NCBI GenBank assembly: GCA_018812485.1
Contig: JAHJDO010000115.1
Location: forward strand, 1-48,130
Length of the DNA stretch: 48,130 bases
Direction: 5' to 3'
Source: a bacterium
GTDB lineage: Bacteria > JAHJDO01
This document shows, one piece after another, positions 1-48,130 of this stretch. Within the stretch, counting starts at the first letter, position 1. Each line of letters starts with the position of its first letter. The notes under the pieces are model-generated. The model was not told where the DNA came from. It worked only from the letters and a program-made list of their open reading frames with translations, and made no database searches. The translations under genes and the position numbers were made by a program.

Positions 1-24
1 ACTGTTTGTTGTACCATTGTTTCA

Positions 25-83
25 CCTCGTTGGTTAAGTGGTTGTTTTAGTTTTGTGAGTCCTATTATCGCTTGCCAACGAGG
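25..83. repeat. 9-bp inverted repeat, possible end of an upstream unit
   Basis: CCTCGTTGG at 25-33 is perfectly repeated in inverted orientation at 75-83 and is followed by CTTTTTC. The 41-base loop is long for a simple terminator. It may be the terminator or edge of a unit lying left of the window. No gene is visible in 1-245 apart from this repeat and the promoter below. Confidence 0.3.
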
Positions 84-148
84 CTTTTTCAATATCTTTC
101 CACACCAATTTATTTCCAATAGCGATTCTAGGGTTATACACTCAATAC

Positions 149-177
149 TTTACTTAAAATAAACTTTTATATATTAT
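149..177 (+). promoter_or_regulatory. sigma70-type promoter for the nagB operon
   Basis: TTTACT at 149-154 and TATTAT at 172-177 are separated by exactly 17 bases, which predicts transcription from about 184, some 60 bases before nagB. Spacing and both hexamers fit the housekeeping consensus well. The region is very AT-rich, so chance matches are possible. Confidence 0.5.
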
Positions 178-245
178 ACACAATTAAATCGAGTTACAAA
201 ATTTATTTGACTAGGGTGAAAATAAACTAGGAAAGGAGATCGGAA

Positions 246-992
246 ATGAGAGTCATAATTGTAAAAAATGATGAAGAAATGGGAAAGAAGGCAACTGATT
301 TGATCGCAGGGGAAATGAAGAAAAAAACCAGTTTTGTACTGGGTCTTGCAACAGGCAGTACACCTTTGCCACTCTACAAAGACTTCGTAGAAAGAAGCAA
401 AGCCGGAGAAATGGATTTTTCTACTGTGATAACATTTAATCTGGACGAATATGTAGGACTTGACCCAGCTCATAATCAAAGTTATAGATACTTCATGAAT
501 GAGAATCTGTTTGACCATGTCAATATATTAAAGAAAAATACTCATGTCCCCAACGGGATGGCAGAGGATATTGATGCATCCTGCCATGAATACGAAAAAA
601 TGATAGATGAAATAGGAGGTATTGATTATCAGGTTCTTGGAATTGGCGGCAATGGACATATTGGATTCAATGAGCCTGGTTCTTCTCTTGGGTCTTTGAC
701 AAGAATAAAGACACTAACTGCAGAGACAATATCAGATAACGCGCGATTCTTTGAAAAAAAGGAAGACGTCCCGACACAGGCAATAACAATGGGGATTGGA
801 ACCATAATGAAATCAAGGAAAATTGTCTTGCTTGCAGCCGGCGCAAATAAAGCTGATGCGATCAGAGCAGCTCTTGAGGGCCCCATTACATCAATGTGTC
901 CATCAAGTGCGCTTCAGCTGCATAGGTTTGTAACTTATGTCATAACTGAAGACTGCGCAACAAAGCTAACATTAAATTATGAGACAGTGTAA
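246..992 (+). CDS. nagB: Glucosamine-6-phosphate deaminase
   Basis: Cytoplasmic isomerase-deaminase converting glucosamine-6-phosphate to fructose-6-phosphate and ammonia, linking amino-sugar breakdown to glycolysis. At 248 residues it has the usual family length. Visible family motifs are the phosphate-binding LATGSTPLPLY (about residues 34-44), NLDEYVGL (about 65-72, with the catalytic Asp) and GIGGNGHIGFNEPGSS (about 132-147, with the active-site His). The start is fixed by GGAAAGGAGAT a few bases upstream. It heads a run with pta, ackA and a GlmU-like gene, suggesting a block that turns amino sugars into acetate and ATP. Identification is secure. Confidence 0.96.
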   Translation: MRVIIVKNDEEMGKKATDLIAGEMKKKTSFVLGLATGSTPLPLYKDFVERSKAGEMDFSTVITFNLDEYVGLDPAHNQSYRYFMNENLFDHVNILKKNTHVPNGMAEDIDASCHEYEKMIDEIGGIDYQVLGIGGNGHIGFNEPGSSLGSLTRIKTLTAETISDNARFFEKKEDVPTQAITMGIGTIMKSRKIVLLAAGANKADAIRAALEGPITSMCPSSALQLHRFVTYVITEDCATKLTLNYETV

Positions 993-999
993 AATTTAT

Positions 1000-1986
1000 A
1001 TGTCAGACATAATCAGCCGATTTATTGAACGCACAAAGAAGACTCCAAAGAAAATTGTATTTCCGGAAGGAGAAGATATACGGATTATAGAAGCCGCATC
1101 AATTATAAAATCTGAAGAAATATGTATTCCTGTGCTTCTGGGAGATAAAAGCGCAATAGATAAAGCGGCATCTGAGGCAGGTTTTGATATAAGCGGGGTT
1201 CAGATTGTAAATCCGCAGGAATCTTCATATCTTGACGAATTCGCAGAGAAATACAGTTCATTGCGTAAAAACATCAGTCTTAGTATGGCCAAAAGAATAG
1301 TGAGACGAAGTCTCTATTTTGGCGCAATGATGGTTTCTCAAGGCATTGCCGATGGCATGGTCGGCGGAATAGCAAGTACAACAGCCTCTCTAATTCAGGC
1401 AGGCGCAATGTGTATAGGATTTGAACAAGGCATTTCAACTCCATCAAGCTTCTTTATAATGGTACTTCCTGAATTTTTAGGAGAAAAAAATAAAGTATTA
1501 ATTTATGCTGATGCAGCTGTTACAATTTCTCCATCAGCTCCCCAACTCGCTGAAATAGCAATAGCTACAGCCATGAATGCTAAAAAACTTCTTGGAATTG
1601 AACCAAAAGTTGCAATGCTGTCTTTTTCAACTAAAGGCAGTGCTTCACACTCAGATGTTGATAAAGTAGTGGAAGCTACAAAAATTGCAAGGCAAAAGAA
1701 ACCTGATTTGAATATTGACGGAGAACTTCAGGCAGACACAGCGCTTGTGCCAAAAGTTGCAGAAAAAAAGGTAAAAGAAAGTAACGTTGCCGGCAAAGCA
1801 AATGTATTAATATTTCCAGATCTGGACGCAGCAAATATAGCATACAAACTAACTCAGTACATTGGCGGCGCAAAAGCGTATGGCCCGATACTTCAGGGCT
1901 TTAGAAAACCAATAAATGATCTATCACGAGGGGCAAGCGTTCAGGACGTTGTTGGAGTTACTGCTATAACAGCAGTGAGAAGTTAA
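1000..1986 (+). CDS. pta: Phosphate acetyltransferase
   Basis: Transfers the acetyl group of acetyl-CoA to phosphate, giving acetyl phosphate for the adjacent acetate kinase. The 328-residue protein covers the whole PTA_PTB fold and has the short single-domain form, without the N-terminal DRTGG/AAA-like extension of enterobacterial Pta. Recognisable stretches are KIVFPEGEDIRIIEAA near the N-terminus, GMVGGIASTTA, and the C-terminal GFRKPINDLSRGAS. An in-frame ATG at 979 overlaps the end of nagB but lacks a ribosome site. The ATG at 1000 gives the normal N-terminus, although its Shine-Dalgarno is also weak, so translation may be coupled to nagB. Confidence 0.94.
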   Translation: MSDIISRFIERTKKTPKKIVFPEGEDIRIIEAASIIKSEEICIPVLLGDKSAIDKAASEAGFDISGVQIVNPQESSYLDEFAEKYSSLRKNISLSMAKRIVRRSLYFGAMMVSQGIADGMVGGIASTTASLIQAGAMCIGFEQGISTPSSFFIMVLPEFLGEKNKVLIYADAAVTISPSAPQLAEIAIATAMNAKKLLGIEPKVAMLSFSTKGSASHSDVDKVVEATKIARQKKPDLNIDGELQADTALVPKVAEKKVKESNVAGKANVLIFPDLDAANIAYKLTQYIGGAKAYGPILQGFRKPINDLSRGASVQDVVGVTAITAVRS

Positions 1987-2002
1987 AAAAAAGGAGAAAC
2001 AG

Positions 2003-3196
2003 ATGAAGGTACTAGTCGTCAATTGTGGAAGTTCTTCAATAAAGTACAGTCTTTTTGATATGAGTAACGAACAGGAACTTGCTAAAGGACTTGTTGAAAA
2101 AATCGGAGAGGAAGTATCTGTTTTTACTCAAAAATCAGAAAAAAACAATATTAAGCTCAGTCAACAAATTAAAGACCATAAAGAAGCCTTTGCTCTGTTC
2201 ACAAAACATTTGCTCAGTCCCAAAACAGATGTTTTAGCGAATATTGATGAGATTAAGGCAGTTGGACACAGAGTTGTTCATGGAGGAGAAAAATTCTATG
2301 AGTCTGCTTTACTAGACGAAAAAGCCATTAAAATAATAGAAAGATATTCTTCATTAGCTCCTCTTCATAATCCGCCTAATCTTGTAGGCATAAGAGAAGC
2401 AATGAATTATTTCCCGAATAGCAAACATATAGCTGTGTTTGATACTTCATTCCATCACACAATACCTCAGGTTGCCTATATGTACGCACTTCCATATTAC
2501 TGGTATGAAAAATATGGTATAAGAAGATATGGATTTCACGGCACCTCTCATAGATATGTAACTATCAGAGCTTCAGAATTGCTCAATAAACCGCTTAACA
2601 AAGTAAACTTGATAACCTGCCACTTGGGAAATGGATGTAGTATGGCAGCAATAAAAAATGGCCAATCAGTTGATACAAGTATGGGACTTACACCTCTTGA
2701 AGGACTTATTATGGGTACGCGCTGTGGAGACATAGACACAGCTATACTTTTCTTCCTTGCAGAAAAAGAAAATGTAGGTCTTAAAGAGATTGACAAATTA
2801 CTCAATAAAAAGAGCGGGCTTCTGGGAGTGTCAGAGCTTAGCAATGATGTGCGAACACTGCTTGAAAATGCAGATAAAGGCAACAAAAAGGCACGCCTTG
2901 CACTTGACATGTTTGCATACAGGATAAAAAAATATATTGGCGCATATATAGCTGTTCTTAACGAAGTAGATGCCATAGTGCTTACAGGAGGCATCGGTGA
3001 TAAGGCAAAACCTGTTAGAAAAAATATATGTCAGAATCTTGAATACCTTGGAATTGAACTTGATGAGTCCAAAAATAACAACTGTTTTGAACAAGAAGCA
3101 GTTATTAGTAAAGACTCTTCCAGAATCAAACTTCTTGTTGTACCTACTAATGAAGAACTTATGATTGCAAGAGATAGTATAAAAATAGCAAGTTAG
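2003..3196 (+). CDS. ackA: Acetate kinase
   Basis: Makes ATP and acetate from acetyl phosphate, completing substrate-level phosphorylation with Pta. Length 397 is typical. Clear signatures are the N-terminal phosphate-binding LVVNCGSSSIKYSLFD, GHRVVHGGEKF, FDTSFHHTIP (catalytic Asp and His region), YGFHGTSHRYV and CHLGNGCSMAA. A strong AAAGGAG lies 7-8 bases before the ATG, and only 16 bases separate it from pta, so both are co-transcribed. A small perfect hairpin (AGGGGC-AAT-GCCCCT, 3195-3209) overlaps the stop codon; it has no T-tract and may stabilise the mRNA end or damp read-through. Confidence 0.96.
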   Translation: MKVLVVNCGSSSIKYSLFDMSNEQELAKGLVEKIGEEVSVFTQKSEKNNIKLSQQIKDHKEAFALFTKHLLSPKTDVLANIDEIKAVGHRVVHGGEKFYESALLDEKAIKIIERYSSLAPLHNPPNLVGIREAMNYFPNSKHIAVFDTSFHHTIPQVAYMYALPYYWYEKYGIRRYGFHGTSHRYVTIRASELLNKPLNKVNLITCHLGNGCSMAAIKNGQSVDTSMGLTPLEGLIMGTRCGDIDTAILFFLAEKENVGLKEIDKLLNKKSGLLGVSELSNDVRTLLENADKGNKKARLALDMFAYRIKKYIGAYIAVLNEVDAIVLTGGIGDKAKPVRKNICQNLEYLGIELDESKNNNCFEQEAVISKDSSRIKLLVVPTNEELMIARDSIKIAS

Positions 3197-3234
3197 GGGC
3201 AATGCCCCTTAATAATAACAAGGAGATGTCTAAT

Positions 3235-4500
3235 ATGAAACTTTGTATATTTGAAGACGACACATTTGAGAATTTTTATCCGATAACATTAACAAGACCA
3301 ATCTTTGAATTGAGATGCGGGCACACTCTTTTGTATGAGAAAATACTGAGAGCTTTTCCTGACATAGAAACATGTTTTTTTCTCAGGGATTGGATCGCAC
3401 CGACATTCAGAAAAAGAGTTGAAGGGAAGTCCGTAAATGACCTATCTGCTTTAAACGATGATATATTAATGTTTAATGGCCGTACTCTTTTTATGAATAT
3501 AGATATCCAGGCTGAGGGAGATGAAGAAATAGGCATTATGGATAATACACTCGTTTATGCAAGAGTGAAGAAACGGACTTTAGATAAATGCAGAGCAGAT
3601 TCATTTGAAGCTGTTTTGAAGAATATAAAACAAGTTCTGCCAAGAAAAGAAATGTCTGTTACTTTGCTTAACTATTTATGGGAAGTGATTCATAATAATG
3701 GCAAAGCTATTGAAGATGATTTTAATAAGCTTCCTCAAAAGGGTATATTCGGAAACATGGCAGAAGGAGCGATTATTTATGGAGATAGCAGTAAGGTGCA
3801 TATTGGTAAAGGCACAGAGATTCAGCCTCATACTATAATAGAAACTGCAGGAGGCCCTGTAATAATAGATGAGGATGTGACAGTAACTCCTTTTACAAGA
3901 ATTGAAGGACCGTGTTCAATAGGAAAGGGCTCAACACTGTTTGGAACAAAGCTAAGGGAAGGCTCTTCAATAGGGCCTGTTTCTAGAGTTGGCGGAGAGA
4001 TTGAAGAGAGTATAATTCATGGCTACAGCAACAAATATCATGACGGATTTCTTGGCCATGCATATATTGGAGAATGGGTTAATCTTGGTGCATTAACAAC
4101 AAATAGCGACTTGAAAAACGATTATGGCTCAGTGCAGGTTTACATAAAAGGACAACTTTTTGATACAAATGATACTAAGGTTGGATGTTTTATTGGAGAT
4201 TATACTAAAACAAGTATAGGAACATTGTTAAATACGGGAACATCTATCGGAGTACTATGTATACTTGTTGCAAGCGGCGGAGTGCTGCCAAAGTATATTC
4301 CCTCTCTTGCATGGTATTATAAAGGAAAGATTGCCAAAGGATATGGTCTGGAAACGATGCTTGAAACTGTAAAAACATCAATGAACAGGCGCAAGAAAGA
4401 ATTGACAGAAGAGGATATCGAGCTTTTAAGATATATTAAGAAAGCTACACGGGATGAAAGAGATACAATAGTTAGAAAAGCAAGAACAGAAAATAATTAG
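3235..4500 (+). CDS. GlmU-like sugar nucleotidyltransferase with left-handed beta-helix
   Basis: Probable sugar-1-phosphate nucleotidyltransferase. Residues about 1-150 match the divergent N-terminal domain of the GlmU-like family known from Bacteroidetes (FEDDTFENFYPITLTRPIFE, RCGHTLLYEKI), which lacks the canonical GxGTRM pyrophosphorylase loop. Residues about 165-360 are hexapeptide repeats of a left-handed beta-helix (for example IHIGKGTEI-type units and IGEWVNLGALTTNSDLKNDYG region), followed by a charged helical tail. The chosen ATG at 3235 has AAGGAGATG upstream; the earlier in-frame ATG at 3202 lies in the ackA-end hairpin and has no ribosome site. Its place next to nagB suggests hexosamine-phosphate use, but the exact sugar is not readable. 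Confidence 0.8.
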   Translation: MKLCIFEDDTFENFYPITLTRPIFELRCGHTLLYEKILRAFPDIETCFFLRDWIAPTFRKRVEGKSVNDLSALNDDILMFNGRTLFMNIDIQAEGDEEIGIMDNTLVYARVKKRTLDKCRADSFEAVLKNIKQVLPRKEMSVTLLNYLWEVIHNNGKAIEDDFNKLPQKGIFGNMAEGAIIYGDSSKVHIGKGTEIQPHTIIETAGGPVIIDEDVTVTPFTRIEGPCSIGKGSTLFGTKLREGSSIGPVSRVGGEIEESIIHGYSNKYHDGFLGHAYIGEWVNLGALTTNSDLKNDYGSVQVYIKGQLFDTNDTKVGCFIGDYTKTSIGTLLNTGTSIGVLCILVASGGVLPKYIPSLAWYYKGKIAKGYGLETMLETVKTSMNRRKKELTEEDIELLRYIKKATRDERDTIVRKARTENN

Positions 4501-4535
4501 ACAGTAAAGTGGTAACCAGAAAAAGGAGATAGATA

Positions 4536-4769
4536 ATGGCAAGTACAGAAGAAAGAGTAAAACAGGTTATTGCAAAACAATTGAATGTTGATATCAGTGA
4601 TGTAAAAGATGAAGCGCGCTTTATTGAGGATCTAGGCGCAGAATCCATGCAATCGCTTGAGTTAATTGCAGCGTTTGAAGAGGAATTTGATATGTCCCTG
4701 GATGAGGATGAAGCAGGAAAGGTTAAGACTGTTGGACAAGCTGTGAAGTTTTTTGAGGATCTGTTATAA
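4536..4769 (+). CDS. Acyl carrier protein
   Basis: A 77-residue acidic four-helix carrier protein. Ser37 in the motif GAESMQSLEL is the expected phosphopantetheine attachment site; the usual DSL is ESM here, so the Asp before the Ser is Glu. Helix II continues as IAAFEEEFD, which is typical of AcpP. AAAAAGGAG precedes the ATG. No fatty-acid synthesis genes (fabF, fabG) flank it, which is unusual for the housekeeping acpP. It could be acpP itself or a dedicated carrier; the sequence does not decide. A new promoter starts just after it. Confidence 0.88.
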   Translation: MASTEERVKQVIAKQLNVDISDVKDEARFIEDLGAESMQSLELIAAFEEEFDMSLDEDEAGKVKTVGQAVKFFEDLL

Positions 4770-4785
4770 GGAAAAAAAGGAAAAT

Positions 4786-4814
4786 TTGACATAAACAGTT
4801 CACTATGTTAACCT
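4786..4814 (+). promoter_or_regulatory. Promoter of the pyr operon
   Basis: A perfect TTGACA at 4786-4791 lies 17 bases before TAACCT (4809-4814), which keeps the key T, A and final T of the -10 box. The predicted start near 4821 places the complete PyrR leader in the 5' untranslated region. The context supports the call more than the -10 hexamer itself. Confidence 0.55.
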
Positions 4815-4830
4815 GCCATTAAAGGATGAA

Positions 4831-4861
4831 CCTTTAAACTAGTTCTGAGAAGCTAGTAAGG
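4831..4861 (+). promoter_or_regulatory. PyrR-binding anti-antiterminator loop
   Basis: CCTTTAA followed by a 7-bp stem (ACTAGTT at 4838-4844 with AGCTAGT at 4851-4857) closing the hexaloop CTGAGA, then AAGG, which pairs with CCTT. The hexaloop fits the CNGNGA consensus of PyrR-binding loops. At two stem positions where the consensus has C and G, this sequence has T and A that pair with each other, a compensatory change. With the terminator at 4887-4915 this forms the classic uridine-nucleotide-responsive attenuator: PyrR-UMP would favour the terminator and shut off pyr gene expression. Confidence 0.85.
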
Positions 4862-4886
4862 GAAAGAAATATGATGAAAGAAGAGG

Positions 4887-4915
4887 CCTTCCTAAGTTTT
4901 TTAGGGAGGTTTTTT
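4887..4915 (+). terminator. Attenuator terminator before pyrR
   Basis: CCTTCCTAA (4887-4895) pairs with TTAGGGAGG (4901-4909), one G-T wobble, loop GTTTT, followed by TTTTTT. It lies between the PyrR-binding loop and pyrR, as expected for the regulated terminator of PyrR attenuation. Confidence 0.88.
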
Positions 4916-4953
4916 ATTTATGTAAATGAGCTTTTGTGATTGGAGGAATGAAT

Positions 4954-5496
4954 ATGGGTTTGAAAGAGAAAGGTCCTGTTATGGACAAAGAAGGTGTAGA
5001 GAGGACAATCAGCCGTATAGCTCATGAAATAGTTGAGAAAAATAAGGGAACAGATAATCTGGTAATTATTGGCATAAGAACCAGAGGGGTCTTTCTTGCA
5101 GAGAGAATAGTAAAGAAAATAAAACAAATAGAAAAGGCTGTTCTTCCTATTGGCGTACTTGATATAACTCTTTATCGGGATGATTTAAGCACTATTGCTT
5201 CCCAGCCAGTGGTTCATAAGACAGAGATACCTTTTGATATAACGAATAAAGTGGTTGTTTTAGTGGATGATGTTCTTTATACGGGTAGAACTATACGAGC
5301 AGCATTAGATGAACTGATTGATTTTGGCAGACCAAAGGCAATCCAGCTAGCAGTTTTAGTAGATAGAGGACATAGAGAACTACCTATCCGAGCTGATTAT
5401 GCGGGGAAGAATGTTCCTACTTCTCAGAAAGAAATCGTTGAGGTTAGATTAGAAGAATACGATAAAAAGACAGAGGTTATAATTATTGGGAAATAG
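4954..5496 (+). CDS. pyrR: Bifunctional pyr attenuation regulator / uracil phosphoribosyltransferase PyrR
   Basis: RNA-binding regulator that senses UMP/UTP and binds the leader at 4831-4861; the family also has uracil phosphoribosyltransferase activity. The PRPP-binding loop is plain: [18 protein letters not shown] (about residues 90-107). From the ATG at 4954 it is 180 residues, the normal length. GGAGG at 4942-4946 is 7 bases before this ATG, whereas the earlier GTG (4936) and ATG (4948) precede it or touch it, so 4954 is the best start. First gene of the pyr operon and downstream of its own attenuator, giving autoregulation. Confidence 0.95.
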
Positions 5497-5516
5497 GCAA
5501 AGGGAAAGGAATAGAA

Positions 5517-6455
5517 ATGGAATGGAATAGAAAAGATCTTCTTGGACTGGAGGACTTAACAAAGGAAGAGATTAAGCTGATTTTAGACACAACAGAATCA
5601 TTCAAAGAAATATCAACGAGAGAGATAAAGAAAGTACCGGCATTAAGGGGAAAGACTATTGCAAACTTGTTCTTTGAACCTAGTACAAGAACAAGGATTT
5701 CTTTTGAGCTCGCAGAGAAGCGTCTAAGTGCAGATGTGGTAAACTTTTCTGCTTCAACAAGTAGTCTCTCAAAAGGAGAGACATTCATTGACACAGCAAA
5801 AAATATTGAAGCTATGAAAATAGATTGTGTTGTGATACGTCACAGCTCTTCTGGTGCATCCTATATGCTATCAAAAAAGCTAAATGCCAGTGTTATAAAT
5901 GCTGGAGATGGAACTCATGAGCATCCAACGCAGGCACTTCTAGACATGTTTACAATAAGAGAGAAAAAAGGCGGATTAGAGGGACTTAAGGTGGCGATTG
6001 TTGGAGATATCAGACACAGCCGCGTTGCAAGAAGCAACATCTGGGGCATGAGGAAAATGGGGATAGATGTGAGAATATGCGGACCGAAGACATTATTGCC
6101 TGTTGATATTGAAAAAACGGGCGCAAAGGTTTTCTATCATATAGAACATGCCATAAAGCATGTAGATGTTATTATGGCACTAAGGATTCAGAAAGAAAGA
6201 CAAGGACAAAGTTATTTCCCGTCAATAAGAGAATATTCAAAGTTCTATGGGCTCACAAGCGAGAGGCTTAAGTATGCAAAAGGGGATGTTTTAATAATGC
6301 ATCCAGGCCCTATAAACAGAGGTGTTGAAATTATGCCTGAAGTAGCTGATGGACCGTATTCAGTTATTCTCGAACAGGTAACTAATGGACTTGCAGTTCG
6401 TATGGCTGTTCTCTATCTTGTTATGGGCAGTAAAACTAAGGAGGTGAGCGCGTGA
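5517..6455 (+). CDS. pyrB: Aspartate carbamoyltransferase catalytic subunit
   Basis: Condenses carbamoyl phosphate and aspartate in pyrimidine synthesis. The 312-residue chain shows the carbamoyl-phosphate loop [13 protein letters not shown] (about residues 54-66), the [10 protein letters not shown] loop with catalytic Ser/Lys, [14 protein letters not shown], and the C-terminal [11 protein letters not shown]. No regulatory subunit gene (pyrI) is present nearby, consistent with the Firmicutes-type trimeric enzyme. GGGAAAGGAATAG precedes the ATG. The stop overlaps the start of pyrC by four bases, so the two are translationally coupled. Confidence 0.96.
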
Positions 6456-7747
6456 AACTACTCATTAAAAACGGAACTGTTGTTGATCCATCTCAACATA
6501 TAAATGAAAAGACGGACATATTGATAGAAAATAATAAAATATGCAAGTTAGGTAAGAATATCAGGGAGAACGATTGTGAGATATTCAATGCCGAAAACAT
6601 GATAGTTTCTCCCGGATTTATTGATATGCATGCTCATTTGAGAGAACCTGGTATGGAGGATGCCGAAACAATAGCTGCAGGAACCGCATCTGCCGCAAAG
6701 GGCGGGTTTACGTCAGTTTGCTGTATGCCAAATACAGAACCTGCGATAGATAATCAATCTGTTGTAAAGTTTGTTTTAGAAAAAGCTAAAAAAGAGGGTA
6801 AGGTCAATGTGTTCCCTATTGGCGCGATCACAAAGGCGCGAAAGGGAGCCGAACTTGCAGAGATTGGAGATATGAAAGATGCGGGAATAGTTGCTGTTTC
6901 AGATGATGGTAATTGGGTAGAAAATTCTGCTCTCATGAGAAGAGCACTTGAATATAGTGAGATATTTAATATTCTGGTAATATCGCATTGTGAAGATAAG
7001 ACACTCTCAGAGAAAGGAATGATAAACGAAAGTTATATTTCAACGGTCTTGGGACTGGAAGGCATTCCCAGGGAAGCAGAGGAAATCGCTGTTTTTAGAG
7101 ATATAAGCTTAGCAAAGATGCTGAATACCAGAATACATATTGCGCATGTGTCAAGCGGGGGAACAGTAGAATTGATAAAAGAGGCTAAAAACCGTAATAT
7201 AAAGGTCAGCTGTGAGGTAACACCTAACCATTTCACATTAACAGAACAAGCTATTAATGGTTATGATACAAATACAAAGGTTAATCCCCCATTGAGAAGT
7301 GAAGATGATATTCAAGCCATAAAAAACGGGCTTGCTGATGGAACAATAGATGTTATAGCAACAGACCATGCTCCTCACACAATAACAGAGAAGGAATATG
7401 AATATGATAATGCTCCGTTCGGGATTGTTGGTTTTGAGACAGCTATAGGGCTTGCCCTTACAGAACTTGTTCACAGCAAAGTTTTATCATTATCCCAGCT
7501 TATTGAAAAGCTCTCTTGTAATCCCGCAAAAATTCTTGGGTTTAAGACAAAGGGAACGTTGAAAATCGGCTCAGACGCAGACATAACAATAATAGATGAG
7601 AATAAGAAATGGACTGTAGATGTAAACAGGTTCCTCTCAAAGAGTAAAAACTCACCGTATCATAATAGAAAATTAAAGGGCAGGGTAATAGCTACTATTG
7701 TTGATGGAAAGATTGTATTTCATGACGCAATAATAGGGAGTAAATGA
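6452..7747 (+). CDS. pyrC: Dihydroorotase (type I)
   Basis: Cyclises carbamoyl aspartate to dihydroorotate. Amidohydrolase fold, 431 residues, matching the longer type I PyrC usually paired with a free PyrB. Metal and substrate motifs: [10 protein letters not shown] (about residues 58-67), the carboxylated-Lys/Asp region, HIAHVSSGG and ATDHAPHT near residue 308. It starts with GTG at 6452 in a GTGA overlap with pyrB, preceded by a strong AAGGAGG. It overlaps the next gene by four bases (ATGA), so transcription continues into the transporter. Confidence 0.95.
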
Positions 7748-9027
7748 TAGATTCTCATATTACTGAACAAAAAACTAAGCGCTATAAACGTGAAATATTC
7801 ATATTCAGAAGATGGAATTTTATCTTCAACATTGCTGAACATTCCTTTGATGTATTTGGTAGAACATTTGTTTCAGTAGTAACGGTATTACCAGTTTTCT
7901 TAAGCTTTCTCACAGACTCAAAAACTATTATAGGATTGCTTCCTGCTACCTGGGTTTTTTTCTGGATGTTTCCACAGATATTATCAGCATATTTTACAGA
8001 ACCAATTAAGCAGAAAAAGCGGATAATTGTTTTTCTTAAAATAATTTATGCTTTTCCATGGCTGATACTTGCTATTTATTTTCTTGTTTTTTTTAAAGCA
8101 TCTTCCAAAGTAGCTCTTGTTGTTTTCTTTATTGCGTTTGCCATTCATTCTCTTTTTGGAGGATTGGCTACACCAACGTGGCTTGCTTTTGTTGGAAAAC
8201 TGATTTCCAGAAACAAAAGAGGTGCCTTTTATGGTTTTTGGTACGTAATAGGGACAATGCTTGCTGTGTTAGGAGCTTTTGCAATAAAATATATCCTTGC
8301 AGCATATCCCTTTCCTGTTAATTTCGCCATATGTTTTTTACTGGCATTTTCATTTCTCTGCCTTGCAAATACTTTTCTTGCTATAACAGTGGAGCCTCAT
8401 CCTCCAAAAGTTGCTGATAGAATATCTCCTAAGGAATATTTTTCCAATGCTAAATCAATCCTGGAAAATACATCTTTTTTAAGATTTGTTCTTTGTATGA
8501 TGATGCTTGGTTTTGGGCCAGCAATGGTCAACGCGTTCTATATTATCTATGCAAGAGAAAACTTTAATATTCCTATTGGAGATGTTGGAACATTCACAGC
8601 AATTCTTCTTATATCACAGATTATAGCAGCTACTGTTGGTGGAAAGTTGACAGATAAATTAGGAGCACAACCTGTATTTTTAATTTCTTTGTTGTCTGCA
8701 GGACTTTGTAGTATATGGGCTTTAATTACTACCAGCGTCACAGGACTATATGTAATATTTAGTCTTATGGGGCTGTATTTGGGATTCTCGGTAGTTTCTT
8801 ATCATAATCTCATTCTTGAGATGGCACCCTCTAATAAAAGAGCAACATATATCGGATTGCTAAATACCCTGCGAGCTTCTTTTGTTGCGATTGGACCAAT
8901 CATGGGAGGAATGATAATAGACCATATTTCTTACAGGTTGTTATTCATTCTTGCTACTATTAGCACCTTAATTTCTATAGCATTGGTTATTGTGCCATTC
9001 AAGAAGAAGAATTTGGGAGTGACATGA
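7744..9027 (+). CDS. Major facilitator superfamily transporter
   Basis: A 427-residue inner-membrane protein with about 12 hydrophobic segments in two six-helix halves; a loop around residues 215-240 (PHPPKVADRISPKEYF) separates the halves. The loop after the fourth or fifth segment contains GKLISRNKRGAFYGFW, resembling the MFS intracellular R-rich motif. The substrate cannot be read. Its ATGA overlaps with both pyrC and the following exported-protein gene imply one transcript; the pyr context alone does not prove nucleobase transport. Start has GGGAG upstream. Confidence 0.82.
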   Translation: MIDSHITEQKTKRYKREIFIFRRWNFIFNIAEHSFDVFGRTFVSVVTVLPVFLSFLTDSKTIIGLLPATWVFFWMFPQILSAYFTEPIKQKKRIIVFLKIIYAFPWLILAIYFLVFFKASSKVALVVFFIAFAIHSLFGGLATPTWLAFVGKLISRNKRGAFYGFWYVIGTMLAVLGAFAIKYILAAYPFPVNFAICFLLAFSFLCLANTFLAITVEPHPPKVADRISPKEYFSNAKSILENTSFLRFVLCMMMLGFGPAMVNAFYIIYARENFNIPIGDVGTFTAILLISQIIAATVGGKLTDKLGAQPVFLISLLSAGLCSIWALITTSVTGLYVIFSLMGLYLGFSVVSYHNLILEMAPSNKRATYIGLLNTLRASFVAIGPIMGGMIIDHISYRLLFILATISTLISIALVIVPFKKKNLGVT

Positions 9028-9653
9028 GAACAAAAATTTTCATCTTATTGTTTCTACAAGTTACTGCGCTTGCTTATTGTGAGGTCAATTTGGTTCCAAA
9101 TGGTGATTTTGAGAATGGACGGCTTATGCCTGCTCATTGGGGATCTAATGCGAGAAAGGATTCTACAGTCCAAGTATATGAAAGTGCAAAAGGCAAAGTA
9201 ATAGAAGACAAAAATCTCCTGTGGAATAAGACTGAATCGCCTACGGGTAGATGCATAGAATTCAGACTTAATGAGCCAGCAAAGCAATGGACTTCAATCG
9301 CTGCGACAAGTGGAATGGAATATGAAAGCGAATATATTCCTGCCATGTATAACCAGGAATACAAACTCAGTATAGATATTAAAAGTGTAGGTATTAATGG
9401 AAAGGAAAACGGTCCCAAGGTTATTGTGTTTGTTAAAGCGTACAGTTATGATAAGAAAAAGATGAAATCCTTTGAGGTGTATCGTGCTCCTATGCATTGT
9501 TACCCTGAAAACCCCGGGGATTGGAGTACATGCTCAAGAACATTTAAAATTAAAGTATCAACTGCTCAGAAAATGAAGGTAGTTGTGTATGCATACTGGC
9601 CAAAAGGTGTTGTGTACTTTGATAATGTAAGATTGATAGAGATTAACGAATGA
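9024..9653 (+). CDS. Exported protein with CBM4/9-like jelly-roll domain
   Basis: 209 residues. A short Sec signal (MRTKIFILLFLQVTALAYC, cleavage near residue 18-20) precedes one beta-rich domain that opens with VNLVPNGDFENGRLMPAHW, the hallmark start of CBM_4_9-type galactose-binding-like modules, and closes with VVYFDNVRLIEI. No catalytic domain follows, so it is a stand-alone carbohydrate-binding or surface protein. It starts within the stop of the MFS gene (ATGA), last gene of the run before the restriction cassette. The Cys at residue 19 could also make it a lipoprotein, though a good lipobox is not evident. Confidence 0.7.
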   Translation: MRTKIFILLFLQVTALAYCEVNLVPNGDFENGRLMPAHWGSNARKDSTVQVYESAKGKVIEDKNLLWNKTESPTGRCIEFRLNEPAKQWTSIAATSGMEYESEYIPAMYNQEYKLSIDIKSVGINGKENGPKVIVFVKAYSYDKKKMKSFEVYRAPMHCYPENPGDWSTCSRTFKIKVSTAQKMKVVVYAYWPKGVVYFDNVRLIEINE

Positions 9654-9675
9654 AACATTCATGCCCCCTTTTCCC

Positions 9676-9704
9676 TTTATGGATTTGGGATGGTGGGGTA
9701 TAAT
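9676..9704 (+). promoter_or_regulatory. Candidate promoter of the mod-AIPR-res cassette
   Basis: A perfect TATAAT at 9699-9704 lies 37 bases before mod. The -35 position has only TTATGG 17 bases upstream, so the promoter is a weak prediction; it sits in the only intergenic gap available to the cassette. Confidence 0.3.
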
Positions 9705-9740
9705 CACAAATAAATGAAAAAATTGGAGTAAAATAAAAAT

Positions 9741-11729
9741 ATGGAAAACTTATTACACAATTTAAAAACCCTGCTTCAAAAAGATGAGCGATTGACCAGC
9801 GAAGGCGATCTTTTGAAGAATAAAATTATTGAGCTTGCCTTGAAGTTGGATAAGGGGCTTCTAAAACTTCTTTTGTCTGATAAAAAAATGAAGATGGTAT
9901 TTTTCGCTGATGTAGATAAGGTTTTAATTTTTGATAAAGATAAATTTCTCCGTTTTGTTTCCAACAAGCAATTTTTGCCGGACTCTTATACAGCTTTTTC
10001 CCAAAATGTTGGATTGATGCACGAAGACGGTAGGATGTTTAGACAAATTGATCCCAAAAAAGAAGTCGTTCTTGTCTGGCCTTATAAAGATTGTGTTTTG
10101 GAAGGCGGGATGACCAAAGAAGATCAAAAGCATAATGAGATTTTCTGGAACAAAACGCTGGCGCCGGATGAAATCAGCCGCCTGCTTGACCCAAAAGTTT
10201 TTACCAATGCGAAACGAATTGACAAAAATGGTGAACATCCTATGGTGTCATTGCGAGGGAGCGATAGCGACCGTGGCAATCTCGGTTTTCGCCTTGATGA
10301 AAACGGCGACATTAAAGATAATCTTATTATCAAAGGCAATAACCTTTTAGCCCTCCACTCCCTCAAAAAACGCTTTGCCGGAAAAGTAAAACTAATTTAC
10401 ATTGACCCGCCATACAACACTAACAACGACAGTTTTGGTTATAACGATAGTTTTAATCATTCTACATGGCTTACATTTATGAAAAATAGGCTAGAGGTGG
10501 CAAAGGATATGCTAAAAGAGGACGGCTCTATTTTTATTCAGATTAACGATATTGAACAAGGTCATTTGAAAGTTCTATGCGATGAGGTTTTTGGCAGAGA
10601 GAATTTTCACACTACAATTTGCGTGCAAATGTCTCATTTGAGCGGTGTAAAGATGGCACACAAGGATAAAAAACTTCCAAAAATCAAGGAGTTTATCTTG
10701 TGGTATACAAAATCAGGAAATATAAAACTCAATCCACAATTTATTCCTGCTTCTTGGGACAAGGCATTGGAAAGATATAATTCTTTTTTATATAAAAATG
10801 GTTACCCAGATGATGAGTGCCAAAAGTGGAAAGCGATTTCATTATCACAAGCCATTAAGGATATTGGCATTGATAAGAATGACAGAAGAGCCATTTTAGA
10901 ATTTAAATTACAAAACGCCGACTTAATTTTTAGAACCGCTCGCAATAGAGGTGCTGATTATTCTAGTTTACCTTACGACAAGTTTACAAAAATTAAGAAT
11001 CAGGATGGATCTTATTATTTTGCTTACAAACATGAGGATGTTAATTTCGCTGCAGAAAAGGTGATTAAAATTGCTGGCAAATTGACACCTGTCGTTTCAC
11101 TAGGTGATATTTGGACTGACATAGGAATCAATAATCTATCAAATGAAGGTGGAGTAGAACTTCGGTTTGGCAAAAAGCCAGAAAAGTTGTTGGAGAGAAT
11201 AATTAACTTAACTACGCAAGAAAATGAAATTGTAATGGATTTTTTTGCAGGAACGGGTACCACTGGTGCTGTTGCTCATAAACTTAACCTCCAATATATC
11301 TTAGTTGAACAATTAGATGATCATTGTAAAAAAACAATAAAGCGACTTAATAATGTTATTAAAGGAGAACAAATCGGTATTTCGAAAGAAGCTAACTGGA
11401 AAGGCGGCGGGGATTTTGTATATTTAGAACTTATGAAATGGAACGAGAATTTTGCTGAGAAAATAGAAAGAGCAAAAACAAAAGAAGAACTAAAGAAATT
11501 GTGGGAAACAATGAAAGAGAAAGCGTTTTTGAGTTACAAGGTAGATATAAAGGCAGTTGACGAAAACGCCAAAGATTTTGCCAGCTTATCTATTGAAAAC
11601 CAAAAAAGATTTTTGCTTGAGTGTTTGGACAAAAACCATCTCTATGTAAACTACAGCGAGATTGATGATGAGGAGTATGGAGTAAGTGAGGCGGATAAAA
11701 TAATAAATAAGGAATTTCATGGAGGTTAA
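9741..11729 (+). CDS. mod: Type III restriction-modification DNA methyltransferase (Mod)
   Basis: Beta-class amino-methyltransferase (probably N6-adenine) that recognises the target and modifies one strand. Motif IV is IDPPYN at about residues 221-226, and the SAM-binding motif I FFAGTGTTGAV at about 500-510; the variable stretch between them (about 290-460) should be the target recognition domain. It is 662 residues, usual for the family, and its N-terminal and IKGNNLLALHSL blocks are typical Mod sequence. Oddity: residues about 169-182 are encoded by a palindromic repeat element also found in the intergenic DNA at 16151-16193 (see repeat). GGAGTAAAATAAAAAT precedes the ATG. It is followed by an AIPR gene and res in one operon. 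Confidence 0.92.
   Translation: MENLLHNLKTLLQKDERLTSEGDLLKNKIIELALKLDKGLLKLLLSDKKMKMVFFADVDKVLIFDKDKFLRFVSNKQFLPDSYTAFSQNVGLMHEDGRMFRQIDPKKEVVLVWPYKDCVLEGGMTKEDQKHNEIFWNKTLAPDEISRLLDPKVFTNAKRIDKNGEHPMVSLRGSDSDRGNLGFRLDENGDIKDNLIIKGNNLLALHSLKKRFAGKVKLIYIDPPYNTNNDSFGYNDSFNHSTWLTFMKNRLEVAKDMLKEDGSIFIQINDIEQGHLKVLCDEVFGRENFHTTICVQMSHLSGVKMAHKDKKLPKIKEFILWYTKSGNIKLNPQFIPASWDKALERYNSFLYKNGYPDDECQKWKAISLSQAIKDIGIDKNDRRAILEFKLQNADLIFRTARNRGADYSSLPYDKFTKIKNQDGSYYFAYKHEDVNFAAEKVIKIAGKLTPVVSLGDIWTDIGINNLSNEGGVELRFGKKPEKLLERIINLTTQENEIVMDFFAGTGTTGAVAHKLNLQYILVEQLDDHCKKTIKRLNNVIKGEQIGISKEANWKGGGDFVYLELMKWNENFAEKIERAKTKEELKKLWETMKEKAFLSYKVDIKAVDENAKDFASLSIENQKRFLLECLDKNHLYVNYSEIDDEEYGVSEADKIINKEFHGG
10246..10284 (+). 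repeat. Palindromic REP-like element, in frame inside mod
   Basis: TGTCATTGCGA at 10246-10256 and GCAATCTCG at 10276-10284 are the same termini as the intergenic element at 16151-16193 (which is in reverse orientation). The variable centre here is 19 bases. It is read in frame as VSLRGSDSDRGNLG, between EHPM and DENGDIKDNL, where related Mod proteins normally have only a short link. ATTGC/GCAAT repeats give it hairpin ends. Confidence 0.7.
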
Positions 11730-11732
11730 ATT

Positions 11733-13433
11733 ATGGCTACATATCAAGATTTCTCTTTAATAAAAAAAGAAGTTGAATTTGTACAAAAGAGGAACAAGAT
11801 AGAGCAAGTGCCTACGGCTTTTATATTTATGGTATTGGAGAAACTCTATCCAGAGATAGATCCGCTCGACTACATTACCGATGGCAGTATGGATTTCAGT
11901 ATAGATGCTTATTATATAGACGAAGCGAAGAAAACAATCAATCTTTTTCAATTTAAACATACCGGAAGTTTTGAAACAGCAAAAAAGAAAAATGGAATAA
12001 AAGAGAAAGAACTAAATGATCTAATTGTAAAGTTAGAAGCAATCTGGAATAGAGATAAAGATTTGCTAAAAAGAGCAAATATTAAGCTAGAAGAGGCTAT
12101 ACAAGAAATTTGGGAAGCTTTTGAAAAAGGTTTTATAAAAACGAACATTTATCTTATAACCAATTATCAAACCACTCTTGATAACGATCATATGACTAAG
12201 GCAAGACAGCAAATAAAAGATAGATTTCGAGCCGAGCTTAAAGTTCTATCTTTAGACGAATTAGTAAAATTAATTATAGAAAAAGAATTTCATCCGGTAG
12301 ATATTAAATTGCAGTTAAAAGGAAAAAACTATTTTGAAGAGTCCACGGGAGATGTTAGGGCTTTAATTGCTGAAGTAAATGCTCTAAATTTTCTAAAGTC
12401 AGTATTAGACAAGAAAGAAGAGATAAAAGAAGAGGTGTTTAATGAAAACGTAAGAGTTTATCTGCAATCTAATACAAAAATTAATAAACAGATATACAAT
12501 TCGATAGAAGCTAAAGAAAATTATAAGTTTTTTTACTACAACAATGGGATTACAGCTGTTTGTGACAGTTTTGAGCACAACAGATCAGATAGTCCTCTTG
12601 TAACTTTGAAAAATTTTCAAATAGTTAATGGCGGACAAACGATGCATTCTATCTATGAAGCATATAAAAATGGATTAAAAGACAAAATTGACAATATATA
12701 TTTATTGCTAAGGATTTATGAAGTTAAAAATAGGGAAGTTGGACAGGAAATAGCAAGATTTACAAATACACAAAATCCTGTGAAAAATAGAGATATTATG
12801 TCGAATGATTTAATTCAAATTAAACTTCAAAAAGAGTTACATAATGAAGGGTTTTACTATGAAAGAAAAAAATACGAGTATAGAGAACAGAAGATTGATA
12901 ATAATAATAAAATTGACGCTGAAAAATTAGGACAAGCGATTTTGACATTTTATTTAGAGAAACCAGGTTCTGCTAAAAATAAAAAACAAGAAATATTTGG
13001 AGATTTTTATAACGATATATTTGCGGAAGATAAAATTAATACTGATTATGTATTATTGCCGAATTTTTTGTATAAAAAAATAGAAATAGACATTAAAAAA
13101 TTTACTAAAAAAGTTAGAAAGTTAGAGAAGGACAACAAGATAGAAGATTTAGAAAAAAGCTTGCATGAAGATGGATTTTTAAGTCATGCTCATTATTATT
13201 TATTATTTGTACTTAAACTATTGGCAGAGAATGAAAATATATTGTTAAATCGGGGAAATGCAAATAAGATTTTTGAATTTTACAACAAAGCAAAAACAAT
13301 TTTGCGAGATATAGTCAAGAAAAAGAAAAAAGATCCTAAATTTTCTATGCCACATCTTTTCAAATCGGACGATTTAGTGAATGAAATAAAAAATTCTAGT
13401 AAAATAGACGACCCTAATAAAACTAAAAAATGA
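11733..13433 (+). CDS. AIPR-family protein (abortive-infection phage resistance type)
   Basis: 566-residue charged cytoplasmic protein. Residues about 262-360 carry the AIPR signature: FFYYNNGITAVCDSF, then LKNFQIVNGGQTMHSI, then ARFTNTQNPVKNRDIMSND. The N-terminal part has DFSIDAYYID (Asp58) and NLFQFKH (Gln73, Lys75), the spacing expected of a PD-(D/E)xK-like nuclease core, as in other AIPR proteins. The C-terminal third is Lys-rich and helical. GGAGG inside the end of mod serves it, and res begins in its stop codon (ATGA), so it is translated as part of the mod-res operon. This suggests a phage-defence effector coupled to the type III system. The family assignment is firm; nuclease activity and role are inference. 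Confidence 0.85.
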   Translation: MATYQDFSLIKKEVEFVQKRNKIEQVPTAFIFMVLEKLYPEIDPLDYITDGSMDFSIDAYYIDEAKKTINLFQFKHTGSFETAKKKNGIKEKELNDLIVKLEAIWNRDKDLLKRANIKLEEAIQEIWEAFEKGFIKTNIYLITNYQTTLDNDHMTKARQQIKDRFRAELKVLSLDELVKLIIEKEFHPVDIKLQLKGKNYFEESTGDVRALIAEVNALNFLKSVLDKKEEIKEEVFNENVRVYLQSNTKINKQIYNSIEAKENYKFFYYNNGITAVCDSFEHNRSDSPLVTLKNFQIVNGGQTMHSIYEAYKNGLKDKIDNIYLLLRIYEVKNREVGQEIARFTNTQNPVKNRDIMSNDLIQIKLQKELHNEGFYYERKKYEYREQKIDNNNKIDAEKLGQAILTFYLEKPGSAKNKKQEIFGDFYNDIFAEDKINTDYVLLPNFLYKKIEIDIKKFTKKVRKLEKDNKIEDLEKSLHEDGFLSHAHYYLLFVLKLLAENENILLNRGNANKIFEFYNKAKTILRDIVKKKKKDPKFSMPHLFKSDDLVNEIKNSSKIDDPNKTKK

Positions 13434-16054
13434 CTATGCTCTACGAAACTTTTAATTCAATAAGAGAATCATTTGGGCAGGATTATTTTATTTCGCGGGT
13501 TAGCGATGAGATAGTCCAGAATCTCAATCCAAAGTTTGAATTACGCGAATACCAAAAAGAAACGCTGGGCCGATTTGATTTTTATTTCAACGGCTATCAA
13601 AAAAGACAATTCCCGGCGCAATTGCTTTTCCATATGGCAACTGGAAGCGGCAAGACGCTGATAATGGCTGCCAATATTTTGTATTTATACACGCTCGGGT
13701 ACCGCAATTTTATCTTTTTTGTAAACAGCACGAACATTATTGAAAAAACACGGGATAATTTTTTAAATCCTTTATCAGAAAAATATCTTTTTGCGCCAAA
13801 AATTAAGTTTGGAGAAAAGCAAGTTGATGTTAGAGAGGTTCAAAATTTTGAAGCGGTAAATTCGGGAAATATCAATATTGTTTTTACCACTATTCAGGGA
13901 TTGCACACGCGTTTAAATTATCCTCGCGAGAACGCTTTAACATATGAAGATTTTGAAGACAAAGAAATTGTCCTTATCTCAGATGAAGCGCATCACTTGC
14001 AAACCCTGACAAAATCCAAATTATCAGGAAGTGAATTGGAAGAAAAAAGAAGCTGGGAATATACAGTTGAGCAGATTTTCAGGAGCAATCTTAAAAATAT
14101 TCTGTTGGAGTTTACGGCAACGATTGACTTGGGCAATCAAAATGTCAGGCAAAAATACGAAGACAAAATCGTCTTCCAATATGATTTGAAACAATTTCGC
14201 TTGGATAAGTATTCAAAAGAAATAGAGGTTTTACAGGCGGATTTAGATCCGATTGACCGAGCTTTACAGGTAGTTATTTTAAGCCAGTATCGCAGAAAAA
14301 TTGCCGAGAAAAACAAAATAAGGCTAAAGCCAGTGATTCTTTTTAAGTCTAAAAGCATAAAAGAATCAAAAGAAAATTATGAGGGGTTTTTATTAAAAAT
14401 AAAAAAATTATCCTCCAAAGATATTCAAGAAATACATTCACGGGCAAAAGGCACAATTTTAGAAGATGTGTTTAACTATTTCCAAAAAGAGAATATAACT
14501 TTTGACAATTTAATCAGAGAAATGCAAGAGGATTTTTCTGAAGAAAAGTGTATGCTTTTGGATTCCGAAAATGTTGATGAAGAAAAGCAATTAAAACTTA
14601 ATTCTTTAGAGAATAAGAATAATGAGCTGAGGGCTATTTTTGCGGTTAATATGCTAAATGAAGGTTGGGATGTGCTTAACTTGTTTGATATTGTCCGGTT
14701 ATACGATACGCGGGATGGGAAATGGGTTCACGGTAAGTATAAGCCCGGCAATACGACAATGGGTGAAGCGCAGCTCATTGGCAGAGGAGCAAGATATTTC
14801 CCATTTCAATTAGACGAGATACAAGATAGGTATAAAAGAAAATTTGATGAAGATGCCGAAAATGAAATGCGTGTTATAGAGGCATTACATTATCATAGCA
14901 AACACAATCCTGATTATATTTCTGAACTGAAATCGGCTCTTACTGAAATCGGAATTTTACCGGAAAAGTATATTCAGAGAGATTTGTTTATTAAAGATTC
15001 TTTTAAGGAGACTGAATTTTGGAAAGAAGGTGTGATTTTTATAAATGACAGGATACAAAATCCAAGAGGGGAGATATTTAGTTTGCAAGACGCAAAAATT
15101 GAAGAGAAATATAGATACGAATTGAGAACTGGAGAAATTAAAGAAGAAATTATTTTAGATGAAGCAAAGAAACCAAAGTCATCAGGCGTTACGCGTGACA
15201 AAATAGCATATAAATTTGTTGATTTTGGAGAAAATATAGTGCGAAACGCTTTAGATAGATTTGAGTTCTATAAATTCCAAACACTAAGGAAATATTTCCC
15301 TTATGTGAAATCAGTTAAAGCATTTATTTCGTCGCTTAATTATTTAGGCAGCGTTAGCATAGAGGTTTTAGGCCCAAAGGACAAAATAAATAAATTAACT
15401 TCAACTCAAAAATTAGAAATGGTTTTATTTGTAGTTAAAAAGATATCGGAACAAGCGAGAACTAACACTTCAGAATTCATAGGGACAAAATTATTTAAGG
15501 CACAGTTACTTAGAGATATTTTCGGCAAAAATGAAGGCAGAAAGACCTTGAAATTGGATAGCGACAGCGAAAGGGCGCAGGAGATGGTAGAAATAAATTT
15601 GGATGATAAAGATTGGTATGCGCAAAACGATTTATATGGAACAAGCGAAGAAAGAGATTTCATCAAATTTATTGATGAAGCTATAGAGAAATTAAGACAA
15701 AAATATTCAGATATTGCTTTACTTCGCAATGAAAAGTTTTTTCAAGTTTTTGATTTTGATGAAGGCAGAGCGTTTGAGCCGGATTTTATAATGATTTTGA
15801 AAAAAAGGAATAGAGCCATTGGTATTTATCAGATTTTTATTGAGCCAAAAGGAGATCAATTTAAAGACAGTCAAGGCAAGTTTGAAAATTCTAAAGAGGG
15901 ATGGAAACAAAAATTTTTACTTGGGATGGAAGAAAAAGCAGACACTGATTTAAAATTGGAAAATAAACACTTTAAGCTGATGGGGCTGCCTTTTTACAAC
16001 GAAAAATTGAAAAAAGATTTTGAGGAAGCGTTAGAAAATAAAATACTTTTTTAA
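13430..16054 (+). CDS. res: Type III restriction enzyme, helicase-nuclease subunit (Res)
   Basis: ATP-dependent superfamily 2 translocase and endonuclease that acts with Mod at unmodified sites. Walker A is ATGSGKT at residues 70-76, the DEAH-type box is ISDEAHH at about 182-188, and LIGRGARYF near residue 450 is motif VI. The C-terminal nuclease motif PD-(D/E)xK appears as EPDFIMI (about 782-788) and IFIEPKG (about 801-807). 874 residues, typical. It overlaps the AIPR gene by four bases. After it come dispersed repeats, then pyrK, so the cassette ends here. Confidence 0.92.
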   Translation: MTMLYETFNSIRESFGQDYFISRVSDEIVQNLNPKFELREYQKETLGRFDFYFNGYQKRQFPAQLLFHMATGSGKTLIMAANILYLYTLGYRNFIFFVNSTNIIEKTRDNFLNPLSEKYLFAPKIKFGEKQVDVREVQNFEAVNSGNINIVFTTIQGLHTRLNYPRENALTYEDFEDKEIVLISDEAHHLQTLTKSKLSGSELEEKRSWEYTVEQIFRSNLKNILLEFTATIDLGNQNVRQKYEDKIVFQYDLKQFRLDKYSKEIEVLQADLDPIDRALQVVILSQYRRKIAEKNKIRLKPVILFKSKSIKESKENYEGFLLKIKKLSSKDIQEIHSRAKGTILEDVFNYFQKENITFDNLIREMQEDFSEEKCMLLDSENVDEEKQLKLNSLENKNNELRAIFAVNMLNEGWDVLNLFDIVRLYDTRDGKWVHGKYKPGNTTMGEAQLIGRGARYFPFQLDEIQDRYKRKFDEDAENEMRVIEALHYHSKHNPDYISELKSALTEIGILPEKYIQRDLFIKDSFKETEFWKEGVIFINDRIQNPRGEIFSLQDAKIEEKYRYELRTGEIKEEIILDEAKKPKSSGVTRDKIAYKFVDFGENIVRNALDRFEFYKFQTLRKYFPYVKSVKAFISSLNYLGSVSIEVLGPKDKINKLTSTQKLEMVLFVVKKISEQARTNTSEFIGTKLFKAQLLRDIFGKNEGRKTLKLDSDSERAQEMVEINLDDKDWYAQNDLYGTSEERDFIKFIDEAIEKLRQKYSDIALLRNEKFFQVFDFDEGRAFEPDFIMILKKRNRAIGIYQIFIEPKGDQFKDSQGKFENSKEGWKQKFLLGMEEKADTDLKLENKHFKLMGLPFYNEKLKKDFEEALENKILF

Positions 16055-16116
16055 ATTATGAAAGACGGGGGTATCCCAAATAGTTAAATTGAAGAATGAT
16101 GTCAAATCTTTAAACA

Positions 16117-16193
16117 TCTGGATTCCCCGATTAAATCAGAGAATGACAAGCGAGATTGCTTCATCCCGAAAGCGTTCGGGATTCGCAATGACA
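16117..16193. repeat. Two adjoining palindromic intergenic repeats
   Basis: The 155-bp gap between res and pyrK holds an imperfect palindrome at about 16117-16147 (ATTCCCCGATT / AATCAGAGAAT) and a second element at 16151-16193. The latter, on the minus strand, begins TGTCATTGCGA, has a perfect TCCCGAA/TTCGGGA hairpin in the centre and ends GCAATCTCG. Its ends match the element inside mod (10246-10284). Such CATTGCGA...GCAATCTC units are dispersed in many bacterial genomes. Confidence 0.75.
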
Positions 16194-16209
16194 GAAAGGA
16201 TATTTTTAG

Positions 16210-17052
16210 ATGAAAATTTTTAATGTCAAAAAAGAAATAATAGAAAACAAAAAAGTCTCTTCCAATTGTTATAGAATGACATTCGAGTCAAAAGAAATAG
16301 CTTGCAGAGTAAAACCAGGACAATTCCTGCATATAAAATGCTCGGATACATATGATCCCTTATTAAGAAGACCCATCAGTGTTCATAGTATAGAAAACAA
16401 TGTTATTGGAATTCTTTATAAAGTAATTGGAAGGGGAACAGGATTATTATCTAAGAAGACCTCAGGAGATACTATAGATGTTATAGGTCCATTAGGCAAT
16501 GGTTTTGATTACCAATTAGTTTCCAATTGCCAGTTGCCAATTCTTGTTGGTGGAGGTATAGGAATTGCCCCCTTATATTTTCTTGCTCAGAGACTTGTTG
16601 AGAGAGGCTCAAATATAACTGTTCTTATTGGCGCGGATACTAAATACAACATTCTCTGCGTAGATGAGCTTAAAAAATTGGATTGCAAAGTGAAAGTATC
16701 TACAGATGATGGAAGCGCAGGAATAAGCGGAACAGTTGTTGATTTATTAAAAAATGAACTTATTCCAGCAAATTCAAAATTCAAAATTCAAAATGCAAAA
16801 TTTAAAATTTTTACTTGTGGGCCTGTCCCTATGCTGAAACAGGTTAATCAATTAGCTTCCAAGTATAATGTTTCCTCTCAGGTCTCATTAGAAAGGCAAA
16901 TGGCGTGTGGTGTTGGAGCATGTATGGGATGCAGTATAAAAATCCGAAATCCGAAATCCGAAATCCGAAAAAATAAGATGTTTGATTATAAACAGGTTTG
17001 TAAAGACGGTCCTGTTTTTGATATTAAAGAAATTGCTTGGGAGGAGATGTGA
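16210..17052 (+). CDS. pyrK: Dihydroorotate dehydrogenase electron transfer subunit
   Basis: FAD and [2Fe-2S] subunit that passes electrons from PyrD (class 1B) to NAD+. FAD contact RRPISVHSI at about residues 53-61, the nucleotide-binding GGGIGIAPLYFL at about 115-126, CGPVPML, and the cluster ligands in ACGVGACMGC plus the Cys of YKQVCKDGPVF. At 280 residues it is slightly longer than usual because two AT-rich repeat tracts are translated in frame: SKFKIQNAKFKI before TCGPVPML and IRNPKSEIRKNK between the third and fourth cluster Cys. It heads the second half of the pyr genes, separated from pyrC by about 8.5 kb including the restriction cassette. Confidence 0.93.
   Translation: MKIFNVKKEIIENKKVSSNCYRMTFESKEIACRVKPGQFLHIKCSDTYDPLLRRPISVHSIENNVIGILYKVIGRGTGLLSKKTSGDTIDVIGPLGNGFDYQLVSNCQLPILVGGGIGIAPLYFLAQRLVERGSNITVLIGADTKYNILCVDELKKLDCKVKVSTDDGSAGISGTVVDLLKNELIPANSKFKIQNAKFKIFTCGPVPMLKQVNQLASKYNVSSQVSLERQMACGVGACMGCSIKIRNPKSEIRKNKMFDYKQVCKDGPVFDIKEIAWEEM
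16770..16811 (+). repeat. AT-rich AATTCAAA repeat tract inside pyrK
   Basis: About 42 bases made of near-tandem AATTCAAA/AATGCAAA/TTTAAA units, translated as NSKFKIQNAKFKIF just before the conserved CGPVPML. The same kind of sequence occurs in the intergenic repeat at 31964-32092. Confidence 0.65.
16944..16971 (+). repeat. Four tandem 7-bp CCGAAAT units inside pyrK
   Basis: CCGAAAT x3 and CCGAAAA run at 16944-16971, coding for part of IRNPKSEIRKNK between cluster-ligand cysteines. The unit matches the ATCCGAAAT motif of the intergenic repeat at 31964-32092. 28 bases plus one flanking codon keep the frame open. Confidence 0.7.
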
Positions 17053-17960
17053 GTAAATTAAGTCTTGGTGTGGATATTGCTGGAATAAAGATGAAAAGTC
17101 CCGTAATGACAGCTTCCGGCACATTCGGATATGGCTTGGAGTATTCACAACTAATAGATGTAAAAAAATTTGGAGCAATTGTTACAAAGACTATAACACT
17201 GGAACCAAGGATTGGTAATCCCCAACCTAGAATTGTGGAGGTAACTGGTGGTATGCTGAATTCAATAGGACTCGAGAATCCAGGAGCTAAAGTTTTTATT
17301 GAAGAAAAACTACCAAAGCTAAAAGGGTATGGCGTGCCAATTATAGCAAATATTTCAGGCAGCAGAGAGGCAGAGTTTGTCAAACTTGCTGATCTATTGA
17401 AAGATATTGGATTATCAGGTCTAGAGTTAAATATTTCCTGCCCAAATGTGGGATATGCAGGACTATTTGCCCAAGATGCAGATACAACTTATAAACTTGT
17501 TAGAAAGGTAAGAAAGGTTACAAGTCTGCCACTGATTGTTAAACTTACTCCTAATGTTACAGATATTACACTAATTGCCAGAGCAGCAGAAGACGGGGGC
17601 GCAAATGCAATATCCTTAATCAATACTCTAATAGGCATGAGTATAGATATTCAGACAAAAAGGCCTAAGCTGGCAAATGTCGTTGGAGGGCTGTCAGGCC
17701 CTGCAGTTAAGCCAGTAGCATTAAGAATGGTCTATGAAGTGTCTAAAAAAGTACGTATCCCAGTAATTGGGATGGGAGGAATAATGACTTCGGACGATGC
17801 TATTGAATTTTTACTTGCCGGGGCAAGTGCAGTTGCTATTGGCACAGCAAACTTTGTTAACCCTAATACTTGCTGTGAGATTATAGAGGGCATTAAAAGA
17901 TATATGAAAAACAACAAGTTTAGTAATATATTAGATATCGTCGGGCGAATTAATGAGTAG
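17049..17960 (+). CDS. pyrD: Dihydroorotate dehydrogenase, class 1B catalytic subunit
   Basis: FMN-dependent oxidation of dihydroorotate to orotate, in complex with PyrK. 303-304 residues. Motifs: ASGTFGYG near residue 20, NISCPNVG with the catalytic Cys (about 128-135), KLTPNVTD, and the FMN phosphate site MGGIMTSDDA (about 241-250) and AIGTANF. The GTG at 17049 with GGGAGGAG just upstream is preferred over the TTG at 17037, which would put the ribosome site inside the gene. GTGA overlap with pyrK couples translation. The stop lies within the beginning of ispE. Confidence 0.95.
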   Translation: MSKLSLGVDIAGIKMKSPVMTASGTFGYGLEYSQLIDVKKFGAIVTKTITLEPRIGNPQPRIVEVTGGMLNSIGLENPGAKVFIEEKLPKLKGYGVPIIANISGSREAEFVKLADLLKDIGLSGLELNISCPNVGYAGLFAQDADTTYKLVRKVRKVTSLPLIVKLTPNVTDITLIARAAEDGGANAISLINTLIGMSIDIQTKRPKLANVVGGLSGPAVKPVALRMVYEVSKKVRIPVIGMGGIMTSDDAIEFLLAGASAVAIGTANFVNPNTCCEIIEGIKRYMKNNKFSNILDIVGRINE

Positions 17961-18813
17961 TCTTTCTCTAAAGTCTTATGCAAAAGTTAATTTATTTTTG
18001 GAAGTATTATGGAAAAGAGATGATGGTTACCACGAAATTGAAAGCCTGATTCAAAAAATAAGTTTATGCGACAATGTCCTGCTGGAAGATAGACCGCGAA
18101 GTATAACTATTCTCTGTCCAAACAAAAAAATCAACATTCCATCTAACCGCAACAATCTGGCATACAAAGCAGCAAAACTACTTATAGAAAGATTTAATAT
18201 TAAAAAAGGGATTTTTATTACAATTAACAAAAAGATACCTGTTGGTTCTGGTTTAGGAGGCGGTAGCAGCAATGCAGCTTCAGTTCTCAAAGGATTAAAT
18301 CAACTCTGGAATATCGGGTTAAAAAATGCCGAATTGCAGGAATTAGGAGCAGAAATAGGTTCTGATGTCCCATTTTTCATTAATGGTAAAACTGCACTGG
18401 TAAAAGGACGAGGAGTAAAAATACACACTTGCTTTACTATGCCTAAAATATGGCTTGTTCTAGCTATTCCAAATATAAGTGTTTCAACAAAATGGGCATA
18501 TGGAAGACTGGATAGGGAGTTGACAAAAAATATAAATAGTGCTAGATTGCCAAGACTTAAGAAGTTACAGGTAAAGGATATAGTGAATAATTTGTTTAAC
18601 AGATTGGAGGGGGTGGTGTTTAAGGAATATCCTCTTATTAAGGCCATTAAGGAGAAAATGATAGCTTGTGGAGCAAGTGGTGCTTTGATGAGTGGAACAG
18701 GGTCTGCAGTTTTTGGTATAGCCTCAAGCAAAGACAATGCTTATAAAATAGCCAAAAAAATTTCTAATGACCCAAAATTAGAAGTAGTTTGTTATGTGGC
18801 AAGTGGTCTCTAA
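17953..18813 (+). CDS. ispE: 4-diphosphocytidyl-2-C-methyl-D-erythritol kinase
   Basis: GHMP-family kinase of the non-mevalonate isoprenoid (MEP) pathway. 286 residues. It opens with KSYAKVNLFLEV (catalytic Lys), has DGYHEIESL, and the ATP loop PVGSGLGGGSSNAA at about residues 96-109; GSDVPFF carries the catalytic Asp and MSGTGSAVFG is near the C-terminus. It overlaps pyrD by eight bases. The order ispE then spoVG is a conserved one, known from Firmicutes among others. Confidence 0.95.
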   Translation: MSSLSLKSYAKVNLFLEVLWKRDDGYHEIESLIQKISLCDNVLLEDRPRSITILCPNKKINIPSNRNNLAYKAAKLLIERFNIKKGIFITINKKIPVGSGLGGGSSNAASVLKGLNQLWNIGLKNAELQELGAEIGSDVPFFINGKTALVKGRGVKIHTCFTMPKIWLVLAIPNISVSTKWAYGRLDRELTKNINSARLPRLKKLQVKDIVNNLFNRLEGVVFKEYPLIKAIKEKMIACGASGALMSGTGSAVFGIASSKDNAYKIAKKISNDPKLEVVCYVASGL

Positions 18814-18846
18814 AGTAGTAGACAGCAAATTAAGGAGAGAATTTCA

Positions 18847-19431
18847 ATGGAAATTACAGAAGTAAAAGTCAGACTAAGGGATAGAGAAGGAAATAAATTA
18901 AAAGCGTACGCAACTGTTACTTTTGACGATTCTTTTGTTGTGAGAGACTTAAAAATTATTGATGGAAGAAAAGGATTGTTTGTAGCAATGCCTTCTCGGC
19001 AGGTAAGAGAAGCATGTCCCAACTGCCATCATCGCAATGCTCTCAGAAGCAAATTTTGTAATCAGTGCGGCAAGGCTCTCGAATTTCAGAGTGTTCCAAG
19101 AAAAGAAGGAGAGGATAATAGATTAGATGAGCACAGAGATGTGGCGCATCCAATAACTACAGAAGCCAGAGATTATCTGCAAAAAAAGGTATTAGAAGCC
19201 TACGAGGTAGAAAGGGCAGAATTGCCTCAGGAGGTTAAACCCGAACAGGTAGTTGAGCCTGAACCAGTAGTTGAACCTGAACCAGTAGTTGAACCTGAAC
19301 CGGTAGTTGAACCTGGGTCTGAATCTGGTATTGAGCAATCGTCAGAAAACGTTGAACAGCAATCTGAAGATACTCCTGAGCAATCACCAGAAATTGAGCT
19401 TAATACTGATCAAATAGAAAAACCTGAATAG
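18847..19431 (+). CDS. spoVG: SpoVG-family regulator with inserted zinc ribbon and acidic tail
   Basis: Site-specific nucleic-acid-binding regulator family. The SpoVG core is split: MEITEVKVRLRD...DGRKGLFVAMPSR (about residues 1-56) and DVAHPITTEARDYLQKKVLEAYE (about 98-120). Between them sits a CPNC-x14-CNQCG zinc ribbon (about 59-78). After residue 125 comes an acidic low-complexity tail with VVEPEP units (18-bp DNA repeats at 19249-19316). AAGGAG precedes the ATG. The core match makes SpoVG ancestry clear; the ribbon suggests an added nucleic-acid or protein contact. The regulated targets are unknown. Confidence 0.85.
   Translation: MEITEVKVRLRDREGNKLKAYATVTFDDSFVVRDLKIIDGRKGLFVAMPSRQVREACPNCHHRNALRSKFCNQCGKALEFQSVPRKEGEDNRLDEHRDVAHPITTEARDYLQKKVLEAYEVERAELPQEVKPEQVVEPEPVVEPEPVVEPEPVVEPGSESGIEQSSENVEQQSEDTPEQSPEIELNTDQIEKPE
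19249..19316 (+). repeat. 18-bp tandem repeat in the spoVG tail
   Basis: GTAGTTGARCCTGAACCA is repeated at 19249, 19267 and 19285, with a partial fourth copy to 19316, coding for VVEPEP units. In-frame units of this kind can gain or lose copies by slippage. Confidence 0.85.
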
Positions 19432-19455
19432 ATAAGTCAGGAATAATAATTTAAT

Positions 19456-19526
19456 TGCCCGGTGGTGTAATGGTAACACATCAGTTTTTGGTACTGAGAT
19501 TCGAGGTTCGAGCCCTTGCCGGGCAA
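19456..19526 (+). tRNA. tRNA-Gln (anticodon TTG)
   Basis: Seven-bp acceptor stem TGCCCGG (19456-19462) / CCGGGCA (19519-19525). The anticodon stem TCAGT/ACTGA encloses the loop TTTTGGT, anticodon TTG. The T-arm contains GGTTCGAGCC. CCA is not encoded. Confidence 0.93.
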
Positions 19527-19538
19527 CATATAGAATAT

Positions 19539-19617
<79 letters not shown>

Positions 19618-19648
19618 CTAACAACTTGATACGCAAAGAGTTAAGTAG

Positions 19649-19679
19649 AAGCTAGGAGAATTTCTCTTCTGGCTTTTTT
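19649..19679 (+). terminator. Terminator after the tRNA pair
   Basis: AAGCTAGGAGA (19649-19659) pairs with TCTTCTGGCTT (19665-19675), 11 bp with two G-T wobbles, loop ATTTC, followed by a run of T. It lies inside the element, so the element supplies a transcription end for the tRNA it interrupts. Confidence 0.75.
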
Positions 19680-19685
19680 CTTTCA

Positions 19686-19705
19686 GAGTAACTATAGAGT
19701 AACTT
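19686..19705 (+). promoter_or_regulatory. Left arm-type integrase site (candidate)
   Basis: GAGTAACTATAGAGTAACTT matches 31228-31247 at 19 of 20 bases in the same orientation. Each copy contains two GAGTAAC half-units 11 bases apart. The position just inside both att repeats is where integrase arm sites are expected. Confidence 0.6.
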
Positions 19706-19707
19706 GA

Positions 19708-19893
19708 GAGCCATCTTTCCCCTGCCAATGCGGACGTAATGGGTATAACAAGTTCGCACGAATGTGCTCTGGGGCGTCCGTGCCTGTGGATGAAGCCCCA
19801 ACAGGCACTACTGCGCAAAATGCAATCAACGGAGAATTGCCGTCGCTCAACAGGGACGCTGTCCCTGAGAAGCGACCTGAAGCAGGACAATGA
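19708..19893 (+). pseudogene. Short open remnant, possibly the end of an IS200/IS605 TnpB gene
   Basis: A 61-codon open stretch following a stop at 19705, beginning EPSFPCQCGRNGYNKFARM and ending in a stop at 19891. Base composition is richer in GC than the surrounding DNA. The CxCG followed by a variable tail recalls the C-terminus of TnpB-type proteins, but there is no start codon context, catalytic motif or recognisable end. This is a weak inference; a second open frame (19739-20017) covers the same DNA. The rest of 19894-20274 shows no convincing gene. Confidence 0.25.
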
Positions 19894-20274
19894 AAAGCCT
19901 GCAAAGTTATTTGGTATATATCAAGGGCATTTTTACATAACATTTTCTATCCAACAGACCTTAGAGGCAGAGTGGTTTTGTCTATCGGATAAAAAAGCAT
20001 TATGTAAACTAGCGTAGATTTATATGTGTAAGAAACGAGGCACACGATAGAGTTAATCTTAAAGCCAGCAACGCTCCTTCCCACTAAAGAAGCCCCAACT
20101 GCCCTAGCCATACCCTTGATATATTTTGTGAGTTTCCATAGCTTGCTGAAGTTATCTTTACTTCCTACCACGAACACCCCACCCTGTAGAATTCGCAAAG
20201 ATGAATACGCACCACCCAACTGACGAAGCAGCAGAATGTCAATAAAAGTCAATAATCTTGAACCTTATCATTTC

Positions 20275-20544
20275 TTAGTAATATTGAATGTAAGCATAAG
20301 TAAGCAATCTGGTTACCTGGGTTCCCAACTCTGCAACAGTTAAGTCTTCCTTTTCTGCCCTGTCTAGCCATTTTTTTTGTTGTTCGGGTTCTAAATATGC
20401 TATTTCGTTATGATGTCCAAAACTTAGATTAGGTCGACGCCGACCTAATTCAATTCTTCCACATAAAGCAACATCATGTCGCAAGGTTTCATAATCAAAA
20501 CCTGTTTCTTCAATGGCTTGCGAATACATCTCTCCATATTCCAT
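20275..20544 (-). pseudogene. Truncated phage/plasmid-type protein
   Basis: 89 residues starting MEYGEMYSQAIEETGFDYET, with ELGRRRPNLSFGHHNEIAYL and EQQKKWLDRAEKEDLTVAEL. This is the middle block of a family often found on plasmids and phages, in which it is preceded by some tens of residues that are missing here (an in-frame stop lies just upstream). The C-terminus also ends early after VTRLLTYAY. No ribosome site is seen before the ATG. Probably a decayed fragment left in the element; function unknown. Confidence 0.45.
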
Positions 20545-20657
20545 ATGGATTTAATGCGGTATCTAGCCATGCAGAGGCATGCACAAGCCATTTTCTCTAA
20601 TGACTAATGGTTTGTGGTATGGGTTGAAGGGGAAAAAGGGCTCAGGATACCTATGTT

Positions 20658-20686
20658 TTGACAGCTCAGCCATGAAATGCTATTAT
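20658..20686 (+). promoter_or_regulatory. Strong promoter of the element's mod-res operon
   Basis: Consensus TTGACA at 20658-20663, 17-base spacer, TATTAT at 20681-20686. Transcription from about 20693 would give a 5' leader of about 360 bases that includes the three-way-junction structure. The rest of 20545-21054 holds no gene. Confidence 0.65.
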
Positions 20687-20781
20687 CACATTAGCAACAT
20701 TGTTAAACGTAAACGAATCGGAGAAAATATAACGATAACAAAGTAGAATAAGACAATTTAATTCACGCTTTTAATTAAAAA

Positions 20782-20866
20782 ACCTCACTCAAGGTGGCGT
20801 GAAGCGGGCGTTATGCCCGTCTTCGTCTGTTCTGGCTTGCCAGAATATAAAATCCTTGAGTGAGGT
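20782..20866 (+). ncRNA. Three-way-junction leader structure upstream of mod
   Basis: A perfect 13-bp outer stem, ACCTCACTCAAGG (20782-20794) with CCTTGAGTGAGGT (20854-20866), encloses two hairpins: GAAG-CGGGC / GCCCG-T-CTTC (20801-20824, loop GTTAT, one bulge) and TTCTGG / CCAGAA (20830-20845, loop CTTG). It lies about 90 bases after the predicted transcription start and about 190 before mod. It could be a regulatory leader, a small RNA or a DNA-level folding site; I recognise no known RNA family. The structure is seen directly; the function is inference. Confidence 0.6.
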
Positions 20867-21054
20867 GATGGAGACGGGCTAATTGTTTAAGAACAAGTTA
20901 TATCATAGTAATAATTTAGAGAACCTACCTACCGTACCTTCCAAGAATATAGCCATTATCTGTTTAGTCCCACCTTTTCAAAGTTGGAATAATTACAATC
21001 GGATATTCCAGTCCCAGCGGACAAAGGAAAGAAGAAAAAGAGAAGGTAACGACT

Positions 21055-22971
21055 ATGCGTAAACTTTCGGATCAGGAGATTGGAAAAATTGTAAGCCTTC
21101 TCAAGGAAGGCAAGCCCTTGCACGATGACTACAAGGTCAGCCTCTTTGATACCAAGAAGGAATATGAACTGCTCTATGCTGATAAGGAAAGAGAGGTTGA
21201 TATTCTATCTGACACCATGTCTGTGCCATTGCAGAAGGTCAAGACCTTCCGAAACGGCAGGAACGGCAATGACTGGATGAACATGCTTATCTTTGGCGAT
21301 AACCTTCAGGTGCTGAAGACCCTCTTACAAATGAAACTGGAAGGCAAGCTCACAAACGCCGATGGAACGTCAGGAGTGAGGCTCGTTTATATTGATCCAC
21401 CGTTTGCCACAAGGCAGGAGTTTCGGGGAAGCCAAGATCAGAAGGCGTATCAGGACAAGATTGCTGGGGCAAAGTTCTTGGAGTTTTTAAGGAAGCGGCT
21501 GGTCTTCCTGCGAGAATTGTTGAGTGAGGATGGGAGCATTTATGTGCATTTGGATTGGAAGAAGGGGCATTATGGAAAAATTCTCTTAGATGAAATATTT
21601 GGAGAACAAAATTTTAGAAATGAAATAGCGTGGTGTTATACAGGGCCATCTGCTCCAGGACAAAAACAATTTTCTCGGAAACATGAGATTATATTATTCT
21701 ACGCAAAATCAAATGATTATGTTTTTAATGTTGATGAAATTCGAGTTCCATATCATGACACAACAGCCGGAAAATTTGAAAGTGAAGGAACGGGTTTTGG
21801 CGGAACTGAGGCCGATTTATCAAAAGGTAAAATACCAGAAGATTGGTGGTACTTACCAATTGTGGCAAGAATAAGAACAGAGATTTTAGGGTATCCCACC
21901 CAAAAGCCCGAAGCATTACTTGACCGCATCATCAAAGCCTCCTCCAACCCGGGCGACCTTGTGCTGGACTGCTTTGCCGGCTCAGGCACGACCCTTGCCG
22001 TAGTGGAGAAGTTAGGCAGAAGGTGGATTGGTGTGGACTGCGGCAAGCTTGCCATCTATACCATGCAGAAGCGCCTCTTGAACATCGCCGAGAGCAAAAA
22101 CTTGGAGAAGCCTAAGAATAAATATGAAAAGCCGTGCAAGCCTTTCGCTCTCTACAATGCAGGTCTTTACGATTACAAGATGGTCAAGGAACTCCCCTGG
22201 AAGCAATATCGGGAATTTGCCTTAAAGCTCTTTCAGTGCAGGAATAAGAAGTATGAGATTTCCAAGATTGAACTTGACGGCTACCTGGGGGCGGATAGCG
22301 TCATGGTCTTCAATTACCAGAAACACAAAGACGCCGTAATGGACAGGGGATTTATTGATGACCTCCATAAATATCTGGGGCACAAAATTGGCAGACGCTT
22401 CTTTATCATCGCCCCCGCCGCCTCGGTGCAATTTCTTGAGGACTACATAGAAAAAGGCAAGACGAAATACTTTATCCTCCGCATCCCTTATTCCATCATT
22501 GAAGAGATTCACAATCGAGGTTTTACCAAGATCAAACAGCCTGTCAGCGAGATGAATGTCAACGACACAGTGGATGCCGTGGGGTTTGATTTTATTCAAG
22601 TGCCGATGGTGGAATGCAAATATTATCTGGATAAATCAAAGAATCCTGATCTCCTGAATCAGAAGACAAAAGAATGTGTCATTAAGATTGAGAAGTTTGA
22701 GAGCAAGGTTATCTCCCGTAAGCCGCTGGAGTTTGCCAATCTTGAGACCCTTTCTATGGTCATGCTGGACTACGATTTTGATGGGGAGGTCTTTGACCTG
22801 GACGAGGTCTTCTATGCCGAGAACTTGAAGAAGAACGACTACGAGGTGCGGTTTGCCGAGAATAAGGTAAAGGGGCAAATCATGGTTATTTACATTGACA
22901 TCTTCGGCAATGAAAAGCGGGAAATAAAGACACTGTCCGACTTTAACGGAAAGAGGAAAAACCATGCTTGA
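21055..22971 (+). CDS. Type III-like DNA methyltransferase of the mobile element
   Basis: Second Mod-type protein, 638 residues. Motif IV is IDPPFA (about 113-118; DPPF rather than DPPY) and motif I is CFAGSGTTLAV (about 306-316), the beta-class order. The recognition region between them (about 180-285) is encoded by DNA clearly more AT-rich than the flanks, suggesting exchange of this domain. After residue 330 a long C-terminal domain follows that is unlike the first Mod in this window. AGAAGGTAACGACT precedes the ATG. It overlaps the helicase gene by eight bases, so both are one operon. N6-adenine or N4-cytosine specificity cannot be settled from sequence. Confidence 0.9.
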   Translation: MRKLSDQEIGKIVSLLKEGKPLHDDYKVSLFDTKKEYELLYADKEREVDILSDTMSVPLQKVKTFRNGRNGNDWMNMLIFGDNLQVLKTLLQMKLEGKLTNADGTSGVRLVYIDPPFATRQEFRGSQDQKAYQDKIAGAKFLEFLRKRLVFLRELLSEDGSIYVHLDWKKGHYGKILLDEIFGEQNFRNEIAWCYTGPSAPGQKQFSRKHEIILFYAKSNDYVFNVDEIRVPYHDTTAGKFESEGTGFGGTEADLSKGKIPEDWWYLPIVARIRTEILGYPTQKPEALLDRIIKASSNPGDLVLDCFAGSGTTLAVVEKLGRRWIGVDCGKLAIYTMQKRLLNIAESKNLEKPKNKYEKPCKPFALYNAGLYDYKMVKELPWKQYREFALKLFQCRNKKYEISKIELDGYLGADSVMVFNYQKHKDAVMDRGFIDDLHKYLGHKIGRRFFIIAPAASVQFLEDYIEKGKTKYFILRIPYSIIEEIHNRGFTKIKQPVSEMNVNDTVDAVGFDFIQVPMVECKYYLDKSKNPDLLNQKTKECVIKIEKFESKVISRKPLEFANLETLSMVMLDYDFDGEVFDLDEVFYAENLKKNDYEVRFAENKVKGQIMVIYIDIFGNEKREIKTLSDFNGKRKNHA

Positions 22972-25462
22972 GCGGCAGACCTTTCGGAACAAGGATTTAG
23001 TCCTTAAAGTATCTTCCAACTACGATCCCAAGAGGTTTGATCCGAATAAATACGAGGCTTTTCTGGACGCCCTCTGCGAGGACAGGGAATACCAGAAAGA
23101 GGCAATCAGGGAAGCGATGCGCTACTTTTTGGGCGGTGAATACAAAAGCCTCAAGGAACTGGCGGAGGAAAACTATCATAAGAACCCCAAACTTCAGGAG
23201 AAGTATTCATCTTCTGCAGATTTCTTAAGCTATCTGCAACTGCCGGATAAACTCTCCTGCTCTCTGGATCACGCAACGGCTACCGGCAAAAGCTATGTGA
23301 TGTATGGCATTGCCCGCATTATGCTGGCCGAGGGCGCTGTGGATCAGGCGTTGGTCCTGTGTCCTTCTAACACCATCGAGGCTGGGCTCACAGAGAAGTT
23401 TCTGAGCCTCTCCGCTGATAGAACCCTCAAAGACCTTCTGCCTGCCGATTCTAAGATTGCCAACCCACGTATTATCAATGCCTCCAACACCATTCAGAAG
23501 GGGGACGTCTGCATTGAGAACATCCACGCCACCTATATCAACACCAAATCTGCCATTGAGGATAGCCTTGTCGGGAAAGGCGAGCGGACTCTGGTATTGA
23601 ACGATGAAGCACACCACTTGATGAGCCCCTCCGATACGGCACTCAAAAAATGGAAGGAATTTTTACTTGATCCTAAATATGGATTCAAATTTATCGTGAA
23701 TGTTTCAGGCACTTGCTATATAGAAGATGACTATTTCACTGATGTCATCCACCGCTTTTCCTTGAGGGATTCCATTGAGGAGAAGTTTATCAAATCTATC
23801 CGTTATGTGGCAGAGGACTCCTCAGGGAGCGAGGATGAAAAGTTCCAGAAGATTTACGACAATCACATTGAGAACAAGACGGTAAAATACCGTAAGGTTA
23901 AACCCATTACTATCCTGGTTACCAAAAACATCGCCGCCTGCAAGCGTCTCACCGATAAACTAGTTGCCTTCCTTGCCACCAAAGAAAGGATCAGTAAAGA
24001 GCAAGCGGTAGCGAAGATTTTAATCGTTACCTCTGCCAACGAGCATAAGAAAAATATCCCCATCCTGCGAAGGGTGGATGACAAGGACAACCCCATTGAG
24101 TGGATTACTTCTGTTAGCATGCTCTCCGAAGGCTGGGATGTCAAAAACGTCTTTCAGATCGTCCCGCATGAGGAGAAAGCGTTTAATTCAAAACTTCTGA
24201 TTGCCCAGGTACTGGGAAGGGGCTTGAGGATACCTGAGGTCTACAGGGGCAATCAACCAGTTGTAACTGTTTTCAATCACGATAAGTGGTCAGGGAGTAT
24301 CAAACACCTGGTAGATGAAGTTTTGGAGATTGAGAAGCGCATCCACTCCTACCCGGTGGAGAAGAAAGAGGACTACAACTTTAATCTATATCAAATTGAT
24401 TATGAGAAGGTAATAGAAGAGACTAAGGAATATCCAAAAGAGGATGAGTTTGAATTACTCAAGAAAGGATATATTGCTTATTGGAGCCAGGAGGAGGATG
24501 TAGAAAAGAGCACTACCTACGTCAGGGCGGTCTCTGGCGAGCAGGATGTAAAGAAAACGCTGATTGAGTTCAAGATGTATTCTGTCGACGAGGTGGCACA
24601 TGATGTGTCCAATCGCCTTCGTATTTTTGACCAAGAGGCAGGGACCGACTATAGCGGAGAATGGCCTAAAGAAAGAATTGCTAACATTATCCGACAGTCT
24701 TTGCGACAAGTGAACGATAAAACAGGCATGGTTGGCGAGGAAAATCGCCAGAAAACAATACAGGCATTTGGTGTTATCAAAAGGAAAAGCAGCACTTTCC
24801 CAAGGATAGTGCTGAAATCAAAAGAACCCTACAAAATCAGCACCCGAAAGATAAATAAAAACAGTGTCGGTGTAGGGGCTCTACGGCGTGACAACACGGT
24901 GTTTTGGGATGACTACTCTTTAACTACTGGAGACGAACAAGATAGAAAACTCCTAAAAGAGTTGGTTGAGATAAAAGAGGACGGAGAGCTTATAGATATT
25001 GTTAAGGTTGAAAACCGATATAATTTCAAAACTCCGCTCAATATGACATTATCTAGCTACAAACCAGAGAGAAAATTCATACAAGGTTTGATTAAGAGTG
25101 ATAATGTCAAGGCGATAGATACATGGATCAAATCTCTGGATGTGGGTTTCTACAGTATTGAATACTCATGGCGAAAAGGGGAGCATCCTAAGCCGGGGAG
25201 TTTTAATCCTGATTTCTTTATCAAGGCGGGTAGCGATATTATTGTGGTGGAAATCAAGATGGACGATGATATCTCCGATGAAAATAAGGCTAAACTCCGA
25301 TATACCAGGGAGCATTTTGCCAGGGTCACCGAGCTGCAGAAAGAGCAGAGGTATTATTTCAAATTCCTTTCCCCAGGAAGTTATGACCTATTTTTTAAGT
25401 CCTTGAGGGAGAAAACGCACAGGGATTTCAAATCAGAGCTTGAGGCAAAGTTAGAGGAATAA
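22964..25462 (+). CDS. Type III-like restriction helicase-nuclease of the mobile element
   Basis: 832-residue superfamily 2 helicase paired with the upstream methyltransferase. Walker A is ATATGKS (residues 104-110), the DEAH box is LNDEAHHL (213-220), and VLGRGLRIPEV near residue 420 is motif VI. The C-terminal nuclease core reads NPDFFIK (about 747-753) and IVVEIKMDD (about 759-767), a PD-(D/E)xK signature. Its sequence differs from the other Res in this window, so the two systems are not recent duplicates. The first half is GC-rich compared with the chromosome, supporting transfer. Restriction activity is inferred from domain content. Confidence 0.9.
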   Translation: MLERQTFRNKDLVLKVSSNYDPKRFDPNKYEAFLDALCEDREYQKEAIREAMRYFLGGEYKSLKELAEENYHKNPKLQEKYSSSADFLSYLQLPDKLSCSLDHATATGKSYVMYGIARIMLAEGAVDQALVLCPSNTIEAGLTEKFLSLSADRTLKDLLPADSKIANPRIINASNTIQKGDVCIENIHATYINTKSAIEDSLVGKGERTLVLNDEAHHLMSPSDTALKKWKEFLLDPKYGFKFIVNVSGTCYIEDDYFTDVIHRFSLRDSIEEKFIKSIRYVAEDSSGSEDEKFQKIYDNHIENKTVKYRKVKPITILVTKNIAACKRLTDKLVAFLATKERISKEQAVAKILIVTSANEHKKNIPILRRVDDKDNPIEWITSVSMLSEGWDVKNVFQIVPHEEKAFNSKLLIAQVLGRGLRIPEVYRGNQPVVTVFNHDKWSGSIKHLVDEVLEIEKRIHSYPVEKKEDYNFNLYQIDYEKVIEETKEYPKEDEFELLKKGYIAYWSQEEDVEKSTTYVRAVSGEQDVKKTLIEFKMYSVDEVAHDVSNRLRIFDQEAGTDYSGEWPKERIANIIRQSLRQVNDKTGMVGEENRQKTIQAFGVIKRKSSTFPRIVLKSKEPYKISTRKINKNSVGVGALRRDNTVFWDDYSLTTGDEQDRKLLKELVEIKEDGELIDIVKVENRYNFKTPLNMTLSSYKPERKFIQGLIKSDNVKAIDTWIKSLDVGFYSIEYSWRKGEHPKPGSFNPDFFIKAGSDIIVVEIKMDDDISDENKAKLRYTREHFARVTELQKEQRYYFKFLSPGSYDLFFKSLREKTHRDFKSELEAKLEE

Positions 25463-25535
25463 TTTTATGGGGACGGGAAAATTATTGAAAATTATATAAG
25501 GAATCAGGTATTCTTAGAAAGGACAGAAGAGTAGG

Positions 25536-25679
25536 ATGGATACTTTGAAAACGAAAATAGCAAAGATGTCGCAAGAAGAAAGATTGAAGCTAATAAGAGA
25601 ATTGGCACGCAGGAAGGCTATAAGAGCCCGCTTGATGAAAAAGATACCAAAAAAAGGAGAGCAAACAGATGAAAGCTAA
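25536..25679 (+). CDS. Small basic helical protein (47 aa)
   Basis: ORF of 47 codons starting MDTLKTKIAKMSQEERLKL and continuing as a Lys/Arg-rich helix (RELARRKAIRARLMKKI). AGGACAGAAGAG lies upstream. It overlaps the following exported-protein gene by 11 bases, and that gene's ribosome site lies within it, which suggests coupled translation. No family recognised; it could be a nucleic-acid-binding peptide or simply a leader for the next gene. Confidence 0.45.
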   Translation: MDTLKTKIAKMSQEERLKLIRELARRKAIRARLMKKIPKKGEQTDES

Positions 25680-26088
25680 AACATTATTATTTATGTGCTT
25701 CTTAATTTTATTTTGTGGGGTAAAGGCATCTGCGGGAAGTAGAGAAATAAGAATGACTATCTCAGAACTTAATTTAAGTTGGGCAGATTATGAAAACAAA
25801 ATAATAAGAATTGAATTCAACTATGCAACAGGTATATCTCAAGTAAATAAAGGAATTTATTGCGCAAATTTATGGGATGAGCATGGAAATAATGTTTATG
25901 CTGAGTTTAAAACAACTGGATTTAATTATATGCAGCGAACCACACGTAAACGAAGATGGTACATATCTGCTATTGTAGTTAGAACCACGCTTCAAAATAA
26001 ATACGGAGCGACTTCTGTTGGACCAATGTTAAAATTAATCGGGCGTAGACACCAATCAATGGGTTTTAAACCTACATACAGATGGTAA
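25669..26088 (+). CDS. Exported protein of unknown function
   Basis: 139 residues. A clear Sec signal peptide (MKAKTLLFMCFLILFCGVKASA, cleavage near residue 22) precedes a small domain of alternating beta strands: ENKIIRIEFNYATGI, GIYCANLWDEHGN, then a basic C-terminal end with RRKR/GRRHQ patches. It may be a small OB-like barrel, but I recognise no family. A strong AAAAGGAG supports the start. Only exported product in the element; its place after the restriction operon suggests cargo rather than part of restriction. Confidence 0.6.
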   Translation: MKAKTLLFMCFLILFCGVKASAGSREIRMTISELNLSWADYENKIIRIEFNYATGISQVNKGIYCANLWDEHGNNVYAEFKTTGFNYMQRTTRKRRWYISAIVVRTTLQNKYGATSVGPMLKLIGRRHQSMGFKPTYRW

Positions 26089-26114
26089 AAGCAATTTCGA
26101 TAGCCTGCGAGGGC

Positions 26115-26142
26115 TTGACGAGAATTTGTATATTGTTATAAT
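26115..26142 (+). promoter_or_regulatory. Promoter of the NYN-domain gene
   Basis: TTGACG at 26115-26120, 16-base spacer, perfect TATAAT at 26137-26142. It reads toward the gene at 26249 with a leader of about 100 bases that contains the hairpin at 26185-26218. Confidence 0.6.
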
Positions 26143-26184
26143 AAGGGCGTAAAAGAATTTATTATGATAGTAATGATACTTGCT

Positions 26185-26218
26185 CCCCGCTTGACTTCCC
26201 GAAAGGGCTCAGGCGGGG
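26185..26218 (+). other. GC-rich hairpin in the NYN-gene leader
   Basis: CCCCGCTTGA pairs with TCAGGCGGGG (one wobble), and an inner CCC-GAAA-GGG tetraloop caps it. It is followed by TTATTCATTT, a poor T-tract. It could end transcripts from upstream, attenuate the NYN gene, or protect its mRNA. Confidence 0.45.
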
Positions 26219-26248
26219 TTATTCATTTATAGGTCTATATATTAAGAA

Positions 26249-26893
26249 ATGATAGAATCATCTAAAAAGAGGGCTTTTGTGTTTGCCGGTGGGCAAGATT
26301 TATTCCATGCAGTAAAGGAAGCTTTTGGGTATTCCTTTCCGAATTATGATATTAAATTATTATCTGAAAGGATATGTTCAATGCAAGGATGGACTTTGGG
26401 TGATGTATATTTCTATACGGGGATACCGGATTCACAAGACAACAGTTTCTGGCATAATTTCTGGAGTAAAAAATTAAGTTATATGGGACGGGCTGGTATT
26501 AAGCCTTTTTCAAGAGAGTTGAGATACCATAATCAAAAAATGGAATGTCCGTCATGCAATAAACTTTATACTGCTCTTGTAGGACATGAGAAAGGAGTAG
26601 ATGTTCGTATAGCTCTTGATGTTATTAGGCTTGCTCGTGAAAAAGCTTATGATATAGCGATTATATTTAGCCAAGATCAAGATTTAAGCGAAGTTGCGGA
26701 AGAGATAAGGGGAATTGCTATTGCACAAAAGCGTTGGATTAAAATAGTTTCAGCTTTTCCTGCAAGTCCTACATGTAAAAATAAGAGAGGTATAAATAAG
26801 ACTGATTGGATTAAAATTGATAAACAAACTTATGATTCTTGTATAGATTCTAATGATTATAGAATTGGTAAGACTAAAGAAAAAAATAACTAG
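26249..26893 (+). CDS. NYN-domain (PIN-like) putative RNase
   Basis: 214 residues of the NYN family, a PIN-like fold found in RNA-cleaving proteins. The C-terminal acidic motifs are intact: KGVDVRIALDVIRLA (Asp118, Asp124) and IIFSQDQDLSEV (Asp143, Asp145). The N-terminal motif, normally DGQNLF in close relatives, reads GGQDLFHA: the first catalytic Asp is Gly14. An added pair CPSC (about 100-103) suggests a small metal knuckle. It has its own promoter and leader hairpin and sits alone between the exported protein and the minus-strand replication module. Role in defence or maintenance of the element is inference; the missing Asp raises doubt about catalysis. Confidence 0.8.
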   Translation: MIESSKKRAFVFAGGQDLFHAVKEAFGYSFPNYDIKLLSERICSMQGWTLGDVYFYTGIPDSQDNSFWHNFWSKKLSYMGRAGIKPFSRELRYHNQKMECPSCNKLYTALVGHEKGVDVRIALDVIRLAREKAYDIAIIFSQDQDLSEVAEEIRGIAIAQKRWIKIVSAFPASPTCKNKRGINKTDWIKIDKQTYDSCIDSNDYRIGKTKEKNN

Positions 26894-26914
26894 TTATCCT
26901 CTTTTCGTCGTTCT

Positions 26915-27388
26915 TCATAACCCTATCTCCTTAAGGTCGTGTGCTATTCTATTTTTTACCACCGGATCACTGATATGCTTTAAGATTATAGTTTGTATCT
27001 GAATGACTATAACCTTCAATTCTTTTATATTGATATTAAGAGTGTCCCCATTCTCTATCCTGTGCAATCTCTCTGCCATAGATGACACCTTATCAGCCAT
27101 ATTTGCCAATGATTCCATAACCCGTAGCTCTTTTGGCATATCTTCAAACTTCTCAAGATAGTTTTGTATAAGTGTAACTATAAGAGCAATTTGATTCCTT
27201 AGATTCAGTAAATTCTTATCTTGTAGATTTTCTTCAATCCTATTTGCATTTGTTGATTGCCTATACTTAGAATATAATCCATGTTTAATAGGAGTAGCAC
27301 CACCATGTTGATAACATTTGTCCTTCCCCTTTATAGCGTATCGCTGACATCTTGTTTTAGTTCTTTTATTTATAGCTGTGCATTGCAT
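26915..27388 (-). CDS. Phage-type zinc-knuckle protein (HGG motif)
   Basis: 157 residues. The N-terminus has CTAINKRTKTRCQRYAIKG, CYQHGGATPIKHGLYS: a Cys/His knuckle followed by the HGG...KHG...YS pattern common in small phage proteins encoded near packaging or replication genes. The remainder is helical, with a coiled-coil-like stretch (about 85-130). Strong AAAAAAGGAG on the minus strand sets the start. Last gene of the minus-strand module after the CHC2 protein. Specific function unknown. Confidence 0.65.
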   Translation of the reverse strand: MQCTAINKRTKTRCQRYAIKGKDKCYQHGGATPIKHGLYSKYRQSTNANRIEENLQDKNLLNLRNQIALIVTLIQNYLEKFEDMPKELRVMESLANMADKVSSMAERLHRIENGDTLNINIKELKVIVIQIQTIILKHISDPVVKNRIAHDLKEIGL

Positions 27389-27513
27389 GAGGTATTCTCC
27401 TTTTTTATGTTAGCATGAGGTATCAAAATTTTTACCTTTTTTCAACTTTTCACAATAAACTACTTAACAACATCAAGCTTTTAACACTATATAAGAGTAT
27501 AATAGCCATGTGG

Positions 27514-27589
27514 TGTCAACTAGAACGACTTTGGTTGTCAATATAGTTGACATCACACATTTCCTACCATTACTCTTGTAGTGTCAACT
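27514..27589. promoter_or_regulatory. TGTCAACT repeats: iteron- or operator-like cluster
   Basis: Three exact copies of the 8-mer: direct at 27514-27521 and 27582-27589, inverted (AGTTGACA) at 27545-27552. A related TTGTCAA lies at 27535. The first and second form an inverted pair (GGTGTCAACT ... AGTTGACATC). They overlap the end of the CHC2/winged-helix gene and lie upstream of the HGG-protein gene, in an AT-rich 160-bp gap, so they could be replication iterons or a repressor site. Confidence 0.5.
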
Positions 27590-28260
27590 GTATTTACACT
27601 ACATACCTTTTTCTCTTCTTTCCCAAGAATCTTCCTGAGAAGTTCTGTATCGTTGACCAACACATAATGCAAAGTTCCCTTATACCAGTGTGTTTTTATC
27701 AGCCCAACGTTTGTCAGTTCTTTAATGCATTTATTTATCATCTGCCTGCTACAACTTATCTTTGAAGCAAGTGTTCCCTGACTGGGACTTGCCATTACTC
27801 TTTTAGGTCCAGCTTCTACCCGGAGGCGAGTATAAACCGCCTCTGCGGTAGATGAGACTTTGTCTAACAATCCAGTTTTATAAGGAAGCGTAAACAATTT
27901 CACAAATTCCCCACTTTCAGTTACTTCCAATTCACTACCTGATTTAGGCGCAATGCCATATTTATCCGAAAAATGCTTCCCAATATCCCAGACAGAAATA
28001 TTTTGACCTCTTCCTAAGCAACATTCTCTCGTAAATTCAATAACTCCGCCATAAATTCCACAACCAAAACAATGGAATCTATTCTTCTCGGGATAAATAT
28101 GAAGAGATGGATCCTTATCGCCTCTATTATGCCTGTCAGGACGGATACAGTGGATTTTCCTATAAGGCCCGATGACTATTCCCATATCAGCACATACAGA
28201 CTCAATACGGACTTCCTTCTCTATTCTTTTAAAGTCCCAAAAACACTTTGCCTTTTTCAA
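27553..28260 (-). CDS. CHC2-zinc / winged-helix replication-type protein
   Basis: 235 residues. About residues 37-75 form a DnaG-like CHC2 zinc-binding domain: CIRPDRH ... SLHIYPEKNRFHCFGCG, then GGVIEFTRE. The catalytic TOPRIM domain of primase is absent. Residues about 150-190 resemble a winged helix-turn-helix (SQGTLASKISCSRQMINKCIKELTNVGLI). Such short zinc-plus-wHTH proteins occur on plasmids and phages as replication initiators or regulators. It is preceded by the Cys-rich and excisionase-like genes in the same direction. Replication role is inference. Confidence 0.7.
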   Translation of the reverse strand: MKKAKCFWDFKRIEKEVRIESVCADMGIVIGPYRKIHCIRPDRHNRGDKDPSLHIYPEKNRFHCFGCGIYGGVIEFTRECCLGRGQNISVWDIGKHFSDKYGIAPKSGSELEVTESGEFVKLFTLPYKTGLLDKVSSTAEAVYTRLRVEAGPKRVMASPSQGTLASKISCSRQMINKCIKELTNVGLIKTHWYKGTLHYVLVNDTELLRKILGKEEKKVCSVNTVDTTRVMVGNV

Positions 28261-28306
28261 AGTAAACTCTCCCTGTTAATACCCTTTGCTCGCAGAATTC
28301 TCCAGC

Positions 28307-28492
28307 TCAAGTTAGGGTTTTCTTATAGTTGTCAATCTTCCCACCTATTCCCTTACGGGCAGGATTTTTTCCTAATCTATAGGGATAGAGTGGACAGTTT
28401 GGACTAGTGCAGAGTTTTACCTCTTTGGATTGATTGCACATACAATCCAAACATTTCTTTCTAATTGCTTTTATAGGTGTTAATCGCTTCAT
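28307..28492 (-). CDS. Small Cys-rich phage-type protein
   Basis: 61 residues with CLDCMCNQSKEVKLC, then CPLYPYRLGKNPA: six cysteines arranged as a compact zinc- or metal-binding unit. The pattern CLDC...EV.LC....CPLYPYR.G recurs in small proteins of prophages and integrated elements. Its start overlaps the stop of the excisionase-like gene (ATGA), so both are translated together. Function unknown. Confidence 0.7.
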   Translation of the reverse strand: MKRLTPIKAIRKKCLDCMCNQSKEVKLCTSPNCPLYPYRLGKNPARKGIGGKIDNYKKTLT

Positions 28493-28734
28493 TGTTTTAG
28501 TTCCTCTCTTATCTTCTGTAATTTCTCAGATTTTTTCAGTGCATCTTTTTTCCCTTCTTGAACTAACTCTTCAAATTTGGCAACATCTACGACAACTCGA
28601 TTGCCGATCTTAATAACAAGTCCTGGGTATCTCGACTGGCACTTAAAGCGATATAAGGTCGCCCTCGTATAAGGTATTCCAGTCTGTTTCAGACGTATTT
28701 CGTCATTTACTGGAACATATCTTTCTGTTTCCAT
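28489..28734 (-). CDS. Excisionase-like helix-turn-helix protein
   Basis: 81 residues. VNDEIRLKQTGIPYTRATLYRFKCQSRYPGLVIKIGNRVVVDVAKFEELV fits the MerR-like winged fold of AlpA/excisionase proteins (recognition helix, then a basic strand pair). A Lys-rich tail follows. As the first gene of the minus-strand module in a tRNA-integrated element, it is the best candidate for directionality factor or element regulator. Start has GGCAGGTGA upstream. Assignment to excision rather than regulation is not proven. Confidence 0.65.
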   Translation of the reverse strand: METERYVPVNDEIRLKQTGIPYTRATLYRFKCQSRYPGLVIKIGNRVVVDVAKFEELVQEGKKDALKKSEKLQKIREELKQ

Positions 28735-28894
28735 TTTTATTCACCTGCCTTTCCTTTTGTGATACGTAATCATTCTTTATAAATTAAATATAAACTTATT
28801 TTAAAAGTTTGGAAATTTACTAAAACAGGCTATTTGGAAGGGGAATTTAGTAGGCTAAAAATTGGATTTTGCAAAAAGATTCAGTAGGGGCTGG

Positions 28895-30013
28895 TTATTT
28901 CTTAATGCCTTTTTCCTTGTAAAATTCTCGAAGCTCTCTTGTGGATTTGCGAGCTTTAGGAAGTATCTTTGCTGTGTTTTTTTTATAATATCTTTTATTG
29001 CGTGCACTCTTTCCGCAATCTTTACCTTCTGCTCTAAGTGAGCAATACTTCTTGCCTTTTAAATACCTAAAATAATCTTCACAGAAAGCACATTTAGAAA
29101 GCAATTGTCTGCTTATCAGTTCATCTCCAAAGCTCTCAAGCATTTTGATTAAGAAAAGTTCTAAGGCATTTTTCATTGTTGAATAATTATATTTTTCAAA
29201 AAAAGCATTCAAGTAATCTTTAGAATCAAGAATGCGAATATATTTTTTGTTATTATCAGTAATATTTGCCCATGTTTGAGGATTTAGGCCATAGTACTTA
29301 CAGTCGTCTGGATCTTCACTTTCGGGTTCGAGACGTTCAAATCTACTTTTAAAAAGCTTGGCATCCATGTCATGCATAGGATTTATTATTGTATCGATTA
29401 CAAGTTGCTGTAAAGCATAAATATATCCCATAAATTCCATATCTCCCATTAATGAGCTGCGATGTTCGAGTTGGCAGTAATTTTTCCAGATCATAACGAA
29501 TATCGCTTCAAATTGTGCGTCAAATGTTGAAAAACCATAGTGTTCACTTGTGCCTTTTTTAAAAATCTTATTTCTTATCCAAAAATCAGAAAGCAAGAAC
29601 TCATAATATCTTTTCGGATAATTTTTGGTTTTTTTTGGTATATAACAATAATCCTGCAGAGAGTAATAGAATAGAGATCCTAACGAAAGATCAGAGTTTT
29701 TGTATGGCTTAGCGATTATGGATACATCTAATGTTACTGTTTTTGCCTCTTTATTATAGAATTTGAGAAATAACTGCTTAATTATTTCAGGTGCGTTTTC
29801 TAAAGTTTCTTTTGATTTGTTTTTAGGACAATAAGAAGCATAAGAATATAATAAGGATGGCCATAATTTGCTTTCACGTTGTTTAGGAGGGAAACTATCT
29901 GGGGGTATGTTATGACCGCTCCAACCCATAAAATATGCCTCATCTAGTAGCCCAAATCCCAACTCGTCATACGTAATTGACCAATCATTGAAATTAATAT
30001 CATTTATTGGCAT
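28895..30013 (-). CDS. Unknown protein with C-terminal CGNR-like zinc finger
   Basis: 372 residues. The first 300 are rich in aromatic residues and match nothing I know. The C-terminus has CAFCEDYF ... KKYCSL ... DCGKSARNKRYYKK (about 314-350), a four-Cys finger resembling the CGNR/RYC fingers of some bacterial regulators, followed by a basic tail. It lies only 11 bases after the integrase gene in the same direction, so the two are probably co-transcribed. Possible roles are regulation of the element or a defence effector; neither can be supported from sequence alone. Confidence 0.55.
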   Translation of the reverse strand: MPINDINFNDWSITYDELGFGLLDEAYFMGWSGHNIPPDSFPPKQRESKLWPSLLYSYASYCPKNKSKETLENAPEIIKQLFLKFYNKEAKTVTLDVSIIAKPYKNSDLSLGSLFYYSLQDYCYIPKKTKNYPKRYYEFLLSDFWIRNKIFKKGTSEHYGFSTFDAQFEAIFVMIWKNYCQLEHRSSLMGDMEFMGYIYALQQLVIDTIINPMHDMDAKLFKSRFERLEPESEDPDDCKYYGLNPQTWANITDNNKKYIRILDSKDYLNAFFEKYNYSTMKNALELFLIKMLESFGDELISRQLLSKCAFCEDYFRYLKGKKYCSLRAEGKDCGKSARNKRYYKKNTAKILPKARKSTRELREFYKEKGIKK

Positions 30014-30024
30014 TTTATATCATC

Positions 30025-31143
30025 CTATCCATGCCCAACCACCTCATCCATAACCTCTGCACCTTCCCTGAGCCTCTCTTCTATCAGATGAGCGTATCTT
30101 TGAGTCATTTGAGGGCTTTTATGTGTTAGTAACCTCTGGAGAGTGTAAATATCTACCTTACCAGAAGAGGCGAGCATAGAAGCATAGGTATGCCTTAGAT
30201 CATGGAAACGAAAATCATCAGGCAATTCAGCAAGCACTTTTATTCTATTCCAGGGTTTCTTTATATCATATCTTTGTTTGTTTCCTTTACCCGGGAATAC
30301 TAATTCGCTTGCTTCTGTTAATTGCTTCTGTTCATTGAGACAAGACAAAGCGGTGTTGTTTAGCGGTATTACCTCATTCTTCCCGCCTTTGGGGTTTTTT
30401 ATATACAACCATCCATTGTTCAAGTCCACATCTTCCCATCTCAGCTTGAAAATCTCTCCTCTTCTCAGGCCGGTGAACAAAGCCAGCTTTACAATGTTCG
30501 CTATATCCTTGTCAGGATATTCCTCTAATGCTTGAAGAAGTCCGTTAATCTGCTTTTTATCCAACACATTGATAACCTCGTTATTTACTCTAGGTTTATT
30601 TACCTGTTTAACGGGGTTCTTTCCGTTATAAAGATTCATTCTTTGAGCATAGTTAAAGATACGGGACATAAGTTCCATAGCATTTCTGATGCTCTTAGAT
30701 GTATAAGGATTGCCAAACCTTGTGGTAGTCTTGCCCATCTCTATCTTGAGTTTTTCAATATCAAAAGGGGCAATCTGATGTAATTTCTTATCTCCAAACC
30801 TCTTTTTAAGAAGATAGCTGTATAGACTCCAAGTTCTCTTCCAATCTTTTCCTCTGAGCTTATACTCTTCAAAATAACGCTTTGCAGCATCATCCAAGCT
30901 GTATTTTATGCTTCGTCTATCATAATAGGTATCTCCGATGAGTTCGCTCTTTATCTTGGCCTCAATTTTCTTAGCAAGTTCCAGATTGAAAGGAATTTGT
31001 TTCGTAACTGTCTCTCCATTATGCTTTACGATTACTTTATAAGTCCGTTCTTTCATTGGAAGAGATTTTTGACAATTCCCGCATTGTTTGCGCTTCAAGT
31101 TCTGAACACTCTTGCAATTTGAACATACTACATAAATAGGCAT
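30025..31143 (-). CDS. int: Tyrosine recombinase / integrase
   Basis: Site-specific integrase of the element. 372 residues. An N-terminal zinc ribbon (C7, C10, C21, C24) precedes the arm/core-binding domain (about 75-180) and the catalytic domain. Catalytic residues are visible: Arg227 in TGLRRGE, Lys255 in KGGKNEV, His314 and Arg317 in FHDLRHTY, His341 in LLTHKS, Tyr350 in QRYAHL. The third box is LTH instead of the usual LGH. It lies next to attR and reads toward the element interior, a common arrangement for tRNA-site integrases. Confidence 0.95.
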   Translation of the reverse strand: MPIYVVCSNCKSVQNLKRKQCGNCQKSLPMKERTYKVIVKHNGETVTKQIPFNLELAKKIEAKIKSELIGDTYYDRRSIKYSLDDAAKRYFEEYKLRGKDWKRTWSLYSYLLKKRFGDKKLHQIAPFDIEKLKIEMGKTTTRFGNPYTSKSIRNAMELMSRIFNYAQRMNLYNGKNPVKQVNKPRVNNEVINVLDKKQINGLLQALEEYPDKDIANIVKLALFTGLRRGEIFKLRWEDVDLNNGWLYIKNPKGGKNEVIPLNNTALSCLNEQKQLTEASELVFPGKGNKQRYDIKKPWNRIKVLAELPDDFRFHDLRHTYASMLASSGKVDIYTLQRLLTHKSPQMTQRYAHLIEERLREGAEVMDEVVGHG

Positions 31144-31191
31144 AATTTTATTCCTTTACAATCCATTTTGCCTTCTCTATAATTTGAGTAG

Positions 31192-31247
31192 ATAAAGTTA
31201 CCCACAGAATAACCCACAGGTCTGCTGGAGTAACCATAGAGTAACTT
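31192..31247. promoter_or_regulatory. Right arm-type integrase sites (candidate)
   Basis: GAGTAACCATAGAGTAACTT at 31228-31247 matches 19686-19705 at 19 of 20 bases. Nearby, AAGTTACCCACAGAATAACCCACAG (31192 on) contains the same core in the opposite orientation as a near-tandem pair. The cluster lies between int and attR, as expected for integrase arm binding, and could also control int transcription. Confidence 0.55.
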
Positions 31248-31374
31248 TAAGGAAGGTAAGCTAGTAAAAAATGGTAAGCGAAAGTAAAAGTAATTTCTCA
31301 TATAACTCACTATATATAAAGGAGTTAGTAAAGTCAAGTAAAAAATAGAAAAAATTAGAAATGGTAGTTTTGAC

Positions 31375-31424
31375 GGGCTCATAACCCAAAGGTCGTAGGT
31401 TCAAATCCTACCCCCGCTACCAAG
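31375..31424 (+). repeat. attR: right 50-bp attachment repeat
   Basis: Perfect copy of the tRNA segment at 19568-19617, from the anticodon stem to one base pair beyond CCA. The 5' half of the tRNA is absent, so this is not a tRNA gene. Confidence 0.92.
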
Positions 31425-31479
31425 TTAATAGCTTAGTTTCAACTAGTCATACTATTTTCCTGCTATCCGCTAAAAATAC

Positions 31480-31508
31480 TTGGCAAGACGTCTTTTTATT
31501 TATATAAT
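31480..31508 (+). promoter_or_regulatory. Promoter of the NifU/IscU gene
   Basis: TTGGCA at 31480-31485, 17-base spacer, perfect TATAAT at 31503-31508, 50 bases before the GTG start. One of the clearest promoters in the window. Confidence 0.7.
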
Positions 31509-31558
31509 TCCTGAGAAGATAAAAAAAACTTTGCATATATCCTTATAGGAGATAAACA

Positions 31559-31939
31559 GTGGAAAACTACAGTAAGAAAGTGATGGAGCATTTCAGAAAC
31601 CCACGAAATGTAGGTGAAATAAAAAATCCGGATGGCATTGGGCACGTAGGGAATCCTGTTTGTGGGGATATTATGGAAATGTATATTAAGGTGAAAAATA
31701 ATATTATTGTAGATGCTAAATTTAAGACCTTTGGATGTGGTGCAGCTATAGCTACAAGCAGCATGGTTACTGAATTAGTTAAAGGAAAAACTATAGATGA
31801 AGCACTTAAGATATCAAATCGAGCAGTAGCAGAGGCATTGGGTGGACTTCCACATATAAAAATGCATTGTTCGGTTTTAGCAGAGGAGGCACTCAAATCA
31901 GCAATTAATGACTATCTAAAAAAATCCACAAGAAAGTAA
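31559..31939 (+). CDS. iscU: Iron-sulfur cluster assembly scaffold (IscU/NifU N-terminal type)
   Basis: Scaffold on which [2Fe-2S] clusters are built before transfer. 126 residues covering the NifU_N domain. The three ligand cysteines are in GNPVCGD (about 35), FGCGAA (about 60) and MHCSVLAE (about 103); an Asp follows the first, as in active scaffolds. GTG start with ATAGGAG upstream. No cysteine desulfurase is next to it in this window, which is unusual; the element insertion may have separated partners, or they lie elsewhere. Confidence 0.9.
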   Translation: MENYSKKVMEHFRNPRNVGEIKNPDGIGHVGNPVCGDIMEMYIKVKNNIIVDAKFKTFGCGAAIATSSMVTELVKGKTIDEALKISNRAVAEALGGLPHIKMHCSVLAEEALKSAINDYLKKSTRK

Positions 31940-31963
31940 ATATTCACTAAACTCCGTTACATA

Positions 31964-32092
31964 AAAATCCGAAATTCTAAATCCGAAACTCGAAACAAAT
32001 TCTAAATTCAAATTTTCGAAATTCCAAGTATTGTTTTGAGCATTTGTATTTTTGTCATTTGATATTGTTTCGTATTTCGTGCTTCGAATTTA
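31964..32092. repeat. AT-rich dispersed intergenic repeat
   Basis: About 130 bases built of AAATCCGAAATTC, CGAAACAAATTC, AAATTCAAATTTTCGAAATTCC and, in the other orientation, ATTGTTTCGTATTTCGTGCTTCGAATTT. Units recur inside pyrK (16770-16811, 16944-16971). Inverted CGAAACAA/TTGTTTCG parts allow folding. It separates two convergent genes and contains no open frame. Confidence 0.7.
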
Positions 32093-32155
32093 CACTGTTT
32101 TATCTCTATTCATAATGGCCTTTACTGAGTATTTACAAAAAAAAGATAGCAACGA

Positions 32156-32776
32156 TTATAAATTTTGATTTAGGTGGGATGTGTCATTAATTAGTGATAT
32201 TATCTGTGTGTTGTCTGTATTCTCAATAATATTTAATGCAGCATTATCCTGCTTTATCTTCCAGAACGCAGTCTCTAACGCATTTGGAGAAAGTATTTTA
32301 CTCAATATTATCCTTATTGGCCCTCCATGAGTTACAATAACAACATTATTCTCTCTTGCACTGTTTAATATTTCATTAAATGCTGTCTCAACTCTTCTTT
32401 TTAGTTCCAATATTGATTCCCCTTGAGGCATTGTGAAACCCATTATATTATTCTGCCACTCAGAAAATTCATGTGGATAACTCATCTGGATTTCTTGAAA
32501 ACTTAGGCCTTCCCAATTTCCAAAGTTGATTTCCCTCAGGTCTTCCTTTAATTCAATACTTATTCTGTGAGACTTTGCTATTATTTCTGCAGTTTTAAAT
32601 GCTCTTTTTAAACTACTGCTGTAAATTCTGTAAATATTTTCCTTTTCTAATCTTTTACTTGCCAATCCAGCCTGGATTATGCCTTCTTCATTTAACTCCA
32701 CATCAGTAATACCAAAATATTTTAGTGCGCTGTTGCCAGAAGTCTGGCCATGTCTAATAATGAATATTTTCCCCAC
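32156..32776 (-). CDS. Histidine phosphatase family protein
   Basis: 206-residue phosphoglycerate-mutase-like phosphatase. The phospho-acceptor motif is IIRHGQTSGN at residues about 6-15, with YSSSLKRAFKTAEII (second Arg), the acid in LREINFGNWEGL, and VVTHGGPIR (second His) near residue 150. The substrate cannot be told: relatives include GpmB and CobC-like phosphatases. It overlaps the PHP gene by 23 bases and is the last gene of the minus-strand mre operon. Confidence 0.88.
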   Translation of the reverse strand: MGKIFIIRHGQTSGNSALKYFGITDVELNEEGIIQAGLASKRLEKENIYRIYSSSLKRAFKTAEIIAKSHRISIELKEDLREINFGNWEGLSFQEIQMSYPHEFSEWQNNIMGFTMPQGESILELKRRVETAFNEILNSARENNVVIVTHGGPIRIILSKILSPNALETAFWKIKQDNAALNIIENTDNTQIISLINDTSHLNQNL

Positions 32777-33602
32777 TCATTGACTCCTTGCTCTCCCTTA
32801 ATCTCTCAACATATTCATAGGGTATTCTTACACTCCCCATTAGAACCTGATCTTTTGCCTCTCCATGACAGTCAGAACCGCCTGTAACCAATAGCCCATA
32901 CTCTTTTGCCATTTTTTCGTAATGCTCAGCAGTTTCTTTAGATTGATGATTATAAAACACCTCTATACCACCTAATCCCTTTTTTAGGAGGTCTATTATA
33001 ATGTCATCTCTGTGAAGTAGCATTGGATGTGCAAGTATAGAGATACCTCCTACGCGGTATATTAATAAAATAGTTTCTTCCAGACTCAATTTATATCTCG
33101 GGACATAGCATGCTTTTCTGTCTCCTATATGCTTATTAAAAGCTTCTGAAATAGATACTACATACCCCTTTTTTTTCATGACCCGGGCAAGATGAAGTCT
33201 TCCTATTATCTCTCCTTTTGCCAGTTCTAAAACTTCTTCAAATTTTATATTCATTTCAAATTGAGCTAATTTGGATATCATTTTCTTCATTCGGCTAATT
33301 CTTTGTACAGACAGGGTTTTAAGTGTATCTTGTAGAGTTTTATTTTCCCAATCTATAAACAGTCCCAGAATATGTAACTCTACTCCTTTCTCGTCTGTAG
33401 CCAATTCTACTCCGGGAATAACTTCAACATTCATATCCTTGCCAGCCTTGATTGCTTCAGAAATGCCTTGAACAGTATCATGATCTGTTATTGCTATTGC
33501 GTGTATGCCTCTTTTGGCTGCTTCCCTCACTACCCTTCTCGGCGAAAAAGTTCCATCTGAAGCAGTAGTGTGAATGTGCAAATCAGCGCATTTGTTCTTC
33601 AT
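32754..33602 (-). CDS. PHP-domain metal-dependent phosphoesterase
   Basis: 282 residues, in the TrpH/YciV-like branch of the PHP family (3',5'-nucleoside bisphosphate phosphatase or 5'-3' RNase activity in characterised relatives). Metal-binding motifs are DLHIHTTASDG (about 7-17), AITDHDTV (about 37-44), GVELATDE, ILAHPML and GGSDCHGE near the end. It overlaps both its neighbours, DUF4432 upstream by 20 bases and the phosphatase downstream, so the three are tightly coupled. Confidence 0.88.
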   Translation of the reverse strand: MKNKCADLHIHTTASDGTFSPRRVVREAAKRGIHAIAITDHDTVQGISEAIKAGKDMNVEVIPGVELATDEKGVELHILGLFIDWENKTLQDTLKTLSVQRISRMKKMISKLAQFEMNIKFEEVLELAKGEIIGRLHLARVMKKKGYVVSISEAFNKHIGDRKACYVPRYKLSLEETILLIYRVGGISILAHPMLLHRDDIIIDLLKKGLGGIEVFYNHQSKETAEHYEKMAKEYGLLVTGGSDCHGEAKDQVLMGSVRIPYEYVERLRESKESMSGENIHY

Positions 33603-34659
33603 ATTTCTCTATGCTTTCCTTACCTGAGAGGACACCTATTTCCAAATGATATTCTCTTTTCTCTCCGGGTCTCATAAACTGGAGTGTTTTAGCTTCTCTC
33701 TCTTTTGCTCTGCCTCCCACCATGCAATTTGCAGGCTCTATGCCTACCACATATGTTCCTTCGCCATTCATTTTCCACTCAATAAATCGCGGAAGCTCTT
33801 TCTTGAGATATCTAATATAGAAACCGAATCCCTCTCCATTATCGCATGTTTTATTTACAAGCGCTGCTGTTACAAATCCATCTTTATCCTCAGCCATATT
33901 AAGATAATATACTCGTTCCTTGAACCCATGTATTGGTCCGCTGAACTTATTATATTTTTCCTGTTCTATCTTTGCTTCATCGTCCCTCGGAGAGACACTA
34001 TTTACTTGAGCAATTAAACTTGAGCCTTCATCAACTGCTGGGTAGCCTCCGTTAATGTGGTACAGTATCATATGAGGGACATCCTCAAATCCTAAATTCT
34101 CTACCACATCGTAAACAAACAGCCTGCTTTCACCCAGTTTTGCCGTAATTTCTCTGGTTAAACAGATATTTTCGCCAAAAACCTTGGTCTGGATAATTTC
34201 CCCTTTTATCTTCATGATATAATTATCATCTTTCCATTCGGACTTAATGGAAACATCAGTAGCTGGTATGTTTGATATTCTTCCATGCAGTCCTAGCTTT
34301 TCTCCATTATCTATGCATGGCATACCTGCCTGAGTCAGTCCGCATGTGAGGAGCAATCCTCCATAAAAGCTTCTTAACCATTCAAATTCTTCTGGCTCGT
34401 AATAACTTGGTGCTACATCACCTGTCTGCGATCTCCAGCATAAGGACTTACCATTATACTGTGCAAAAGAAATATCCATACCCCTGGATGGAAGAACTGT
34501 AAAAGAAAAACCCGAACCTGTCCTAATATCAGCAGCTTCAACACCCTTTCCTCTTCCTTCTAAAAGCGTATATCTTTTTATGCCAGCAACTTGCGAAATA
34601 CTTCCAACTTTTTTTAGTAACGTTTTCTTATCTATCCTTTTACCGTATAAGACAGCCAT
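33583..34659 (-). CDS. Aldose 1-epimerase-like protein (DUF4432 family)
   Basis: 358-residue galactose-mutarotase-like beta-sandwich. Visible segments: LPSRGMDISFAQYNGKSLCW (about 55-74), LLLTCGLTQAG, LHGRISNIPA (His of the mutarotase pocket), YHINGGYPAVDEGS and EPANCMVGGRAKERE near the C-terminus. These fit the DUF4432 branch of aldose epimerases. Substrate unknown. It follows purC by 12 bases in the mre operon; no sugar pathway partner is next to it. Confidence 0.78.
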   Translation of the reverse strand: MAVLYGKRIDKKTLLKKVGSISQVAGIKRYTLLEGRGKGVEAADIRTGSGFSFTVLPSRGMDISFAQYNGKSLCWRSQTGDVAPSYYEPEEFEWLRSFYGGLLLTCGLTQAGMPCIDNGEKLGLHGRISNIPATDVSIKSEWKDDNYIMKIKGEIIQTKVFGENICLTREITAKLGESRLFVYDVVENLGFEDVPHMILYHINGGYPAVDEGSSLIAQVNSVSPRDDEAKIEQEKYNKFSGPIHGFKERVYYLNMAEDKDGFVTAALVNKTCDNGEGFGFYIRYLKKELPRFIEWKMNGEGTYVVGIEPANCMVGGRAKEREAKTLQFMRPGEKREYHLEIGVLSGKESIEKYEEQMR

Positions 34660-34671
34660 TTTTACCCCCTA

Positions 34672-35466
34672 TTATTCTATGTTCTTAAAACCTGCAGTTA
34701 TATCGGCTATTTCTGCAAATTTATCTTTAACCATGTCTGTGCTTTGCCCCATTCTGTACGTATCCTTATCAAGCCTGGCTTCTGGATTGAGTTCTCCCAA
34801 TACATTGGCTTGATTAAGATTAGGGTTTTTGTGTGCGTAGGGCCACAGCCGAAATGAGCCTCCTGAAATCTCATCTATGAGATATACTTCTCCATCAATA
34901 ATACCATATTCCAGCTTAATATCTATTAACTGAACATCAAAATGTGCGAAAGCTGCCTCAAGATATCCGAAAGCCTGTTCATTAATTTTTTTCATCGCAG
35001 CGTATTCAAAACCACTCTTTGCCTTTATGATGTAAGCAATATAGGCATTATCCAGCATAGGATCATGCAACGGATCATCCTTATAGTGAAATTGAGTAAT
35101 TACAGTATTGTATCTCTGCCCTTCAGCAGCATTGCCCCATTTCAGAATAGAGCCTGCAGCAACTCTTCTTGACACAACTTCAAGGTTAATCTTTCTGTCA
35201 AGTTTTCTTACAAGTGCGACTTTTTCTTCGGGGCTTGAGATATAATGAGTTCTAACTCCTTTTCTATTAAGAAGTTCAAATGTATCTCTATTAGTTTTCC
35301 AGTCAACTAAAGCCTTGCCCATAATTACATCGTGTTTCACTCCATCACCTGCTGTAATATCATCTTTGAAGACCATATAAACCGTTTTCTCATCCTCAGG
35401 ATTTCTATAAATTATCTTTGTCTTCCCTTCTGCTATTTTGTCCATGGATTCAAAATTTATTGACAT
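34672..35466 (-). CDS. purC: SAICAR synthetase
   Basis: Purine synthesis: ligates aspartate to carboxyaminoimidazole ribonucleotide with ATP. 264 residues. Motifs: AEGKTKIIY (about 12-20), FKDDITAGDG, RRVAAGSILK (about 109-118), DDPLHDPML, and DEISGGSFRLWP (about 208-219). It sits alone, without other pur genes, between the PBP2 gene and DUF4432 in a cell-shape operon, probably using the mre promoter. Confidence 0.95.
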   Translation of the reverse strand: MSINFESMDKIAEGKTKIIYRNPEDEKTVYMVFKDDITAGDGVKHDVIMGKALVDWKTNRDTFELLNRKGVRTHYISSPEEKVALVRKLDRKINLEVVSRRVAAGSILKWGNAAEGQRYNTVITQFHYKDDPLHDPMLDNAYIAYIIKAKSGFEYAAMKKINEQAFGYLEAAFAHFDVQLIDIKLEYGIIDGEVYLIDEISGGSFRLWPYAHKNPNLNQANVLGELNPEARLDKDTYRMGQSTDMVKDKFAEIADITAGFKNIE

Positions 35467-35477
35467 AACCTTTCTCC

Positions 35478-37247
35478 CTATGACTTATCACTTCTGTTTT
35501 TCATATACCATTTAAATATTTGTTTTGCAATAGGCGCAGCTACTTTCCCCCCTTCTCCACCGTGTTCAATAACAACTACGAGAGCAATCTGTGGATTTTT
35601 TGCAGGAGCAAAAGCAACAAACATAGCGTGATCCCTGAATTTATACGGAATATCTTTGTATTTGATGATATGTTCCATCTTTACTACCTGAATCGTGCTG
35701 GTTTTACCTGCAATCTCCAATCCCTTAACCTGGGCGAATTTACCGGTCCCTTTATCGCTTACAACCTCACAAAGAGCCTTTTTAATCTGTCTTATTGCCT
35801 CCTTGTTGCATGGCAACTTACCTATCTGCTCAGGCGGTGTCTGCAAAAGAATTCTGGGTTTGTACATAGTTCCCCCATTTGCTACTGCGCTAATCAGGCT
35901 TACTAGTTGAATAGGAGTTACTAAGAGATAGGACTGTCCTATTGATAAGAGCGCTGTATCTCCAGAATACCAAGCCCTCTTTTTTCTCCAGCTTTTATCT
36001 GGTATAAGCCCAGCTTTTTCTCCAGAAAGCTTTATGCCTGTAAGTTTGCCGAATCCGCATTTATCCGCAAAATCTACAATCCTATTAACCCCCAATAACA
36101 GTCCTAGTCTATAGAAATAAACATCACATGAATCTTTTATAGCATTATACATATTCATATATCCATGGCCTGCTCTGTTCCAGCAATAGAATATCCCTTC
36201 CCCGATTTTCAAGTGTCCTCTACACTCCAGTTCTTGAGGGCAAGTTACAACATGATATTTCAAGCCTGCAGCAGCTATAAGTATCTTAAATATTGAACCG
36301 GGTGCATATAAAGCAGAAATAGCTCTGTTAAGTAAAGGCGCATCCTTTTTGGCTAAAGCGTCTAAATCTGTTTGAAGAACAGGTGTATTGAAAATCTCAG
36401 GATCATAAGAAGGGCTGCTTGCCATTGCGAGTATATCTCCATTTTGAGGATTCATAACGATTATTGCACCTGTCTTATCCTCTAATAATTTGCTTACAAA
36501 TTCTTGCATGTGCTTATCAATTGTAAGAATAATATTGCTGCCTCTTTCCGGCTTTTTTTCTACAAGCAATGCTACTTGTTCCCCTCTAGAATTAACCTCA
36601 ATCTGTTTTCCTCCATCAGATCCCTTCAGAAAATTATCAAAAGCTTCCTCAACGCCTCCTTCTCCCTTAAATTCATTGTATTGAAATATATGATACTGCT
36701 TCTTTTCAATCTCTCCTTTTCTAATTTGTCTAACATGTCCCGTTATATGCGCTGCACTTTCTCCTAATATATATTTTCGCCGAGGCTCTATCTGAATAAA
36801 TATCCCTGAAAGAAGGGAGCTTCTTTCTTCAATCAATATTACTTTCTCCAAACTAATATTTGATGCAAGTTCGATACCAGAGTACTCCTTAGAGTTTAAA
36901 TCGTAGAGTTTTCTCATTATGAGAGTTTGTTCTAAGCCAAGAATCTCGGAGAGTAATTTGACTGTTGCGCCTATGTCTTTTATTTCATTTGGGACTGCCA
37001 GCACATTAAAAGAGCTGACATTTTTAACAAGAAGATTTTCATCTCTATCGTATATGCAACCTCTCGGAGCGTTAAGATGAACTAAACGTATCCTGTTGGA
37101 TTTTGCTCTATCCCTGAACTGGTTCCCTCTTATGAGCTGCAAGTACCATAGACGAAAGATAATAACCAAAAAACATGCCAGTAATATCCAGGCAACGTTC
37201 TTTATTCTTTTCTTTATGTTCGCAGTCTCTTTTTTATCATGTAACAT
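35478..37247 (-). CDS. mrdA: Penicillin-binding protein 2 (elongation transpeptidase)
   Basis: Cell-wall transpeptidase of the elongasome. 589 residues: short cytoplasmic tail, one membrane anchor (about 15-35, VAWILLACFLVIIFRLWYLQ), PBP dimerisation domain, then the transpeptidase. Active-site Ser is in APGSIFKI (about 315-322), second motif SCDVYF (about 375). The third motif, normally KTG, reads AGKTSTIQ, a Gly to Ser change at a strongly conserved position. It overlaps mreD by 34 bases and belongs to the classic mreB-mreC-mreD-mrdA order. Identity is clear; effect of the change is unknown. Confidence 0.94.
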   Translation of the reverse strand: MLHDKKETANIKKRIKNVAWILLACFLVIIFRLWYLQLIRGNQFRDRAKSNRIRLVHLNAPRGCIYDRDENLLVKNVSSFNVLAVPNEIKDIGATVKLLSEILGLEQTLIMRKLYDLNSKEYSGIELASNISLEKVILIEERSSLLSGIFIQIEPRRKYILGESAAHITGHVRQIRKGEIEKKQYHIFQYNEFKGEGGVEEAFDNFLKGSDGGKQIEVNSRGEQVALLVEKKPERGSNIILTIDKHMQEFVSKLLEDKTGAIIVMNPQNGDILAMASSPSYDPEIFNTPVLQTDLDALAKKDAPLLNRAISALYAPGSIFKILIAAAGLKYHVVTCPQELECRGHLKIGEGIFYCWNRAGHGYMNMYNAIKDSCDVYFYRLGLLLGVNRIVDFADKCGFGKLTGIKLSGEKAGLIPDKSWRKKRAWYSGDTALLSIGQSYLLVTPIQLVSLISAVANGGTMYKPRILLQTPPEQIGKLPCNKEAIRQIKKALCEVVSDKGTGKFAQVKGLEIAGKTSTIQVVKMEHIIKYKDIPYKFRDHAMFVAFAPAKNPQIALVVVIEHGGEGGKVAAPIAKQIFKWYMKNRSDKS

Positions 37248-37741
37248 GTTTTATAGATTTTATCCCCCAATATGAAGACGTAATCGAAGAATCTGAAAAG
37301 AATAAGGCTGATTATTACGTTGTATAGAATAATAACCGCTGTATTTCTTACCAAGTATAACAATGTATTCATATTTTGATTCAGTAAGATGAATGTTGAA
37401 TATAATACTACCCTATCCGCAAGACTAACTATCGCTATTACTAAAATTTTTACAAATTTCTCATTAGCAAATAATCTTCTTGATAAGAATTGGGTAACGA
37501 ATGCATCAACTTGTTTACAAATAAGCTGTATCCCAAAAATAGTGCCTGAAAATCCATCGGCAAAAATACCGCCAATTAATGCAACTGCTAATCCCTTATA
37601 TATCTTTTTATCTAAATTGGCGTAAACGACTAGAATTAACAATAAATCCGGCTTTGCGCCAAAAATCTCCAGTTTGTCAAAAACCGATGTTTGGAAAATG
37701 ATTAAAAATAGGCCCAGAAATAGCCAGATAAGGAATTTCAT
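37214..37741 (-). CDS. mreD: Rod shape-determining protein MreD
   Basis: 175-residue inner-membrane protein with about five hydrophobic segments (for example FLIWLFLGLFLIIFQ at the start, and ILYNVIISLILFRFFDYVFI). DKLEIFGAKPDLLLILVVYANL is typical of the MreD start region. It begins where mreC ends (shared base at 37741) and overlaps mrdA, so position in the mre operon supports the call as much as sequence. Confidence 0.88.
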   Translation of the reverse strand: MKFLIWLFLGLFLIIFQTSVFDKLEIFGAKPDLLLILVVYANLDKKIYKGLAVALIGGIFADGFSGTIFGIQLICKQVDAFVTQFLSRRLFANEKFVKILVIAIVSLADRVVLYSTFILLNQNMNTLLYLVRNTAVIILYNVIISLILFRFFDYVFILGDKIYKTCYMIKKRLRT

Positions 37742-38525
37742 TATTTGTCTTTAATTACTGCAACCTTGTCAAGTGTTCGAATATTTACACAAGGAAGAAC
37801 GTATATAACCTGAAAAATATCATGCGGGTTTTTATCTATTCTGAAGACTTTTCCAACTTCTATTCCTTCCGGATATATTCCTCCTCCTTCAGAGGTGTAT
37901 ACCCTGTTTCCTATTTCTATATTTTCTTCTATAGATATATATTTTATAACGCAATAATCGCCTTTGCCTTGCATAACTCCTCTTAGGGAACTTCTGCCAA
38001 CAAATACACCTAGCTTGCAATTTGGATTTAGAATAGTTATAATCCTGGTTGAGTATGCTCCTACATCTTGTGTTATTCCTACAATGCCCTGTGCTGTCAT
38101 AACTGGCATATTCTTCTCAATATTATCCTTTTTCCCTTTGTCAATTATTACTGAATCATACAAACTTGTTATATCTCCTGCAATAATTTCTGCAAAAATT
38201 ATCTGATAATTATATTTATTCTTGATCTCTAAAAGTTCTCTTAATTTCTTATTCTCTGTACGTAAAGATCTCAACAACTTTATCTCTATTGATAAGCTTT
38301 CAATCTCCTTTTCCAGAGCATCCTCCTTAGAACGCATTTCCCTTACAGAGAGAATAGCTTTTTTTAGATTCACACCAGATTTATATGCAGAGCGCGTTAA
38401 TTTCTGAAATGGATATAGTAGATTTAAAAATACTGATCTTACATTATCTTGTGAATAATTATGACTGACGGTGAGTAGAATAATGCAGGCGCATAAAATA
38501 ATAACGGGAACTAGAACGCGTTTCA

Positions 38526-38526
<1 letters not shown>
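37741..38526 (-). CDS. mreC: Rod shape-determining protein MreC
   Basis: 261 residues: membrane anchor (about 5-22, VPVIILCACIILLTVSH), a coiled coil (about 55-100), then the paired beta-barrel periplasmic domain with ITSLYDSVIIDKGKKDNI, GIVGITQDVG and SLRGVMQGKGD. Links MreB to the wall-synthesis enzymes. It abuts mreB (shared base at 38526) and mreD. Confidence 0.92.
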
Positions 38527-39590
<1,064 letters not shown>

Positions 39591-39601
39591 TTAATAATCT
39601 A

Positions 39602-39630
39602 AAAGTATCATACAAGGCAGACTAGGTCAA
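39602..39630 (-). promoter_or_regulatory. Candidate promoter of the mre operon
   Basis: On the minus strand TTGACC (39630-39625), 17-base spacer, TACTTT (39607-39602), 30 bases before the mreB start. The -10 box is poor. It lies within the 160-bp divergent region shared with the ArsR promoter. Confidence 0.35.
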
Positions 39631-39654
39631 TTACTATTTTGCTTGACATTTTAC

Positions 39655-39705
39655 TTGACAATATAATTTCCATAGTCATACTATATGACTATATGGTCAT
39701 ATAGT
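39655..39705 (+). promoter_or_regulatory. Promoter and overlapping palindromic operator of the ArsR unit
   Basis: TTGACA at 39655-39660 and TACTAT at 39679-39684 (18-base spacer). The -10 box overlaps a perfect inverted repeat ACTATATGAC (39680-39689) / GTCATATAGT (39696-39705), and a second one, ATAGTCAT (39672-39679) / ATGACTAT (39685-39692), is interleaved. AT-rich dyads over the -10 box are typical ArsR-family operators, so autorepression is likely. Confidence 0.75.
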
Positions 39706-39734
39706 TGCATAGTGATAGAATAGGAGGGTTGTCG

Positions 39735-40103
39735 ATGAGAATTAAGAAGGCAGACCAGATATTAAAGTCCTTTGCCGATGAAACTCGGCTAAGAGTCATA
39801 AATCTCCTCAGCAAGCACGAATTAAATGTGACTGAGCTGTGCGAAGTTCTGCAATCAAATCAATCCAATCTTTCCAAGCATCTTACTCGACTACGATTAA
39901 CCGGAGTGGTATGTGATAGAAAAGACGGGCTCAACGTTTATTATCAATTAATAAAACCAGAGGGAAAGGCTTATAAAGAATTGCTTAGGATTGTCACAGT
40001 TGGGCTTGATGGATTAGAGACGTTTAAGCAGGATTTGGACAGGCTCAAAGAAATCAGAAAGATTAGGAAAAATACAAATGCGAAAGGAGGTGATAAAAAA
40101 TGA
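39735..40103 (+). CDS. ArsR-family transcriptional repressor
   Basis: 122-residue winged helix protein: FADETRLRVINLLSKHELNVTELCEVL, then recognition helix QSNLSKHLTRLRLTGVV and the wing DRKDGLNVYYQL. The CxC metal signature of ArsR/SmtB sensors (ELCVCDL) is reduced to one Cys (ELCEVLQ), so a non-metal signal is likely. Start at 39735 has GGAGGGTTGTC upstream; a longer frame from 39705 would begin inside the operator. It overlaps the next gene by four bases. Confidence 0.9.
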   Translation: MRIKKADQILKSFADETRLRVINLLSKHELNVTELCEVLQSNQSNLSKHLTRLRLTGVVCDRKDGLNVYYQLIKPEGKAYKELLRIVTVGLDGLETFKQDLDRLKEIRKIRKNTNAKGGDKK

Positions 40104-40426
40104 ATAGACATTTAGTGATAGCTGCAGGATTGGCGTTAAGTCTTCTGATGTGTTTTGTATCTAACATATCGCTGGCTCAAGAGGAAGGGGAGTTAGTGTC
40201 CTCTTACGGTATAGTGCGAAGCTTATCTTCTAACGAACTCGTAGTTAGAGAGTCTAATGACGAGGGCGAAGAAGTAGATGTCTCCTACATTATAGACACC
40301 AAGGTAGAACTTAAAAATGTGAAGGCACTGGAAGATATCGCCGCAGGTGATAGTGTCGAAATTGAGTATGTGGTTAGAGACGGCAAAAAAGTAGCTAAGA
40401 TTATCTCTGTTGAGAAAGAAGACTAA
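40100..40426 (+). CDS. Small exported beta-barrel-like protein
   Basis: 108 residues: signal peptide (HLVIAAGLALSLLMCFVSNISLAQ, cleavage near 26), then a short domain of strands, GIVRSLSSNELVVRES and GDSVEIEYVVRDGKKVAKII, resembling the OB-like DUF5666 type of periplasmic domain. AAAGGAGGTGATAAAAA gives a near-perfect ribosome site. Co-regulated with the ArsR repressor; function unknown. Confidence 0.7.
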   Translation: MNRHLVIAAGLALSLLMCFVSNISLAQEEGELVSSYGIVRSLSSNELVVRESNDEGEEVDVSYIIDTKVELKNVKALEDIAAGDSVEIEYVVRDGKKVAKIISVEKED

Positions 40427-40464
40427 TGATAAAAACGCTTGCTTTCAAAGGAGGTGAAAAAACA

Positions 40465-40608
40465 ATGTTGAGATGGCTAAGGTTGGTGATGGTCGGTTGC
40501 CTGATTATTTCTATTTCCATAATTGCAACTGGCTGTAAGAAGGAATCAGCTATGGGGACGAAGCCGGCAGTTGAGGAAAAAGCTCCAGCGGCAGAAGTGG
40601 AAGAATAG
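40465..40608 (+). CDS. Small lipoprotein
   Basis: 47 residues: MLRWLRLVMVGCLIISISI, lipobox IATGC with Cys at residue 24, then a short Ala/Glu/Pro-rich tail ending in EVEE. The ATG at 40465 has AAAGGAGGTG 9-10 bases upstream; the earlier ATG at 40426 would put a non-signal segment ahead of the lipobox. Third gene of the ArsR unit. Probably a membrane-anchored peptide; no family recognised. Confidence 0.7.
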   Translation: MLRWLRLVMVGCLIISISIIATGCKKESAMGTKPAVEEKAPAAEVEE

Positions 40609-40621
40609 TGTTATTCTTCTC

Positions 40622-40662
40622 CCAGTCGGCGGGGTGAGAAATCCCTTTACCCCGCTGTCTGG
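40622..40662 (+). other. Long stable hairpin between the ArsR unit and the sugar locus
   Basis: CCAG-T-CGGCGGGGT (40622-40635) pairs with ACCCCGCTG-T-CTGG (40649-40662): 13 pairs with one T-T mismatch and one wobble, 13-base loop. No T-tract follows; instead AAGGAGG of the next gene comes within 10 bases. It could cut off upstream transcripts by a different route or regulate translation of the next gene. Confidence 0.5.
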
Positions 40663-40684
40663 CGATAAGGAGGTTTAAGAATTT

Positions 40685-41584
40685 ATGTTAGGTATTTCCA
40701 CTGCCTGTATGCCTGGATTGTCATCCAATTTAGATGAATTCTTTAAAAGGAGTACAGGAATAGGCTTTGGCACGTTTGAGATCGGAGTATCCTCTTCTAG
40801 AGTATCTAAAAAGGATATTCTAAATTGTCAGAGGAGATTGAATTTAAAGGTAGCAAGTGTCCACAACATATTTACCGATAAGCCTGTTGATCCTGAGAAT
40901 AAACGAGGAGATTTCCTCGCGTCCGCTGACGAGAAGAAAAGAGAGGAGACAATTGAACTCACCCTGGAAACAGCTAAGTTTGCTAAATCCTTGGGAGCAA
41001 GGGTAGTCGTTCTCCATGCCGGGTATATTGAAGATAAAGACTTGAAGGAGAGCTACAGAGATTTCAAGAAGAGATGGTCTGAAGGGAGTACTCATTTGCA
41101 AGTGCTAAGAGAGCATTTGCTGGAAATGCGAACAAGATACGCCTACGAGTACGTGGAAAGGGTTATCAGGAGCTTAAAGACGCTCTGCCAGAGAGATAGG
41201 GAAACTTTATTCTGTCTTGAACCAAGAGTAAATTTTTATGAGATTCCAAGCCTTAAAGAGATGGAAGGAATATTTAACAGGATAAAAGAATATAACCTCT
41301 GCTATTGGCACGATACCGGACACTGTCAGGTTCAGGAGAACATGGGATTAAGCAGACAAGAAGATTGGCTCAAGACTTTTAGGGAGAAAATGGTTGGGAT
41401 TCATCTGCACGATGTTAGATGCTTAGAAGATCATCTCCTGCCCGGACTGGGAGATATGGATTTCTCTTTAGTCAGGAAGTATCTATCGAAAAAGACCATT
41501 AAGATAGTGGAAGTAGGAGGTAATGTGTCTGGTGAAGATTTGAAAGAAAGCCTGAATTTTTTGAAAAGAACAGGGATAGATTAG
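40685..41584 (+). CDS. Sugar phosphate isomerase/epimerase-like TIM barrel
   Basis: 299 residues, AP-endonuclease-2/xylose-isomerase-like fold. Segments: FEIGVSSSR, KVASVHNIF, VVVLHAGY (about 105-112), FCLEPRVNFYEIPS (metal-ligand Glu, about 181), YWHDTGHCQV (Asp and His), GIHLHDVR (His) and IVEVGG near the end (Glu). The four metal ligands of the family are therefore all present. First gene of the carbohydrate locus. AAGGAGG lies upstream at slightly long spacing. Substrate unknown. Confidence 0.78.
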   Translation: MLGISTACMPGLSSNLDEFFKRSTGIGFGTFEIGVSSSRVSKKDILNCQRRLNLKVASVHNIFTDKPVDPENKRGDFLASADEKKREETIELTLETAKFAKSLGARVVVLHAGYIEDKDLKESYRDFKKRWSEGSTHLQVLREHLLEMRTRYAYEYVERVIRSLKTLCQRDRETLFCLEPRVNFYEIPSLKEMEGIFNRIKEYNLCYWHDTGHCQVQENMGLSRQEDWLKTFREKMVGIHLHDVRCLEDHLLPGLGDMDFSLVRKYLSKKTIKIVEVGGNVSGEDLKESLNFLKRTGID

Positions 41585-41609
41585 AATTTTTAATTGAGTA
41601 AGGACTTGT

Positions 41610-42593
41610 ATGCTTGAGGAATTGAAGGACTGTAATGTAAGTCAGGACTTCTTAGAAAGATTCCCTCTCAGGAAGTATGGCTATGTCTTTGAGTCAAGAT
41701 TAAATGCCAAAGACAGCTGGGAGAGAAAAGTGGTCTGTTCCGTTCTCAAGGATAAGACTCGGAGGTTTGTCTCCACAACTTTCCCCGATGAGGAAAGGCA
41801 CCTGAGATCCTTAGAAATATTTGCTCTTTTAAAGGAACGCGGGATTTTTCACCCCGAGATATTCCAAGTTTGCAAAAAGGAGAGAACAATCGTCTGCCAT
41901 TATATAGGAGAGTTTCTTCCTCCGTTTCTGTTAGGCGAGGAAGCCTATTCTGCCATAGATGCTGTCCTCGACTACTTAGACCTGCTGGACACTATGTTTC
42001 CAAGAAAGGATATATTTCAGGTGCCGCGTGCCTTGAGAGGATTCCTTGAATTGAGCGAGCAATTCCCTCAACTCGCCCCTTTCATCTCAGGGACGAAAGA
42101 TGTCCTTCCCAAGTTAAGAGACAAAGGCATTTGCTTTTGCTACGGTTCGGGCATTGAGGATCCTGATATTAAAAATTTTCGCATCGTCAGGTATGATGGG
42201 AAGTTTCGGGCTTTGACTACAGACTACGACTGCTGGTCGGATAGAATCAACTACTACTGGGCAATTGGCTACTTCTATGCCAGTTTGCGTTGGTTAGCTA
42301 AGGCTTCTGTTGAAGCCGCCGGTAAAGAATGTTGCGAATATATCCTTCAGGCCATAAATACCAATGACCGAAGAGAAGAATTTATGTTCTGGCTGGGCGT
42401 TCTATCCGGCTACTGCGGATACAAAAAAACATTGAAAGAAGCTATAATTGAGGGTAGAATGAATGAGTTTCACGATAAACTGGAGATAATCAAAGAGCTG
42501 GATGAGAAGGTTTCCCATTTAGCTGGTCGTTTGATAGAAAGCGAGGAGAAAAAAATTGCGAATCGGGATGGTCTCTACCTACCCGCCGATTGA
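41610..42593 (+). CDS. Kinase-fold-like protein of unknown function
   Basis: 327 residues. The middle resembles an aminoglycoside/choline-kinase-like C-lobe: CFCYGSGIEDPDIKNFRIV (about 178-196) at the catalytic-loop position and LTTDYDCWSD (about 203-212) at the metal-binding DxD position, with a strand-helix N-lobe before it. The usual HGD is altered to YGS, so it may be a degenerate kinase or use the later Asp. No trusted family assignment. It overlaps the GT4 gene by 38 bases, which ties it to the glycosyltransferase. Confidence 0.5.
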   Translation: MLEELKDCNVSQDFLERFPLRKYGYVFESRLNAKDSWERKVVCSVLKDKTRRFVSTTFPDEERHLRSLEIFALLKERGIFHPEIFQVCKKERTIVCHYIGEFLPPFLLGEEAYSAIDAVLDYLDLLDTMFPRKDIFQVPRALRGFLELSEQFPQLAPFISGTKDVLPKLRDKGICFCYGSGIEDPDIKNFRIVRYDGKFRALTTDYDCWSDRINYYWAIGYFYASLRWLAKASVEAAGKECCEYILQAINTNDRREEFMFWLGVLSGYCGYKKTLKEAIIEGRMNEFHDKLEIIKELDEKVSHLAGRLIESEEKKIANRDGLYLPAD

Positions 42594-43689
42594 GTGTGGT
42601 ATTGCTACTTATACAGGATACTTAGTTGACGCCCTGCGGATGTCTGGCAGTGAGGTCTATATCGTCAGCCAGTTTGGAGGAGAGGGTAAGAGAGTTTATC
42701 CAGCTTTCCATGCCGATGATCCCGATTTAGCCGACAAAATCTTTCGGATCATGATTAAGTTCACTCCAGATGTTGTCCACATACAACACGAATATGGGCT
42801 CTTTGGAAAAGACAAGGGAGTGAATATCATTCCTCTGTTATATAGACTCAAACTGCGCAAGATACCGGTGGTTATAACCTTACACACTGTTTATGAGGAC
42901 TTTTCAAGAGAGAAAAAGATAATTTTGGAAGCACTTATTCGGGGCACTGATGCAGTAATAGTCCATGAAGAATATCAGAAAGAAGCGATTCTCAACAAGA
43001 TTGGCTCCTTTGATAACATCATAGTTATCCCACATGGCTCAAGGGAAATCGAACCCATCCCAGATGCGAAGAGGAAGATAGGCTTGAACGAAAATGAAAA
43101 GGTCATTCTTCTCTGCGGCTACTTCAGACCATCCAAGGGACTGGACAGAATAGTAAGAATATTCCCCAAGATAGCGGAAAGAATAGAGAATGCAGTCCTT
43201 GTCATTGCAGGCAAGATGAGACAGCAAGAGTATAGTGAGTATAGAGACGAGTTCTTCAATTTAGTGAATAACTCGCCTGTTTTTGACAGGATAAAGGTTC
43301 TTAGAGGTCAGTTTCCGCAGAAGACTTTCGACACTATACTCTCGGCTGCCGATGTTGTTCCCATGCCTTATCTGAATGGTTCCCAGAGCGGAATATTAGC
43401 TCACTGTCTTGCTTTCAATCGCCCGGTAGTTGTCTCTCCCGAAGTGAGAGCTTTCAGAGATATGATTACGAGATCCAAATGTGGTTTCATTGCCAATAAT
43501 GACGATGAATTTGTGGAGCATATCGTAAGAATTTTGAGTGATGATGCCCTTAGTAATGAGTTATCAAAAAATGCCCGAGATTATGTAAAGAAAACTCTGT
43601 CATGGGAGATTGTAGCCAGGAGGACGAGAGATGCTTATCACAATGTAGTTTCTGTCCCTTATGGGAGAGCAAGGTATATTGACCTATAA
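42556..43689 (+). CDS. GT4-family glycosyltransferase
   Basis: 377-residue retaining GT-B enzyme. N-terminal nucleotide-fold half starts MRIGMVSTYPPIECGIATYT; VVHIQHEYGLFG and VITLHTVY follow. The C-terminal half has VILLCGYFRPSKGLDRIVR and the donor region MPYLNGSQSGILAHCLAFNR (about 270-290). TTG start with GCGAGGAG upstream inside the preceding gene. Mannosyl-type transfer is plausible given the GH130 neighbour, but donor and acceptor are not readable. Confidence 0.88.
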   Translation: MRIGMVSTYPPIECGIATYTGYLVDALRMSGSEVYIVSQFGGEGKRVYPAFHADDPDLADKIFRIMIKFTPDVVHIQHEYGLFGKDKGVNIIPLLYRLKLRKIPVVITLHTVYEDFSREKKIILEALIRGTDAVIVHEEYQKEAILNKIGSFDNIIVIPHGSREIEPIPDAKRKIGLNENEKVILLCGYFRPSKGLDRIVRIFPKIAERIENAVLVIAGKMRQQEYSEYRDEFFNLVNNSPVFDRIKVLRGQFPQKTFDTILSAADVVPMPYLNGSQSGILAHCLAFNRPVVVSPEVRAFRDMITRSKCGFIANNDDEFVEHIVRILSDDALSNELSKNARDYVKKTLSWEIVARRTRDAYHNVVSVPYGRARYIDL

Positions 43690-43700
43690 AGGAGAGGAGG

Positions 43701-43937
43701 ATGGCAGATAAAGAAAGGTCTTTGGTTTATGAGGCAGACGGAGTAGTCATCGCTTTATTTCCTGGCCTATGCAATATCTGTGGAAAATGTATTGAAAAGT
43801 GTCCTAAAAAAGCTTTGGGCTGGTCAGAGGATGTGAGGGAGAAGATAGCCATTCTGGACATCAAGCTCTGTGATGCCTGTGGGGGGTGTCAAGAAGCCTG
43901 TCCAGAGAAGGCATTGAAAGTGAAAAAAAACTTTTAG
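43701..43937 (+). CDS. Ferredoxin with two [4Fe-4S] clusters
   Basis: 78 residues with two complete cluster motifs: CNICGKCIEKCPKKA (about 24-38) and CDACGGCQEACPEKA (about 57-71). An N-terminal extension LVYEADGVVIALFPG precedes the first. GGAGAGGAGG upstream. Located inside a sugar-enzyme operon, 11 bases after the GT4 gene, without an obvious redox enzyme partner, which is odd. The reductase or radical enzyme it serves may lie beyond the right edge. Confidence 0.92.
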   Translation: MADKERSLVYEADGVVIALFPGLCNICGKCIEKCPKKALGWSEDVREKIAILDIKLCDACGGCQEACPEKALKVKKNF

Positions 43938-43949
43938 AAAGGAGAATGT

Positions 43950-44876
43950 ATGATGGATAAAAAACAATGGCAGCAGGAGGTTGCCAAAAGATATGAGAAG
44001 AATCCCATTATAACTCTAAATGATATTCCACAGGCTAGCAATTCGGTCTTTAATGCGGGAGCAGCATACTATCAGGATAAGTATTTTCTTTTGCTGCGGG
44101 TAGAAGGATTAGACGGAAAGTCAAGATTTTTCCTGGCAGAGAGTCGGGACGGAATTAAGTTTAAAATTTCCCAAAATCCGGTTATGCATCGAAGTAATAA
44201 GGAGCCGTTTGAGACATATGAAAGGAGAGGGATAGAAGACCCAAGAATTACAAGGATTGGAAATATTTACTACATCATTTATACCGCTTACTCTCATTTC
44301 GGACCACGCATTGCCCTTGCTTCTACAAAAAATTTTAAAACTTTTGAAAGAATTGCTCTTATTTCACAGCCGGACAATAAGGATGCGGTTCTTTTTCCCA
44401 AAAAGATTAACGGCGACTTTGTCCGCTTTGACCGTCCGATTGGCGAAGGGATATGGATATCTTATTCCAAAGATTTAGTCTATTGGGGAAATTCCATATG
44501 CGTTATGGAGAACAGATCCGGCTACTGGGATTCCCATCGCATCGGCGCTTGCGCGCCGCCGATTGAGACTGATAAAGGCTGGCTGGAAATTTATCATGGA
44601 GTGAAAAAGACAGCGAGCGGCAGTATCTATCGCTTGGGAGCCGCTTTATTTGACCTCAAAGACCCTTCTAAATTAATCGCCAGGGGCAGAGCTCCTGTCC
44701 TCTCTCCCCGAGAATACTACGAAAGGGTGGGCGATGTGAATAATGTGGTTTTCTGCTGCGGCGCGATTTTAGACGGAAAAACCCGTGAGGTAAAAATTTA
44801 CTACGGAGCATGTGATACTTGTATCTGCCTGGCTACTGCTGACCTCAACAATCTGGTGGAAAGATGTTTTGATTAA
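43950..44876 (+). CDS. GH130-family glycoside phosphorylase-like protein
   Basis: 308 residues of the five-bladed propeller clan. YEKNPIITLNDIP and VFNAGAAYYQDKYFLLLRVE begin the fold; RGIEDPRIT (about 92-100) carries the catalytic-position Asp, followed by YIIYTAYS, DKDAVLFPKKING and WLEIYHGV. GH130 enzymes phosphorolyse or hydrolyse beta-mannosides. This suggests turnover or synthesis of a mannose-containing glycan or conjugate made by the neighbouring GT4. AAAGGAG precedes the ATG. Confidence 0.85.
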   Translation: MMDKKQWQQEVAKRYEKNPIITLNDIPQASNSVFNAGAAYYQDKYFLLLRVEGLDGKSRFFLAESRDGIKFKISQNPVMHRSNKEPFETYERRGIEDPRITRIGNIYYIIYTAYSHFGPRIALASTKNFKTFERIALISQPDNKDAVLFPKKINGDFVRFDRPIGEGIWISYSKDLVYWGNSICVMENRSGYWDSHRIGACAPPIETDKGWLEIYHGVKKTASGSIYRLGAALFDLKDPSKLIARGRAPVLSPREYYERVGDVNNVVFCCGAILDGKTREVKIYYGACDTCICLATADLNNLVERCFD

Positions 44877-44908
44877 CACAATAACAGCAAAACAAAGAGG
44901 GAAAAACG

Positions 44909-46885
44909 ATGAATGAAAGAACGTCTAGTGACAAACCTCCACAAAGTAAGAAAAAGAGTAAATACTATCAAAGAATATTAGGCCCCGTATCAAGTCTTGA
45001 AGAGCATGTGCGTCCAGATTGGTGGCGTAATATTTTCAACTCCCTATATATAAAAACAGATGGTGATGTAGTTGAGGATAAGGATATCACTAATCAAGAA
45101 TTGGATTTGTTCTCTGATATTCTAAAGTTGTCTCCAGACAATAAAATCCTGGATTTATGCTGCGGACAAGGACGTCATTCTATGGGATTAGCAAAGAGAG
45201 GTTTCAAATATGTTGAAGGGATAGATCGTTCCCACTATCTGATTCAAAAGGCAAAATTTAGAGCGAGAAAGAAAGTGTTGGATATTAAATTTAAGGAAGG
45301 TGATGCCCGAAAACTTCCCTATACACCAGACACCTTTGATGTAGTAATGGTTTTAGGAAATAGTTTTGGCTATTTTGAAACAGTTCAGGATGATATGAGA
45401 GTTTTAAAAGAGATTTTTCGAGCCCTAAAGCCATGGGGAAAACTTCTCATCGACATTACTGACGGGGAATATTTAAGAAAACAGTATAAAACAAGATCAT
45501 GGGAATGGATAGATAAAAAGTATTTCGTTTGCAGGGAACGTTCGCTCTCGGCGGACAAACAGCGTCTAATTTCTCGAGAATTGATAACTCATGTTGGAAA
45601 AGGCATTATTGCGGATCAATTTTATGCAGAGAGACTCTATACCCGCGAGACAATAACTGGACTTTTAGAAACAGTAGGATTCAACGACATTACCATTCCT
45701 GAGCAGATATCCACTAATTCTCAACGGAATCAGGACTTGGGAATGATGGCGAGAAGAATTATCGTAACAGCCTTAGTAAGAAAAGAATGGGCAGCTTCCA
45801 AGAAGAAAAAAGAGGCAGCAAAGAATGTAGTTGTGATCTTAGGCGACCCGGCAAAACCAGATCCTTTGAAGCCATTATCTTCCTTTGACGATGATGACTA
45901 CTATACAATCGATCAATTAAAAAATGCATTAAGGGAACTGAAAGACTATTCCTTTACCTATCTTAGCAATCACGATACTCTGCTTCATGATATGGCAAAA
46001 CTGAAAACAAAAGAAAATCTGATGGTTCTTAACCTATGCGATGAGGGATTCAATAATGATGCCAGAAAAGAGCTTCATATCCCTTCTCTGATAGAAATGC
46101 TTGATATTCCATATACAGGCTCTGGACCTCAGTCTCTTGCTTATTGTTATGACAAATCACTTGTACGTGGAATTGCGCAGGAAATGGATATTCCTGTACC
46201 TACGGCATTCTTTATCAAGCCCGAAGACACTGCTTTTGAACTTCCCTTTGGATTTCCTGTTATAGTCAAACCAAACTTCGGCGATTCCAGTTTTGGAATA
46301 ACCCAAAGAAGTGTGGCAAATAATATTGAGGAACTTGTTAACGCAATCTCAGAAATGCGGGAGAAATTTGGCTATGATAAACCTATTCTTGTTGAGGAAT
46401 TTCTTACAGGAAAAGATTTGAGCGTAGGAATAATAGGAAATTCCCCCGGATCTTACACAGTCTTACCCATTATTGAAGCGGATTATTCATTAATTTCAGC
46501 AGAACTTCCAAAAATATGCGGATACGAGTCTAAGTGGCTCCCAGACTCACCATACTGGAAAATTAAATCCGTCCCTGCTGAACTACCGGAGGAGACAAAT
46601 AAGCTTATTGAAGAATGGTGTTTAAAGCTTTTTGAAAGGCTGGAAAATAGAGATTACTGCCGTTTTGATTGGAGACTTGACTCAGAAGGCAATCCCAAGC
46701 TTCTTGAGGTGAATCCCAATCCGGGCTGGTGCTGGGACGGACATCTTACAAAGATGGCAAGTATAGCGGGCATGTCTTATTCAGAAACACTGGAGGCTAT
46801 CTTAAAAGCAGGCGAACAACGATTGAATATCCAGACGGATGAAAGGATAGAGGAGCGTGTTGCCTACAATAAAGAAAAACAGTAA
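44909..46885 (+). CDS. Fused SAM methyltransferase and D-Ala-D-Ala-ligase-like ATP-grasp enzyme
   Basis: 658 residues in two parts. Residues about 60-295 are a Rossmann methyltransferase with ILDLCCGQGRHS (79-90), GIDRSHYLI, and DTFDVVMVLGNSFGYF (141-156). Residues about 306-640 are an ATP-grasp ligase: PYTGSGPQSLAYCYDKSLVR (401-420), FPVIVKPNFGDSSFGI, ILVEEFLTGKDLSVGI (493-508), RDYCRFDWR and LLEVNPNPGW (598-607). The ATP-grasp half follows Ddl closely enough for the family but lacks a peptidoglycan context. The fused pair suggests that one small molecule is methylated and ligated to an amino acid. It overlaps the deacetylase gene, so the two act in one pathway. Confidence 0.88.
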   Translation: MNERTSSDKPPQSKKKSKYYQRILGPVSSLEEHVRPDWWRNIFNSLYIKTDGDVVEDKDITNQELDLFSDILKLSPDNKILDLCCGQGRHSMGLAKRGFKYVEGIDRSHYLIQKAKFRARKKVLDIKFKEGDARKLPYTPDTFDVVMVLGNSFGYFETVQDDMRVLKEIFRALKPWGKLLIDITDGEYLRKQYKTRSWEWIDKKYFVCRERSLSADKQRLISRELITHVGKGIIADQFYAERLYTRETITGLLETVGFNDITIPEQISTNSQRNQDLGMMARRIIVTALVRKEWAASKKKKEAAKNVVVILGDPAKPDPLKPLSSFDDDDYYTIDQLKNALRELKDYSFTYLSNHDTLLHDMAKLKTKENLMVLNLCDEGFNNDARKELHIPSLIEMLDIPYTGSGPQSLAYCYDKSLVRGIAQEMDIPVPTAFFIKPEDTAFELPFGFPVIVKPNFGDSSFGITQRSVANNIEELVNAISEMREKFGYDKPILVEEFLTGKDLSVGIIGNSPGSYTVLPIIEADYSLISAELPKICGYESKWLPDSPYWKIKSVPAELPEETNKLIEEWCLKLFERLENRDYCRFDWRLDSEGNPKLLEVNPNPGWCWDGHLTKMASIAGMSYSETLEAILKAGEQRLNIQTDERIEERVAYNKEKQ

Positions 46886-47462
46886 ATGTGCTGTTATTGT
46901 TGCCCATCCGGATGATGAAACTTTGTGGGCTGGAGGCATGATACTTTCAAATACTCAAGTTGACTGGACGATAATTACAATTTGCAGAAAAAGTGATACT
47001 AACCGTGCCCCTAAGTTTTTTAAAACTCTTGATAATTTCAAAGCATCTGGCTTTATGGCTGATTTGAATGATGGACCAGAACAAAATCCTTTAAGCAGTA
47101 TAGAAATTCAAAAAACTATAATGGAATTATTGCCTTCCAGCATGTTTGAGATTATTCTTACACATAGTTTGAATGGTGAATACACAAGACATTTAAGGCA
47201 TGAAGAAACTGCAAATGCAGTTTTAAGTTTGTGGCGCAGTAAGAAAGTATCCGCAAATCAGTTATGGACATTTGCATATGAAGATGGTAACGGAAAATAT
47301 CTCCCAAAAGCGATTGTTGAGGCAGATTTGTCAGTTGAACTTACTGATGAGATATGGCAGAGGAAGTATAGTATTATAACTGAAATATATGGTTTCGATA
47401 AGGATAGTTTTGAAGCAAGAACAACACCCAGAAAAGAAGCATTCTGGCGTATGAAAATTTAG
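46860..47462 (+). CDS. PIG-L/LmbE-family deacetylase
   Basis: About 200 residues. The zinc site is VAHPDDETLWAGG (about 16-28), with the third ligand region RHLRHEE (about 119-125). The family removes N-acetyl groups from N-acetylglucosamine conjugates, as in mycothiol (MshB) and bacillithiol (BshB) synthesis. No in-frame ATG exists. A GTG at 46857 is adjacent to AGGAG and a TTG at 46860 is four bases from it; I prefer TTG, with low certainty. It overlaps the fusion gene by 26-29 bases. Confidence 0.87.
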   Translation: MPTIKKNSKCAVIVAHPDDETLWAGGMILSNTQVDWTIITICRKSDTNRAPKFFKTLDNFKASGFMADLNDGPEQNPLSSIEIQKTIMELLPSSMFEIILTHSLNGEYTRHLRHEETANAVLSLWRSKKVSANQLWTFAYEDGNGKYLPKAIVEADLSVELTDEIWQRKYSIITEIYGFDKDSFEARTTPRKEAFWRMKI

Positions 47463-47476
47463 AAGGGAGAGTTTAA

Positions 47477-48130
47477 ATGAAAGTATTGCTTTTATATGAT
47501 TACCCTCCCTCACCGGCAGGTCTTGCGACACAAGGACATTTGCTGCATAGAGGGCTGGAGGAAATGGGGATTGATGTTTATTCTGTAAACTTTGAGTCTG
47601 CTCAAGAGAAAGAGTGGTATTATAGGTGGTTTGAACCTGATATTGTTGTAGGCATTGGATACTGGGGACAAACACCTCATTTAGTCCTTCATCCCCAAAG
47701 ATACGGGTTAACAGCTGTTCCTTGGCTGGTCGCTGATGGTTATATGGCGAACTATAGTGAGGTACTTGATAATTTGCCTTTAGTGCTTGTTACTTCCGAT
47801 TGGGTTAAAAAAGTGTATATACGTGATGGTCTTAGTGGTAAAAACATTGAGGTTTTGCACGTAGGTTGTGATACGGATGCTTTTATTCCTCGCGATAAGA
47901 AAGAGCAAAAGGTTATCGCTGTGCGTGAAACTTTAGGTATAGCAGATGGCCAAATAATGATTTTAACTGTAGGCGGTGATGCAGCCTCAAAAGGTGCACA
48001 GGAAGTTATGCAGGCTTTAGCGATAAACGATACTAAGGCTCCTGATTGGAAATATGCTTGTAAAGTTTGGCCACAACCGCGTACATATAAGCAGAATCTA
48101 GACGATTTGCAATTAGCCACCCATTTAGGG
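47477..48130 (+). CDS. GT4-like glycosyltransferase (partial, runs off the window)
   Basis: 218 codons are visible. The start MKVLLLYDYPPSPAGLATQG is a typical GT-B N-terminus, with VVGIGYWGQTPHLVLH, LVTSDWVKKVYIRDG and the inter-domain hinge VLHVGCDTDAFIPRDKK; TVGGDAASKGAQEVMQA opens the C-terminal donor domain. AGAAGGGAG lies upstream of the ATG. It is 14 bases after the deacetylase gene and belongs to the same locus. The catalytic C-terminal half is outside the window. Confidence 0.85.
   Translation, partial: MKVLLLYDYPPSPAGLATQGHLLHRGLEEMGIDVYSVNFESAQEKEWYYRWFEPDIVVGIGYWGQTPHLVLHPQRYGLTAVPWLVADGYMANYSEVLDNLPLVLVTSDWVKKVYIRDGLSGKNIEVLHVGCDTDAFIPRDKKEQKVIAVRETLGIADGQIMILTVGGDAASKGAQEVMQALAINDTKAPDWKYACKVWPQPRTYKQNLDDLQLATHLG

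Follow-up and report, generated by a model that had tools for sequence, protein, structure and literature searches.

What is a gene of the AIPR/AbiU family doing between the mod and res genes of a type III restriction-modification (RM) system? The question is raised by an operon within the window (the whole 48,130-nucleotide stretch of DNA analysed here), in which mod, an AIPR gene and res follow one another on a single strand. That AIPR proteins keep company with RM systems is already known—the family is common in RM operons and has been linked to type III RM (PMC2292703, PMC3506569)—and such combinations are not new. A search of the open-access literature on genes between mod and res found no explicit description of a mod-AIPR-res arrangement; a published type III variant with a third gene carries a helicase/ATPase 5' of mod (PMC8259958), whereas the extra gene here lies between mod and res.

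The operon and its surroundings

The features to which the text refers are these:

9741..11729, forward strand: mod, type III DNA methyltransferase, 662 aa (PF12564, 71 bits; PF01555, 152 bits)
11733..13433, forward strand: AIPR/AbiU-family gene, 566 aa (PF10592, 167.7 bits against a cut-off of 25; PADLOC AbiU)
11892..11957, forward strand: putative PD-(D/E)xK-type site, AIPR codons 54-75 (D54..D58..Q73xK75)
12438..13322, forward strand: Pfam AIPR domain, residues 236-530 (invariant N239/R241, F266/NNG270-272, NGxQ299-302, NxQ345-347)
13430..16054, forward strand: res, type III restriction helicase-nuclease, 874 aa (PF04851, 103.5 bits)
21055..22971, forward strand: mod of a second type III system, without AIPR (64% identical to the mod of locus L192)
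22964..25462, forward strand: res of the second system, overlapping its own mod by 8 bp with no insert (64-75% identical to the res of L192)

Beginning at the 5' end of the operon, the product of mod (608 bits against PADLOC MTase_III) retains intact motifs in the order of a beta-class enzyme, with DPPY at residue 222 and DFFAGTG at residue 500. The motifs of Res are likewise intact: GSGKT at residue 72 and DEAH at 185 in the SF2 motor, and EPDF...EPK at 783-807 in the C-terminal PD...ExK nuclease. The mod-then-res order, beta-class Mod, SF2 motor and C-terminal nuclease are all shared with type III enzymes of the EcoP1I/EcoP15I type, from which the operon differs by the gene that separates mod from res, the two being usually adjacent. 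Mod and Res would together form an ordinary type III enzyme, cutting incoming unmethylated DNA.

Just 3 bp separate the AIPR gene from mod, and shortly 5' of its start codon stands a GGAGG Shine-Dalgarno-like run. At its other end, the annotated ATG of Res (13430) overlaps the AIPR stop; since the Res homologues in L154, L217 and L218 begin at MLY.., Res may instead start at the ATG at 13436, 2 bp past that stop. The contiguity of the three genes described in the original prediction is thus borne out by their intact reading frames, common strand and 3-bp gap, whilst the ATGA overlap described with it hinges on the choice of start codon. The genes are closely packed with either Res start, and translational coupling could take place; no convincing promoter or terminator was predicted inside mod-AIPR-res, prediction numbers being equal to those for shuffled sequence. 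We infer a single mRNA, from which AIPR would be co-produced with Mod and Res.

The operon sits within a pyrimidine biosynthesis cluster (4936-17960 of the window), which it splits; to its 5' side lie pyrR-pyrB-pyrC-MFS and to its 3' side pyrK- and pyrD-like genes (names as read from the sequences). The AIPR gene has a G+C content of 27.9%, compared with 35.6% for mod (z=-5.0) and 33.4% for res (z=-3.8)—a compositional difference in line with an origin separate from that of its two neighbours. Low G+C is frequent among defence genes, and is no proof that AIPR was inserted late. The gene is present in one copy in this genome and was not found in four congeneric genomes (G001-G004).

Two further type III pairs are found in the same genome. 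The pair at 21055-25462 has no insert and a third, on contig C140 (L158), is also bare, so that of the three type III systems in this genome one carries cargo and two are bare. The second pair belongs to another family and has a G+C content of 44%, against 38% for the window; an NYN-domain gene (26249-26893) and a tyrosine-recombinase-like gene (30025-31143) lie 3' of it, suggesting that together they make up a mobile island.

The AIPR protein and its predicted fold

The assignment to the AIPR family is secure: the signature YNNGIT, QIVNGGQT and FTNTQNPV, on which the original prediction was founded, is present and falls in invariant columns of the family, and the PF10592 profile matches far above its cut-off. 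The PADLOC AbiU model (PDLC02357) is matched over the whole length of the protein (residues 34-554, E=8.3e-56), and all 73 aligned members, the window's own included, have N239, R241, NNG, NGxQ and NxQ without variation. Both the whole-length match and the full set of invariant motifs are thereby shared with the AIPR/AbiU1 family (PF10592). AIPR is the sole Pfam family matched in the protein; the PrrC family is not matched.

Membership of the MZA system was considered and rejected. MZA consists of mzaABCDE, MzaE being an AIPR protein, and related systems combine Z1, a cytosine methyltransferase and AIPR (PMC9523054; Prevotella Pin25611FIII, PMC5608340). Our operon shares with these an AIPR gene set among modification and nuclease genes but is without Z1, MutL or a cytosine methyltransferase; the NCBIfam MzaE model scores 60.7 bits, far short of its cut-off of 1050, and the MutL and Z1 partners are absent from the operon.

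A PDB sequence search returned no relative of the protein among solved structures. Our model, built with the 73-sequence alignment, has a mean pLDDT of 93.8, compared with 35 for a single-sequence model that was discarded. In it, a restriction-endonuclease-like N-terminus of mixed alpha/beta structure is joined to the central AIPR domain. The putative catalytic residues at the N-terminus are conserved among the 73 relatives (D58 in 73/73, D54 and K75 each in 71/73, Q73 in 65/73), with D58, Q73 and K75 lending support to the PD-(D/E)xK-like part mentioned in the original prediction. The AIPR of L192, which belongs to another subfamily, matches PF04471 (Mrr_cat) over the same N-terminal region at 21.3 bits against a cut-off of 21; Mrr_cat finds no match in the window's own protein. 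A fold search of the PDB gave no match at E<=0.001, the most plausible candidate being the nicking endonuclease Nt.BspD6I (probability 0.8, TM below 0.2).

A 2012 paper assigns an N-terminal HEPN domain to AIPR (PMC3506569). The present protein lends this no support: HEPN models are missing from the 25 most frequent Pfam families among the 73 members and give no match in the window's AIPR at E<=1, and the N-terminus is predicted to be of mixed alpha/beta structure, not all-helical. On the model, the N-terminus is better read as a nuclease than as a HEPN domain.

For the central domain, Foldseek searches of viral models matched phage AIPR proteins, and returned weak matches to proteins with the GmrSD N-terminal domain (probabilities 0.99, 0.89 and 0.72, with low TM) and to one ParB/sulfiredoxin protein. 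A likeness of this domain to the GmrSD/DUF262 fold is a lead only. GmrSD and BrxU are modification-dependent enzymes, the latter complementing BREX; by extension, a nuclease domain coupled to a GmrSD/DUF262-like domain, both as modelled here, might make AIPR a type IV-like enzyme that cuts phage DNA protected from Res by its modified bases. We consider this quite improbable: the DUF262 likeness consists of weak fold matches, neither the DUF262 nor the DndB Pfam model is among the families listed for the 73 members, and the AIPR motif is NGxQ as against the DGQQR/DGQHR of GmrSD/DUF262 and DndB. What the model does suggest is a two-part effector, in which a PD-(D/E)xK-like domain would provide the nuclease and the AIPR domain, weakly like the NTP-binding GmrSD/DUF262 (ParB/sulfiredoxin) fold, might serve as a sensor or NTP-dependent switch.

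Cargo of the mod-res junction and contexts of AIPR genes

How unusual is it for a gene to lie between mod and res? We compared 36 distinct mod-to-res loci (window included), a non-random set selected by likeness to the window's Mod and Res; setting aside one fragmentary locus and one split by an ISL3 transposase leaves 34 that can be classified. The junction is bare in 25 and holds a non-transposon gene in nine, among them the window. The premise that type III systems normally consist of mod and res only is therefore right for most of these loci and wrong for the nine.

The genes found in the junction differ from one locus to the next. AIPR occupies it in the window and in L192; the others hold a helix-turn-helix/IrrE peptidase gene with DUF4411 (IrrE-PIN; L156), HEPN-like and MNT genes (L157), DUF1828 (L172), a PD-(D/E)xK protein of the GxxExxY type (L174) and, at two loci whose Res is 50-53% identical to ours, proteins of no known family (L219:6508-7107, 199 aa; L224:4504-4941, 145 aa). 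The closest intact operon of all (L154; Mod 56-66% and Res 65% identical) carries an unrelated 519-aa protein at this position. The closest Res (78% identical, G042) lies at a contig end, with no AIPR just upstream. This pattern suggests that the junction, though an uncommon slot, has repeatedly taken up differing add-on defence genes; we would picture it as a recurrent site of exchangeable cargo.

Some further observations belong to these loci. The 519-aa protein of L154 (9145-10704) is of no known family, and its C-terminal RSAAVAH resembles the Rx4-6H motif of HEPN RNases. Directly 3' of the 78%-identical Res lie an MNT nucleotidyltransferase gene and a HEPN gene (L217:2980-3679), in a genome with further copies of this Mod or Res that are incomplete or decayed (L152, L218).

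Viewed from the side of AIPR, the picture is one of independence. Used as a query, the single AIPR sequence found no relatives in scans of whole genomes and viral contigs; these were recovered with the alignment as query. Searches in the phyla of G038, G042, G586, G709 and G674 covered 2-25 genomes each, with little yield. The nearest relatives (30-39% identical) are solitary genes in bacterial chromosomes, prophages and plasmids, one of them, in Salmonella phage RE-2010, being annotated ‘prevents superinfection’; the closest (39% identical, L012) has unrelated genes as neighbours. Of the 136 nearest AIPR loci, 80 come from genomes of bacteria and archaea and 56 from viral contigs; none has a type III gene, mod or res, at a distance of 4 kb or less, the flanks being incomplete in some. 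The window's gene, placed within a mod-res pair, is thus unlike most of its nearest relatives, which stand alone. The suggestion that AIPR modifies the activity of Res finds no support here, the nearest relatives occurring without an adjacent Mod or Res.

More distant members of the family do keep RM company. A domain-wide sample places AIPR in 35 of 385 genomes, and its context was surveyed at the 33 fetched loci in which the gene was recovered again. L192, from another phylum than the window, is the sole mod-AIPR-res arrangement among them. At L200 (2203-12739) AIPR lies in a type I operon of the order hsdM-hsdS-116aa-89aa-AIPR-rhuM-hsdR, with AIPR and RhuM thus placed between hsdS and hsdR. 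Elsewhere AIPR adjoins a C5 methyltransferase and Vsr (L196), Vsr (L190), Z1 (L182), N6/N4 methyltransferases (L199, L211), or a PLD-helicase with or without an Eco57I methylase (L183, L185). In three genomes (L199, L211, L172) the N6/N4 methyltransferase beside AIPR has a shared KEASxWASxYL-like N-terminus; these pairs are perhaps a separate two-gene system. A survey of one large phylum (345 genomes) yielded 42 AIPR genes and 33 type III mod N-termini, co-located just once, with AIPR 3' of res (G227); none of the 42 is embedded in a type III operon. Because of these contexts we regard AIPR as an RM-associated yet mostly independent gene, the exact triplet being rare.

Accordingly, mod-AIPR-res as a conserved unit, the order of which the original prediction had proposed to look for across genomes, is rejected: the nearest AIPR genes are solitary and the nearest operons hold other cargo or none. 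Equally, the pairing is not peculiar to this genome, as it would have had to be for the original prediction to fall, given the independent mod-AIPR-res of L192 and the M-S-AIPR-R order of L200. Could it nonetheless be a matter of chance, an AIPR gene having landed in a type III operon with operon-friendly spacing and no functional link? Mobile defence genes do cluster in islands (PMC3506569), and the triplet is rare enough (one of 33 other AIPR loci, none of the 136 nearest, none of the 42 in the large phylum) that such clustering could account for it. The tight spacing, which preserves the start of res, speaks against this, as do the second, independent case in L192 and the reuse of the junction by other non-transposon genes; we give chance little credence.

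A proposed AIPR effector beside the restriction enzyme

On balance we lean, with moderate confidence, towards an autonomous AIPR effector captured in the mod-res junction and expressed together with the RM enzyme, where it would form a second line of defence against phages that get past restriction. As far as its anatomy goes, the composite defence operon envisaged by the original prediction, with a putative PD-(D/E)xK-type AIPR, is upheld.

The main rival to such autonomous cargo is a guardian: AIPR would be held inactive by, or would sense, Mod-Res, and would be released when a phage inhibits or removes restriction. The precedent is PrrC, encoded within a type IC locus and switched on by inhibition of EcoprrI (PMC12707154). 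Both PrrC and AIPR are effector genes embedded in an RM operon, and the AIPR of L200, between hsdS and hsdR, extends the likeness to a type I system; PrrC, though, is an anticodon nuclease of an unrelated family, and it is by gene position that AIPR is likened to it. The placement of AIPR between modification and restriction genes in the window, L192 and L200 fits a guardian, as does the repeated presence of toxin-like genes (HEPN/MNT, IrrE-PIN) in the slot. Against this, most AIPR relatives have no RM neighbours and so cannot depend on one; the swapping of cargo between close operons (L154 and the window) also makes a contact tailored to Res less likely. By analogy with PrrC, then, this remains an unlikely but serious reading. 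Broader still, the junction between modification and restriction genes (mod-res or hsdS-hsdR) might be a general site at which guardian effectors, AIPR among them, dock and are exchanged, each being released when restriction is inhibited or bypassed; we think this rather unlikely. In that case AIPR would, as far as we know, be the first guardian of this kind for type III restriction.

For the captured, autonomous effector that we favour, L192 and the window offer a natural comparison. Given the identity of the L192 mod and res to the window's bare pair at 21055-25462 (listed above), the same type III family exists both with and without AIPR. Over the AIPR core, the AIPR proteins of L192 and the window share about 29% identity; with two subfamilies represented, two different AIPR genes have therefore entered two type III families. 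The AIPR and res of L192 each carry one frameshift in the assembly, so this copy may be decaying or mis-assembled.

What the locus adds to the known association of AIPR with RM is an intact mod-AIPR-res case, a related pair of systems with and without AIPR, evidence that the junction's cargo is exchangeable and a confident model of the AIPR protein. The last is of value in a widespread family, AIPR/AbiU, of which the window's member has no sequence relative among solved structures. L192 and the pair at 21055-25462, in turn, make up a natural pair with which to test whether second-layer effectors are interchangeable and whether they depend on the restriction enzyme.
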